From contig NC_132888.1 of the NCBI RefSeq assembly GCF_030463535.1, forward strand, positions 5,386,081-5,450,080: a DNA stretch of 64,000 nt, written 5' to 3'. This stretch comes from Salminus brasiliensis (taxonomy: Eukaryota > Chordata > Actinopteri > Characiformes > Bryconidae). Position 1 is the first letter of the stretch, and each line of letters starts with the position of its first letter. This document shows positions 1-64,000 of this stretch, piece by piece. Below the pieces are notes generated by a model. That model made no database searches. It was not told the DNA's origin and saw only the letters and a program-made list of their open reading frames with translations. The position numbers and the translations under genes were made by a program.

Positions 1-1200
1 AATACTGTCATCGCAACCAATTGCAACCATCGCAACCAATTGCAACTGTGGTCCAACCAACCACAGTTATTTACTGTAAGAATATGTGTTCTAAAATTTG
101 TCACCTAAAATGTGGGTATTCTACCAAGATGGCTACCATGTTTTATGTTTACATTTTTAATCTGTTGAATCATATTCATCTTTTGATCTGAAACACGTCT
201 TCAATGTATAGGAAAAACATAAAAATGCCCTTGTCATTGCAATTGAATCAGAGTGGACTGTAGTGTGCCTCTAATGATTTTTTTAAATGAATACAATTAT
301 TGTGAGTTCAGACATCACCATATTATAATATGGGAGGAGAAGAGAAAGTGAGAACTCAGAATTTGGTATAGAGTTCAGGTGGCTTCTGCTTTGTGGAAGA
401 AGGCAAGCCCCCACTCCTGGTAGATGGAGCTGGGACTGAAGGAGGTGATGGGATGGTGTTTGTGAAGAACTAAGCATGGTAAAGATGAAATTTATAGGAT
501 GTGACATTGGGAAGAGGAGTAGGCGCTTCCCAGAGAGTATTACATTGCATCTCTCAGCCTTGGCTTGCACATTATGGTTCAAGGCCAGGATTTCTAGGAC
601 TAGGCCTCTGGTATGTTCCTTCTCCCTATTCAGTTATATCATAAAACCACTTTGCATGTTCAGATCATGACATTAGCATATAATAAAAGGAGGAATCTGT
701 AAAAAAAAAAAAAAAGGAGAACTCTGAGAATGTTGAGATTTTATGTGGCATCTTTTTGTGGTAGGAATCCACCCCTAAAAAATCCAAATGAGTAAGAAAC
801 CGTTCCAAGCTCTCTGATTATGTTTAAAGATATGTAACGTATGCCAGAAACACCAGCATGTCATCTAAATGTCCATAAGCTGTGATGCTAGTGAATAATA
901 ATCCTAGATTAGTGTGGCAGTTGCAAGGAAATACTTCTTGAGAGTGAAGAAAAAACCTTGAGAGGATCCTAGGCTCAGTAGTGGGAGTTATTGTGGGTTT
1001 TGTTTGTTGTTTTGGCCTTGTCCACCCCTTTATATCTGTAAATATATGTTTGAGTGCCTATAACGTTTTGTACACTCCTTCTCAACCACTTTCCTACTGT
1101 CCTACTTTTCTGGCCTAATACCCTAGACTAGAATCTAACAGGGTGGATGAAGGACGGGAGAGGGAAGTGGTTAAGATTAATTGTGTGTATATGTGGTCAC
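1..1200. other. intergenic, no gene seen
   Basis: The first 60 bases contain short direct repeats built on GCAACCAATT and an inverted pair CCAACCAACCACAGTT / AACTGTGG. The rest is AT-rich sequence with a short A-run near 700. Its ORFs are under 100 codons, show no domain and have no convincing splice context. Confidence 0.6.
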
Positions 1201-1679
1201 TCTGCTGATTCAACAGTCCATGAGTGTTGCAGGTGTGTATGTATGTATGTGAGAACTCTTCTGGTTCATAATTGAGTGTTGATCACTGAGAAGTAAGGGT
1301 ATTCTATCTAGTACCCATGCAAGAGTACAGGCTAGCATGGGGCTAATGCTGGGTAGGTTCCATCCATTGCCATCCATTGTATTCCACATTATCAGGTAAA
1401 CACTGATGCTGTTGAGTGCCACTTCCTGAGAGTAATGCAAGGTAGCAAACTGGGTTACCAAGTTGATCATAGGTAAACAATCTGTAGGCAGACTTCCATG
1501 TTCAATGCTGGTGTTGCACAAGAACACAATCACCTTCCTGAACTCCTAGCTTTGTTGTCATGGTTCCTCTTACCTCATTCAACCGATTTCTTGGCATTCT
1601 CTCTGGCGATCTAATAGGCTTCCTGCTTGCCTGACTTTCATCTCCTGTTGTACTCCTGATGATCACTTGTTTCACTTTC

Positions 1680-2421
1680 CGGCGTTAAATGAAACAGATG
1701 GTTAATTGGCAGTCTGGTGGTTGGTCCATTTTTCTCTTTCTGTCAGTGTTTTCAACATCAGGAGGAGAGTACTGTTGAATTGCTTTACCTGGCTGTTCCC
1801 TTGCAGGTAATATGGAGTTGTTTTTCAAATTTACCTCCCTGTTCATGGTGTATTCGCATGGGGAGTACAAACTTCAGTGTGTAGTCATTGAAGATTGTCA
1901 GCTACAGTCTTGGCAGATTTTGAGGTTGTGGAATAGATTTGTGCATGTTAAATGGTCAATAACCACCACTATATATTCATAGCCTCTTAAGCATCTGTCC
2001 AAATGGAGGAAATCATTAGACACCAGCTCAAAGGGAATTACTGACAATGCTTGTGAGGTGGGTTCTGATTTTTTTACTGGGTTTCTTCTGCTTTAAGTAC
2101 ATACAGGAACAAGAAATGTTGTGCCCAAATCTTGTTGCAGACCAGGCCAGGAGAACCTGTTTCCTATCAACTATACAGTTCGGTCTTCCCCATAATGGCC
2201 CTTTTATAATGCAGGGCTCTCAGGACCATCCCTTTATATTTCTCTGGTAGAGTGTTTGACTCCTTAAACTTAAGAACCGGGTGAATATGAACATACTGTC
2301 TTTGAGCTTGGTGTATCTCTTCTGGTGACATGGACTCTTGCACTGCTGAACTGAGTTCTGGACACTGGGCAGGTATAGCCAACAACCATGCTGCATTAGA
2401 ATCTGGAGCTTCTACGGACAT
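1680..2421 (-). mobile_element. degraded Ty3/gypsy-like pol (integrase) remnant
   Basis: Read on the minus strand, about 2030-1920 translates to a stretch resembling a retroelement integrase core: EL-V-DFL, then YEYIVVVIDHLT, the usual position of the first catalytic Asp and the VVxDHxT motif. Stop codons and frameshifts follow. The adjoining minus frame (2167-2421, 84 codons) is open and could be the upstream linker, but I do not recognise it. No LTR was found around it. This is a decayed fragment, and the family assignment rests on a short motif. Confidence 0.4.
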
Positions 2422-2815
2422 TTACATTTACATTTACGGCATTTAGCAGACGCTCTTATCCAGAGCACAAAGTGCTTTGCTATTTACCCAAGAAAAGCCT
2501 CAGCTAGTTAGAATAGACCAATAATTCAAAGGATATCTCTAAGCTTAGACATTACTAACACAAGACAATAAGGTGACCATAGTACTCTGCTATTCATCCA
2601 AGTACTCTCAGAAGAGGTGGGTCTTCAGTCTGCGTTTGAAGACAGCGAGAGACTCGGCCGTTCGGACACCCAGGGAAAGCTCGTTCCACCACGTTCCACA
2701 GATTTTGAGGGATAGCGGGTCGAGCCGAGCTGTACTTGAAGCTCGAAGGGTCCCTAATGTACTGCTGGAAATAGCTTGACAGGCAGTGTCAAAGAAAAGA
2801 CACAACGAAAAGTAT
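2418..2815. repeat. interspersed repeat with LINE-like 3' coding end
   Basis: It starts with tandem ACATTT units followed by ACGGCATTTAGCAGACGCTC and TTATCCAGAGC, a sequence very common in ostariophysan genomes. On the minus strand the frame ending near 2608 closes with SLAVFKRRLKTHLF, typical of the last residues of fish LINE polyproteins. Shorter related pieces occur near 37090-37120 and 57369-57410. Confidence 0.55.
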
Positions 2816-3317
2816 TACCCTGCCTAACCCAAAACTAAACTAACCAAAAATACATATGTGGCATTGGGCCCTGCGATGGTCAAAAAGTCACATACTTCCA
2901 CCAAATTTTCTCTAGACATTTGGCATAAATCTGCTAATATTTCCGGCTGCAATCTCTCTAGCTCTAAAGAATCCTATTCCTAAGAATCCTAAGAATCAAT
3001 TTACCAGTAGCAATTTATTAATTATTAATTTATTCTTAGTACAATTTTATTAAACCCCACATCCTCCTTTTTCTTGACATTTTTTTGTTAATTCATACTG
3101 TTGTAGAAATTACTCCAACATGTAGCATATATGATGTATAAAAAGTAGATTTTAAATCACTAATGTTTTCCCTCCTCTGCCTACAGATGTGCAAATGTAC
3201 TCATACAGCTAGTTTGGTCCCTGTGGAGTATTGCCAATAGTATATGACTCTCTAGAGCAGGTACACATGAATCTATTAGCGCCATGCATAATGCCAGGCA
3301 TGGGCTAGAGAGGTATA
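2816..3317. other. intergenic, nothing recognised
   Basis: AT-rich sequence with short direct repeats (TCCTAAGAATCCTAAGAATC near 2975). No coding exon or RNA gene was seen. Confidence 0.5.
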
Positions 3318-3590
3318 ATGCTCTTTAAAATATCCAAATGCTCAATTAAAGAACAAAACTTTCTCAACATGTAGTCCTTAACGTTTTATTATATGTGTTT
3401 ATTATCAGCCCCAATGTGCTGTCTATGTTGCTGATATAATGGTGCAAATGAAAATTGATGCCCGCATTATGATCAGTATGTGGTATAGTCTCATTTCCCC
3501 TCTTGTCAATCAGATAATATTCTGCTTTAGAACTAAAGAAATCCAAGAAACATTGTTAATAAAGTGGGGCAAAAAAAAAATCAGTGCCAA
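3318..3590 (+). pseudogene. olfactory receptor C-terminal fragment
   Basis: This stretch is clearly homologous at DNA level to 14170-14440 of the intact receptor at 13494. It starts at the CTTTAAAATATCCAATGCTC-like segment before TM6 and runs through TM7. The readable part gives VQMKIDARIMISMWYSL, then a TM7 and [12 protein letters not shown]. The NP of the NPxxY-type TM7 motif is changed to NQ, and frameshifts break the segment before TM7. Nothing of TM1-TM5 is present. The downstream end runs almost directly into a truncated Tc1 element at about 3658, so transposition or a deletion may have removed its neighbourhood. Confidence 0.8.
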
Positions 3591-3657
3591 ATGGACAGCT
3601 CCTCCAGGTTGGGAAATATCAGAGTACACTGTATTTAGTTTGTGCAACTGGAAATAT

Positions 3658-5050
3658 GTTAATAACTCAATATACAGCCATTAATGTCTAAACCACCGGC
3701 AACGAAAGTGAGTACGCCCCTAAGAGACTACACCCCTAAATGTCCAAATTGAGCATTGCTTGTCATTTTCCCTCCAAAATGTCATGTGACTCGTTAGTGT
3801 TACTAGGTCTCAGGTGTGCATAGGTCTCAGGTGTGTTCAATTTTGTAGTACAGCTCTCACACTCTTTCATATTGGTCACAGAAAGTTCCAACATGGCACC
3901 TCATGGCAAAGAACTCTCTGAGGATCTTAAAAGACGAATTGTTGCACTACATAAAGATGGCCAAGGCTACTAGAAGATTGGCAACACCCTGAAACTGAGC
4001 TGTAGCACAGTGGCCAAGATCATCCAGCATTTTAAAAAAGCAGGATCCACTCAGAACAGACCTCGCGTTGATCGTCCAAAGAAATTAAATGCACGTGCTC
4101 AGCATCACATCCAAATGCTGTCTTTGAAAGATAGGCGCAGAAGTGCTGTCAGCATTCCTGCAGAGATTGAAGAGGTCAGTGCTCCCCCCCAGAAGGAAGT
4201 CTGTACACAAGAAAGCCCGCAAACAGTTTGCTTAAGACATGTCAACAAAGGACATGGATTACTGGAACCATGCCATATGGTCTGATGTGACCAAGATTAA
4301 TTTGTTTGGTTCAGATTAATCTGTGGCAGTTAGGTGAGGAGTACAAAGATAAGTGTGCCATGCCTGCAATCAAGCATGGTGGTGGGAATGCCATGGTCTG
4401 GGGCTGCATAAGTGCAGCAGGTGTTGGGGAGTTACATTTCATTGAGGGACACATGAACTCCAATATGTACTGTGAAATACTGAAGCAGAGCATGATCCCC
4501 TCCCTCCGGAAACTGTGTCGCAGTGCAGTGTTCCAGCATGATAATGACCCCAAACACACCTCTAAGATGACCACTGCTTTATTCAAGAGGATGAGGGTAA
4601 AGGTGATGGACTGGCCAAGCATGTCTCCAGACCTAAATCCAATAGAACATCTTTGGGGCGTCCTCAAGCGGAAGGTGGAGGAGCGCAAAGTCTCGAATAT
4701 CCGCCAGCTCCGTGATGTCGTCATGGAGGAGTGGAAAAGCATTTAAGTGGCAACCTGTGAAGCTCTGGTAAACTCCATACCCAGGAGAGTTTGGCAGTTC
4801 TGGAAAACAATGGTGGCCACACACACAATATTGACACTCCAGGAAGGGGTGTACTTACTTTTGTTGCCAGTAGTTTAGACATTAATGGCTGTATATTGAG
4901 TTATTTTGAGGAAAAAATAAATTTAAGCTGCACACAGACTACTTTTCATTGTGTCAAAGTGTAATTTTGTCAGTGTTGTTCCATGAAAAGATATACTTAA
5001 ATATCTGCAGAAATGTGAGGGGTGTACTCACTTTTGTGATACACTGTATA
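3658..5050 (+). mobile_element. Tc1-like DNA transposon, left terminus truncated
   Basis: The inner part of the terminal inverted repeat is readable on both sides: AATAACTCAATATACAGCCA near 3660 and its complement near 4885. The right terminus continues about 150 bp further, to ACAAAAGTGAGTACACCCC-type sequence ending at TGTATA (about 5048). The matching outer part on the left is absent. Between the repeats lies a broken Tc1 transposase gene. The right end abuts a TA dinucleotide, as expected for this superfamily. Confidence 0.85.
3893..4746 (+). pseudogene. Tc1-like transposase, inactivated
   Basis: The frame opens with MAPHGKELSEDLKRRIVALH, the start of the paired-like HTH domain of Tc1 transposases. 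It is then cut by an in-frame TAG near 3970 (GQGY*KIGNTL). A second open part (4010-4285) carries the rest of the HTH and is followed by frame changes. The catalytic half is open at 4306-4746, with MVWGCIS, the second Asp in FQHDNDPKHTSK and the last catalytic D in SPDLNPIEHLWG. The first catalytic Asp region (usually W-DE) lies at the broken junction near 4280. A deletion between the HTH and catalytic parts is likely. It cannot be active as it stands. Confidence 0.88.
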
Positions 5051-5548
5051 TGTTAAATATACTATAATGTTATATAGAGGTTCATTTTTTAGAAAGCTTC
5101 TTGTAATGTTTTGTTGTTCTCTCACAGAATCTTCATCTTCTGATTCTGTTCTGTTAGAAATACTTTTTCTAACAGTAATAGGTTTTTTGTGCATTATCTA
5201 AAATATATGTAGTGTATATATAAAACAACAAAAAATAATTTAATTTATTAAGAATTTATTGTCTTTGTGAATGAATATTTTTGCTAACATTGCAATAAAT
5301 TTCAATTATGTCACCATAACTTACACTGAGAGTCATGAATGTTTTTGCTTAGTAAAATCACTTTTTTAAGATAGAAGATTTTGTTCTGACAAGGATAGTG
5401 GGTCAGGCTTGTTTAAGTATTGTTTTTGAATATGCAGTCCTATTTTTAAAAATATTTTTAAAATCCCTGATATAGTAATTAGCTTTTAATAATTGTTTTT
5501 TATACATTGAAGACATTTGGATTTGACATCAAAAGATGAACATGACAC
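5051..5548. other. AT-rich intergenic spacer
   Basis: AT-rich sequence between the Tc1 element and the LTR element; no gene or clear repeat is visible. Confidence 0.5.
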
Positions 5549-6374
5549 TGTCAGGCCCTTGCTATCACACACTCTCCTGTGGTGATCCCGGTTCACCGCC
5601 CACAGGCCCATATAAGGACTTCCGGCTCATTTGTGTTCATTTCATGTCTGAACCAAACAAATAAATTTTGGTCTCATCAGACCATAGGACATGGTTCCAG
5701 TAATCCATGTCCTGTGTTGCACCTGGGACTAGGGGCATTTAAGAAGCCTCCCTACAGCTGGTCACTGCTGTGAATGGATTCTCTGTGTGTTTGTGGCGGC
5801 TCTATCCTGTCGGCTCTATCTTGTCCTGTTCAAGTTATCTTCAAATCTGGTTCGTGAGGCAAGTTCATTACGTCGCGTCCCGTTTATGCTTCCTGGCGGC
5901 TCAAGCTCACGAGGCAGTTTCAAGTTGGGCTTGCCCTGTAATCTAGTTCAGGCAGCTGGTTCTCCAGCTTCCCCTTTGTTTACATAGAGCATGGCTCTAG
6001 CTCTTAGTTCTAGTTTCCCTTTAGTATCACCCAAGCACGGCTTGTGGCTGTTTAAGTTCTCCCTGTGGTTTCCAAAGCAAGACTTGCAGTTTTAGTTCAG
6101 TTATTACTCCCCTGTTTCCCAAGCTAGGCTTGTGGTTTTCGTTTGTTCCCTTCCCACATTCTGATCTCGGTAGTTTATGAAAATATCTGCTTTCGCTCCC
6201 TGCTCCTCCCAATCCCAGGTTTGTTGTTTTTGTTTGTCACATTCTGTTTGTGTTCCAGTTTTGCCCCTTAGATTGCTGATCCTTGGTTTCACTGCACCTT
6301 ATTTTGTATCCCTGTTGTGTTTTAATAAATCTTGCTTAGTTCCATCTCTGCAAGTGTTCATACACGCCATGACA
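5549..6374 (+). repeat. 5' LTR of gypsy-type retroelement
   Basis: It begins TGTCAGG and ends CGCCATGACA, giving the TG...CA ends expected of LTRs. From 5818 to 6374 it matches 7641-8184 almost throughout, including AATAAATCTTGCTTAG near the polyadenylation site. The first part (about 5645-5725) contains an inserted fragment of a Tc1 transposase in reverse orientation, homologous to 4230-4310. Confidence 0.8.
5640..5725 (-). mobile_element. Tc1 transposase fragment inside the LTR
   Basis: TGAACCAAACAAATAAATTT and the following GACCATAGGACATGGTTCCA are the reverse complement, with a few changes, of the segment around 4235-4315 of the Tc1 element. The piece is under 100 bp and has no terminal repeats of its own. 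Confidence 0.75.
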
Positions 6375-6432
6375 AAATTCACGGCTGAAACCCTCTGAAC
6401 AGCGGGGATGGAAGCCCTAAATCAGGCTGTTT

Positions 6433-7545
6433 GTGTCCAAGGATAGTTCTTGGGGTAACAGCAGCTCACTTTGCAGTGTGTCGGAGTCTGTTGGTCACCT
6501 GGCTGGTCAACAGGCTGACCAACAGAAGGAGGTCACCCAACTAGTTGGTAGCATTCAAGGGCTTACGAAGCTGGTACAAGCTTTGTTGGCACCCCCTAGT
6601 ACTCCTAACCCAGTCACCCATTCCCATAGTCCTTATCCGGTGGGCAAACCAGATGTGTATTCTGGCGATCCAGAGCTCTGTGAGTGGTTCCTGCTTTATT
6701 AAAGGCCCTTCCTGGAGTATGTTGAACATTTCAACATTTCAGCCCAAGAAGGACTCAGGAAGGGCAATCTTCTTCTGCGTTCAGCTGCCCACTACATGCT
6801 AGAGTTCTGCACTTTAGCCTTGTTCGCAAATGCAGCCTGCAACCCCCTCCCCCTGGTGGTGCCCGACATCAGCAAACCCATGGAGAACACTGGTCTCCTC
6901 ACTCCCGAGCACAGAAGGAGAGGTCATGAGGAACTCCGCTTCTACTATGGGGAAACCTCAGTGAAGGGACCGTGGGAAGCACCCATATGGAGGTTCCTGT
7001 CTGATAACCAGAGAGAGCGGGGAGTATTCTCCTTATGCTAATGCGGTGAGTTTACACATCCAGGGGTTGGTAGCACAATCGATCATGTTGCCTGTGACAG
7101 TGTCCTTCCAAAATCAGACTTTGTGTCGTTTCAGCGCTGATTGACTGTGGTGCGGAGGGCAGTTTCCTGCAAGCAGACATTGTGGACCAACTCAACATCC
7201 CTGTTCAGCCACTCAAGAGACCTCTCCGCATCACCACTCTGGACAGGCACCCTGTGGGTCCAAGACCCATAACCCACGTCACCACTAAGGTGAAGCCGGC
7301 TGCCAGCTTTCTCCACAAGGAGACCTCTCTGTTAGTTCTCCCGGTCTCAGATCATGCCCTGATCCTAGGTTTGCCTTGGCTGAGCCAACACAACCCCCAC
7401 ATTTCCTGCCCTTAAGGGAAATCGTGTCCTGGTCCACGTATTGTCAGGATCACTGTTTGGACCTAGCCCCCCTCCGACTCATGTCTACCACAGTACAGAG
7501 CCCTGAGCCCAAGGTTCAGGTTGTCCTGCCCCAGAGTACATAGAC
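6433..7545 (+). pseudogene. gypsy-type gag and protease remnant
   Basis: The first open part (6433-6702) looks like a Gag N-terminus, with a short coiled region followed by the conserved fish-gypsy segment PVGKPDVYSGDPELCEWFL. A stop at 6700 and frameshifts break it. From about 7120 a frame gives ALIDCGAEGSFL, then ALILGLPWLSQHNP. These are the active-site and flap/end motifs of a retropepsin-like aspartic protease, but the usual D-S/T-G triad reads D-C-G. No reverse transcriptase, RNase H or integrase follows; the coding part stops near 7545. This is a non-autonomous fossil. Confidence 0.75.
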
Positions 7546-7579
7546 ATGCAGGTTGTCTTTAGTAAGATCCAGGCTATTA

Positions 7580-7632
7580 AAGTCAAGTCAAGTGGATTTT
7601 TATTGTCATTTCAACTATATACACAGTGAAAC
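7580..7632 (-). repeat. short LINE 3'-end copy
   Basis: AGTCAAGTCAAGTGGATTTT followed by TATTGTCATTTCAAC matches the 3' terminus of the LINE at 52471-53970 (same orientation, minus strand). It sits exactly where the 3' LTR of the gypsy-type element has lost its first ~270 bp. Confidence 0.75.
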
Positions 7633-7635
7633 GAA

Positions 7636-8184
7636 CTGGTATCTTGTTCTGTTCAAGTTATCTTCAAGTCTGGTTCTCGAGGCAAGTCCGTTACGTTGCA
7701 TCCCATTCATGCTCCCTGGTGGCTCAAGCCCACAAGGCAGTTTCACGGCATACTCAGGTTGGGCTTGCCCTGTTATCTAGTATCTGGTTCTCCAGTTCTC
7801 AGTTCTAGTTTCCCTTTAGTATCACCCAAGCACAGCTTGTGGCTGTTTAAGTTCTCCATGTGGTTTCCAAAGCGAGACTTGCAGTTTTAGTTCGGTTATT
7901 ACTCCCCTGTTTCCCAAGCTAGGCTTGTGATTTTCGTTTGGCCCCTTCCCACGTTCTGATCTTGGACCTATCCCCTTTCGCTCCCTGCTCCTCCCAATCC
8001 CAGGTTTGTTGTTTTCACCATTTTGTTTGTCACATTCTGTTTGTGTTCCAGTTTTGCCCCTTAGATTGCTGTTTAGAGTCTTAGCTATCTTAGATTGTAT
8101 CCCTGTTTTGTTTTAATAAATCTTGCTTAGTTTCATCTCTGCAAGCGTTCTTCCCGTCATTGTCTGGCCGTACACGCCATGACA
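7636..8184 (+). repeat. 3' LTR, 5'-truncated
   Basis: Homologous to 5818-6374 and ends with the same TACACGCCATGACA. The first part of the LTR is missing and replaced by a LINE 3' end. The two LTRs differ by many substitutions and small indels, so the insertion is old. Confidence 0.8.
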
Positions 8185-10218
8185 GACACACTAGATCAGA
8201 GGTTTGTCTAGAAACAATCTGTCACTGTGTGTGTTTTCACTACATGGATGAGGTGAAGGCAAAGGCCAAATTACATCCTTGTCTAATACTAATGGACAAT
8301 ATGGTCTTGTCTTGCAACATATTGGTGATGTCAGTAGGGTAACAGTCTGACACAGTTATTGCAAGCAAAAGAGTTGCAGTCAAAAATGAAATGTTTTATA
8401 TTTTATTACCTTATTTTTGTTCCATGAAAGCTTCCATGTTCTATGTTGCTTCACTTATCAGAACATAAAACCTGAAATTTTGGTTTGAAACTACAGTCTA
8501 ATATTCATTCCTTGATCTCAGATGCCAATGTCTTTAGTGTATAGCTGTTTTTTCATAGAGAAACTTTTACATTCTTAATCAAGTATAGTCGTGTGGGTAA
8601 AAATATCAGTCTATGATATTCTTCCATTCTTCTATTCTTTATATTCTTCTTATATATTTATAATTGCTGTAATTCAATTTAAGTTTGATTTTGTTTCATT
8701 ATTTCCTTTTAATCACACCCCCACACAGACCTCTGTCCAATCATTATATGGTCCCATTTTTTGTGGTGGGTTTGCTTTTTATAAAACCAATCAATGTTAC
8801 TGCTTCAAGGTGGGCCCCACACTATAATGTATTATAAGTTCTCAGCAGGCCACATAGAGAAAAAAAACACTCAAAGGTCTCATCGCATTCCCTCCCAAAC
8901 ATTACTGCTGTGATGGCACCTAAGGAGCTTTAGACCTACACTTTAATGAGGAGCTGGTAAATGATCAATGACTTTCGCTATAATAAAAATAGCTGTATTC
9001 GACACATTACACATTACATTTACTAATTGATGATTGATTGCAGTAAAAGTGGAGTTCCTCACTTCACAACCTTTAGTGTTCTTTGTTGGTGGTGTTTTTG
9101 TTTGTTTGTTTGTTTGTTTGTTTTTGTTTGTATTTTATTTTTAATTCCTTGCAACTTAATCCAATTCAATATGTCATTTAGCAAGTTGTACCTCGACCAG
9201 ACATTACTTGGCTCATATGGAGTCCTTGCTGCTCCAGTTTTAATGGATGCAGGAATCTGTTGGCTTCCACCACACACAAACTCAGCCTGTAGATGGCGAC
9301 AAAGTCTGTGGACGACTCCTGTTTTTCCTTGGAGGTAACACCACTGGGCACCAGAGCAGGTTTATGACCCTTAAGGACAGTTTAGGGTTTTTGTGTCTGT
9401 GTTTACAAAATTATGTTTGTTTTTGTTTTATTTTTTATTTTATTTTTAATTACTTACAACTTATAATATTAAATATATTATAATAATTATTATAATATTA
9501 AAGCACACAGTTTACAGTTTCTGCAAGTGGGTATCACTTTTCCTGAAAGTAGAATTTTCTTTCTGTTCTTTTTTAAGGTTTTTGGTAACATTTTGTCATT
9601 TCATATCAAATCAAGTTAAAATCTTCCAATATATCAGTCAATTATGTAAAATTGTTTACTATAGGCTTTCTGAAATTTGTCCCTGCCATTATGCAAATGC
9701 TGAAAAATTCATTACTCATTAGTTTGAGCAGAAGAATCGTGAAATGTGCAGGAATTAAATATTTGAATATTGATAACATCACAGAATTGCAGAGGACAAA
9801 TGTTAATGTCATGGTTTGACAAGGGATACACCATTTGGCATCAGAGCAGGTTTATGACCCTTAGGACAGTCTAGGGTTCATGTGTCTGGATTTTAAAAAG
9901 GTAGGCAGAGAAACAAGCACCATGCATTTGATACTCCAGTGACCTTCAAACTTATATAAATAAACGCTCAACAACTGTTTTTAACTGAGCATGAGGTCTG
10001 CCTCAGTTGTTGATTCCCAGCATTGAACAAATCAATCATGAATTTTAAAATAGAGAACCAGTTCTGCAGTGATGTTTCAAGGATTTTAGACGCTCGATGG
10101 ATGTTTGCTAAATAATTCCTTTTTAGTAAATATGTGAAGTATTGACATTTATAAAATACAGGGTAGATTGTTTTGCTCGAAAGAATGAATTATTAGTGAA
10201 AATAGTACACCATAGTAC
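8185..10218. other. intergenic with a small degenerate direct repeat
   Basis: AT-rich sequence with a (GTTT)n run at 9098-9122. A ~60-bp segment (GCAGGTTTATGACCCTTA and surroundings) occurs at 9345-9400 and again at 9843-9895, preceded both times by ACACCA-type sequence, so part of this spacer was duplicated. ORFs here have no domain. Confidence 0.5.
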
Positions 10219-10790
10219 ATGTCAGTTCAAAATATTTCCAAACAAACCATTACTGAATTTGTCTTTCGAGGATTTGATACAGTGCAAAGGCCACTGGTTG
10301 TTGGTTTTGTTCTGTTGATTCTGTATATTCTTGTTATGATTGCTAACCTTGCAGCTACATACTTCATTGTCATGGATAAACATTTGCACCAGCCAATGTA
10401 CCTGTTTGTCTGTAATTTAGCCATTGTAGACATAGTCCATTGTGCAAGTACATGCCCATCTATGATAGGTATTCTTATAGTTGGCTATAAAACCATACCC
10501 TATGTACCCTGCATTATGCAGATGTTTATTTTCCATTTAAGTGGGCTGATGGAAACGTTTGCTATTTTTATAATGGCATTTGACCAATTTGTTGCTATAA
10601 GTAGTCCTTTGCACCTAATTTAACACGAATAGTCCTAACCAGAATAGGTTTAGTGTTAACATTAGATGAACAAAATGGGTTGATGATTGGGTCAATTCTT
10701 GGACCTTCTTTAATAAATCCCTTCATGTATTGTTTAAGAACAAAGGAGATCAGAAACAAAATATTTAAAATTGTCAAAAAAAAATAATGA
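10219..10790 (+). pseudogene. olfactory receptor lacking TM4-TM6
   Basis: The open frame 10219-10623 encodes an OR N-terminus with an N-glycosylation site (NIS), TM1, the TM2 region (HQPMYLFVCNLAIVDIVH) and TM3. The DRY-type motif is altered (MAFDQFVAISSPLHL). It stops at 10621. Immediately after, about 10650-10790, the sequence resumes as TM7 (PSLINPFMYCLRTKEIRNKI) followed by a lysine-rich tail and stop. The segment from intracellular loop 2 to extracellular loop 3 is missing, so this is an internal deletion of about 450 bp plus a frameshift. It cannot form a receptor. Confidence 0.88.
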
Positions 10791-10799
10791 AGAAGAAAT

Positions 10800-11449
10800 T
10801 CCTTTTTGGTCCATTTGACTGTCATTCCTTTTCTTAAGGGCCTTTTAAATTCCAGAAGGTTATTTTTCATTGTTTCAAAGTACAATAAATGTCTAACTTG
10901 GAAAGTCCATAAATCTTATGTATTTACTGTATGTGTGTATATGCAGTATACTACATAGGGGAGACAGTTTGTGGGTACCAACTATACTATATATATTTAT
11001 ATTGTACTAGTTCAGCTTTTCTCTTTCCACAGAGAACACAGCAGACAAGACAAGGATTTTTTTTTATAATTTCGGTGCAGATTTACTCACAATAACAATA
11101 ACAAACTGAAATAACCCACTACCTTTGCAATTTTGTACAAAGAACATGTAAAGCATCAAGAAACTTAAAAACAGGTTAATTTTAATTTGTCTCTGAATCT
11201 CTGGCTCCCTCACGTGGGTGGCCGACACATGGTGTGTCGACTATAGTCAGTTTTGGAGTGTGTTAATGATGTGGCTATTTATATATCCATTCCTGTTAAA
11301 TAGTCTTATAACAGTAAATATATCTTCCTTTTACATTTTGGAACTTTTCATCATTTTAAAATGTAGTTATTGTTGTCAAAGGTCCTCCGTGCCTGTTTAG
11401 TACTTGCTTTTTTGACTTCATAGTCATAATTTGCTATGATACACCTATT
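10800..11449. other. intergenic spacer
   Basis: Nothing recognised; AT-rich sequence with short ORFs lacking domains. Confidence 0.45.
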
Positions 11450-11640
11450 TCAAGTCAAGTCAAGCCAAGTGGGTTTTTATTGTCATTTCAACTACATACA
11501 GAGAACACAATCAAATGAAACAACGTTCCTCCAGGACCATGGTGCATTGGACCATTGGTGCATACAGATCACAAGTGCAACACAGTACAAGTGCAGACAG
11601 ACAACACTACACAATACAGAATGAATAAATAATTAGGGGT
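11450..11640 (-). repeat. LINE 3'-end copy
   Basis: TCAAGTCAAGTCAAGCCAAG followed by TGGGTTTTTATTGTCATTTC, the ACAACGTTCCTCCAGGACCA block and the GTGCAGACAGACAACAC block. These match, in order, the 3' UTR of the LINE at 52471-53970. Confidence 0.85.
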
Positions 11641-11868
11641 AGTGTGCAATTTTGCTACTAATGTAAGTCTAACTAACCTGAATTTATTTTAATTTCCCCA
11701 ACTCCAATTGCACACATTGTATTTGTGGAAGCCTTTACCAGAGGATCCTATAGCAGGTCCTCTAGAATAAAAGCCCCAAAAATATTTGTTTATCATGAAT
11801 TTGTACAGTAGCTATGGGCAGTTTTGGGTTGTTTTTCACCATCAGCTTCCACATATGAGAAAAAGATA

Positions 11869-12235
11869 CTACAATGCTCTCTCCTCTGTCTTAGTCAGAC
11901 CCTTGGATCTCTTTCGTTCTCCCCTACATAATAAGACTTCGTCCTTCACACATAGTGTCATAAACAGTAGTTTCTTATGGCAGCCTTCACCATGTTTGAC
12001 GAAGATTTGCTTCTTTTTCTTCTCCATACTCTCCATTTCTCTTCCCATCATTCTGGCACAAGTTCATCTTGATTTCATTCGTCCAGAAGCTCTTGTTCCA
12101 GAACTGGACAGTGTATTCTGATCTTTCAGTTGTTGAGTGTAACCAGTGGTTTACATCTTGAGGTGAATCATCTGTATTTCCTTTTATAAAGGTAACTTTT
12201 GATTGTAGACTTTCTTGACTTGACTAGATGATGTG
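11869..12235 (-). mobile_element. Tc1-like transposase fragment
   Basis: Read on the minus strand, the segments around 12045-12110 (CTTGATTTCATTCGTCCAGA) and 12140-12215 (AGTGGTTTACATCTTGAGGT, GATTGTAGACTTTCTTGA) correspond to the central part of a fish Tc1-like transposase as I remember that family. No terminal repeats were seen and several frame breaks are present. Confidence 0.6.
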
Positions 12236-12299
12236 GAAGAGTTTTATTCTTTACCAAGAAACTAATTCTGTGTTTCATGCAATTATTTATCAATCAGTC

Positions 12300-12845
12300 A
12301 TTCCTGCTCTGGCGGTGGCATTCACACCAGCTTCAGTGTCAGCGATGCCTGACGTCTTTGCTTCTGCTTTGGCGTGACATCCATGCCAGCTCAGTCTAGT
12401 CGCCTGTCATGTCTTCTGTCTTTTCCTCAGTTTAGTCTCCCGTCCTGTCTTGTGTCCAGCCTCATGTCAAGTCTCTGTTTTTGTCCAATGTTCAGTCTAC
12501 TGTCCAATCTCTGTTTCAGTCCAGTGTTGTGTCTCCCGTCCAGTCTTCTGTTCAGCTTTCCATCTTGCTCGGTGTCCAGTCATGTCTCATCTCTGGTTGG
12601 TCTCCCCAGTCAGTCTCTTGTCAGGCCTCCAATTCACTCTTCTGTCTGTGTCCCTGTTTCCTCTCCTGTCTCCAGTTTTCTTTGTTGTCCCCTTTGTCGT
12701 GTCTTGTGTTTTCCCTTCCTGTGTTTTGCCCTGCTATGTGCACATTAGCATCTTGCTCTGTTTGTTTGATTGTCATCTTCACTCAAGCCCTGCCTTGTCG
12801 TTAGTTTTCCCACTTGTCCCTCCTTTGTAGCCCTGCTCTCTTGTA
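12300..12845. repeat. C/T-rich degenerate tandem repeat
   Basis: About 500 bp of imperfect units of the type CCAGTCTTCTGTCCAGTC / TCTCCCGTCCTGTC. All three forward frames are partly open, which gives Ser/Pro/Leu/Val/Cys-rich ORFs that reflect the base composition. No gene is inferred. Confidence 0.65.
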
Positions 12846-13004
12846 AGTATAGTGTAATTCAAAAAGTAGTTTTTACCCAAATATATGAAATCTTTTGTAA
12901 ATAAAACTGGATATATCCCACATATTATTCAACTGTTTTGAGTTAGGTGAATGTATGTGATCATTTTACAGATGTTTGAGTTAAATAATTGTAGTAGTAA
13001 TATT

Positions 13005-13021
13005 ATTATTATTAAGTATTG

Positions 13022-13056
<35 letters not shown>

Positions 13057-13058
13057 GA
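13005..13058. repeat. (TTA)n microsatellite
   Basis: Near-perfect ATT/TTA repeat, followed by a TTGAGAATTGAGAAC-type short repeat. Confidence 0.9.
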
Positions 13059-13493
13059 GAGCCTGCTATATATTGAGCTGAGAATTGTTAACCATTGAGA
13101 ATTGAGAACAACAATAAACAACCAAACACACATCATCACGTCAAGTTGTAGCTGGTCTCTAGTGTCACAGGAGAGGAGCTATAAACTGTTGCATTGGTGA
13201 GTCAGTTTTAGGTAGGTACTGTCAATACATGGGGATATTCAGCTGCTGCCTGGTATACATGAAGGCAAGAAGCACTGTTTTTTATAGATTGTACTTGATG
13301 CAAAATCTATAACTGGAATTCTGATTTCTGTCATATATTAGCAATATTTGTGCAAATAACTTTGTAGCCTAGAATTTACTTTTATGAAGCAAATTGAATT
13401 ATACATGACTCAAGCTTCTGCATCCATTATTTAACTTGCAGTAAACATACTAATAAGTATTTTATAAGGTGGTTTTGGAACATTGTTGACATC

Positions 13494-14450
13494 ATGGCTG
13501 AATATACCAATTCAACAACTGTTATGCAATTCTTCCTCCTTGGATTTCCAGGAGTCCTCCCAGAATATTACACAGCTGTTGGAACTCTTCTTCTCTTCAT
13601 TTATCTTGTACTTGCAGGAGGAAACATTTTAATCATTGCATTTGTAGCTTATGAAAAAAGCCTACAAAAACCAGTTTATCTGATCTTCTGCAATCTTGCT
13701 GCAGTGGACTTGGCTTTTGGAACTGCCACAATGCCCAAAATTATTGCAAAGTATCTTCTTAGAGACGAAATGATGTCATTTCATGCTTGTTTCATTCAAA
13801 TGTTTCTTGTGCATTATTTAGGAAATGTCATTTCTTTCCTTTTGCTTGTAATGGCTATTGATCGATTTATTGCTATATGTAACCCCCTCAGATACCCTAC
13901 CCTTGTTACAAACCATTCTGCTGCAATTATATGTGTAATATCTTGGGTAATTCCAGTCTCTTGGATGATGGCAATAGTTTTCCAAACTATAGCTTTGCCC
14001 TACTGCAACTCCAACATAATAACACAATGCTATTGTGACCACAATTCAATAAGTAGGTTGGCCTGTAGTGATGCAAGGACTGCGAAGCTTTTTGCCTTTA
14101 CTGCAGCAATGATAGTGCTGTTAGGACCCCTTGCTTTTATCATATTCTCTTACATAGCAATCATCATAGCTGTCTTTAAAATATCCAATGCTCAAGGAAA
14201 ATACAAAGCATTCTCAACATGCAGTCCTCAACTTCTTATCATATGCCTTTACTATCTGCCCCGATGTGCTGTCTACGTTGCTGACATAAAGGTTCAAATG
14301 AACATTGATGCTCGCATCATGATCATTATGTGGTATAGTCTCTTTCCCCCACTTGTCAATCCAATTATTTTCTGCTTCAGAACTAAGGAAATCCGAGAAG
14401 CATTAATAATGAAATTAAGAAAAAGAAAGATAAATAATTTCTCAGTCTAA
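13494..14450 (+). CDS. olfactory receptor, intact
   Basis: A single-exon 318-residue class A GPCR, expected in the plasma membrane of olfactory sensory neurons and coupled to Golf; the ligand is unknown. The N-terminus carries an N-glycosylation site (NST at residues 6-8). TM1 lies near residues 28-52. The TM2 region contains [18 protein letters not shown]. The end of TM3 is [16 protein letters not shown], so the canonical MAYDRYVAIC motif is slightly changed. Extracellular loop 2 has several Cys ([13 protein letters not shown]). The TM6 start is [19 protein letters not shown], with Gln where many ORs have His. TM7 is [12 protein letters not shown], so NPxxY reads NPIIF. Length and motifs are complete, and the stop TAA is followed by AATAAA at 14521. 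It is the apparent parent-type sequence of the fragment at 3318 and a paralogue of the receptor at 17332. Confidence 0.95.
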
Positions 14451-14520
14451 AAGATAAGATTTTGTGTATGCCCTGTATACAGTAGTGATACACATTGAAA
14501 TATTTGTAGAAATAATATTT

Positions 14521-14526
14521 AATAAA
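14521..14526 (+). terminator. candidate polyadenylation signal of the OR gene
   Basis: AATAAA lies 71 bp after the stop codon of the receptor ending at 14450. Confidence 0.5.
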
Positions 14527-17331
14527 ATAATACAGACTATTGTCATGGAAAAAACATTACATTGTTTACATATGTTTACAAACATATGTACATCACATTT
14601 ACTTCAAAATTCCATGATGAATGGACCAACAGAAATGCTCCAAAAAACCCTAATACACTGATTTCCATTGAAAGTTGACATTTTTAAGATTTTTAAGGAT
14701 TTTGTGTGACAGGAACAATATGTTGATAAAATCCTTAATTTATTTCACTTTAAAAATAACACATTGGACATATATTTTTTCCAGCCACCTGTTAAATGTT
14801 TGTTTCAGTAAAAATACTTGCCTATTAATTATTTTAGAAGTTTTCTAAACATGAACGTAAGTTTAAACCATATCTGAACAGATGTTACACTGTCATATAT
14901 GACAAATTATGGTCCGTTTTAACATTTGTAGCCATTAAGGCCACTGAATTATGTAATATCTGTATGTTCCAGTTATTTATTCTTATTTTCATTTCCTCAA
15001 ATGTAATTGCTTATTAAATACTTCTTTTCTGGCATTTCACCAAGGTTTATTGATATCAAACACAATGACAATAGAAAAGCAACAATGAAAAGCATATTTT
15101 TGCATATTGTACTTTAAAGGTATAAACAATGAAATCATTCATATATATATATATGTATGTGTGTGTGTGGTAGCCACCAGTCTACGTTAGGCAGAACTGT
15201 GTCATTGAACTGTGTTATTGAATAATAAAGAACTGTGTTCTTTATTTTTAAATCATTTAAATGTATTCTTGTAGTTTTTGGGGCATTTTCCCTTCAGTTG
15301 AATTGATGTCAAACACAATGACCGATGTACAGAAATAATTAAAAGTACATATGCATGATATTCATGGCATATTCATTATGAGTGCAGTAACAGTCCATTA
15401 CAATTACATACATACATATACCTATTTATATTCATTAAATATGTTTGTTAATATATGTAAAAACAAGACAATGAACAATGTACAATATTTTTTTGGTTAT
15501 CCAAACAAAATGATGCATATGTAAATCACAGTATTTAGTATTGTTAATTGTCAAAAAAGTCACAGACGGGGGGCTTTGGAATAACCTTCCAGTCAGTGTT
15601 AAGAGCTCAGACACAGTCTCACCTTTCTTGTCCTACTAGTTTGTAAGTTTAAGCTCCTTTTAAAACCTGCAGTAATTCAAAGAATAGAGATGCATCAAAT
15701 GAAAAATTAACAAATGTCAAGAGAATAGAAAACAAAACAATACATTTAAAACAAATGAAAATAGGTTAATTCAGTTTAACTGGATTCATTTAAACTTCAT
15801 TATTAGTGGTTTTACAGTATAATAAAACAATTTGTGACTATGACATAAATCTAATGTATAAAAAAGTACAACTATATGAAATATCCTGCTTAGCTAATAC
15901 CAGAAATAACTACAAAAACACACAATGAACACATAATGCTAGTGCAAATAAACAGTAAATAGTGAAAATAAGTGCAGTTAATAAAACACAGTAGGTGTCA
16001 ACTCACAATTAAAGAAGAGATTGGAGATGACAAGTGTCTGAGCCAAACCTCAAGATCTTATCTTTCCATTGTGTACATGTGTAATGTATACGCAATGAGC
16101 CTTGCACACATGATGCATAGCATGTCTGTGATCCATCAAAACATCCTCAAGACTGAAAAGTAATTGTCACACATGGTTGTAGAAGTTAAGTGAAAATTGA
16201 AGCATGTTTGCGGGCACTGATGAACCTCCTGCATGGATGATAAAAAGTTGCATCGACTTGGATGCAGTATTCAAGCCATTCTTGATTATGGTACCACGAA
16301 GATGCAAGATTCTTACCATGACAGGGTATTGAACATAATAGGGCTGCTATAGTGGTCCAGAAATTACCAGACTGGAGTCTTTACCAAATTAAGTTGTCTC
16401 CACTGTGAACTTCAGAATTAACATTAGTATGTTTCCTCTTCATGTCAATTCCAAGCACATCTGCTTAAACTCTGTTTTTTTCTTTCAGCACAAGTTACTC
16501 TTCGGGTAGTGACTGAAGATGGTCCTTAAAATAATTTTCTTTTATTCAATAGTCCACCTTATGCTTAATCTGATAATGCTAAATCTACAAACCCTAATTT
16601 CTATAAAACTGCTGTACATTAATTTATAAAAACACTTGTTAGCGCCTCGCATTGTTCATTGTCCTTCATAACATAGCTAAATATTATAGCTAAATATACA
16701 TGTATTTGTGTTTACACTGGGGGGGCACCATACATGAAAGGGCACTGCGCCCTAATGCCTGCACTTAGCGATGGCTCTGGGTTCTGTGAAGAACTGCAAT
16801 TGTAAATGTATGTCTAAACTAAAATGAAATTAAATTAAATGAAATGAAAGCTCATAAATGTAATATCTCATGCACAATACTGCAGTCTAAACCACTGTCT
16901 CTTAAACAAGTTTTCAGAGACCCTCAGATGGTTCACACAGTTAACAACACCAGGGAGAAAGGACAAATATGTACTGTCTGGAGGACCCTTAGGACTGGTT
17001 TGGGAACCATCTCTGAGGCCTTGCTCTGGTGTGAATATTATTTGCTTCATTAAACAATGCTCAAAGTCTCAGCAGTAAGACTTTAAAAATTCCAGTTATT
17101 GCAGGGCTATATCTTCTGTCTGGTGAGCACAAGAACAGCATTTGAAGAGCACAGACTGAATAATTTAAATCAAAGTAGGTTTTTTATTTTATGTTCTAGT
17201 TTGATGTGGTTACATGGATAATGTATTTAGTCAATATGTACAATATACAGATAATATGATTGTTTTTACATATGATATATTCAGTTATACAATATAAGGT
17301 TCTGGTGTGTTTTTGTCTTTTTTTTTGTCAG
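14527..17331. other. intergenic between OR genes
   Basis: AT-rich spacer with a short (AT)n/(GT)n tract at 15140-15168 and AATGAAATTAAATT-type runs near 16830. A segment at 15560-15665 resembles repeat-derived sequence. No further OR exon was recognised. The pyrimidine run and CAG directly before the ATG at 17332 suggest that the 3' splice site of an upstream non-coding exon lies at its end; that exon was not identified. Confidence 0.5.
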
Positions 17332-18336
17332 ATGCTGTCTAGCGGTTCTGAGACATTAATATACACAAACATCACAACCAACATCCCTGAGTTTGTGCTT
17401 CAAGGCTTCCCAGGACTCCATGCTCAGTATTACAGACTGCTAGGAACCTTTTTCTTCTTCATCTACCTGGTTCTGGCAGCTGGTAACATTTTTATCATTG
17501 TTTTTGTGACATATGAGAAAAGTCTTCAAAAGCCAACTTATATTATCTTCTGTAATCTTGCTGTAGCAGATCTTGGATTTGGGACTACAACTCTTCCAAG
17601 AATCATTGCTAAGTTTTGGATGTCAGACAGGGTCATATCATTTAATGCTTGTTTTGTACAAATGTATTTTGTGCATTTCTTAGGAGCTACCAGCTCATTT
17701 CTTATGGCGTTAATGGCCCTTGATCGATTTGTTGCCATATGCAACCCTCTCCGATATCCAACACTAATTAGGAACTCCACTATTGCAATACTTTGTTTTG
17801 CGGTTTGGATAGCCAACCTTCTCCAGCTTGGTGCAATTACTGCACAAGCCCTTAGTGTGACTTACTGTGGCCCAAACATCATAGCTCAATGCTACTGTGA
17901 CCATTTTTCAATAGTCAAGTTGGCCTGTGCAGACATATCAGGCATTAAAAACATTAGTTTTGCTGTTGCAATCTTAGTACTGTGGGGGCCTTTAATTTTT
18001 ATTGTGTTTTCTTATGTGTCAATCATTGTTTCAGTCATGAAAATTTCGAGTAAAGAGGGACGATATAAAACCTTTTCGACATGTACTCCTCAACTGTTTA
18101 TGATTTGCCTGTACTATCTGCCCAGAACGTTTGTGTATCTGTCAAACACTTTTGGTCTTAATTTGGGAACTGATACTCGAATTATGTTGACAATGATGTG
18201 CAGTTTATTCCCTGCTCTTATCAACCCATTCATATACTGCTTTCGGACCAAAGAAATTAAAGACACTCTAATAAAGAAATTAAAGCAAAGACAGATGAGA
18301 GTAGGTCGAAAATGTTTTTTAAACAATGGTAAATAA
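17332..18336 (+). CDS. olfactory receptor, intact
   Basis: A 334-residue one-exon OR. I chose the ATG at 17332 over the upstream in-frame ATG at 17260 for two reasons. The segment just before it (TTTTTTTTTGTCAG) looks like a splice acceptor, as is common in OR genes with a 5' non-coding exon. From here the N-terminus also has normal length, with NIT glycosylation sites at about residues 13 and 16. Motifs in order: PEFVLQGFPGL; TM1; KPTYIIFCNLAVADLGFG in TM2; [16 protein letters not shown] at the end of TM3; the Cys-rich loop CGPNIIAQCYCDH; KTFSTCTPQLFMICLYYLP at TM6; and NPFIYCFRTKEI at TM7, with an intact NPxxY. The C-tail is Lys/Arg-rich. It is clearly paralogous to the receptor at 13494. 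Confidence 0.95.
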   Translation: MLSSGSETLIYTNITTNIPEFVLQGFPGLHAQYYRLLGTFFFFIYLVLAAGNIFIIVFVTYEKSLQKPTYIIFCNLAVADLGFGTTTLPRIIAKFWMSDRVISFNACFVQMYFVHFLGATSSFLMALMALDRFVAICNPLRYPTLIRNSTIAILCFAVWIANLLQLGAITAQALSVTYCGPNIIAQCYCDHFSIVKLACADISGIKNISFAVAILVLWGPLIFIVFSYVSIIVSVMKISSKEGRYKTFSTCTPQLFMICLYYLPRTFVYLSNTFGLNLGTDTRIMLTMMCSLFPALINPFIYCFRTKEIKDTLIKKLKQRQMRVGRKCFLNNGK

Positions 18337-18832
18337 TATGATGTGCTGTGAAATATGATATACAGAAACATTTCCTTCAAATTGTATATTTCTTTCTGTT
18401 GATGAAATGAGATAATATTTAGTTGTTCAGTAGTGTGTAAAGTGTATGTTAAATTTAATTAAATCATACAAATTAAACCTATACTTGGATATAAAACTGA
18501 ACCATTTCTTCATCAGCAGGTTATTCATAAAGTTTTTAGTCATTCTGAAAAGTAACATATAGCAAAAATAGTAAGTTAACCTAACAGGACTTATGCAAAA
18601 ATGTGTACATAGATAAAACATCATCCCAGAAACTTTGAATACATTTCTTAACCAGCATCTTAGCTGACCTGTGAATTATGAAACATTGTCACTTGTCAAC
18701 ATAAAAATACGTATTGTTTATATTTGCTGCCTAAAGTCTAATTTAAGTATAGAAATATATTTTCTCAGGTAACTGGTATACAACACTCTCCCAGTCCAGT
18801 AATACATAAATGTATCTTAATATTGTCAAAGT

Positions 18833-18887
<55 letters not shown>

Positions 18888-19920
18888 GTATCTGTAACTG
18901 GTTTGAATTTTGACACATGACACATTGACACATTTGATTGTGCTGTGATTTTGCCCTCTTGAGAATTAAATATCACTTAAATAGCACAACCAGGATTAGG
19001 GCTGGAGCAGATATGCCATCTGTGTACTTTGTTTACACAGGTTTGATGGAATCTGATCATACCATGTTAAGTATAAAGCTCAGGACACAGATGGAAATGC
19101 AATATCAAATCTAAACGAACTGACTGAACAAAACCCAAGAAGGCTCGAGAGGGCTCTAAATAAAAGCTGTCCAGTGTATTATCAGAATGCTAGCAGCAGA
19201 TGGCATCATGGAGCCATGAAAGAGTGTGAAAATTTCATTTTATTATAATCGATGTTTCACACCATGCTAATGAGTTTTGGCTCTCTCTGCTCTCTCTGCC
19301 AATACTAGTATTTCTCTTCATCCAAATGTAGCAAGATTTATGATAACAGCCCAGTTCACTTGTTGTTTCTAAGTGTTTCTTCATATTTGAGGAACAGAAG
19401 GAATACAACCCAAATACCCTTTAAAGATTTGAAGTTTGAACAGCCCCCAGTCACAACATCCCTACGACAGCAGATAACCATGTTAAGTAGTCAGTGTCAT
19501 AATAAAAAGAGACTATTTATTTGTATAGCATTTTGTTTTTTTTGTTTTTTTTTTGGGGGGGGTGTTTTTTTGTTTTTTTTAACAACAAAGCTATATACAA
19601 ATAAATTTGATTTAATATATATTAAGAAATCTTTTACAGTAAGATACAACTATTCTAATTGCTTTTAAAAATCTATTTACACACTGATTAATCTAATTAT
19701 TGTATATATTAAATAAATTATTTGATAAAACATGTGAATGAGATGGCTTTTGTTTGTGTTTGGATCAGTATTTTAGAATTGTTCAAAACATTTTTGCTTT
19801 ACATCAAAAAGTCTAATATGAATACATTTGAATAGAAGATTAAACACAGTCGCAAAAATGTAATGCAATGAAATTAAATTTAGAATTTTATTATTGTCTC
19901 ATACCAGGCGTCACAGAAAG

Positions 19921-19951
<31 letters not shown>

Positions 19952-19960
19952 ATAATATAT
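18337..19960. other. intergenic with microsatellites
   Basis: Contains an (AT)n tract at 18836-18882, T/G-rich runs at 19530-19580 and a (GT)n tract at 19931-19951. No gene was recognised. Confidence 0.6.
18836..18882. repeat. (AT)n microsatellite
   Basis: About 23 dinucleotide units without interruption. Confidence 0.95.
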
Positions 19961-19962
19961 AT

Positions 19963-20560
19963 ACACGGACAGAATTGTTGGTACCCCTTAGTTAACGAAA
20001 GAAAAAAAAAACACAATGGTCAAAAATTATGGTACCCCTGAAAATAATGTGACCAAAGGGACATGTTAAATCAAGGTGTGTCCACTAATTAGCATCACAG
20101 GTGTCTACAATCTTGTAATCAGTCAGTGGGCCTGTATATAGGGCTACAGGTAGTCACTGTGCTGTTTGGTGGCATGGTGTGTACCATACTCAACATGGAC
20201 CAGAGGAAGCGAAGGAAAGAGTTGTCTCAGGAGATTAGAAAGAAAATTATAGACAAGTATGTTAAAAGTTATGAGACCATCTCCAAGCAGCTTGATGGTC
20301 CTGTGACTACAGTTGCACATATTATTCCGAAATTTAAGATCCATGGGACTGTAGCCAACCTCCCTGGACGTGGCCACAGGAGGAAAATTGATGACAAATC
20401 AAAGAGAGAGATAATAAAAATAAATAATCTCAAGACTTTCAAGGGATTTTAGAGAGAAATGTGCTGCCCAGTGTTAGAAAGCTTGGTCTCAGTCGCAGGT
20501 CATGGGCCTTGCAACAGGATAATGACCCAAAACACACAGCTAAAAACACCCAATTTATTT
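19963..20560 (+). mobile_element. internally deleted Tc1-like element
   Basis: The left end is ACGGACAGAATTGTTGGTAC CCC, a Tc1-type terminus. The frame from 20126 (true start probably at the ATG at 20195) reads MDQRKRRKELSQEIRKKIID and continues through HTH-like sequence to TVANLPGRGHRRKIDD. It ends after about 85 residues. The DNA then jumps to a segment encoding LQQDNDPKHTAKNT-like sequence (20500-20545), the region of the second catalytic Asp. The central third and the right end with its inverted repeat are missing, so this is a fossil. Confidence 0.8.
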
Positions 20561-20573
20561 ATTTATTTATTTA
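20552..20573 (-). terminator. possible poly(A) signal of the FAT4-like gene
   Basis: Overlapping TTTATT on the plus strand gives AATAAA motifs on the minus strand, about 390 bp beyond the stop codon. The stretch is a simple (TTTA)n repeat, so the call is weak. Confidence 0.3.
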
Positions 20574-20955
20574 TTTTTTTTTTACATTTTGCTTCTATGG
20601 ATGGTAAAGTAAAAGTATTGGATGTTTTACATATTTACAAAAATACATCAGAATACATTTCAAGACCTAAAAGCAAATTGTGTTAAACATTTCTTTACAT
20701 TTAAGACCTAAAACATGATATATAACATGCACTGACAGAAGATGGCACTACATAACCAGACATGAGCATGAAAGCTTTTTCCCAACCACTCAATGTTATT
20801 TAATTTCTATAAATATTTCTAAATTGAGGAAATATGAACTGGCCTGATCTTGGGAAACTCAATTCCCATTTTGTGTCTGTTGTGTAATCTGCCCTAAACA
20901 AGAAAGAGCAACTTATAGCCAGTCTTATAGCCTGAATGTCACACTAACAGCATTT

Positions 20956-21179
20956 TCAAATAATCTGCTCTTCCTCACTGTGAATGTCACAGTCATCCGT
21001 CTGAATAACAGGTAGGCTCGCTATGTCCTCAAAAACATCTGAGTAGGTATTAAAGTCTATCCTTTGATTTATAAGGCTCTCCCACTGTTGCGTGGCTCCG
21101 AAGCCAGTTGTGTCTGAGGGCATCTGGACATCTCTGAAAGGTGATGGGACAGCTAATATAAGCTGTCCTCTGGACCAGT
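20956..21179 (-). CDS. fat4-like: FAT4-like exon 16 (C-terminus)
   Basis: The acceptor TGTGTTACAG precedes AC TGG TCC, and the frame continues exactly from the previous exon (GAA G + AC). It encodes 74 residues ending in [20 protein letters not shown] plus an acidic EEEQII tail, then TGA. The DVF-D-ASLP core matches the end of FAT4 as I recall it. This small exon lies 1.5 kb from the rest of the tail. Confidence 0.9.
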
Positions 21180-24100
21180 CTGTAACACAGAGGAAAAACC
21201 ATAAAAAACATTTCAAAACAAGTATCTGAGTTAAGTAAGAAAAGCTGGGAAAAAGTTAACTTGGTCGTAAATTGTAACATAAATTTAAGCCTTTGAAAAA
21301 ACGAATAATCTTTTAATGGAAGTAAATGTAATGTATTACAAGTCATTTTAAAGCATTTTATTTTTCTATTCAGCAAGTAAAACTAACAATTGGCAGGGTA
21401 TTTTGTTCATTAGCAGACTCATCATAAAGTTAAAAGTCAAATTAAAAAGTAACATATTGCAGAAATAGCTAATTAACCTAACAAGACTACAAAAATGTAT
21501 ATAAAAATACAAAATGTATTAATATAATTACATAAATACATGTTGCAGCTTCTATATATAAATTCTTTATTGAACCTATGTTTTAACTTAATTTAAATTA
21601 AATTAAATGTGTATTGAACATGGCATTGCTGATTTGAGAACATGAATTATTGTTACTTAGGACAATTATTTTTTTCAGAAATTGTCCCACATTGCCAACA
21701 TTACCAACAATTGGCCCACATTATAACTGTGCCACATTAGGAAATGCATTGAGTAGCAATATGTTTACCATTGTTTTGTGGGCTATGTCCTATTTTTCTT
21801 TTGGTTTGATTAGGACACATCCTGATGATTCTAGAGAGTCATGGGGTGTGGATTTAATGTATTTACTTCACATCATGATACATTCCAAGAATATAAAAAA
21901 GTGTAAAATGCAAAAATGTCCTACATTACATTCTTATAAATAAAGGTGCCTAAAGGCATTATTTGAGTGATGCCATTAATGAACCACTTTTGGTACCATA
22001 AAGAACCATGATTTTGTTAAAGATGTGTTACTGAAGAACCTTCACTTAATAGCTTCACTTGATAACTTGATATTAAGGATATTTACTCTTATACATCCTT
22101 GTTACAAACATAGTTCTTTATGGAACCAAAAGTAGATATTCTATGGCATCTCTCAATGAATTTTTTGAATAATTATTTAAGGGCGTGGCTAATTCACAAC
22201 AAGATCTCATAATATTTGTACATATACAACAAAGCACACACCAAAACATCTGTAACATTTGCACAAAGATATGTTGTGTACTTTCAAGTTTAGGTTTAGA
22301 ATGAGGTGTAGGTTTAGGTAATAAAATTACATGTTGGTGTAAGGATTGTGTTAAGTTTAGGTTAGGTTATGCTTAGAATTAGGCTTAGAGGCCAGAGATT
22401 AAGCTTAGGCTTGGTTTAAAGTGTTGGTTTAGGTTATAAAATTTGACTGATAATATTTTAAATTGTAACATTCTTTGTTCAATTCTGTTGCATCAGTAAT
22501 CTCTACAGATGTACAACTATATTTAGTTTGCATTGTTCAAATCCTGAAATGGTCTTTTAGTCACATGAGCACAAATTCATATTGAGACCAGGCTGAAATT
22601 CACCCTACAGAGAGGGTGATAAGTGTCTAATAAAGTGACCAGTAAGTCTATATTAATCAGTTTTCTTATTGGCAGTTATTTCCACTCTATGCCAAACTAA
22701 ATCTTCTCTGGGCCCTTACCTTCAGTTGCAGGTCCACGCCTATTCTCCTGGGCACAGATAAAGCAGAGTTCCTTCTCACAGTCATATTCAGAGCAGGTGA
22801 AGGAGCTGTGACTTTCAGTCTCTGATGAGCTCTCTGCCACCCTGGCTGCATTGAATGGTCTCGGTTGGTTTTCGTGTGGCCCTGTGTGGCCATGAGAAGT
22901 ATCTCCTGCTTGATCAAGTTTCTTAATCTCATCCTCTGTGAGAAAACATGGAGGATCTACCAGTCCCAGTTCAGGGCTAAGCAATTTTTTGGAAAGGACA
23001 TGAGTTTGATGACCCTTGCACTGACCATTTTCCACATTACCACCAGAACTTCTATTGGTAGGAAGTTTACCACATCTGAGAGCAGAGGTCTCAGGGCAGA
23101 TTTGATGCGGCAGCTTTGTGGGTTCTTGCTGTTCTCTTTCACACATGGGTGGAGAAACTCGAGGGCTCAGTCTTTGTGGAGATTTTGCCCATGGCCCTAA
23201 CCTAAGAGAGGTAATGCCACGACTGTCTTTGTTTACTTGCAGGCTGTGGTCCATACTAGAACAGTATGCTGTGTATGTACTATCAATCTCATAGTACTCC
23301 AGTTCACTTCCTCCAAATCCTGTAAGATGACTGGAAAGACCCCCTTCATTGTAACTTTCAGCCCCCCTCATCAGCTCCCCTGGCACTATCAGATCTGGTT
23401 GTTTGCTGCTTTCATTGGAAATGTCCTGGAGACCACCCTCACCATGGTCCAAACTGAATGCTACATTGTCCATGCCATACTGTTTTGTTGGTAGTGCTTG
23501 GCCTGCTTGACTCCTGTGCTTTATATGGCAAAGTTTTCCTTGCCTCTTTAGGACAAAGCAAAGAATGACAATTAACAGAAGAAGGGCTATGGGAAGCACA
23601 ACAGCGATGATCCACAGGGGTGCACTTTTATGGGCTTGGAGACAATCCTCTCTGTGCTCAGTGGCAGTTGAACAGGTCCCACACAATGAAGCAGAGACAT
23701 TATGTAGACAGACACACCAGCTATATTCTGAAGGAGACGAAATACAATCACTGCCGCTTTGACAAGACGGGGTCGGACATAATTCCTTAAAACAAGGTCT
23801 TAGGACACAATCTTCTGCAGATGCACAGTCATTCTGGAAGAGTAAAGGGCTGGGTTTGGCCTCAACCATCTCACTGTGACCGCTGAAAGGTAGGGTATGA
23901 CCATTGAGTTTGACGTACTCCACACATCCTACAAATCCTGAAAGATGAAAATGGGTGAAGACAGCAAGATTATGCCAAATCAGGGGCCTCCGTCCACTCA
24001 GCTGATTAACTTATATATTTTAGAGAACATTTTAGTCTGTTTGGCTTGAGCATCATGGCAGACATCCAACTGCAGTTGGAATAAACTTAACGTTTTTTTT

Positions 24101-27100
24101 AGAGCACATTTATACAGAAATCAATATTTTACAGTGGCTTGGAATGTAGCTCTGTATATTAGATGAAAAACAGATGTAAACTGAGAAGTGATCTGATTTT
24201 GCTGATCGGTCATGACTTTAAAAAGAGAATTAAAGTCCAGTTATCACCAAAATCTGCATATCTCTGTGCTTTTCATTTGCATTTTTGGTTTGGTACCACT
24301 CAAAAAAATAAAATCAAATAAATAAATATGCTTTGCATTTAAAACCGTGCCTTTCTAGTACTCAAGATTCCTTTACAAATGCATTAATGATCACAAAAAA
24401 AGATAACATATAAAGTTCTATGGGGAAATCATATGAAAGTTCAGTCAAAATGTTCATGAGGCATGCCGTTGGCTGGGGGAACGTATTTGTCACCGTACAG
24501 CAAAATGTGTCCTCCGCATTTAACCCATCTGTGGTAGTGAACACACACACAGAGCGGTGGGCAGCCAACTCCAGTGCCCAGGGAGCAGAGAGGGTAAAGG
24601 GCCTTGCTCAAGGGCCCAACAGTGGCAGCTTGCCAAGCCCGGGAACCGAACCCACAACCCTGTTATCGATAACCCAGCGCTCTAACCGCTGAGCCACCAC
24701 TGACCCAGGTGTGTATAGCTGCAGATAGTCATGTGCATAAATAAGGTCTCACTGACTGAGAACGTGTGTGATGTGTCCTAAATGCCCTGAAAAGGGTTTG
24801 AGAGTTTGGAAAGCAGAGTTTTGGGTGAAGCAAGCGAAATTATGAAAACATAACTTAATAAAGTTGGGGTTCATCCATAATTTCAGATCATTTATACATT
24901 AATGTGGTGAGAGGGAGAGCATAGTAGACCTAAAATCTGCATATCATCTGCATAACAGTGGAATCTAAAAGAATATTCTAGCCAAGCAAAAGCATATAGG
25001 CTATATGGTGAAAAGCAGGGGGTCTAGTACTGATCCCTGAGGAACTCCTTGCATTACAGGGACAGACGAGGATATGTGCTAGATTTGTAACTTTGAAGCT
25101 GACATGTAAAATGAGTAAAAAATGCTCCATGGGCTTAAAGACACCAGAAAATACAACCCAGCCCAGGAATTTGGTAACTATTATGAAACCAGTGTCAGAA
25201 GCCAGACTAACCAGATTGAAGATCTTCTGAGTTCCCAGGTGGAGCTGACCCCAGCATGATCGTCTCTACTATGAAAGCAAGGTGGCTAATGATGTTGTGG
25301 GTGATGTCCATAATAGACTGCTCATCCAGGAACAGAACTATGCTTTGTCTAAATCTGCGCAGGAGAAGGACATGCCATTGTCCATCTGACACACTTCTCT
25401 CCAAACCAAGCTCCCACTGCTGTCCAGAGGTGACATTTGTCAGTACATAAACAGGTTTCCCATCTGATATCTGAGAAATGGAAAGCCCAGAAACATAATC
25501 AGTTTGTGTGCAAGTGTCCATATACTTTGTCTGTCTTGTATTTTTCCACTTATGGCATTTGTATGAGTTAAAATACCAAAAGTATTCATTTTTACATGAC
25601 TATTTTCTAAACTTTTCCAAACAGGCTGTTTGCTGAGCAATTAATGCTGATATATGTAGATTATCAGACTGTCTGTGAAGCATGAAGTAATTTCAGATTA
25701 ACCGATTTTTACTGTGAAGACTGAAACTCTTCATATAAACCCAGTGTGAATAGGTGAGACTAAACTTCTCCAGAGTTGAATAGACAGATGTGATGTAAAT
25801 GTTTACATACAATCAAAAAAACCTTTGAAGTATATTAATTATTTCATATATACAGTTTCTTACCTTAAGTTTTAAAGATGCTGTTCTGCTCCAAAACAAA
25901 ATTAAAATACTGTTTTGTTTGACAGTCCTGAATTTGATCTCAAAGCTGATGAGCCCTTGAGTGGTGCCATCCTTTTCATCAAGCCAGGCTTGAAGCAGCT
26001 GGTTCCTGATATAGCTTTCTTTGACCAAAAACTCAACGTGTGTCCCATCATTAATAAATAATGCATTATCTTCAGAGATATCTATTAGATAAAAAGATAT
26101 ATTCCTGTTAGTTGCTTGCAGCTGTGTTATTTATTTTTTATTTTTATTTTTTTGTTATTGGTGTATGTTTTGTTGTAGGCTAATAATAAAGCTACTTTTG
26201 GAACAGTTGAATCCAGTGAAATTCTCAGCACATTGACAATAGTGATGAGACCAGAGATCTTGGCAAACCCCCCCATTCAGACATTTAGTAGCAATGCAGG
26301 GAGCTCTATCTGTCCGTGGACATCTGTAAAAAGCAGCAAAAAGTGAATGACTTTAAATGGCATGAAGTCTAGTTTGCCTATCATGACTATTACAACCTGT
26401 TGTCAGTCTAAGTTGGAACAGATCCATAACTAACATACTTTGTTGTCCTACCTACACTTTGTATTTCCATAAAACATACCTTTCAAGTATCTTGTTGGAT
26501 GCCATGGCCTTCACAGCATCAAGCAAAACATTGTTCACTTTCATGTTTCTCATACATCCAACAAAGTCATGGGTCCTGACTTGAGATGGCCTCAGCAAAA
26601 TTACATCAATGGCCTTCACTCCTCCAAATGTCAGGTTATTGGTCCTAATATCCAGAGTCCTACAGAGAACAATGAAATTTCTATTGGTTCATTATTCATG
26701 ACATTTTGACATAGTGTAAAGAACTACTGTCAGGTTGGCATTACGTCAAAACAGCTAAAGTGAAGGTGCTTGTTTTTTGTCTGACAGCGAGAATAAGTTG
26801 GTGAACAGCATAAAGAACACCAATACCAAACCCTACCTATCACTTCCAAAGCCTTCATGTTGTGACATACAGAAGTCTTTGGGCTCATCAGCAGAGCAGC
26901 TGTCCACCTCTAAAGAGGCTATCTGCCAATCAAATAGGAACATCATGAGAAAATATAAAAAGCATAGACTTAGATATTGTTTGAGAGTGGCTAAAGCTTT
27001 GGGAAACACCAAACCTTCCAAAATGAAGTTGCAGGTATAAAGATAAGTGGCTTACATTTCCAGTTCTCCTAATAGTGATGTTATGGAAGCTTCCATCAGC

Positions 27101-30100
27101 CACTGCTTTTCCTGTCTCCAGTCTTGCGACCCCTGACCCAAGATCATACGAGAGGCACAGCCTTCCATTAACAATCTCAAGAGCCAAAAACTCTGAGGTA
27201 GATGGGTCACCAGGGTTATACAAAAGCAAAGAGTTCTGTTTCACAGTTGCAAACTCCAGAGAGATGAAGTTGTATCTGGGATCTAAGGGGGGAAACTCCA
27301 TGTAGGACAACTCTTCAAAGCCGTAGCTATGCTCTTCACAGTTAGGCCCAGTCACACCTGCGGACAACCAGGACCATTATGATGAACACAACGTACAGTG
27401 CATGTGTATTTAAACATGAAGGATATTCCAGGTAATAGTAGGAAACCTCTAAAAAGATAGATTTTACCAAATGGACATTGGCAAGTGTATCCAGTTAAGA
27501 AGCTCGAGCAGTTGCCAAGTAGACAAGGGGATGATGCACAATGGTCTATGATAAAGTCACAAAATCTTCCTATAACAAATAAAGAGCACATTTAATTAAC
27601 CTGCAGCATTTCTGACCAAACAAAGCAATGTTAAAATAACTGCATTTGTAAATATGGCTGATACAGCATCGGTAGTTACCTTCATATCCAGGTCTGCATT
27701 CACAGAAGAACCCTCCTTGTATGTTCCAGCATGTCCCACCATTTGAACACATCACATTCTGACATTCATTATCCACAATGGAACAGTGCAGCCCCGAGAA
27801 GCCCTCTTTGCAGTTGCAGAAAAATCCTCCGGGGTTGTTATAGCAGGTCCCCCCATTATCACAAGGGTTCTCCATGCATTCATCTATGTCAGACTCACAC
27901 CTAGCCCCAGTAAACCCAGCTAGGCAAGAACAGTTAAAGACTTCAGCGTAATGGGGAGACACGAAGATAAGACGGGAACTCTCCAACACAGCAATCTCCT
28001 GACTGATATGGATGTTCCTGTTGCAGGTGGCACCGTTTTGACAGGGTTTAAGTGAGCAAGGGTCACTGGTAATATGAGATATAGTCACATTACTCTGTGC
28101 CTCAAGCAGTTTCTTGTGCATGTTTGAGATGCCACTGGCCACGTCTCCAGTCAGATACAGTCCATTGTAGCTTTTCACAGCTGCCAGAAGAAGCATTTTG
28201 TCTCCTTGCAATTTTATCCCAAATACATGAGTTTTAGATGCTTGCAGATTGAAGAGGCTATCCAGAGCTTTCACAAATTTCAGATACTTTAGGGATAGAA
28301 AGTCCTCAACTGTGGATAAAGATACATAGAACAAGACACAACTGTCCAACGACAAATTGGTAAAACCTTTGTAACTCACATAGATGCTGTTGTTTACTGA
28401 TGGGTGGAACTGGTCACTTGCTTCCACTGTGATATTGTAGGTTGCCTCTCCTTGAAATGGAGAAGACCACAAGTCACACTTTCCAAATGGAAAACTAAAC
28501 ATTCTCGTTGGTCCACTTCGTAGACTGCAGTTGAATATATCTGATACGTCTAGATCATCTGGTTTCACGTCACCAATTATTCCTCCTGGGAAGGAATTAC
28601 CATAATACTTAACCAAAATATTGATATTTCTTTGTACTGGTGGATTGTCATTTTCATCTAAAACTTTAACATGAAACACAGTGGTGGAGGACAAGGGAGG
28701 GGAACCAGCATCTTGGACTACTACGTACACCTGGAAAAGAGAACTGTGTTCACGATCCAGTGGTCTGGACGTAAATAGAACTCCATTAGATGTGAGGGTG
28801 AAGCTGTTTTCCATGGCAGGCATCTTCAACCAGTAGGTGAAAGGGCCTTGGTTTGGAGGAAGGTCATCATCTGCAGCTGTCAATGTAGCCACTAATGTGC
28901 CATGTGGCTGGTTTTCCTTAATGTAGCCCTCCATGATTGTGAGTCTAGGGGCATTATCATTGATGTCAGTGATGGTGACAACCACAGTTGTGCTGCCTGT
29001 TACTGGAGGTGACCCCTCATTAATAGCAACAACTGTGAGGTTATAAAGAGACCATAGCTCTCTGTCTAACTGATTGTTAACTGTAATAATCCCATTTACA
29101 GGATTTATGCTGAAGGAGTTGTTGTAATTTCCACTGTCTATGTCATAGGAGAACCGGCTCCATTCCAATACCACATCTTGGTCTGAGGCACTTACTTTAA
29201 AAACAGAGGTTCCAACTGAGGTTTCTTCACGTACAGACACTGTGTAGAGAGAAGATTCAAACTCTGGAGGATCGTTTTCATCGACTACATGCACATGTAC
29301 TAGGGCCTCGTCAGTGTTGAAGCCAGTAATCCTACCTCTGTTCTTGGCTAATACACGAAGAACAGCATGATTCTGCACCCTATTCCTCAAATCTTTGGAA
29401 GTGTAGATTTTTCCACTACTTTCATCAACTACAAAGCCTGTCTTTTTACTCTGACCAAAAAGTAAGTATTTAACCTCTCCATTGAGCCCCTGATCATAGT
29501 CTATGGCCTGCACATGTCCAATTTCCGTTTGCGGCGGCAGAGTCTCAGGCACTGAAAAGTTGTAAAGATGTCTCTGAAAAGTGGGTATGTATTCATTGAC
29601 GTCTGTAACTTGAATGTGAACATTGGCTATATCAAATAGATAGTTATTTTCAGTGTTAGAAGCCTTGATAGTAAGTTCAAAACTCTGCTGTTGCTCAAAA
29701 TCAAATATCTCCAGAGTGATGATCGTGCCATTTCTGGAATCCAGAGAGAAGAGTTCTGCCGGTCCTGACAGCAGTGAATATGTTATATGAGCATGACTTC
29801 CAGAGTCCTTGTCTGTAGCTCTTATCTGAATCACTGATGATCCAATCGCTGAGTTTTCTAAAATAGAGGCTGTGTACTCAGATGAGGTAAAAACCGGTGG
29901 ATTGTCGTTTACATCTGTAACATTTATTGTTACATTAATTCTCCCAGTCTTAGAGAACCAGCCTCCGTCTTCGGCAAGGATAAGAACATGATGAGACTCT
30001 ACCTTCTCAAAGTCAAGAGATTTTACTAGCTTCATAAGTCCTGAAAGAAGCCCCACAGAAAACAATCCATCCTCATTTCCACCTTCAAAAGAGTAAGAAA

Positions 30101-33100
30101 GTAATCCATTAGCACCATCATCTTCATCATTGGCAAGAACTTTTCCAATAACTGAGCCCAGAGGTAGGTCCTCAGGGACAGAAAATACAAGATTGTTTTC
30201 AGAAAAATGTGGCGTGAACAGATTTTCCAGGGTTACTTCAAACTTGACGTCCGTTTGGGAGGAAAGAGGAGGTAAACCTTTATCTTTTGCTGTAACTACA
30301 AGACTTAAGTAAGTTCCAAAGCTTTGCCTTAAAGTTCTATTCAGACGTACTTTCCCACTGTGGAGTTCTATCTCAAAGTAACGTGATGCATTTCCTCCAC
30401 TGATGATGTACTCAACACTGTTGTTCTCTTCTGGAAAGTCCTCATCTACTGCTTTTAACTGGAGAACCTCTGTGCCCTCTTTCAAGTTAAAAGGAACTGA
30501 CAAAAGAGGTCTGAAGGGTAAAAAAGATGGAGGAAAATAATTATACTGAACAAAAGTCACTGTGACAGTGGCCGAGCTGTTCAGAGGGACATCGCCACAA
30601 TCAATTGCCACAACAGTAAAACTAATGCTTTGAGGTTCAGAGTCACTGATAGCGATGGGTTGTTTTGTTAAAATGTCTCCAGTGGATGTGTTAACAGTAA
30701 AAGTTTCAGTTGGTGGGTCTAAGAAGAAGAGGATTTGGGCATTTTGTCCAAGGTCCCTATCGACAGCGTTAACTTGAAGGAGGAAAATTTCTGGGGCTTT
30801 TGTCTCGGGTATGGTGGCAAAGTACCTGGACTGAGAAAATACTGGTCGATTATCATTGACATCGGTGATGGCTATAGTGACTTCTGTGCTGATACTCCAA
30901 GCTGAATCGTTGGCAATAACCCTCACAACATAATAGTCCTGCCGTTCTCTATCCAATGGGCCCACCACCACTATAGTTCCACTGTTCTTATCAATGCTAA
31001 ACGGAATTTGCTCAATCTGGTCAAGAATGGTATATGAAATGATAGCATTAACACCAATGTCCTCATCTGTGGCAGTTATCTGAATGACTGGAGAGCCAAT
31101 GAGTGCATCCTCAGGAACCTCAGTAAAGAAAATCTCAGAGAAACGAGGTGCATGGTCATTTGTGTCCTGAAGAACTACATTAACCACTGCAGTGGAAGTG
31201 TGATTAGTGTCATCTTTATCTATGGCTTTAATGATAAGTTTATACTCTGCTACGTCCTCTCGGTCTAAACTCATTGTTGTTGAAAGAGTGCCGTGAGTTT
31301 GGTCTATTATAAACACCCCATCCGTGTTGCCAGACAAAATTGCATATTCCACTTGTCCATATACCTGTGAGTCAGCATCAGTAGCCAACACATCACACAC
31401 CCTGCTTGCAGGTACGTTCTCAGACACTTCACACCTATACTCCTCCTGTGTGAATACGGGTGGGTTATCATTCACATCACTGACATTCAAATGGATTTCA
31501 GTAAATGTGGAAAAAGGAGGAAGGCCTGAGTCTCTAGCCTCAAATACAAGGTGGAATTCTGTGTTTGTCTCAAAATCCAAAGATCCTTTCAGCATCATCT
31601 CACCAGTCCTCTGATCCAGCTCAAATACGCCTCCAGCGTTCCCAGATGCAAGGTACAAAGACACAGGTCCACTTCTGACCGCCTCTGCAGAGGCAACTGC
31701 CACCATAGTTCCAGGAGGAGTGTCTTCAGAGAGTGATTGCTTATGTATGTGCACTGCAACACGAGGGAAATCTGAGGCATTTTGAAAACGTACAGTCAGT
31801 GTAGTAGAATCAATTTTGGGGTTGGCTCCTCCATCCTGCACGTGAACATTGACTGTAACATCTCTGGTTCTTCTCAATGATTCCATGGTGAACACAGTTC
31901 CCCTGTCAGAGTTGACAGCAAATAGATGGGCATGCTGTCCATGCAGGGAGAAATGCAACTCTCCATTCTTTCCTTCATCTTCATCCTTGGCCACCAATGC
32001 ACACACTATTGATCCTGCAACACAGTGTAAGGGACAGGTTGTGAAAATGCATTATTTGGGGCCCAAGCAGACATGCAATTAAGTAAGTATACCCAGGATT
32101 ATGTGTCATTCTTACCTTTGGCCAATTCAGAAGGAACATTGGCCACATATGGTCCATAAAGAAATTGTGGTGAGTGATCATTCGCATCCCCGATGGTCAC
32201 TAGGACAGTGGCTGAGCTTGAAAGAGAATGCCTGGGGTGTCCATCACTGCCCACTACAGTAACACTGTAAAAGGCTGTTGTCTCTCTGTCCAGAATGTCA
32301 GTACTGAATAACTCTCCAGTAGTTTCATTGACGGAAAACGGCATGCCAGCTCCCTCTAAAGAATACCTTTATTAAAATTTTGGAAATCAGCTTGAGGTAG
32401 GAAAAGTTTTAATGCAGCATTCATAAAAATAAGCCGAAGGTTTCAGATAGATAACAAAAGCAAACGTTCCATATAATAGTGTACAGCAGACTGTATGAGT
32501 GGGAGATCCCAAGAATAAATGTACCATGTTACCTTATTTGTCCATTCACACCAACATCATTGTCTGAGGCAGTGAGCCTTGCAAAGATGGTTCCAGGTGG
32601 GGCATCTTCTGATATAAATGTGCTGAATTCATCTTTATCAAACCTGGGCCTATTGTCATTGACGTCGTCAACTATAACAAGTAGAGTTCCAGTTCCTGTC
32701 AGTGGTGCTACACCTAGAAATGAAGATCTAATATCATTAGAATGTCGATGAACTATCTGAAACTTGTCTCTATGTTCTCAGTCCTCAGTCGGCTGAAGAT
32801 CAATGTTTGCAAGCTTACTCAACACAATATCCTCTCTTTATCTCTTTATTCAATATATTATTCAATATCTAAGCAGAGATATTTAAATGTGCTCTAGAAT
32901 GGAAAACTACATTAATCTTAAATAATGAGAGTTCGGTTAATCAAAGTGACATATTGTGAACCTCAAACGCTGCTGTATCCTCATTCAACAAAAAAAGTAA
33001 AAGAGCTGTAAAACAGGCCAATTCCAAAAACCCTTACACAACATAGTCTTGGCCTATATAATTTATCCCCACTAACAAAAGCCTTTCAGGGCTAAACACA

Positions 33101-36100
33101 ATGGCTACTTCAGAAGAATATGGAAGCAAGTCCGAAAGGCTAAAAGCTGATGCTAAACTGGCCGGAGCAAGCACTGCTGTGGTTATCCGGCTCTCCTGAC
33201 ACCTTTGAAGTGGCTGAAAAGACTAAAAAACAAAAGCTAATTGGAGGATGGTAACACTATCTGGTAAGACAATTTTAAGCTAAGCTAGGCTAGGCTAAGG
33301 TAAGATAAAATAGGATGTGCTGTGGAGCTCTAAGCTACCTCTGTGACATAAACCATCCGATAAAAGCAGATGTTTTTTTATTCCAAGTCCACCATTAAAG
33401 GATGGTAGATAAACAGGGTGGTAAATAAGCTTGTAAAACATCATTTGACCCCTGCCAAAGTCACAAACGTACTACCTATACATCAGAAACACACAAACCG
33501 GATTCCAAAAAAGTTGGGACACTAAACAAATTGTGAATAAAAACTGAATGCAATGATGTGGAGATGGCAAATGTCAATATTTTATTCGTAATAGAACATA
33601 GATGACAGATCAAAAGTTTAATCTGAGTAAATGTAACATTTTAAAGGAGAAATATGTTGATTAAAAATTTCATGGCGTCAACAAATCCCAAAAAAGTTGG
33701 GACAAGTAGCAATAAGTGGCTGGAAAAAGGAAATTGAGCATATAACGAACAGCTGGAAGACCAATTAACACTAATTAGGTCAATTGACAACATGATTGGG
33801 TATAAAAAGAGCTTCTCAGAGTGTCAGTGTCTCTCTGAAGCCAAGATGGTAAGAGGATCACCAATTCCACCATTGTTGCACAGAAAGATAGTGCAGCAAT
33901 ACCAGAATGGTGTTACCCAGCGTAAAATAGCAAAGACTTTTAAGTTATCATCATCAACCGTGCTTAACATCATCAAAAGATTCAGAGAATCTGGAAAAAT
34001 CGCTGTGCGTAAGGGTCAAGGCCATAAAACTCTACTGGATGCTCGTGATCTCCGGGCCCTTAAACGTCACTGCACCTCAAACAGGAGTGCCACTGTCAAG
34101 GAAATAACAGAATGGGCTCAGGAATACTTCCAGAAATCATTGTCAGTGAACACAATCCACCGTGCCATCCGCCGTTGCCAGCTGAAACTCTACAGTGCAA
34201 AGAGGAAGCAATTTCTAAGCAAGCTCCACAAGCTCAGACGTTTGCACTGGGCCAGGGGTCTTTTAAAATGGAGTGTGGCAAAATGGAAGACTGTTCTGTG
34301 GTCAGATGAGTCACGATTTAAAGTTCTTTATGGAACACTGGGACGCCATGTCATCCGGACCAGAGAGGACAAGGATAACCCAAGTTGTTATCAGCGCTCC
34401 GTTCAGAAGCCTGCATCACTGATGGTATGGGGTTGCATGAGTGCTTGTGGCATGGGCAGCTTGCATGTCTGGAAAGGCACCATTAATGCAGGTTCTAGGC
34501 TCTAGAACAACATATGCTCCCATCTAGACGTCATCTCTTTCAGGGAAGACCCTGCATTTTTCAACAAGATAATGCCAGACCACATTCTGCAGCAATCACA
34601 ACATCATGACTAAGTAGGAGAAGGATCCGGGTACTGAAATGGCCAGCCTGCAGTCCAGATCTTTCACCTATAGAGAACATTTGGCGCATCATAAAGAGGA
34701 AGGTGCGACAAAGAAGGCCCAAGACGATTGAACAGTTAGAGGCCTGTATTAGACATGAATGGGAGAGCATTCCTATTTCTAAACTTGAGAAACTGCTCTC
34801 CTCTGTACCCAGACGTCTGTTGAGTGTTGTAAGAAGAAGGGGGGTTTGTTGACGCCATGAAATTTTGAATCAACATATTTCTCCTTTAAAATGTTACATT
34901 TACTCAGATTAAACTTTTGATCTGTCATCTATGTTCTATTACGAATAAAATATTGACATTTGCCATCCCCACATCATTGCATTCAGTTTTTATTCACAAT
35001 TTGTTTAGTGTCCCAACTTTTTTGGAATCCGGTTTGTAGTTAAGGCATTGTTTAGCATATTTAAGATTACTAGCTCACATATTACATAATATGATTAATG
35101 TTCTAGGTTGTATGAAGATGAAAAATAAATTAATTGATTACCTGAGTCAACAGCAATAATCTTTATTGTATGGAGACTCTGTATTTCCCTATCAAGATTC
35201 TGTAAAATCCAGAATGTTCCATTCGGATTTAATAAGAAGGGGCCCTCTGAATTTCCACTCGTCATGAAGTATGTCACAAGACCATTCAATCCCAGGTCAC
35301 CATCAAATGCTGATATCTGAAAAAGACAAAAACATGTTAGAACATTAGACAGGCATTGTGTTGTTTAAGTGAAGTCACGATCATTACCAGTTTGAAAAGA
35401 AATGGCTTTGGTCAAGGAACCAATTCCTACCTGATGCATGTTCTGAGAGGGGTCCTGCCCATTTTCTAATACATGCAAGGTCAGCAATTCCTGGGAGAAG
35501 ACGGGTACACAATCATTTATATCCAGCACTGTGATATTGATGGTGCCTGTGGACGATCTTGGAACATCTCCCTTGTCCACAGCTGTAATAGTGAGAGAGT
35601 AGGAAGACTTCTTCTCTCTGTCCACTTGGTCAATTACTGAGACAACACCCAGCACTGAGTCTACCATGAAGCCACTCTCAGACACATGATACTGCACTTC
35701 TCCATTAGACCCAATGTCACGATCACGTGCTTGAACTTTTAGCACACTTGTTCCACGAGGAGTGTCTTCATATATAGCCACACTGTAGAAGGCTTCTGAA
35801 AACACTGGATCATGGTCATTAACATCCTCAATGAGAACGGTGAGGTCCATGGAGCTGGCCAGTTGGGGAAAACCTTTATCTTTGACTGTCAAGGTTACCA
35901 TAACAGCATCTTCAAGTTCCCTGTCCAATGGTTTCTGCAGGTATATGACTCCAGTAGTACGATTGATCCTGAACGTACCTCCTCCTGAATTCTCCATGCT
36001 GTATATAATTTCACCATTAGATCCAGAATCTGCATCTACCGCTTGTATAGCTGTAACAACAGCCTGAAGAGGGGTATCCTCTGGACAGGTGACTGTATTA

Positions 36101-39100
36101 TCTGATAAGAAAAGTGGGGCATTGTCATTGATGTCCTCCACATGGACAGAAACACGAACAGTGGCAGTGAGACGCGTGTCTTCAGGTAAAGTGCGATCGC
36201 TGGCCTGAAGTAAAAGACTGTACATTGCAGTTCTCTCTCTATCTAGCTCTCCTTTTAGACACAAATGACTCTGTAGGGTCACCGAGAACGTGTCTTCATT
36301 GTCTCCTGATATTACAGCTACATCCACTTCTCCATTTATACCTGCAAATTGCAAAAGGAAGGGAGAAAAGGCAAGTTTTACTTTAGTATTTTAGGCACAA
36401 CATTAGAAGATGTAAAATCCAGCCCCATTGACAGATGCACGCGCCATCTGTGTGTGACCCTGTCTGGCCTGTCATCTTTTGCTTATTATGCCAGACAGAA
36501 TGCTGAGGGCATGCTCTCAGGGGACACTGTTTCTCCTCTCTCATCTGTCTCTCCTTACCCAATACCAACCGAAGTAAAGCAGCAGAATCTCATTACACGC
36601 TAACTGCTTTACTCATTTACTTATTTCCACAGGATGAGCCCTTGATCTGTCAGTCCAAAAAGGATGCTGAGTCCACAGTATATTCCCCCCTCCCTGAAGA
36701 CAACACAAGGCAGACAGAGGGAGCCGTTCCATTATTAGCAGAGCAAGGCAGTTCCCCCGAGACAGCTCTGCCTATTCATCTTTTCTGAGCGGCTACAAAG
36801 GATGCGTGACGTAAGACTTAATGAGACTGCTTCTGCTGTTCCGGCTAGTCTACGTCTCTCAGCCCAACATGTGAACCTTGTGCTTTTACTCCTGACGACT
36901 GAATGGGTCGGCTGCACCAGCCAGTGACTGAAGGGGTTCTTTAGAGACATTCTGTGGCAAATTTGCAACTGCAAACCTTTATGTCTTCTTCTGACTGTCA
37001 TTGTTCATAAAGTACACATCCCAACAGTCTACACTTTAAACTTTATTACAGGACAATTAGTCAAGAAAATTGACATATAAGACAGTTAGCTGACGCTCTT
37101 ATTCAGAGCCAGTTTCAGGTGAATCATGTGACACAGGAAGGAGAATGTAGTATTAGAAATCTAGCCTAAGTACTCTTTATTGGCTTAGTGTACTGGGCTT
37201 GCCTAGCCAGGGAATAGAACCCTAGTCTGACTTGGAGAAGGTGGTCCCATGACAGCAATATCGTTGCTGAAATGCAAAAACCTTGTATCTCCTAAATGGC
37301 AGCAGTAAAGGAGAAGAAAAAGATCTTATTAACTTTAAATGGAAGTCAAAATAAAATATTGTATTCTTAGTCATTTTGGAGCATTTGGAGCAAAAGTAAA
37401 AAAAAAAAAAAGTTTTTTTTTGCTTTGTTATGTTATATCCTGATGCCAGCAGCATAACAAAATCAAAGTCTTCCAAGTAAGTACTTAAGCTATGATGATA
37501 TTTTTCTTTTATTCCTAAAATATTAAGTGAAATTAACAAAAATAATCACACAAAACTCTAGTATTTCTAGTATTTCTGTATTTGCTGTTTTCTTTACACT
37601 TTTTGACATCTGGCTGTTGTTTGTGATGAAAGGACCAATAGAAATGCTCCAAAATAACATGAAATAAAAGCTTTTAATACTGAACCCCAATTATTTTTTC
37701 CCTTCTGTTAAGTTGCTGTTTTTTGAGAAGCGGTTTTGTGTGACAGCAATGAAATGGTAGAATGAGGCGTTTCACGTAATCAAAGCAAACATGCAACTAT
37801 GAACCTTAATAGCAAGGTGTTTCCCACCACAACCCATCTGATTCAGCTCATCAAGTATTTATCAAGCCTTTATGAGTTAAATCAGGTGTTTCGGAGCTGA
37901 GAATACATGAGACTGCTGGGCTTTGTGCAGGCTCATACTATAGATTAAAATAATAAATTAATTTATTCTTAGTTATGTCTATGGAGGCCCTTTTAAAGAA
38001 CTATATAAATACTTTCAGTGCATGTAAAAAAGCATATGTATACACATATTTATGTATATATTTTCTCTCCCAAAGCAAAATATTACATCTCTAAGGGTTA
38101 AGATGCACACCACTTAAAATTAGTATCAGACCAGCATCTGATTACATTTGTAGGTGTATACCCCGTCTACTGACCGTCATCAGCATCTGAGACATTCAGG
38201 GTGAAGAAACACATTCCCACTGGAGCGTTCTCTGGTAAGGAGATGGAGTGGATATTCAGTTTGAAAACAGGTGGGTTGTCATTGACGTCAGCCACATTGA
38301 AATATACCCGGACCCGAGCAAGCCGAGCGTCCCCGTGCTGCACTGCTGTGGTGAGAATATAGAATTGTTCTAACTCAAAATCCAAGGCACGGGACAAAAG
38401 GAACTCTCCGGAATGTGGGTTGAGAAGGAAAAGGCCATCCCCGTCATCCTCCAGCACAGAATACACCAGGGTCCTGTGGTCGTCATCAAGGACAGCTTCC
38501 ACAAGTCCCACAATTGTTCCTGTGTCAAAGGACAGATAAAGGACACAAGAATGTCCTTTGAGATGGTGTTGCTTTGCTCTGTGATTGTGCCTAGACCATT
38601 AAGTAGACCAGTTCACTTCCTTACTCACTTTTCAACATGGTTTAAAGCTACAGGAAATGATCATTGCAGATGAATTAGTTGAAGTCTTAAAATTACAACC
38701 TGGCAAGCCGATTTCGAGAAGGAATTAGTTAAATTAGCAGGCCTAAGCGTATAATGCTCAGCGGGAGGCAGCATTCAGTCTCATCTGGAAACAATGGGTT
38801 GAGTTTGTGGAATGCTAACAGCACATAGGCCTACACACAGCATTAGACATGCTTTACAAGTAACCTAGGCTACAGACAGGTGTCCAAGTAGTGGTTATAA
38901 AGGAATGAAACCTCCGGTTGTATAATAATTTACTGTGTCCTGTTACAAAAAAAGTGACCTACCTGGCTGTGTATCTTCTTTCACTTCGAAAGAATAAACA
39001 GACTTGGAGAATGACAACTGAGGGAAACCTCTGCTCCGAGTTTGGTCTAGCTCAGGATTGCTCTTAGACAGCTGCTCTGAGATGTTCAACCAGGTCTTTT

Positions 39101-39173
39101 CTTCGCCTGGAAACTTCAGACCATCTAAGAGATTTATGGATTTCACTCCATACGTGGCCAACATGCTGATAAT
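20956..39173 (-). CDS. fat4-like: FAT4-like giant atypical cadherin, 16 exons, 5' end missing
   Basis: A single-pass adhesion receptor related to FAT4/Drosophila Fat. FAT4 binds Dachsous-type cadherins and acts in planar cell polarity and Hippo signalling; that role is inferred here from family. I traced 16 exons with consistent phases: 38963-39173, 38175-38519, 35431-36341, 35142-35316, 32533-32713, 32116-32366, 27680-32014, 27468-27569, 27056-27357, 26837-26922, 26480-26659, 26196-26323, 25864-26081, 25212-25470, 22720-23937, 20956-21179. They total 9126 nt, or 3,041 residues plus stop. Order: a ~50-residue non-cadherin start, about 17 cadherin repeats (to about residue 1820), a degenerate membrane-proximal repeat, four EGF domains, laminin G, EGF, laminin G, a Cys-rich stretch, TM (about 2668-2689) and a tail of ~350 residues. 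The laminin-G start [20 protein letters not shown] and the tail motifs [11 protein letters not shown] and [10 protein letters not shown] point to FAT4 rather than FAT1-3. Human FAT4 has 34 cadherin repeats and about 4,980 residues, so this copy is shorter or its 5' exons lie outside what I could recognise. Confidence 0.93.
21966..22148. mobile_element. GGTTCCATAAAGAACC-family MITE
   Basis: The left arm GAGTGATGCCATTAATGAAC CACTTTTGGTACCATAAAGAAC pairs with the right arm GTTCTTTATGGAACCAAAAG...ATGGCATCTCTCA. These are terminal inverted repeats of about 40 bp around a ~100-bp centre with no coding capacity. Related copies are at 45313-45455 and 56565-56775, with a partial one near 61420. Confidence 0.75.
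22285..22440. repeat. degenerate GTTTAGGTTA repeat
   Basis: Many irregular copies of GTTTAGG / TTAGGTTAGG / GCTTAG. It resembles the vertebrate telomere unit but is too irregular to be called interstitial telomeric DNA. Confidence 0.6.
22720..23937 (-). CDS. fat4-like: FAT4-like exon 15 (juxtamembrane, TM, cytoplasmic)
   Basis: 406 residues. It starts [20 protein letters not shown], the end of the second laminin G domain, followed by a Cys-rich EGF-like remnant ([20 protein letters not shown]) and the TM segment [20 protein letters not shown] (about 23550-23616). A basic stop-transfer KRQGK follows. The tail contains [23 protein letters not shown], and a Ser/Glu-rich [18 protein letters not shown] resembling the conserved FAT4 tail segment. 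Donor CTGAAG|GTAAGG. Confidence 0.92.
23938..25211 (-). other. FAT4-like intron 14 with SINE
   Basis: Contains a tRNA-derived SINE at 24448-24710; otherwise AT-rich sequence without recognised features. Near 25000-25080 there is a short stretch (GATCCCTGAGGAACTCCTTG) that looks LINE-derived. Confidence 0.65.
24448..24710 (-). repeat. tRNA-derived SINE (family 1)
   Basis: On the minus strand the head reads GTGGCTCAGCGGTTAGAGCG (A box) and, 25-30 bp on, GTGGGTTCGGTTCCCGGG (B box, GGTTCGNNTCC-like). The body GCCACTGTTGGGCCCTTGAG CAAGGCCCTTTACCC follows. Copies on the plus strand occur at 56795-57010 and 57912-58075. Confidence 0.85.
25212..25470 (-). CDS. fat4-like: FAT4-like exon 14 (laminin G2, second part)
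   Basis: Acceptor CATTTCTCAG. It encodes [12 protein letters not shown] through [10 protein letters not shown] (the typical laminin-G DG-WH motif) to [15 protein letters not shown]. Donor CAATCTG|GTTAGT; the leftover G joins GA of exon 15 to make Gly. Confidence 0.9.
25471..25863 (-). other. FAT4-like intron 13
   Basis: 393 bp of AT-rich sequence; no feature seen. Confidence 0.6.
25864..26081 (-). CDS. fat4-like: FAT4-like exon 13 (laminin G2, first part)
   Basis: Acceptor TATCTAATAG, then AT ATC TCT GAA GAT. Encodes [20 protein letters not shown] and [20 protein letters not shown], the first strands of a laminin-G fold. Donor CTTAAG|GTAAGA, phase 0. Confidence 0.88.
26196..26323 (-). CDS. 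fat4-like: FAT4-like exon 12 (EGF between laminin G domains)
   Basis: Encodes the EGF module [20 protein letters not shown], then [12 protein letters not shown], with six cysteines in EGF spacing. Acceptor TTTTTACAG; donor CCAAAA|GTAGCT is weaker than the others but keeps the phase. Confidence 0.87.
26480..26659 (-). CDS. fat4-like: FAT4-like exon 11 (laminin G1, last part)
   Basis: Encodes [20 protein letters not shown] ... [17 protein letters not shown], the conserved GGV and F-GC-R elements of laminin G. Acceptor TCTCTGTAG, donor GAAAG|GTATGT. Confidence 0.9.
26837..26922 (-). CDS. fat4-like: FAT4-like exon 10 (laminin G1, middle)
   Basis: A short 86-bp exon encoding [20 protein letters not shown]. 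Acceptor GATTGGCAG, donor GATAG|GTAGGG. It matches the LTVDSC segment of FAT4 laminin G1 by position. Confidence 0.87.
27056..27357 (-). CDS. fat4-like: FAT4-like exon 9 (laminin G1, first part)
   Basis: Closes EGF4 (VTGPNCEE) and starts laminin G with [20 protein letters not shown], then [16 protein letters not shown] and [20 protein letters not shown]. This is the segment that most clearly marks the protein as FAT4-related. Donor GGAAAT|GTAAGC. Confidence 0.92.
27468..27569 (-). CDS. fat4-like: FAT4-like exon 8 (EGF4)
   Basis: 34 residues with [20 protein letters not shown] and CQCPFG. Acceptor TTTGTTATAG, donor CCATTTG|GTAAAA. Its first loop is shorter than in a canonical EGF (CLLGNC rather than C-NGG-C). 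Confidence 0.88.
27680..32014 (-). CDS. fat4-like: FAT4-like exon 7 (giant cadherin/EGF exon)
   Basis: A 4,335-bp exon encoding 1,445 residues: the end of cadherin repeat 6 to repeat 17, a degenerate membrane-proximal repeat, and EGF1-3. Canonical DxNDNxP linkers follow repeats 8, 10, 13, 16 and 17; the linkers after 7 (ASDFPRV), 11 (QYNYFPPSF) and 12 (ENLFTPHF) lack the calcium ligands. EGF2 and EGF3 read [20 protein letters not shown] and [20 protein letters not shown]; the first is calcium-binding type (DIDEC). The acceptor is TGTTGCAG and the donor GGATATGAAG|GTAACT. One exon of this size near the same place is also known in FAT4. Confidence 0.95.
32116..32366 (-). CDS. fat4-like: FAT4-like exon 6 (cadherin repeat 6)
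   Basis: Encodes [37 protein letters not shown] and the linker [10 protein letters not shown]. The acceptor TTTTAATAAAG at 32367 keeps the phase (AG+G = Arg). Donor GCCAAAG|GTAAGA. Confidence 0.9.
32533..32713 (-). CDS. fat4-like: FAT4-like exon 5 (repeat 5/6 boundary)
   Basis: Encodes [25 protein letters not shown], then [20 protein letters not shown]. Acceptor TTTCTAG, donor ATAAG|GTAACA. Confidence 0.9.
33494..35036 (+). mobile_element. Tc1-like transposon, near full length, long TIRs
   Basis: The left end AACCGGATTCCAAAAAAGTT and the right end AACTTTTTTGGAATCCGGTT are inverted repeats. The homology continues inward for about 200 bp (ATGTGGAGATGGCAAATGTC; TTCATGGCGTCAACAAA), so the TIRs are of the long, internally repeated type seen in some fish Tc1 families. 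A TA follows the right end. It carries a damaged transposase gene on the strand opposite to the host FAT4-like gene. Confidence 0.92.
33846..34853 (+). pseudogene. Tc1-like transposase, recently inactivated
   Basis: Starts [20 protein letters not shown] and is open to 34505. It shows the first HTH, the second HTH ([19 protein letters not shown]), the first catalytic Asp in VLWSDESRF and the [12 protein letters not shown] block. A small deletion/rearrangement near 34490-34510 breaks the frame. The sequence resumes with [14 protein letters not shown] (second Asp), an in-frame TGA near 34608, and [17 protein letters not shown] (third catalytic residue). All catalytic motifs are still legible, so decay is recent compared with the other Tc1 copies here. 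The ATG at 33846 is preferred because family members start at this MV. Confidence 0.88.
35142..35316 (-). CDS. fat4-like: FAT4-like exon 4 (cadherin repeat 5)
   Basis: Encodes [20 protein letters not shown] (the DxDxGxNG calcium element) to [19 protein letters not shown]. Acceptor GTCTTTTTCAG, donor GACTCAG|GTAATC. Confidence 0.9.
35431..36341 (-). CDS. fat4-like: FAT4-like exon 3 (cadherin repeats 2-4)
   Basis: 303 residues. Linkers [20 protein letters not shown] and [10 protein letters not shown], with DRE motifs ([33 protein letters not shown]) in each repeat. Acceptor AATTTGCAG, donor CATCAG|GTAGGA, phase 0. Confidence 0.93.
36342..38174 (-). other. FAT4-like intron 2
   Basis: Contains a short SINE/repeat-like piece at 37070-37215 (TAGCTGACGCTCTTATTCAG) and T-rich stretches; no cadherin-like frame was found. 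Confidence 0.6.
38175..38519 (-). CDS. fat4-like: FAT4-like exon 2 (cadherin repeat 1)
   Basis: Encodes [35 protein letters not shown] and the linker [10 protein letters not shown], then the start of repeat 2. Acceptor TTTGACACAG, donor GATGACG|GTCAGT. Confidence 0.92.
38520..38962 (-). other. FAT4-like intron 1 (as traced)
   Basis: 443 bp; no feature recognised. Confidence 0.6.
38963..39173 (-). CDS. fat4-like: FAT4-like exon 1 (first exon traced)
   Basis: Encodes about 50 residues without cadherin motifs ([20 protein letters not shown] ... [11 protein letters not shown]), then the first strand of cadherin repeat 1 ([19 protein letters not shown]). The proposed acceptor is TTTCATAG at 39174. 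The ATG at 39164 is in frame but is not followed by a signal peptide, so an upstream exon should exist; none was recognised to 46 kb. Confidence 0.75.
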
Positions 39174-39990
39174 CTATGAAACCGGGAACAAACAGCAAGA
39201 CCAAAGGTTGCAACGGTTACCAAATACTGTATATTTTAAAGCTGACATTTCCACTGTGGGAAAACCACAGGTATGCTGGACACCATGAGCAACTGCACAC
39301 TGTAACAATTGTGGCTACTAATTCCCATATGGCGTGAAGAAAGAGGTTCTTTGTGGAAGACCTTTTCTAAAGGCAGCAACACTATACCTTGACTTGTAAG
39401 GTTTCTTCTTTGGGAGCCCTTGTTCCTTTGAGTCTTTCACAGTATCCCTTGCTAACCTGAATATGTTCTTTGAATCCCCAGAGCACCTGGCAGGTACTTG
39501 ACTCAAAGGATGCATAAAGGCAAGTGCTTTGGGAAGTCAACAGGTGTAATCAGGAGTACTGAAATCTTGTTGTTGTTTATGTTTGCATTAAAAATACATT
39601 TCAATATTAGACACATTATTAGACCTGTTATACAAACACTGTAGGAAAATGATGTAGGGCATTTCAGTGGTGCTGGAGGCATTAGCATGGCTATACCTAA
39701 AGTCTGAATGAGTCAAAGTTAGCCTATAGTCTACAAGCACAGGTGGAAATACAGAAATGACTATCCCCAAGTGAATATATATGTACAGTGGTAGTAAAGG
39801 CTGCACTGGTCCTTAATCTAATAATTACTGTAGGTAGCATTTACACACTGGTATACAACTGGTTAAATGTTTTGATACAATCAATCAATTAAAATCTGCA
39901 ACACCCCCACTGATTGGCTTAGTAAGGAGAGATTTTGGACCTTTGACCTTTTTATTGAGTATTTAGAATCTCAAAAAAGTACACTAAGTA
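39174..39990. other. intergenic/5' region of the FAT4-like gene
   Basis: No signal-peptide-like exon was recognised on the minus strand. Unique-looking AT-rich sequence. Confidence 0.45.
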
Positions 39991-40502
39991 TACAAATATG
40001 TACAAAAGTAACCGGACACTTCTTTTTGAATGGTTGAGTTGCTTTACAGTGCAACGATTACTGACACAGGCCTTCAGTTGCATATGCAGCTTGTTTCACT
40101 GACATAGAAAAGCATTGCCAATACAACAGGACGCTTTGGAGCACCCACACATCCCGAATCTTAAGTCACCATGCCCAAAGATATATGTGGTACATAGAGG
40201 GGTAGAAAGCCCTGCAGCACTGGGCTGGCTGTGGAGCAGTGCTGGATCTCTAACCAACACCTCTGAAATAGGTTTGAGTGGTATTTTTGATCTGTAATTA
40301 ATCATCCATTATCAGTACCTGACCTCGCTAATGCTCTCATAGCGGAATGCCATCAAATCCTCATAGCAATGTTCCAAAATCTAGTCTAAGGCCTGTGCAG
40401 AAGCAGCAAAAGGGAACATACACTTTATTATTATTTGCCTTGATTTAAAAAAAAAACAACAACTCTAAAGGATCAGGTGTTTACAAACTTTTGGACGTGT
40501 AA
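39990..40502. mobile_element. Tc1/mariner-related MITE
   Basis: The left end GTACAAAAGTAACCGGACAC and the right end GTTTACAAACTTTTGGACGT are roughly inverted copies (complement ACGTCCAAAAGTTTGTAAAC). The interior has no transposase. A different MITE with similar ends lies at 62467-62780. Confidence 0.65.
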
Positions 40503-41120
40503 AACAATGTTTTGGTCACTTGGAAATGTAAAAATACAAGAATTCTGTTTTAATAAAACATATATACACATATAAAATAGTGCTTTTCTATACTATTCTG
40601 AAATCTCAGAAACGCAACCCTGGAGGCTGCCTGTGAACCATGAATACACACTGTAAATAATGAAGCTGTCAGCATACTCACCAAAGACTGCATGAGAGCC
40701 ATTAATCCCAAACAAGCCATTTTCACGTGCAGCCATTTACCTCTCTATGCAGGCATGAAGACATTTCTGAGCTGAAACATGTGAGGGCATTTCCATATCC
40801 TGGATGTTTACCATCTTTCCAAACCAGAGCAAACTGAGTGGGTATGCTGGGAGTGGAGGAGCTCAGCACTGGGTCCAGCACTGTGGAGGAATGCATTGCA
40901 GCCTGTCCAAAACAGGGGGGAAGTGGCCTTTGCAACTCCGCCCCCAGAGACTGCAAAGTGGATTCAGATTTTATGGGCAGTCAGGTAACAGAGAGCACTT
41001 TAGGAAAGTCTTGTTTATTCCAATTTCAGCTGAGGCTTACAAGTGAACGAGTTACTTAATCTGCTACCTGTTTACAGCATCCTCAGTTTGCACATTTACA
41101 AGGAAAGGGTGCTGTAAATA
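40503..41120. other. intergenic, nothing recognised
   Basis: ORFs of 60-80 codons exist on both strands at 40720-41060 without domains, signal peptides or splice context. Confidence 0.45.
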
Positions 41121-41121
41121 A

Positions 41122-41123
<2 letters not shown>

Positions 41124-41175
<52 letters not shown>
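41124..41175. repeat. (AT)n microsatellite
   Basis: About 26 uninterrupted AT units, with further AT-rich runs at 41237-41263. Confidence 0.95.
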
Positions 41176-41176
<1 letters not shown>

Positions 41177-41267
41177 ATAATACTCATTTACAAATACTGC
41201 TCATTGTCATATACATATATGTGTATGTGAAAAAAATATATATATACATATATATATATATACACAC

Positions 41268-41415
41268 ACGGCTCCTGGGTGGCTATGCTGCGCTACACCG
41301 ATAAGAGTCCTTGAGCAAGACTCCTGACACTACATTGGCCCTCCTCTGTAATATGGATAACCTTGTAAGTCGCTCTGGAGAAGAGTGCCAGCTTAATGCT
41401 ATAAATGTAAATGTA
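41268..41415 (+). repeat. SINE family 2 copy, 5'-truncated
   Basis: Contains CTGCGCTACACCGATAAGAG, CATTGGCCCTCCTCTGTAAT and TAAGTCGCTCTGGAGAAGAG, in the same order as the copies at 42978 and 43955. The tRNA-like head is missing and the tail is (GTAAAT)n. Confidence 0.8.
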
Positions 41416-41429
41416 AATATAGTCTGAAA

Positions 41430-41790
41430 GGCAAAGCTCGGTTCCAGGTTTCTCCTGGACGCCCCCCAGTCCAGCCAGCACAGCGTGGAGGATGTGTTCA
41501 ACTCCATCAGCAGCAGCTGCAGCAGCTCACCTGATTCACCATCATTAAGCCCTGATTCACCACCAAACCAGGTGTTGATCTGAGGAGAACTCTAAATAAT
41601 ACCAGACTCCATGAGAGAGGAGAACTTTGGAGATGTTCTAATGATGAACACAGTGATGGAGAACCTCCACCACTTTCTGTAGGAGTGTTATTATTAGTGT
41701 TTATTCTAATATCCATGTTTTTCTGAGGAGATAAACACTCACTGACCAGATAACCAGAAAACTGCCTCAGACCTTTGCACAGTACCATAT
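41430..41790. repeat. interspersed repeat, family not identified
   Basis: The block CCAGTCCAGCCAGCACAGCG to GGAGATAAACACTCACTGAC has the character of a dispersed repeat (I recall similar blocks in characiform genomes), but no second copy is in the window. It ends in an AGCAGCAGCTGCAGCAGC stretch near its left side. Confidence 0.4.
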
Positions 41791-42977
41791 ATACTAGGCT
41801 CCATTATCTTCCTGAAATATGCGTATTCTGCCTTCGTTTGTTCACTAAGACTTACCCACACACGGTCTAATTCCCCATCCAGTCCTCAGAGCTGAGGCTC
41901 CAGCTTTGTGTAGTTTCCTTTGCATATTTGTTGCTTCATCCACTAACGGTCTGCTGTGTCTGTCCACAATTAATGTGAAGTGACAAAGATCTATTCAAAT
42001 ATTTTCCCTTTCTCACATGGCAGTCTTTTACCTCATTTCAATTCACTGGTCGCCAGCATGGCACTCACCCAGAAGGTGAATGGAAAGGCCTGGAGTGAAA
42101 AGGGACTCAGCAGATAGGCTTAGGACACTTCTCCAGAGAAGAACCACAACGGTAGAGAATATTACCATTGTCTTGAATCAAGATCAGGAGGTTCTCATAG
42201 AGATGCTTCCACAGTCTTTTGACTTGCAGTGAATTTCTTGGTATTCAACTGGCAAAAAGAGGCGCTTTTTTTTTTGCTTTTTGTTGCAACAGCAGGCACT
42301 TAGAGCCGTCAACAAAAGGGAGGTTTGAATTTGACATCTCAATAGAAACCAGGCCGTGCGAGAAGCTTGGTTCAGTGAGGCTCCAATGAAGCTGCTACAG
42401 AGCAGCAGGGAACTGAAGCCTTCACAAAGCAGGGAGGATGATTTCTTGTCATATTTGCAACACTGGAAAAATATCTCAAATGTGATTATAATAACTAGCT
42501 CTTTTCACTTCCCTAAAAGCCTACTTTAGCTAGTGCTGATCACAATTTCTGCATAATTAAAGGGTTCAGATGTGTACAAAGTCATTCACCGAGGTTTGGT
42601 GTGAAGGAGTCAGAGTTGTTCGCGGTGGTGGTGAATGAAAGCAGGCGTCTATAGAGTTTAATGTCCTTAAAAGCACAGAAAGTTTTTTTCATTAAATGAT
42701 TATGAATGCCCAATGACAAATTACACTGCTGTCCAATGAAAAACATGTATCTCCATTTTTGTCTGACTTTTAAATTTCCCCATGGTTTGAACCCTGTAGC
42801 TGCTTCAGTACACTGTGTAAATATTACTGGATGAATGGACTGATAGAAATATTCAAAATTACTTGGAATAAACTTTTAGTTTACATTGATTTCCATTCAA
42901 AGTCTTTTTTGGAGATATATGTTTTTCATTGGACAGTGACAATATGCTTTTTAAAATGATTAATAAATATATATTTT
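41791..42977. other. intergenic, nothing recognised
   Basis: No coding or RNA feature was recognised. A ~25-bp inverted pair (AAAACATGTATCTCCATTTT near 42740 and GAGATATATGTTTTTCATTG near 42914) may mark another small MITE at about 42705-42940. Confidence 0.4.
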
Positions 42978-43183
42978 GTGGTTGGTATGGTGCAACAGAT
43001 AACACCACTACCTGCTAGTGGGAGACTGGGGTTCAATTCCAGGTCTGGGTGTGTGCTGCGCTACACCAATAAGAGTCCTTGGGCAAGACTCCTAAGACTA
43101 CATTGGCCCTCCTCTGTAATACAAGTAACTTTGTAAGTCGCTCTGGAGAAAAGTGTCAGCTAAATGTCGTAAATGTATTTATA
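42978..43183 (+). repeat. tRNA-derived SINE (family 2)
   Basis: Head TGGTATGGTGCAACAGATAA (A-box-like) and GGGTTCAATTCCAGGTCTGG (B box), then CTGCGCTACACCAATAAGAG, CATTGGCCCTCCTCTGTAAT, TAAGTCGCTCTGGAGAAAAG and a GTAAATGTATTT tail leading into (AT)n. Confidence 0.85.
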
Positions 43184-43204
43184 TATATATATATATATAT
43201 AGTA

Positions 43205-43298
43205 TTTTGCCTTATAAAAAAATATTTTGGGATATTGGGATTGGGATTGGGATATTTTGGCATACGGAAAAAAATGTAATAAAAATCAATAATAATAA

Positions 43299-43344
<46 letters not shown>

Positions 43345-43372
43345 CCTGTATGCCAAAATATCCCAATACTTC
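43205..43372. repeat. inverted repeat with AT and poly-T loop
   Basis: GGATATTTTGGCATACGGAA near 43251 is mirrored by TTCCTGTATGCCAAAATATC near 43344. Between them are (AAT)n, (AT)n and a run of about 30 T. The repeat GGGATATTGGGATTGGGATT directly precedes it. Confidence 0.75.
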
Positions 43373-43954
43373 AGAACTCAGAACTAAATGGGATCTTGCT
43401 GGCTATTTTGGGTGGTAAAGACATTGAGAATGTGAACTATTTACCCAACATTCATCCTAAAGGAAATGTGCTAAAAGATTCTGTGATTATAACAGAAACC
43501 TGTGGCATAATCGTAACTCTTTTCACTAGCCTAAAAACCTATTTTAGCTTGTGCTGATTCTTGTATTCTTGTAATTCCTGTATAATTAAAAAGTTTAGAT
43601 GTAAAGTCATTCACAGATGTTTAGTGTGAAAAGTTAAATGTTGGAGAAATGTGTAAGGCATTGTTAGGCAAAACAGTCCCAATACCCAAAACATTTCTCA
43701 GAAGGCATGTGTGGGTTGGCTGGCTATTTTGGGTGGTGAAGACAACCTGGTTCCCATCGGGTCACTTTAGAACCACTGTAAAGAGTTTCACACCAAACTC
43801 ACTCTGAAGAACCATTGCCTTTACTAAACACTTCGAGAACTTTCATCAAAGTTTAGACAAGCCACAAGGTCCTCAGGGACTTGTGGAGGATAGAGCCAGG
43901 TCTGTTAGGTGTCAACTCTGCACCAATATGTGCCAGTGCCGATACCTGCCAGTG

Positions 43955-44115
43955 AGCTATTACACCATGTAGGTGACCGGGGTTCGATTCCCAGTCTGGG
44001 TGCGCTACATCAATACGAGTCCTTGGGCTAAACTCCTAACGCTGCATTGACCCACCTCTGTAATACGAGTAACCTTGTAGGTCGCTCTGGATATAAGCGT
44101 CAGCTAAATGACAGT
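43955..44115 (+). repeat. tRNA-derived SINE (family 2), third copy
   Basis: Has the best B box of the family, GGGTTCGATTCCCAGTCTGG at 43980, followed by the shared body. The body is diverged (TAAACTCCTAACGCTGCATT). Confidence 0.82.
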
Positions 44116-44521
44116 CAGCCTGGTCTTGTGGGGTGTTCCTGGTATGCAGTGGTCAGTATCTACCAAGTGCTCCAAGGAAGGACAACCAATGAACCATTGA
44201 CAGGATCATAAACACCCAAGGCTCACTGATGTGATCCATGGAGGCCCCACCTCTCAACTTGGTTGCCAGTACCTACCAAAAGTGCTCCAAGGAAGGACAT
44301 CTGCTGAACTGGTAACAGGGTCATGGGCACCTAAGGCTCATTGATGCTCATGGAGGCCTCACCTCACAACTTACAGGACTTAAAGGATCTGCTGCTACTG
44401 TCTTTGCTCCAGAGACTACAGGACACCTTCAGAGGACTTGCAGAGGCCATGCCTTGACGGCACGAAGAGGATCTACCCAGTATTAGTCAGGTGGTTTAAA
44501 TGTTATGGCTGCTTGGTGTAA
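44116..44521. mobile_element. MITE with internal tandem duplication
   Basis: Shares with 54174-54488 the blocks GTGCTCCAAGGAAGGACA, CACCTAAGGCTCATTGATG and AACTTACAGGACTTAAAGGA, and ends TAAATGTTATGGCTGCTTGG. The block from TACCAAGTGCTCCAAGGAAG to AAGGCTCACTGATG appears twice in tandem (44160-44235 and 44273-44350). The left terminal repeat is not clear. Confidence 0.7.
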
Positions 44522-45312
44522 ATGTCTGTGCCAAAAACAAATCAGCCTGAAATGATGACATCATTACTGCATAAAGGCGTATTGTGATTACAGACCACAG
44601 CCACTAGATGACGCTACATTTACACAATGGAAATTCAAGCAGGACCCATTCACAGCATCCACATAAGAAATGATCTAAACCAGATGAAGCTGTGCTGGAT
44701 CCACCACTGTATTACCACATTACATACTGGATTATGGGCTTCACTTGAGGCAACGTGGGCAAAGTGGGACATAATGTCCCCTGACAACCTTCATTGGTAA
44801 TTCAACAGATGTGCAAACTAAGTGTAGGAGCTGGGCCTACAACAGTGTTCAACACATGTTGCTTCTGGTTCATTTGCCTTCTCAATTCAGACCAGTGTGG
44901 TAGGCTCAGGCGCAACAGATGAGGTATGAGTATTTGTCATGTTGAAATTGGCCTTTTTTATGGGTTCTTGGAAAGGAGGACCAGATATCCAGCAATCCCA
45001 AAGCTTAAAACTGCAAAATACTGGATCAGCTCATTGATCTTTACTGCAGGACCTTCAGAAAGAGGTATCTGCAGCATTAGCCAGTTTGGCTTATCTCCAC
45101 TAGTTATGCAGGTGGAGTTGAACATATTTAGGGTTAGTTTTAAGCCTAGTCCTGGACTATCTTGGCCTTTCAATGGGGAATCTTCAGTCAATTTACTGTG
45201 TAATCCAGGACTAGTATACTGTCCACCTTTAGAAGTTAAACCACTGAATAACGTCAGCTGTGTATTTTTATCAAATCCTACTCTCTTAAAAAATTAAATG
45301 GGTGGCAAAGGC
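44522..45312. other. intergenic, no gene seen
   Basis: Contains one 123-codon ORF (44926-45297) that has no recognisable domain and overlaps repeat-like sequence (TTTTAAGCCTAGTCCTGGAC). Confidence 0.45.
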
Positions 45313-45455
45313 ATTCAATTTTGAGCAATGGCACAGAACCATTTTTGGTTCCATAAAGAACTTAACATGGACTAACATTTAAAAGGTTCTTTACACCTCA
45401 ATTTGACCAAAAAAAGCTTCCTAGTGGAACCAAAAATGGTTCTTCTATGGAAGAG
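45313..45455. mobile_element. GGTTCCATAAAGAACC-family MITE
   Basis: AACCATTTTTGGTTCCATAA AGAAC at 45340 pairs with GTGGAACCAAAAATGGTTCT at 45424. Same family as 21966-22148. Confidence 0.75.
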
Positions 45456-45654
45456 GTCTTGAAATCTGGACCTTGAATCCAGTGTCCATTTCTGGACTTT
45501 GTAGTTCTTGGTTAGTGTGATTCTACATGCCCAATTAATTACATTAGCTGGCCACTTTATTTCCAGTGATTACAAAATCCAGGACTGGGGAGTAGATTAA
45601 AGGTCCAGATTTGATGACCTGGGTTCTATGGCATTGCTCAAAGAACCCTTTGTA

Positions 45655-45730
45655 AGGTGAGGCAGGTTTATTTATATAGCACCTTTCATACACAGTGGAA
45701 ATCCACAGTGCTTCACATAAACACAGAAGA
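45655..45730. repeat. common fish interspersed repeat fragment
   Basis: CAGGTTTATTTATATAGCAC followed by AGTGCTTCACATAAACACAG is a widely dispersed teleost motif. Confidence 0.5.
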
Positions 45731-46009
45731 ATGAATAGAAAATTAAAAAAATGAATAAAAATAAAATAATTACTGGAGAACATTAAAAAAGCTTGGGATA
45801 ACATTTACATGGACTACAAGTCATTTTCAGCACCAGAAATGAATAAGAGCAACCAACTTCTACACTGTTAAGTCAATCCTGTGAATATCAGCACTAGCAG
45901 ACTTTGTACTTTTTACATTATGGCCCATCAATCAATTCGGAACAGTAAAAAATAATCTGCACATGAATGAAGACAGCCAAGGAAACCTTTTTCTAAAAAA
46001 AAGAAAATG

Positions 46010-46015
46010 TTTATT
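46010..46015 (-). terminator. candidate hmgb1 poly(A) signal
   Basis: AATAAA on the minus strand, about 410 bp after the hmgb1 stop codon. Confidence 0.55.
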
Positions 46016-46425
46016 TCAGACACATTCTTGAATGTCAAACAAAGCTGCATTCTTGTAATTAGAGTGGTATTCAAAGTACAGTTAAAGGACCTTATGACAG
46101 CAAATACGAAAAATATTTTTAAAAACTAATATAACGCACTATAGATCTACATAAACCAGATAATTGTGCTATGCACCTTCAGAGAAACAGTTGTTCTCCT
46201 CCACCTTAACTGTTCCAAGCAAGAACTACCACTAAACAAAAGGAAAAAAAACTGAAGACACATAGTGTTAACTTTACAAAAGGAGAATAACACTGTACAT
46301 CTTAAAAACGTCTCATATACACAGCCTAACAATTCTCGTTTCTGCTGTATTACGTTTGAAGATGTGAATCGTGTACAATTGGGTTTATGGCATGAACAAG
46401 AATCTAGGCTCCATCACTGGCTACT

Positions 46426-46554
46426 CTACTCATCATCCTCGTCGTCATCTTCCTCATCGTCCTCCTCCTCGTCGTCATCTTCCTCATCATCATCCTCACC
46501 CGCCGCCTTTTTAGACAATCCTGCCACTCCCTTGGTGCGATATACAGCAATATC
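46426..46554 (-). CDS. hmgb1: hmgb1 coding exon 4
   Basis: Encodes [19 protein letters not shown] and the acidic tail, stop TAG at 46426-46428. Acceptor ATCTTTGCAG. Confidence 0.93.
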
Positions 46555-47327
46555 CTGCAAAGATAATCTCGGGTCAATGGGGAAACTCTCTCTCTCCCAC
46601 ATACAAATACCTCAGATGCTTCCACTGAGAACCTGAAGGACATCCATCTCACCTTGTCATACTTCTCCTTCAACTTGGCCGCCTTTTTCTCATAAGGCTG
46701 CTTCACCTCTGCTGACGAGCTGTTCCACATCTCTCCCAGCTTCTTCGCTATGTCTCCGATGGACAAGCCTGGGTTCTCACCCTTAATCTTAGGGCGGTAG
46801 TCACCACAGAAAATGAAGAACGCTGACCTGAACGGGAGAAAACACAAAAAACCAAACAGGTGACCGGGTTTGTTTTAATGCGAGGATCATTTAGGAAGGT
46901 GTATGACCAGGAGATACGTACGGAGGTCTCTTGGGGGCGTTAGGGTCCTTAAACCGCTTCTTCTTTTCTCCTTTGGGTGGAATGTAATTCTTCATTTCTC
47001 TCTCGTAGCGGACCTTGTCCTGCTTCGCCATATCCTCAAACTTGGTCTTCTCCTTGGGCGACATTGTCTGTGGAGACAGAGCATAGAAGATCTCTCCTCA
47101 GAACCTAAAAAACTCGGGAGCAGATGGGAGCATCAGGCCGAGAGCGTCACGATTTGTCAAATAAAAAAGACGATAAATACCTTCCATCGCTCTGAGCATT
47201 TCTTGGAGAACTCGGAGAAGTTGACCGAAGCTTCCGGGTGCTTCTTCTTATGCTCCTCGCGGCAGGTCTGCACGAAATACGCATACGAGGACATTTTTCC
47301 TCTGGGCTTCCTCGGATCTTTCACCAT
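46426..47327 (-). CDS. hmgb1: high mobility group protein B1
   Basis: A nuclear DNA-bending chromatin protein; in vertebrates it is also released as an alarmin. Four coding exons with matching phases: 47181-47327, 46922-47067, 46653-46827 and 46426-46554. They encode 198 residues. HMG box A (about 8-78) starts [20 protein letters not shown] and keeps the redox Cys pair (positions 22 and 44). The linker [20 protein letters not shown] is of HMGB1 type; HMGB2/3 usually lack the RF. Box B (about 95-163) contains [20 protein letters not shown] with its single Cys. A short basic linker and an uninterrupted run of 23 Asp/Glu close the protein. Human HMGB1 has 215 residues and a 30-residue acidic tail, so linker and tail are shorter here. 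It lies head to head with tex26. Fish have two hmgb1 paralogues; I cannot say which this is. Confidence 0.94.
46653..46827 (-). CDS. hmgb1: hmgb1 coding exon 3 (box B)
   Basis: Acceptor CCCGTTCAG, donor GACAAG|GTGAGA. Encodes box B through [12 protein letters not shown]. Confidence 0.94.
46922..47067 (-). CDS. hmgb1: hmgb1 coding exon 2 (end of box A, linker)
   Basis: Acceptor TCTCCACAG, donor CCTCC|GTACGT. Encodes [20 protein letters not shown] and the inter-box linker. Confidence 0.94.
47181..47327 (-). CDS. hmgb1: hmgb1 coding exon 1 (box A)
   Basis: The ATG at 47325-47327 is preceded by TCAAG, and the reading starts [10 protein letters not shown]. Donor GGAAG|GTATTT. An acceptor-like CAG lies just upstream (CCTTTCAGACTCAAG), consistent with a 5' non-coding exon. 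Confidence 0.94.
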
Positions 47328-49320
47328 CTTGAGTCTGAAAGGGGAGCAGTTATGAGATTAATGGCATTACATTAAACAACCGTGAATATCCAAAATACAT
47401 GGAAAGCAAAGGAAATGAATGTACACGTAAATAATTAGGAGGATACATCTTGGCCAGCTGTTTTTATTACCAGCATCCTAACTCAAGCCATCACTTAGGA
47501 CCAAGATAAGGAGACCTAATGGCCTAATGTCCTTCTTGAGAAAGACAAGGACAACCTCCAGTTCACCAAAACAAACCTTCAGACCATTTCCATGCTTCAC
47601 CCTCATGGATACACATCCATGGGCATCAACGAGGCAGTCATGGCTTATGAAGACAGGGCTTACACTAGACTACACAGACTTAGCAGACGATAACACTAAT
47701 TATTTCCCTCCATTTTGGAGCAAAATGGGCTTTCATGAGAGAAAGTCCCCCTCATTCGCCTCCTCCCACATTCCTACGGTGCCTGGGAGCTAAAATAAAC
47801 TGGCTACGGTGGTCTTTTCCTCATACTATGCCTCCTTTCCCTTCAGATATCATCACGTCTACTATGAACTTGGTCCGTATCACCGTGTGTGTGTGCGCGC
47901 CTCCGCGTATTTGTCTCTTTGTGGGGACCCGGCCACCTTAAAACATGACGTCGTGGCTGATATTTATGAGAAAAACGGAATTTTAGCAAACATCCAGCTT
48001 TAACGAAACAATATTACTCCTTTTATTTTAGAATACTTTCATAATTAGGGTTGGTATGGGTGTATGCAGCGCAAACGGCGCCGGGCTGCAGAAAGCAACC
48101 GTAATACCCCACAAAGACAGGAATACAAATGACCCTGTGTGAGGAAGTCTCCGAATGGCCGCGATCGCCGTTTACTACCAGCTGTACTATCCTACCACCA
48201 ACTCCTTGTAAAACCTTGTTATTCCAGATTTACGCTGTTTTACTCATCCAAACACACCCACGGTTGCTTATAAGCTCTTTATTGAGGTTCGCCAGGTGAA
48301 ATATCGGTGTAAAAGAGGCGGAGCGGTGTAAAAAAAGGCAAAAAAACACAGCTAGCTCGCTAAGTAGTCCGCTGCCGCCGTGCCTCGTACCACAACATGG
48401 CTCCCCTGCTGCCTTTATGTCTGTGCGGAGCAAAGCCCACACAGAGAGGCCAGCCCGCTGGGAAGGGGTAAACACTGAGAGTCGGGATTTTACGCATTTT
48501 AATCACTCATAAAATTATCGCGGGTCGTTTTTAGATTAAACGCGAATGGAAATCGCAAAAAAAAAAAATAAATAAATAAAAATTAATGAAGACTCCCATC
48601 CCCCGAACATCAGCCATTTTAAATAACGCTATAAATGCATTTAAAAGGTAAAAAAAAAATAAAAAGCACCGTCTGTGCGATTGCTGAGCTGTTCTTCGCA
48701 TTACTCGGGGTGTTAGACCAGCTCGCGGAGCTCGGAGGTGACATTGCTGGCGCTCATACACACACAATAGCTTTAGCAGTAGCCAGGTTAGCTCGGCGGT
48801 CGGGTGCATTTTATTTATTTAAAAAAATCCCAAAAATCGTAAAAAACTCAAATATCACCTGTCTGGTGCACGAATTACATTTTTAAATAATATTAGAGGT
48901 AATAAAAAAAAATAAAAAAAAAATCAAAGCACGCGCCCGGACTGCCTGGCTTGTCTCGCACACACCGAATATGACAAAGATGGACCGGTTTTCTGCAAAT
49001 CTAATATGCAAACAAAGGAAATCTGCTCCGTGCTGCACCGTTTTGGGATTATATGTGGCCGAGGGGTGAAATCAGTGCGTTTTTTGACAGACTCACCCAG
49101 GAAAAAAGCCCCCCGGTCCGCCGCTCCCGTGTTCAGATCAATTGATGGATAAATACGGATTGGAAGTACAATAAACACAGTGGCGCGCGCGTCCTTCTGC
49201 CCGACAGAGAAGCGGACCCCAGCTGCGCTCCTCATTGGCTGCCGCCAAGTCTGCGGCGCTCCTGATTGGCTCCGGCCGCGTCTATAGCACATACCGGGGG
49301 CGAGGCGGGATTGGCCAGTT
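47328..49320 (-). promoter_or_regulatory. hmgb1 upstream region with GC-rich promoter
   Basis: From about 48050 the sequence becomes rich in CpG (GCAAACGGCGCCGGG, GGCCGCGATCGCCG, GGCGGTCGGG), peaking at 49090-49320. Three ATTGG motifs at 49235, 49265 and 49310 are CCAAT boxes in minus orientation, spaced about 30-45 bp. Together with GGGGGCGAGGCGG they mark a housekeeping-type promoter for hmgb1. The 5' non-coding exon was not delimited. The 47400-48050 part is ordinary intronic sequence. Confidence 0.65.
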
Positions 49321-49499
49321 CGCGGAGAAACGTCACTGCATCCGAATGGCGCGTGAATCTGAACGGGGAAGGCTGCTGCGTGAGTTTACTGACAGGCTGA
49401 GATACGGACCGGTGATAGCGGGGAGCTGCACCACCGCACAAAGCATGGAGCCACACACTGGACCTTCCACACGTTTATTAGCGTGCTGGGTTATCGATT

Positions 49500-50230
49500 A
49501 GCCCTCGTGACCTCCTCCTGGGATTGCACAAAGCACTGGGCTGCACAATCACTGCTGCACACTGTGCACGTTATACCCCTATAACCATACCCCCTCATCC
49601 TCATCTCATACTTTGAGCACTTATATTCCTTAATGCATGTTTTCTATGTATTGTGTGTGTGTGTGTTTTATTTCATATATTGTTTAATTTGGGATTTGTT
49701 ATATTTTTTGATCCTGTCTCTATCATCTCTATCGTCCTTCCTATCGCAAGTGTTTTTTACTTAAAATGCCACCAGAGACACATGCCTAACTCAAGGTTTA
49801 CTGGTAAACACTCAGTTCAAGATCTCTATAATGTAATTTTTGTAGATTAGATATTAGTAGGAATAATACGGATATCTAAAATTATTGTAGGTATCTTTCA
49901 ATGGACCTTTTACCAGTGAAATGTACTTATAGATAAGAGACACTGAGATTCCATGTAAATCAATAGACACATATGACTGTCAAAATTACATTAAGGATAT
50001 ATCATCCTGGCAGTACAGCCAATGTTCTCTATGTATTGTGTGTGTGTATTTTATTTCATATATTGTTTAATTTGGGATTTGTGATATTTTTTGATCCTGT
50101 CTCTATCATCTCTATCGTCCTTATCTTCATTATCATCTTATGTTCTATGTGACCAGACAGTCATCCAAGCATCTCACTGCTAGTTGTGGGGTGAATGTGT
50201 GTCAGTGTGACAAATAAACTTTTAAATATT
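49500..50230. repeat. duplicated LINE/SINE-tail segment with inserted palindrome arm
   Basis: The block TATTTCATATATTGTTTAAT TTGGGATTTG ... TCTCTATCATCTCTATCGTCC occurs at 49670-49740 and again at 50050-50118. Between the two copies lies 49745-50028, a near-identical copy of 50918-51188 (AAGTGTTTTTTACTTAAAAT to ATCATCCTGGCAGTACAG). The right copy ends GTGTGACAAATAAACTTTTA, like a retroposon 3' end. Confidence 0.8.
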
Positions 50231-50671
50231 GATTTTAAATATATATTTTAAATATTTGAATAGATATGATATCAAAGGACACATTGGAAACGTGTCATTA
50301 TTACACCTAGAGCAATAAAGACCCCAAATTTGACAATTTTGCCTAGTAGAAATTCAGATTTTAGATATCAACTATGAAATTTGTCCTGATGATCTAAAAA
50401 GATAATGTATAAATCCATTCTGGCTAGTCATATTGCCAAAATTACATAATATTATTTACATAATTACATAAAATTAGTGTAATTCTGCTCATTTAAGACA
50501 TTCTAATTTAGTTGTCACTAGTTCTAATGGGCATTTAAGATAAATATGTACAGAAAATGTAGCTATAGATGTCTACAGTTCGGTTTTGACGTGTAGGAAT
50601 AATACTGATCTGATCTAAAACTAGAATTCTTAGTAAAATTGATGTAGTAGATGGATCGAATGAGCAGCCAG
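50231..50671. other. AT-rich spacer
   Basis: No gene or RNA feature was recognised. The wording resembles the palindrome interior (TAGGAATAATACTGAT, CATTCTGGCTAGTCATATTG), so it may be an older related copy. Confidence 0.45.
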
Positions 50672-51606
50672 AGCTTAGTAGAATAAAAGTTGCAATACTT
50701 TATATACCTTAAATGTACCATTAGCATTATACATAACAGCTACTACGCTAATAATAATAACAGCAATAGCAGTAATTGATATATTATTCTGTAGTACGCA
50801 ATAATACAGCTGGATATTGTAGCTGTAATTATGTAGCATCTGAGCCACCTCTGAAACCACCAGTCAACCACAAGTTTAACTCTGTGGCAGCACCATCTGG
50901 TCGCCCTCTTCGTGGCAAGTGTTTTTTACTTAAAATGCCACCAGAGACACATGCCAAACTCAAGGTTTACTGGTAAACACTCAGTTCAAGATCTCTATAA
51001 TGCAATTTTTGTAGATTAGATATTAGTAGGAATAATACGGATATCTAAAATTATTGTAGGTATCTTTCAATGGACCTTTTACCAGTGAAAAGTACTTATA
51101 GATAAGAGACACTGAGATTCCATGTAAATCAATAGACACATATGACTGTCAAAATTACATTAAGGATATATCATCCTGGCAGTACAGCAAGTCAGAATGG
51201 CTTCATAGATCTGTAGATCTAATCTATTAATTACTAGTAATTAAGATAATATTACTAAGCAATACATTTATAATAGTGGTAATTTCATAGATAATATCTA
51301 ATATTGGCATTATAAAGATCTGGGATTTGAGTGTTTACTAGCAAACATTGAGTTTGGCATGTATCACTGGTGGCATTTTAAGTAAAAAACACTTGCCATG
51401 ACAAAGGGGACCAGAAAGTTAAATGGGATGTATTGGATAAACTTGTGGTTGACTGGTGTTTTTAGAGGTGACTCAGATGCAACCTATTAACAGCTATAAT
51501 ACCCAGCTGTATTATTATAAAGAATAATATATCAAGTACTAGTATTACTGTATTAGTAGTGTAATGCTACTTTTGAGGTATTTAAACTATTGCAGCTTTT
51601 ATTCAA
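50672..51606. mobile_element. large imperfect palindrome / long-TIR element
   Basis: The left arm (50672-about 50995) and right arm (about 51330-51606) are reverse complements over about 280 bp. Matching blocks: GAATAAAAGTTGCAATACTT with its complement near 51590; TTGATATATTATTCT near 50777 and 51522; CACCAGTCAACCACAAGTTT near 50857 and 51440-51460; GGCAAGTGTTTTTTACTTAA near 50915 and 51378-51398. The ~330-bp centre has no ORF. It looks like a foldback or non-autonomous long-TIR transposon of unrecognised family. Confidence 0.8.
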
Positions 51607-51640
51607 CTGGAGTTCATCAGTAGGAAAATGCATGGCTTCT

Positions 51641-52213
51641 ATCATCCCCTGTACCTGGCCTGCATCCTCCATGCTATCATCCCCTGCACCTGGCCTGCAT
51701 CCTCCATGCTATCATCCCCCGCACCTGGCCTGCATCCTCCATGCTATCATCCCATGCACCTGGCCTGCATCCTCCATGCTATCATCCCATGCACCTGGCC
51801 TGCATCCGCCATGCTATCATCCCATGCACCTGGCCTGCATCCTCCATGCTATTATCCCATGCACCTGGCCTGCATCCTCCATACTATTATCCCATGCACC
51901 TGGCCTGCATCCTCCATGCTATCATCCCATGCACCTGGCCTGCATCCTCCATGCTATCATCCCATGCACCTGGCCTGCATCCTCCATGCTATCATCCCCT
52001 GCACCTGGCCTGCATCCTCCATACTATTATCCCATGCACCTGGCCTGCATCCTCCATGCTATTATCCCATGCACCTGGCCTGCATCCTCCATGCTATCAT
52101 CTCTGCACCTGGCCTGCATCCTCCATGCTATCATCCCCTGCACCTGGCCTGCATCCTCCATGCTATCATCCCATGCACCTGGCCTGCATCTTCCATGCTA
52201 TCACCCCCTGCAG
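51641..52213. repeat. 35-bp minisatellite, 16 units
   Basis: Unit ATCATCCCATGCACCTGGCC TGCATCCTCCATGCT. Sixteen tandem units plus a partial one, almost all exactly 35 bp; unit 14 (52096-52129) is 34 bp. Variants are limited to a few positions (CCCCT/CCCAT, ATGCT/ATACT, ATCAT/ATTAT), so the array is young or homogenised. Confidence 0.96.
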
Positions 52214-52470
52214 TGTAAGGGCTGCATGTAAACACTGCAGTTCAGGCTGTCTCAGAGTTGTTATCCTGGTAGGCATGGGTAATGGATAATGCTATTTTTT
52301 ATCTAATCAATATTAAATATTTTAACCAAGTTAAAAAGTCTTCTTGCTCATGTAAAACGTCCTGCAGTGAAAACTGGTACAAATGTCAGCAACAGAAATG
52401 TATATTTTAAATCCTATGCATTAGTAAAACAAACTGCTACATTAACAGGCTGTTTAGTGTCTGTCTCCTG
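52214..52470. other. short spacer
   Basis: AT-rich; nothing recognised. Confidence 0.45.
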
Positions 52471-52779
52471 TCAAGTCAAGTCAAGTCAAGTAGGTTTTAT
52501 TGTCATTTCAACTTCATACAGAGTACACAGTGAAACGAAACAACGTTACTCCAGGACCATGGTGCAACATAGACAGTGCATACAAGACACAAGTGCAACA
52601 CAAACAAACAAGTGCGGACAGACAACACAACACAGTACAGACCAGAGAATAATAAATAATTGACGGTAGTGTGCAAATTGTGCAATGTGTAATATATAGA
52701 GTCCAGTGAGGTAGTAAAGTAAAGTTATTAGTGCAATGACTTTGTGCAAAAATGCTTCCCCTTTTTTCCTGGGGTAAAT

Positions 52780-52827
<48 letters not shown>

Positions 52828-53970
52828 AGGGAGAGTGTACATGTACCAGAAAGATATCAGTTCAGAAGTTGAGTTGTGTTGAGGAGTCTGATGGCTTGGG
52901 GGAAGAAGCTGTTGCAGAGTCTGGTCGTGTTGGACCGGATGCTGCGGTACCTTCTTCCTGATGGCAGGAGGGAGAACAGTCTGTGTGAAGGGTGGGTGGA
53001 GTCATCCACAATGCTGGTTGCTTTGCGGATGCAGCGGGTGGTGTAAATGTCCATGACGGAGGGGAGAGAGACTCCGATGATCCTCTCAGCTGTCCTCACA
53101 ATGCGTTGGAGGGACTTGCGGTCAGAGGCTGTGCAGGTCCCAAACCGGGCAGTGATGCAGCTGCTTAGGATGCTCTCTATGGTTCCCCTATAGAAGAGGG
53201 TGAGGATGGGTGGAGGGAGACTCTCTCAGAGGGCCTTTCTCAGCTTCCGGAGGAAGTAGAGACGCTGTTGGGCTTTCTTGGCTGTAGAGCTGGTGTTCAG
53301 GGACCAGGTGAGGTTCTCCGCTAGGTGGACACCAAGGAACTTGGTGCTCTTAACGATCTCCACAGAGGAGCCGTTGATGTTAAGCGGAGAGTGGTCCGGT
53401 CTTGATTTCCTGAAGTTGACTGTACACCAGTCTGTCAGCTGCTGCACCTCCTCTCTGTATGCTGACTCGTCGCCTTTGCTGATGAGACCCAGCACAGTTG
53501 TATCATCGGCGAACTTTATGATGCTGTTAGAACTGTGTTTCGCAACACAGTCATGAGTCAGCAGGGTGAACAGCAGAGGACTCAGTACACTGCCCTGGGG
53601 TGCCCCAGTGTTCATGGTGATGGTGCTGGAGCTGCTGTCCCCGAACCGGACTAACTGGGGCCTTCCTGTCAGGAAGTCCAGGATCCAGTTGCAGAGGGGG
53701 GTGTTGAGGCCCAGCAGGCTTAGCTTCCTGGTGAGGTTCTGTGGGATGATGGTGTTGAATGCTGAACTGAAGTCTATGAACAGCATTCTGACGTAGGTGT
53801 CCTTCTTCTCCAGGTGGGTAAGGGAGAGATGAAGGGTGGTGGTGATGGCATCGTCCGTGGAGCGGTTGGGACGATATGCAAATTGCAGGGGGTCCAATGA
53901 AGAGGGCAGTTGGTTCTTGATGTTCCTCATGACTAACCTCTCGAAGCACTTCATGATGTGGGCATGTGTG
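52471..53970 (-). mobile_element. 5'-truncated LINE (L2/CR1-type), (TCAAG)n tail
   Basis: On the minus strand, RT motifs run from 53950: [50 protein letters not shown] and the catalytic FADD in [12 protein letters not shown]. The frame ends at 53226, then the C-terminal part resumes in another frame (53099-52857: RTAERIIGVSLPSVMDIYTT to FPQAIRLLNTT). The segment after FADD is also shortened ([20 protein letters not shown]). A 3' UTR of ~380 bp follows, including a (GA)n tract, and ends in four TCAAG units. The 5' junction is within the RT, at a GTGT/ATGT-rich stretch near 53970. No endonuclease domain is present. It cannot move by itself. Confidence 0.9.
52786..52834. repeat. (GA)n microsatellite in LINE 3' UTR
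   Basis: GAGAGA run followed by GGGAGA units. Confidence 0.9.
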
Positions 53971-54173
53971 TAAGTATATGTACATATGTGAGTATGTGTG
54001 GTTGTTTGCAAAGAAACACAGCCCTAGTGCTTATTCTATGCATTTATTAGTACCAATAATTCACTATTTTAGCACCAAAGAGCAGTCAGTTTGATAAAAA
54101 GAAAAAACTGTAGGACTGTTCTTAACTACCAAATTCCCTTTTCTGAGAGGTTTTCTTATTACATGCCACAACA

Positions 54174-54488
54174 ACACCGATCAGCCAAAATGTGATGATC
54201 AAGCAGGTCTTGTGGGATGTTCCCGGTTATTGTCAGTACCTACGAAAAGTGCTCCAAGGAAGGACATCTGACATCTGGTGACAGGGCCAATAACACCTAA
54301 GGCTCATTGATGCTCATGGAGGCCTCACCTCACAACTTACAGGATTTAAAGGATCTCCTGCTAATGCTTTTTTCCCAAAAAACACCTTGTGGAGTCCATG
54401 CCTCAAATGGTCAGATCTGCTGTAGCGGTATAAGAGGACCTACTCAATATTAGGCAGGGGGTGTGTTAATGTTATGGCTGATTGGTGT
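54174..54488. mobile_element. MITE with ACACCGATCAGCC termini
   Basis: The left end ACACCGATCAGCCAAAATGT and the right end AATGTTATGGCTGATTGGTG T are inverted repeats of about 20 bp (complement ACACCAATCAGCCATAACAT T). The ~315-bp interior is non-coding. A rearranged relative is at 44116-44521. Confidence 0.85.
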
Positions 54489-54524
54489 ATGCTGTTGCAA
54501 ATCTGTATCATGTTGCAAAGTTTA

Positions 54525-54664
54525 TTATTATTATTATTATTAGTAGTAGTAGTAGTAGTAGTAGTATATATAATAAAATCCAAGTTTCAGGAGAATTTTC
54601 TTATTGAGAATGTAATAATAATAATGATAATAATAATAAATTCTCCTGTAACTTGGATTGTATT

Positions 54665-54732
<68 letters not shown>

Positions 54733-54865
54733 AAAAGTAAAAGTAAATTTTTTATTTATACAATTAAGTAAATTAATTTATTAATTAATATAATATTTGT
54801 ATGTATACAATTAATTTTAATTAATAAATAATACTTTATTTACTTAATTATTATAATAAAATGGC

Positions 54866-54901
<36 letters not shown>

Positions 54902-54920
54902 CTCATAATCTCCTTTTTAA
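54525..54920. repeat. microsatellite cluster
   Basis: (TTA)n/(TAG)n at 54525-54565, an inverted pair (AATCCAAGTTTCAGGAGAAT near 54578 and ATTCTCCTGTAACTTGGATT near 54640), (AT)n at 54670-54725 and (AAT)n at 54868-54900. Confidence 0.9.
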
Positions 54921-55970
54921 ATACCCAGATCTACTGTACCAAAATAAAATATAATAAGAAATAAAAATAGTAATATTTTAATGAAATTAACTAAAATAAA
55001 ATATTCATTCTAAATGTAAAAAGATTCATATTTATTTACGTTTTAGATAAATATCCATCAGGACTAGTGAAGAGTGAATAGAAATGTCTTGAAATTCACA
55101 TCATATGGATGAGGAATGAAATAATTGTTAACAGCATATAGGGGTGTTCACTGCTGTGTGACCTGTTCTTCTCCAAATGAACATGGAAACCCACGTCCTT
55201 ACTCAACCCGTGAACACAGCAAGGCTTTTTACACACTAAGGCCTGTTATTCAGGGTCTTCTGAACAAACTGGTGGGGCTGTTCTCTGGAAATAAAAGGTC
55301 ATAATAACACGTTTGACCCGCCGGCAGACCGTAGACTTTTTAAGGGGTTAGAAGGAATCCAAGGACAGTGAGCTGTGAACAGTTCTGCTCTTTGAAAACA
55401 CACCAGGAATCTGACCTAGACTTTCTGTTAGGACTCTCTGTTTTTCTCAAGCACTCATTTAAGGAGGATTTTAGTGAATGAGGGCCAGTGCATCCCACCC
55501 AGCAGCTAATTAGCTGATGTTGGTTGGAGTTATACTTGCTTGCTTCCTTTAAAAAGTCTAAATCCAACCAAACCCACCTAATCACCTTTTCCTAGCAGAA
55601 ATTCTCAATTAGCCAGACTGCCAAGCCTAACTTCAGCTTCAGTTATCTCCTGGTTGGGGACCACTGTTCTGGACCAAGAGTGCATCAACAGCAGAAGCTA
55701 AGAAGCCCCACAGCAGCTCTATAAGCTCTATAAGGTGCTTGTACATCTACAGCCATATTTCACAGAAGTGACGACGTTCTTACTGGAGTGTGGGTTTAGC
55801 TCACTTTGCATACCTTCTGTACACAGTGCTCCTTCAGAATACATACCGTGTCATTTTCAGTGTTGGCCACTGAGTGGCGCTATGCCCTCATATTTCAGCC
55901 TTTACACTGATACCAGAAAGTGGGAAGAATGAAAAGTTACTGTAGTTATTTTATATGATAGAGTGAGTGA
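54921..55970. other. intergenic, no gene seen
   Basis: ORFs of 65-81 codons lack domains. Sequence near 55395-55560 has repeat-like character. Confidence 0.45.
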
Positions 55971-55997
55971 TGCTTTTAACTTGTGTTTAATGTTATT

Positions 55998-55999
<2 letters not shown>

Positions 56000-56045
<46 letters not shown>
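56000..56045. repeat. (AC)n microsatellite
   Basis: About 22 AC units, just upstream of the proposed tex26 promoter. Confidence 0.95.
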
Positions 56046-56047
<2 letters not shown>

Positions 56048-56092
56048 ACATTCATTCACAATACGACCACACACAGAGTCCCACTGTTGTGC

Positions 56093-56107
56093 GTCTCCTA
56101 TAGCAAC
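56093..56107 (+). promoter_or_regulatory. X-box-like RFX site upstream of tex26
   Basis: GTCTCCTATAGCAAC fits the X-box pattern of two half-sites (GTNNCC and RGYAAC) separated by three bases. The right half AGCAAC is perfect; the left half is partial. It lies about 240 bp upstream of the candidate tex26 start. RFX factors drive many ciliary and axonemal genes. A motif this short can occur by chance. Confidence 0.5.
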
Positions 56108-56344
56108 GCCGTCTCTATTATGACCGACTGAACGTTCTGATCGTGGATCAAAAGCGACCAATAAAAAGGCGACCGCTACGTCACAATGCACCCTGCGTCA
56201 TAATGAAGAAAACCTATTCTGGCAAGTAGCGCTGTAGCATTTTCAGCTTCACTGGTTCAGTCCAGGTCCAGCACTGGTCATACTGGTTGTTATTACCTCG
56301 TTTGTGCTGGAAGAGGACCAGGCGGTTGGCTCCAGGACCAAGGC

Positions 56345-56357
56345 ATGGCGAGTTGTG
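56345..56357 (+). CDS. tex26: candidate tex26 exon 1
   Basis: ATG GCG AGT TGT G followed by a GTTAGT donor. One leftover base joins the two bases (AA) that start the exon at 59871 to make GAA, giving MASCEKKWDPYE. Support is the phase fit, the position behind the X-box-like site, and a short N-terminus. A 13-bp coding exon can arise by chance. Confidence 0.4.
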
Positions 56358-56564
56358 GTTAGTTCCACACACTAAGCTGTACTTTTCTTTATTAATATGA
56401 ATGTTTTATGCTAATTGTTTCCACAATTGTCACAAAATCTGGTCCATTTGTTAGTGAAAGGGGAATTCCACCAAATTTCCAAATTTCTGCATAATTGTAC
56501 TTACCTATAAACAGATGTGAAATTACATTTTATGAAATGTTGTGGTAATGGCATACCCTGAAAT

Positions 56565-56775
56565 GGGACGTGATGCTGTGGCTATTTACTTTTGGTTCCA
56601 TAAAGAAGCATGTTTGTAGTAGAGATGTGTAGTACAGTGTGAAGAACCTTTTAAACATCTAAAAAACCTTCACCTAATCTAAGATCTCTTTGCCAATTTT
56701 AAAATTCACCGTCACACATCTCTCTTACAAAATTGCAACTTTCATGGAACCAAAAGTGAGGCAGTTTTCTGAGGC
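56565..56775. mobile_element. GGTTCCATAAAGAACC-family MITE
   Basis: CTTTTGGTTCCATAAAGAAG near 56587 and CATGGAACCAAAAGTGAGGC near 56748 form the arms; ~150-bp non-coding centre. Confidence 0.7.
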
Positions 56776-56794
56776 AGTTTTAGGCCAGTACATG

Positions 56795-57010
56795 TGGGGC
56801 AGTGGTGACTCAGCAGCTGGAGCACCAGGCTATTGATGACAGGGTTGTGGGTGTAATGCCCAGGCTTGACAAGCTGCCACTGTTGGGTCCCTGAGCAAGG
56901 CCCTTAACCCTCTCTGCTCCCTGGGCACGGCAGCAATGCCTGCCCACTGCTCCTGGCATGTGTACTCACTGTCCACTGTGGGTGTTTGCTCACTAGTGTG
57001 TGTCATGGTC
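56795..57010 (+). repeat. tRNA-derived SINE (family 1)
   Basis: GCAGTGGTGACTCAGCAGCT (A box), GACAGGGTTGTGGGTGTAAT (degenerate B box), then CAAGCTGCCACTGTTGGGTC and CTCTCTGCTCCCTGGGCACG. Lies in the first putative intron of tex26. Confidence 0.82.
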
Positions 57011-57489
57011 AAAATCTGATCCGTGTCAAGAGCCCCTCAAGCTTTAAGTATTTAAGTACCCACTATGACCCACTATCCTGCATCATGTATAGAAGACGAG
57101 CATTAACATTTTCAAGCTGGTGAAATGACGAGTCTAACGGTTGTCCGAGCAGCTGACTGAAGACCTATCTTTTTCAAGAGCAGTTAATTACTGATCTGCA
57201 ATTTCTGCAGTTATTAAAGGGCTTGTTATTGCACTAAATTTGCTTACTTTGAAGTGCATGGTGTAGTGTAGGTACTGTACCTGGCTGTTGAGTGTGTGTA
57301 TTTGTCAGTGTCTAAACTTAGAGGCGTCTTTAGACTTTAGCCAATTCACAAGTTTGGAGTGGATTTAGATCTGTGGATAAGAGCATTTGCTAAATGCCAT
57401 ACATGTCCTGTAAGTGTAAAAGAATATATGACAATATTTTATTGTATCATGATGAATTTTGTTATTGTGGTAAACAAATTTGCTTTTAA

Positions 57490-57665
57490 GTCAAGTCAAG
57501 TCAAGTCAAGTGGGTTTATTGTCATTTCAACTACATACAGAGTACACAGTGAAACGAAACAACGTTCCTCCCGGACCATGGTGCAACATAGACAGTGCAT
57601 ACAAGACACAAGTGCAACACAAACAAACAAGTGCGGACAGACAACACAGTACAGACAGAGGATAA
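57490..57665 (-). repeat. LINE 3'-end copy
   Basis: TCAAGTCAAGTCAAGTCAAG at 57491, then GGGTTTATTGTCATTTCAAC, CAACGTTCCTCCCGGACCAT and AAGTGCGGACAGACAACAC. Very close to 52471-52645. Confidence 0.9.
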
Positions 57666-57911
57666 TAAGTATATCATGGATATCGTCAGTGCTTATTAAC
57701 TGACACTGATTAACTACACCTTTCATTACAAAGCGTCTAATCAGTCCTGTTTGATTGAATGTAGTGCAGCATATTTTGAGTAAAATTAATGGTACTGAAA
57801 ATTTTTACGCTGTAACAAAAATATTGTGTTAAATATCATATATAATATCAAATGTCTTGAAAAATTGTAATACCATTTTTACCACATCGCCCAACTCTAC
57901 AATATATGCTG

Positions 57912-58075
57912 TATAAGTGGTCGCTTAGTGGTTAGAGCATTGAATATTGGTTATTGATCACAGCATTTGTGTGTTCAATAGCCTATTCCGGTAAGCTGCC
58001 TCTGTTGGGCCCTTAAGCAAGACCCTTGACCCTCTTTGCTCCAGTGGTGATGCAGCATGGCTCACCCTGCACTCA
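57912..58075 (+). repeat. SINE (family 1), diverged copy
   Basis: AAGTGGTCGCTTAGTGGTTA GAGCATTGAAT (A box) and GTGTGTTCAATAGCC (B-box remnant), then AAGCTGCCTCTGTTGGGCCC TTAAGCAAGACCC. Confidence 0.75.
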
Positions 58076-58783
58076 ACTGAATTCAACACAAGCCAGAGAT
58101 TTGAGTAGGCATGGTTTTGTAACTGCGACCCAGAATGGTATGGGGTCGCTGCCAATAGGAAAATGGAATAGATTGGGAGATGCTGTCAGTATATTCTCAT
58201 ATGTAAATAAGATATATTGGAATGTACTTTTCAGTATATTGCATTTTTGTATGGGTTGGGTTTGGGGTGATTTCAAAGATGCCTCTGCTGAACTGAGCTA
58301 GGTTAGGTTGGGTTGGGTTGAGTTGGGTTGAGTTGAGGTGGGTCGGTGGCAATCTGACGCAAAACACAAAGCCTTGAGACAGTTCAGCAACTACGCTACT
58401 GTGTTTTTATGTAAGGAGCGCATGGGCTACGTTTGTAAAATTCGATGACACAATCAAGTATTTTCAAGATGTTTACAAAGAAAAAAATAGATGATGATGA
58501 TGATGATGATGATAAACCAAAGCTCTGAGAAACGCAGATCAACAACTGTAAAAATCTGCTGAGACACATGAAAAAAAAAATGTATTGGACGAGTCAATAT
58601 GACACTACAGGCTAATTTTGATTTAAAATTAAATGATGTAAAACCTGTTGGGTGTGGAGCTACAAAAAAATTAAATAGAAATACTTCAGATTTTTAAATG
58701 TAAAATAGATTTGATTTGCATGTAATGTTAAATATTTCAAATGTGCCATAAATAAAGTTATTTAGAATAGTTGCATTAGATCA
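58076..58783. other. putative tex26 intron sequence
   Basis: Contains a GGTTGGGTTGAGTTGGGTTG run at 58300-58345 and (GAT)n at 58490-58513. No coding exon was recognised. Confidence 0.5.
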
Positions 58784-59460
58784 GTGACGCTGCCAGAGGT
58801 TTTAGGGCCCCATGAAAAAATATTAGACTGGACCTTCTTTCTCCAAGTAAATGGCCACCCAGCCCGACCTGCTGGAAGATTGCCCGCTGAGGTCCCCCCT
58901 ACCTGCATCAGACCAGCTGCCACCTACCAGTCTGACCAGCAGGCCCCGTCCCCACCACCACCCATACCAGACCAGCAGCACACCCTCCTACCACTGCTAC
59001 CTGTTTAATGACCATGTTCAAACCTAAATGGACTCTTAACTATCTGCCACTATTAATATCACCACTATTAACCATCATTACTCTGACCATCACTGCCATG
59101 ACTATATTAAGTTCTACTACACCATGATTATTATATTATGATTATGATCAGAGCAGTTCAGCAGTATAGATGGTTTGGTGGTAACTTTTATCAATCATTT
59201 ATAAATAGTTCTGATCAGAGGAGGACGGGTCGGGTCCCCCTTGTGAGTCTTGGTTCCTCCCAAGGTTTCTTCCTCCAGCTCTGAGGGAGTTTGTCCTTGC
59301 CACTGTCACCATTGGCTGCTCACTGGGGGTCTTGGATCCTTCATGTCTTCTTATGTTATTTCTTTTTTTCTGTCTTTTACTAATTATTAATTATGTAAAG
59401 CTGCTTTGTGATGACAACAGTTGTAAAAAGCTATACAAATAAATTTGACTTGACTTGACC
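58784..59460 (+). repeat. retroposon 3' end with TTGACTTGACTTGACC tail
   Basis: Contains the fish-wide block GGTTCCTCCCAAGGTTTCTTC CTCC and GGGAGTTTGTCCTTGCCACT, then AAGCTATACAAATAAATTTG ACTTGACTTGACC. The tail unit is the complement of the (TCAAG)n tail of the LINE at 52471, but the body differs, so it is a separate family with a similar 3' terminus. Confidence 0.75.
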
Positions 59461-59870
59461 ACACAATTTTAACAATTCTGCCATAATACTAAATTAGTAC
59501 ATTGTTAAGGGCCCCTGTCAGTTGCAGGCCCTTGCAGAACTCTCCCCATACAGTGTCCCAGAGCTGGATGTGGGTTAAGCTATTCTAATGAATCTTAGCA
59601 AGTCAGATTTGTTAACAGTGAAAATAGCCTGCCTGATGCCTTTGTAGGCATTGTAGTTCATGTCATCACCACTGATGATCACCAATTTCTCTACAGTTCC
59701 CACTTTCCAATAACCCACTCTGAATGACTTTGTTTATAGCTCAGTGTTTGGATTATGCAGAAGTTAGAAAAGGAAAAAGTGGTGTAATTCCTCTTTAGAA
59801 GGTTTAATAACATGAGTTATGGCTTATTTAAGGGTCTTATTTAATGCGTGGTGTGCTAAATGTCTTTAAG

Positions 59871-59949
59871 AAAAGAAATGGGACCCATATGAGACCTCCC
59901 AGAGAAGGGAGTTTGTATACAGACCCGGCTCATCGACTCAAGTTTTACG
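59871..59949 (+). CDS. tex26: tex26 exon 2
   Basis: Acceptor TGTCTTTAAG. The reading frame is KKWDPYETSQRREFVYRPGS STQVL, not the longer open frame in +1. Donor TTTTACG|GTAGGC leaves CG. Confidence 0.78.
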
Positions 59950-62900
59950 GTAGGCCTTCCATCTTTCAGTGTCCAATAAAAAGGTCGTTAGGCTTTTCCT
60001 CACAGCATTGTAAACATGGCTTTGGATGTGGTCTGTTTTGTGAAGTTCAATATTATGCCTTAAACATGTAGAATAAAATGCAGTGCGTTATAAATATTTC
60101 ATAGAAGAATAATCATGTTTTTCTGTCACCCCATGACTTAAGACCCCTGACATCTAGGGCCTATAGAAATGTATATGACCTGGCTAATCCTGTGGGCATA
60201 ACTGCATATAGCCGAGACTTTTATTGGAAGCCTCCGTCTAAGCCTGCCAGCATTCGGACTGGATCAGCTTCTGGAAACATGAGGAACAACCCACACCCAA
60301 ACCAGGTGATAAGAACATAATGTGTAGCCATTTACACTAAGGGGCCAGTATATTATGGATGGCCTGCATTGTACCTGCAGTCTGGCAGTCACTGACCATT
60401 TGATCAGGTGTGGTGCAGCTGCCTACTAGCCCCCAATGAGCCAGAGGCCCTATCTAACGAGATATAGTGTATGTGATGTTTTTAATAACCTGTTTTAATA
60501 CATAGAGGAGTTTATTAGGGCTTTATTTTGCCTGTGGAAACAGCTTCAGTTCTTCATGGCATGAATTCCACAAGATTTTGGAAAATTCCCTTTGAGATTC
60601 TGGTCCATGTTGATGTGATTGCATCATACAGTTCCTGCAGATTTTTATGTTATGTTAACACTTTTTATGTTACGAATATTAAAAGTTGTTCTGTTGGATT
60701 CAGACCTGGCGACTGGAAAGATCACTGAAATCCACTGTTAACGAAACCAGTATACAGCCCTATTCAGATGGGATTCGTTTTTATGGGGAGGTGGGCGAGT
60801 TAAATCATTATCCGAGTTTCTCAGAGATTTTAATCCCGCCTGAACGCACCATGTCTGTCATTTTTTAGGGCTGAGCCCTTCAGCTTTAAAAAAGAAAAGA
60901 AAAATAACCTTATTAACCCACATATTAACCCCTTAAACACCTATGGCTCGCCATTTCCTGTGGAAAAGGATTTTTTCAAGTATATCTCAAGTATGGAGGT
61001 GCTCAAGGATTTCGTTTTGTGGGCATGGCACCGCTACCTCAGGTCGTTCAAGTCTGTGGCAAAACTCAGTCAAATCCGGAGTCAAAGGACTCTTTAGAGG
61101 TGCTGCTCTTCTGTCAGCTTTAGGGAAGACATTGTTAGCCTAGCCTTTCAGTGTGAGTCCCTGGCCAATAATAGAAGAGTATAAGAAGAGCTCTGAATGG
61201 TAGACATCTATAATAATGATGATATTTTTTATGATGTCACCACATCTGACACTCTGAGACACTATGTTTATTGGGGCTTTAATAGTGATTAATATGACAA
61301 AGATGACTACCAAAATCTAAGAGATCTACATAACCAATGTGACTCACTGTCAGTTCAGGCCAAAAACCATCCTGACAGAAAACAGTGCGAACTGAAAACA
61401 CACATACATTCATATAAAGGTGCTTCAGCTGGTTCTTTGAGTGATCCTGTAGAAGAACCACATTTGGTTCCATAAGAACTTTATTTCTACCAGAAGACCC
61501 TAAAGATATGAGATCAGTATTGTATACATTTAATATTGACAAATAATGAGATGGGAACAATGTTACCAAGTTAAAACTGTGTTGATAGATAAAGGCCCCT
61601 GTGTTGATGGGTTAGGCCCAGATCCTTTAGAAACAGGGTGGCGGAGCCAACCCCAGGCAGCAACCGGAACCAAACTGGTGGCAATGGGGAGAAGGAGGAA
61701 GAGATGTGATGTCACTTCTGAAAGCAACACCTGTGTAATTAGAGATATTTTGATATGGGTAGAGGCTGGTGATTGGCTGAAGAAATGTGACGCTGCATTA
61801 GAGTCTCTTGGTAAAGGGTTCAGTGGCTTCTTATAGGTCTAGGTCTAGGCCCTTCTCTTTATGTAAATGTTCTTTACTAATACAAAGGTTCTTCACATCG
61901 ATGGCATCGCTCAAAGAGCCATATGTAGCACCATGTACGTATAGGAGTGCTACATTGTCCATGGGATGTAAAAGTCTGGATTATGGGGAGGACTTGATAG
62001 ACAATGAAGCCAAAGCACACAGGGTCATATTCTACTTAATGTTGCCATCTACACCAGGCCTGTTGCTCTATAAATGGAACCATTGGACCACCACTCAGCA
62101 GATATTATCTGGGTGATGGACCATTGCCATCATTGACCCCAATAGTATAGTGAGGGTTGCACTGTGGCTCTGTACCCAACAAATATTTGGTGTTTGGTGG
62201 ACTTATGGTGGTCTCAGTCCTTAATGGGTTAGATGAAGAATGAACATCCAATAAGTAAAACCTGTGTACAGTTCTCGCCTGTGTTCTCCTTTACATTTGT
62301 CACCTCTAGGCATTCCTGATATGGAGGCTTCCCCCTGGACTCAAGCTCTGTGAAAACCCCCCATCTGAGGAGGAGATCAAGAAGGTTCTGTCTGCTCAGT
62401 ACAAATCCACCTACAGGACTGACTTTCTGGGTATGCCACAAGGTGGGCATACTAATTCAACTAAAAAAAATACACTATTTGGACAATAGTATTGGGACAC
62501 TTACACATTCTAAACCCATAGAAAAATAATATGGATCTGGTCCCCCTTTGCAGCTCTAACAGCAGCAGGTCTGGAGCTCTGCAGGGGTTATTGAGTCAGC
62601 AAAGCGTTGGAGACGTTTCTGCACTCTGCTCTGAGCTCAGCACTCGGCCCTGACCCCGCTCTGTAACTTTACGTGGTCTGTCATTCTTTCACTAATGTGT
62701 GTAAGAAAGGCAAACTGCATGGCTAGGGGCTGAACGAGACTGAATGAAACACCCAATACTTTTGTCTGTGTGGTGAAAGCTGTGTTTTTATGGTCTTGCT
62801 TTTTGCATGACTTTGAGTTGCAAAGGGATTCATGTATGCGGAAATATTGACCTTCTTCAAAGTCTTGTGATCTGACCAACTGTTTGACAATCCACTATTT

Positions 62901-63148
62901 GTACTCGCTCTGTAATCCTGCTGTCTCAGCAGGATTCTCTCTGAGTCCAGCTGTTTCTGGTTTGACTGCAGAGGCTGTTATGAACCGGACAGTCCTTGCT
63001 CCTTTTAAGCACAGTTGTGATGCTCCTCGGTGCATCCAGACTGAGATGAGATATAACTACCAGAAGCCTGTTCTGAATGCGGAACTTCAGGGAAACGTGA
63101 CCCGATATGGGTGTAACAGTCTGCATGATGTGCCACCAAAAGGCATAG
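59871..63148 (+). CDS. tex26: testis-expressed protein 26, partial
   Basis: TEX26 is a small protein with testis/cilium-biased expression; its molecular role is not firmly known. Four exons chain without phase conflict: 59871-59949, 60143-60305, 62310-62430 and 62972-63148. They encode about 180 residues; the 3' exons lie beyond the window. Motifs in order that match TEX26 as I recall it: KKWDPYETSQRREFVYRPGS, AYRNVYDLANPVGITAYSRDF YWK, FLIWRLPPG, IKKVLSAQYKSTYRTDFLEA, EMRYNYQKPV and VTRYGCNSLHDVPPKGIG. Exon 1 is not certain (candidate at 56345). It lies head to head with hmgb1, which is also a near neighbour of TEX26 in human 13q12. Introns carry SINEs and MITEs. Confidence 0.82.
60143..60305 (+). 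CDS. tex26: tex26 exon 3
   Basis: The acceptor CATGACTTAAG is pyrimidine-poor but fits the phase (CG+A = Arg). Encodes PLTSRAYRNVYDLANPVGIT to MRNNPHPNQ. Donor AACCAG|GTGATA, phase 0. Confidence 0.8.
60306..62309 (+). other. tex26 intron 3 with repeats
   Basis: A dispersed repeat at 60500-60730 (TTCAGTTCTTCATGGCATGA ATTCCACAAG ... TTGGATTCAGACCTGGCGAC) resembles a common fish MITE. A half-copy of the GGTTCCATAAAGAACC MITE is at 61420-61480 and a possible second half at 61865-61935. The ~2 kb show no coding exon. Confidence 0.6.
62310..62430 (+). CDS. tex26: tex26 exon 4
   Basis: Acceptor GTCACCTCTAG. Encodes AFLIWRLPPGLKLCENPPSE EEIKKVLSAQYKSTYRTDFL plus one base. Donor CTGG|GTATGC. Confidence 0.82.
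62467..62780. mobile_element. Tc1/mariner-related MITE in tex26 intron 4
   Basis: The left end ACACTATTTGGACAATAGTAT TGGGACAC and the right end CACCCAATACTTTTGTCTGT are inverted copies. The ~300-bp body is non-coding and its blocks (GCAGGTCTGGAGCTCTGCAG) are typical of fish MITEs. Confidence 0.8.
62972..63148 (+). CDS. tex26: tex26 exon 5
   Basis: Acceptor TTTGACTGCAG (62971); the phase fits G+AG = Glu. Encodes AVMNRTVLAPFKHSCDAPRC to HDVPPKGI plus one base. Donor GGCATAG|GTACGT. Confidence 0.82.
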
Positions 63149-64000
63149 GTACGTTTCAGTCTCGCATTTTCAGAGATTATGGAGACATAAGACAATCATA
63201 TGGAAATTAAAAGTTTAGGTTCTTGAATGATCAGATTGGACGGGAGGAGGAAGGGTGGTACAGAGATTAGATTAGATTGGGGGGGTTCACAGAGCTGTAA
63301 TGGTTTGCTTCAAATTAAATGCTAATACTTACTAATTAGGGATGTAAATATCTGAACCCTATAGGAAACCTATATTTGAGTTGATTAGATTAGTTGATTA
63401 AATGTATTTATAATATATTTATATAATATATATAATATAATATATAATATAATACATATATTTATTTACCTAAGATTATTTTTATTTATATAAGCTGGTT
63501 ATACATATACTGACAATACAAATGGTAAGAAACACAAAATTAGGGGTTTGTTAAAGTCTGAATTAGAATTAGATATAGATATTCATAAATTATGAATTCT
63601 TTATAGATTATATAGATTTCATTATGGTCTTTATTAGTACATAATTGGAGGTCTTGTAATTTGAAAATCACTAATAATTGTGTTATCAGTTGTAATAATG
63701 CACACAATACATTTCATTACCACCCTGTTATGCACATGATTTAGTGTTGTTTAGTCTGTGATTCCTGAAGAGTAGAACCTATAGAACCTGAAATGTCCAA
63801 TACACAACATGCAAGCTGGGCAGATGTTAGTTTAACCCATTTTTAATGCCCAGACACTGATAAACTTAACGTTTTTATGGACCTCATATACATATACGTA
63901 TTAATATAGGGCTTTTTAGTCTCTAATTAGTGAGGAGTAGAACCTTACTGTAGAATATGGAGCACTTCTTGATGTATATGTGATTTTTATTAACTCAGTA
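63149..64000. other. tex26 intron, runs off the window
   Basis: AT-rich with TATAATATA-type runs at 63405-63470; no further exon was recognised. Confidence 0.6.

Follow-up and report, generated by a model that had tools for sequence, protein, structure and literature searches.

The window (the whole 64,000-nucleotide stretch of DNA that was analysed, C11:5386081-5450080 of a genome of 1.07 Gb in 103 contigs) carries a fat4-like gene on its minus strand, running from position 39173 to position 20956. We rebuilt its 16 exons, with GT at 15 of 15 donors, AG at 16 of 16 acceptors, phases that agree throughout and a reading frame of 3,041 codons that ends in a single terminal stop. A previous reading made from the sequence only had described sixteen exons joined in phase without a stop at 20956-39173, and this description was reproduced in full.

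All exons lie on the minus strand, and they were compared with those of a longer fat4 gene on contig C12 of the same genome. Exon 1 (38963..39173) enters in phase 0 and leaves in phase 1; it is the counterpart of fat4 exon 3, and its last ~17 codons form the start of cadherin repeat EC18. Exon 2 (38175..38519) corresponds to fat4 exon 4 and holds EC18 and the start of EC19, and exon 3 (35431..36341) corresponds to fat4 exon 5 and extends from EC19 into EC22. A further part of EC22 is encoded by exon 4 (35142..35316), whose counterpart was not found on C12, where the stretch concerned contains 2.5 kb of masked sequence. Exons 5 (32533..32713; fat4 exon 7) and 6 (32116..32366; fat4 exon 8) cover the end of EC22 with the start of EC23, and EC23 to the start of EC24, respectively. 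The large exon 7 (27680..32014, 4,335 bp; fat4 exon 9) encodes EC24-EC34, the membrane-proximal region and EGF repeats; among them, EC26-30 correspond to the repeats that form the C-terminal Dachsous-binding site. Downstream of it, exon 8 (27468..27569; fat4 exon 10) encodes EGF sequence, exons 9 (27056..27357), 10 (26837..26922) and 11 (26480..26659) the first laminin-G domain up to its end, exon 12 (26196..26323) again EGF sequence, and exons 13 (25864..26081) and 14 (25212..25470) parts of the second laminin-G domain. Exon 15 (22720..23937) contains the end of this domain, a cysteine-rich region, the transmembrane helix and most of the tail including a 10-residue box, and exon 16 (20956..21179) contains the end of the tail with the FAT4-type Y.DVF.D.ASLP box and the stop codon. 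Exon phases were compared by eye for the six fat4 exons in which both borders were read (exons 3, 4, 5, 7, 8 and 10, against exons 1, 2, 3, 5, 6 and 8 of the window gene), and they agreed in six of six.

Just downstream of the gene lie two open single-exon olfactory receptor genes (13398-14450 and 17260-18336, plus strand; Pfam 7tm_4). Remnants of a Tc1-like transposase were recognised by eye at 33738-34505, in the intron between exons 4 and 5, and at 4291-4746 (both on the plus strand). Olfactory receptor and Tc1-like genes of this kind suggest that the genome is probably that of a fish. On the upstream side, an hmgb1-like gene occupies 46010..49750 on the minus strand, with four coding exons, a polyA signal (by eye) and a CpG-rich upstream stretch (47.8-49.75 kb; observed/expected 0.86-1.5, G+C 0.38-0.56). 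Its protein is 75.6% identical to HMGB1, 71.2% to HMGB2 and 67.7% to HMGB3 (all approximate reference sequences); HMGB1 and FAT4/HMGB2 lie in related human chromosome regions. The hmgb1-like gene has the same orientation as the fat4-like gene and stands between exon 1 and anything farther upstream. A 35-bp tandem repeat (51639-52212; 16.4 copies, 95% matches) is open in all three plus-strand frames, as expected since the unit length is not a multiple of three. A reverse transcriptase frame at 53226-54023 on the minus strand (Pfam RVT_1), probably from a LINE, ends in a stretch that matches ALKBH8_N. Rfam and tRNA scans gave no match.

Domain content and relation to FAT4

Pfam recognised 6 and 11 cadherin stretches, 17 in all, in the two parts of the protein that bear them, together with EGF and two laminin-G stretches. 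Against an approximate human FAT4 reference of 4,982 residues, residues 55-3024 of the window protein are colinear with residues 1841-4956 at 40% identity, and each of its 17 linkers corresponds to the end of one repeat from EC18 to EC34. The odd FAT4 linkers that follow EC24, EC29, EC31, EC32, EC33 and EC34 are common to the window protein; the EC28 linker differs from that of FAT4 in that the DxND motif is lost. The EGF and two laminin-G domains precede the membrane, with the transmembrane helix judged by eye, and the tail retains both FAT4-type boxes. Because the EC18-EC34 linker register and the tail boxes match FAT4, the window protein is, as judged from its sequence, the C-terminal half of FAT4 and not an unrelated cadherin with 17 repeats. 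The Pfam stretches and the linker register thus bear out what had been proposed before, namely about 17 cadherin repeats followed by a FAT4-type EGF/laminin-G block, a transmembrane segment and a tail. Set against the 34 repeats by which FAT4 is recognised, the window gene has 17 (EC18-EC34). When the large exon was compared with solved structures, CELSR1 came out best (541.5 bits) and a Fat 4 chain was listed at 127.7 bits; since this chain is an N-terminal fragment, the order of the two does not decide the family.

Exon 1 had been described as a ~50-residue non-cadherin segment. Given alone (71 residues), it indeed matched no Pfam family, but EC18 already begins with its last ~17 residues. 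Exon 3 of the C12 fat4 likewise enters in phase 0 and leaves in phase 1; its end reads ...KFSRSVYSFDIPEDMAPG, with which we compared the closing 18 residues of window exon 1; the identical phases and the matching 3' ends make the two exons counterparts. The first ~53 codons would be either a decayed EC17 or non-coding sequence. Open runs of 50 codons also follow 4 of 48 acceptor-like sites in nearby non-coding DNA, so that a coding role of these ~53 codons is unproven. Compared without gaps, the start of exon 1 resembled C12 fat4 exon 3 over 12 residues with P about 0.004, a length that was picked afterwards (9 residues, P 0.016; 16 residues, P 0.08), and a free local alignment of the 5' part with the same exon was not significant (P 0.78). 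The likeness to fat4 exon 3, as expected of a decayed EC17, is at most suggestive.

The earlier reading had also advised a search of this genome for a second fat4, and the longer gene on C12 was found. Fourteen fat4 pieces on the C12 minus strand match the approximate human FAT4 reference at 58-91%. The open frame that contains exon 1 is 1,788 amino acids long; it carries 16 cadherin stretches, and Pfam recognises the FAT4 N-terminal domain in it. Some 57 kb separate this exon from exon 2, and exon 3 follows about 61 kb downstream of it. No C12 counterpart was recovered for human residues 2283-2338 or 4199-4665, both of which fall in stretches containing masked sequence; about 18% of the C12 stretch examined is masked (N), and it ends short of the residues after 4870. 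Because some pieces are masked or lie beyond this stretch, the 34 repeats of the C12 gene are partly inferred. The window gene is thus a second FAT4-type gene distinct from the longer fat4, as the earlier suggestion of a FAT4 paralogue had implied.

For the age of the copy we compared 2,477 aligned columns from 11 fat4 exon pieces, the human sequence being the approximate FAT4 reference. C12 fat4 and human FAT4 were 72.0% identical, whereas the copy was 41.7% identical to C12 fat4 and 42.3% to human FAT4. Sites common to the copy and C12 fat4 alone numbered 137, and those common to the copy and human FAT4 alone numbered 152 (p 0.41); the power of this site test against an origin in the teleost duplication is, by a rough estimate, about two-sigma. 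As the copy is equidistant from both genes, a late fish duplication is disfavoured, and the comparison favours, with modest power, a duplication before the fish-human split. A fish-specific origin, as suggested previously, did not find support in these identities, at the same modest power; retention in fish only is possible.

Search for the N-terminal half

With the approximate FAT4 reference as the query, 129 of 129 tblastn HSPs fell inside 20.9-39.2 kb of the window, and in the window outside the gene the cadherin profile gave no match better than E 6.9. Exons 1-3 of C12 fat4 gave three HSPs in the window outside the gene, at 4.4-8.0 kb on the downstream side (best E 0.089). The 40 kb beyond the window gave four tblastn HSPs (E 6.0 or worse) and four profile matches (E 5.3 or worse). 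The 64.8 kb that precede exon 1 (up to C11 5490080) thus show no recognisable cadherin sequence, and the window and the adjoining 40 kb contain no N.

Genome-wide, fat4 exon 1 matched itself at 3,974 bits, and the next-best match, at 235 bits, was fat4's own other large exon (best 26 of 472 scored). As a control for sensitivity, the large exon of the window gene found its C12 paralogue at 1,176.5 bits and 41% identity, followed by a match at 191 bits (best 32 of 742), so a comparable second exon 1 would be expected to be visible unless masked. A relocated exon 1 might hide, since parts of the genome are masked as N and only the best candidates were scored. A query with fat4 exons 2 and 3 found the C12 exons at 85% and 99% and other listed matches at 32-44%, none of them upstream of the window gene on C11 to 5490080 (best 150 of 1,260). 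The N-terminal Dachsous-binding repeats EC1-4 were found neither in the window nor in the 40 kb beyond it, nor among the genome candidates scored. Long arrays of cadherin frames, many of about 800-900 amino acids, lie at C2:15.89-16.16 Mb and C16:1.66-2.0 Mb and are probably two clustered protocadherin loci.

The spacer between exon 1 and the next gene (39174..46009, minus strand) is the nearest room for a private promoter and a first exon, and it contains no CpG-rich stretch. We sought a signal-peptide first exon that joins exon 1 or exon 2 in 39.2-46.0 kb. Strict settings gave none anywhere; relaxed settings gave no candidate joining exon 1 and one joining exon 2 (ATG 42168, donor 42069), with none for either in the opposite-strand controls. 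This lone candidate was rejected as chance level because resampled sequence gives means of 0.43 and 0.48. With no second exon 1 found and no cadherin sequence in 64.8 kb upstream, the N-terminal half of the window gene looks lost. The previous proposal that it was lost or replaced thus gains support for loss, as nothing was recognised upstream or among the scored candidates, and none for replacement, as no signal-peptide first exon rose above chance.

Origin and state of the gene

We consider it fairly probable that the window gene is an old FAT4 paralogue that lacks fat4 exons 1 and 2 and most of recognisable exon 3 and encodes Fat4 from near EC18. The two missing exons would have encoded EC1 to early EC17. 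A deletion or other rearrangement within the large first introns may have removed the lost part and brought the hmgb gene in front. The remaining gene would then use a private promoter and signal-peptide exon. Since neither a promoter nor a CpG-rich stretch nor a signal-peptide exon turned up next to exon 1, translation and secretion of the protein are unproven.

The same observations would fit a recently dead gene, in which the old FAT4 paralogue died when it lost its 5' half together with promoter and signal peptide, too recently for the rest of the frame to have decayed. Exon 1 is unrecognisable in its 5' part next to a conserved 3' end, and the DxND linker of EC28 is lost. We nevertheless find this account unlikely, given 3,041 codons without a stop and 15 introns that all keep GT-AG borders; moreover, if the decay in exon 1 reflects an old truncation, the intact rest argues for continued selection, although this decay is itself unproven. 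It is less likely still that a full-length second fat4 is present, with exons 1 and 2 more than 65 kb upstream and the hmgb gene nested in a giant intron. The distance of about 61 kb between exons 1 and 3 on C12 lends this some plausibility, and so do echinoderm Fat4 models that were wrongly split into adjacent genes (PMC10734073). On C12, however, exons 2 and 3 are only about 4 kb apart. Upstream of the window gene, no sequence like exon 1 or exon 2 was recognised in 64.8 kb of N-free DNA, a same-strand gene intervenes, and no second exon 1 appeared among the genome-wide candidates scored (best 26 of 472). An assembly error that dropped or misplaced the N-terminal half seems very improbable. 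Large fat4 first introns would ease such errors, yet we found no sign of one here: the window and the next 40 kb hold no N, the contig spans 40.8 Mb, and a misplaced unmasked exon 1 should have appeared genome-wide (best 26 of 472 scored).

Dachsous binding and comparison with known systems

Fat4 EC1-4 bind Dachsous1 EC1-4 (PMC9935876). Until 2024, mapping had placed Fat-Dachsous binding in repeats 1-4 of each partner; work reported that year added a second site nearer the C-terminus, located in Ft CAD26-27 and in human Fat4 CAD26-30 (PMC11497213). Flies whose Ft lacks CAD1-4 retain both Ft-Ds binding and planar polarity, but the shortened protein is a weaker binder and loses out in competition with full-length Ft (PMC11497213). 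If the window gene is a truncated paralogue in use, its protein would be unable to use the EC1-4 handshake with Dachsous; the retained EC26-30 counterparts and Fat4-type tail would make it a putative receptor limited to the second site. In planar polarity or adhesion, it may serve as a weak Dachsous partner that works through the C-terminal site only, or it may modulate full-length Fat4. EC26-30 are 38, 52, 36, 36 and 46% identical to those of C12 fat4. EC27 is the best-conserved repeat in the large exon, barely ahead of EC33 and EC34 (50% each), and EC26, EC28 and EC29 reach 36-38%, so the Dachsous site does not stand out by its conservation.

Vertebrate Fats are usually counted as four (PMC9935876). 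A bolder proposal, which we regard as doubtful, is that the window gene represents a fifth, a FAT4 duplicate that arose before fishes and humans diverged and survives as a naturally 'headless' receptor, relying on the C-terminal Dachsous site only or on neither. If so, it would extend the usual count and provide a natural experiment separating the two handshakes of Fat4: a natural Fat4 without the first site but with a counterpart of the second would make the two-site model testable in a vertebrate. A short or second fish fat4 was not described among the literature matches listed; a fossil fish otolith proteome names a 'protocadherin fat 4-like' protein (PMC9992438).

The window gene is an ordinary family member that is unusual as a natural truncation, the main doubt being whether it is alive; the earlier reading had judged from the unbroken frame that it looks functional. 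It shares with FAT4 and the C12 fat4 the EC18-EC34 register, most of the odd linkers, the EGF/laminin-G block, the transmembrane segment, the two tail boxes and the exon phases where read; it differs from them in having 17 repeats instead of 34, without EC1-16, and its tail is shorter than that of FAT4 (about 351 versus 456 residues). FAT1-3 are likewise large Fat-type cadherins (PMC9935876), but the only strong genome match of the window gene besides itself is fat4 (1,176.5 bits, next 191; best 32 of 742). The closest parallel in design is the engineered Drosophila Ft without CAD1-4 (PMC11497213), in which the N-terminal Dachsous site is also absent while the region of the C-terminal site and the Fat tail are kept. 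In contrast to that construct, the window gene is natural and is missing 17 repeats rather than 4.
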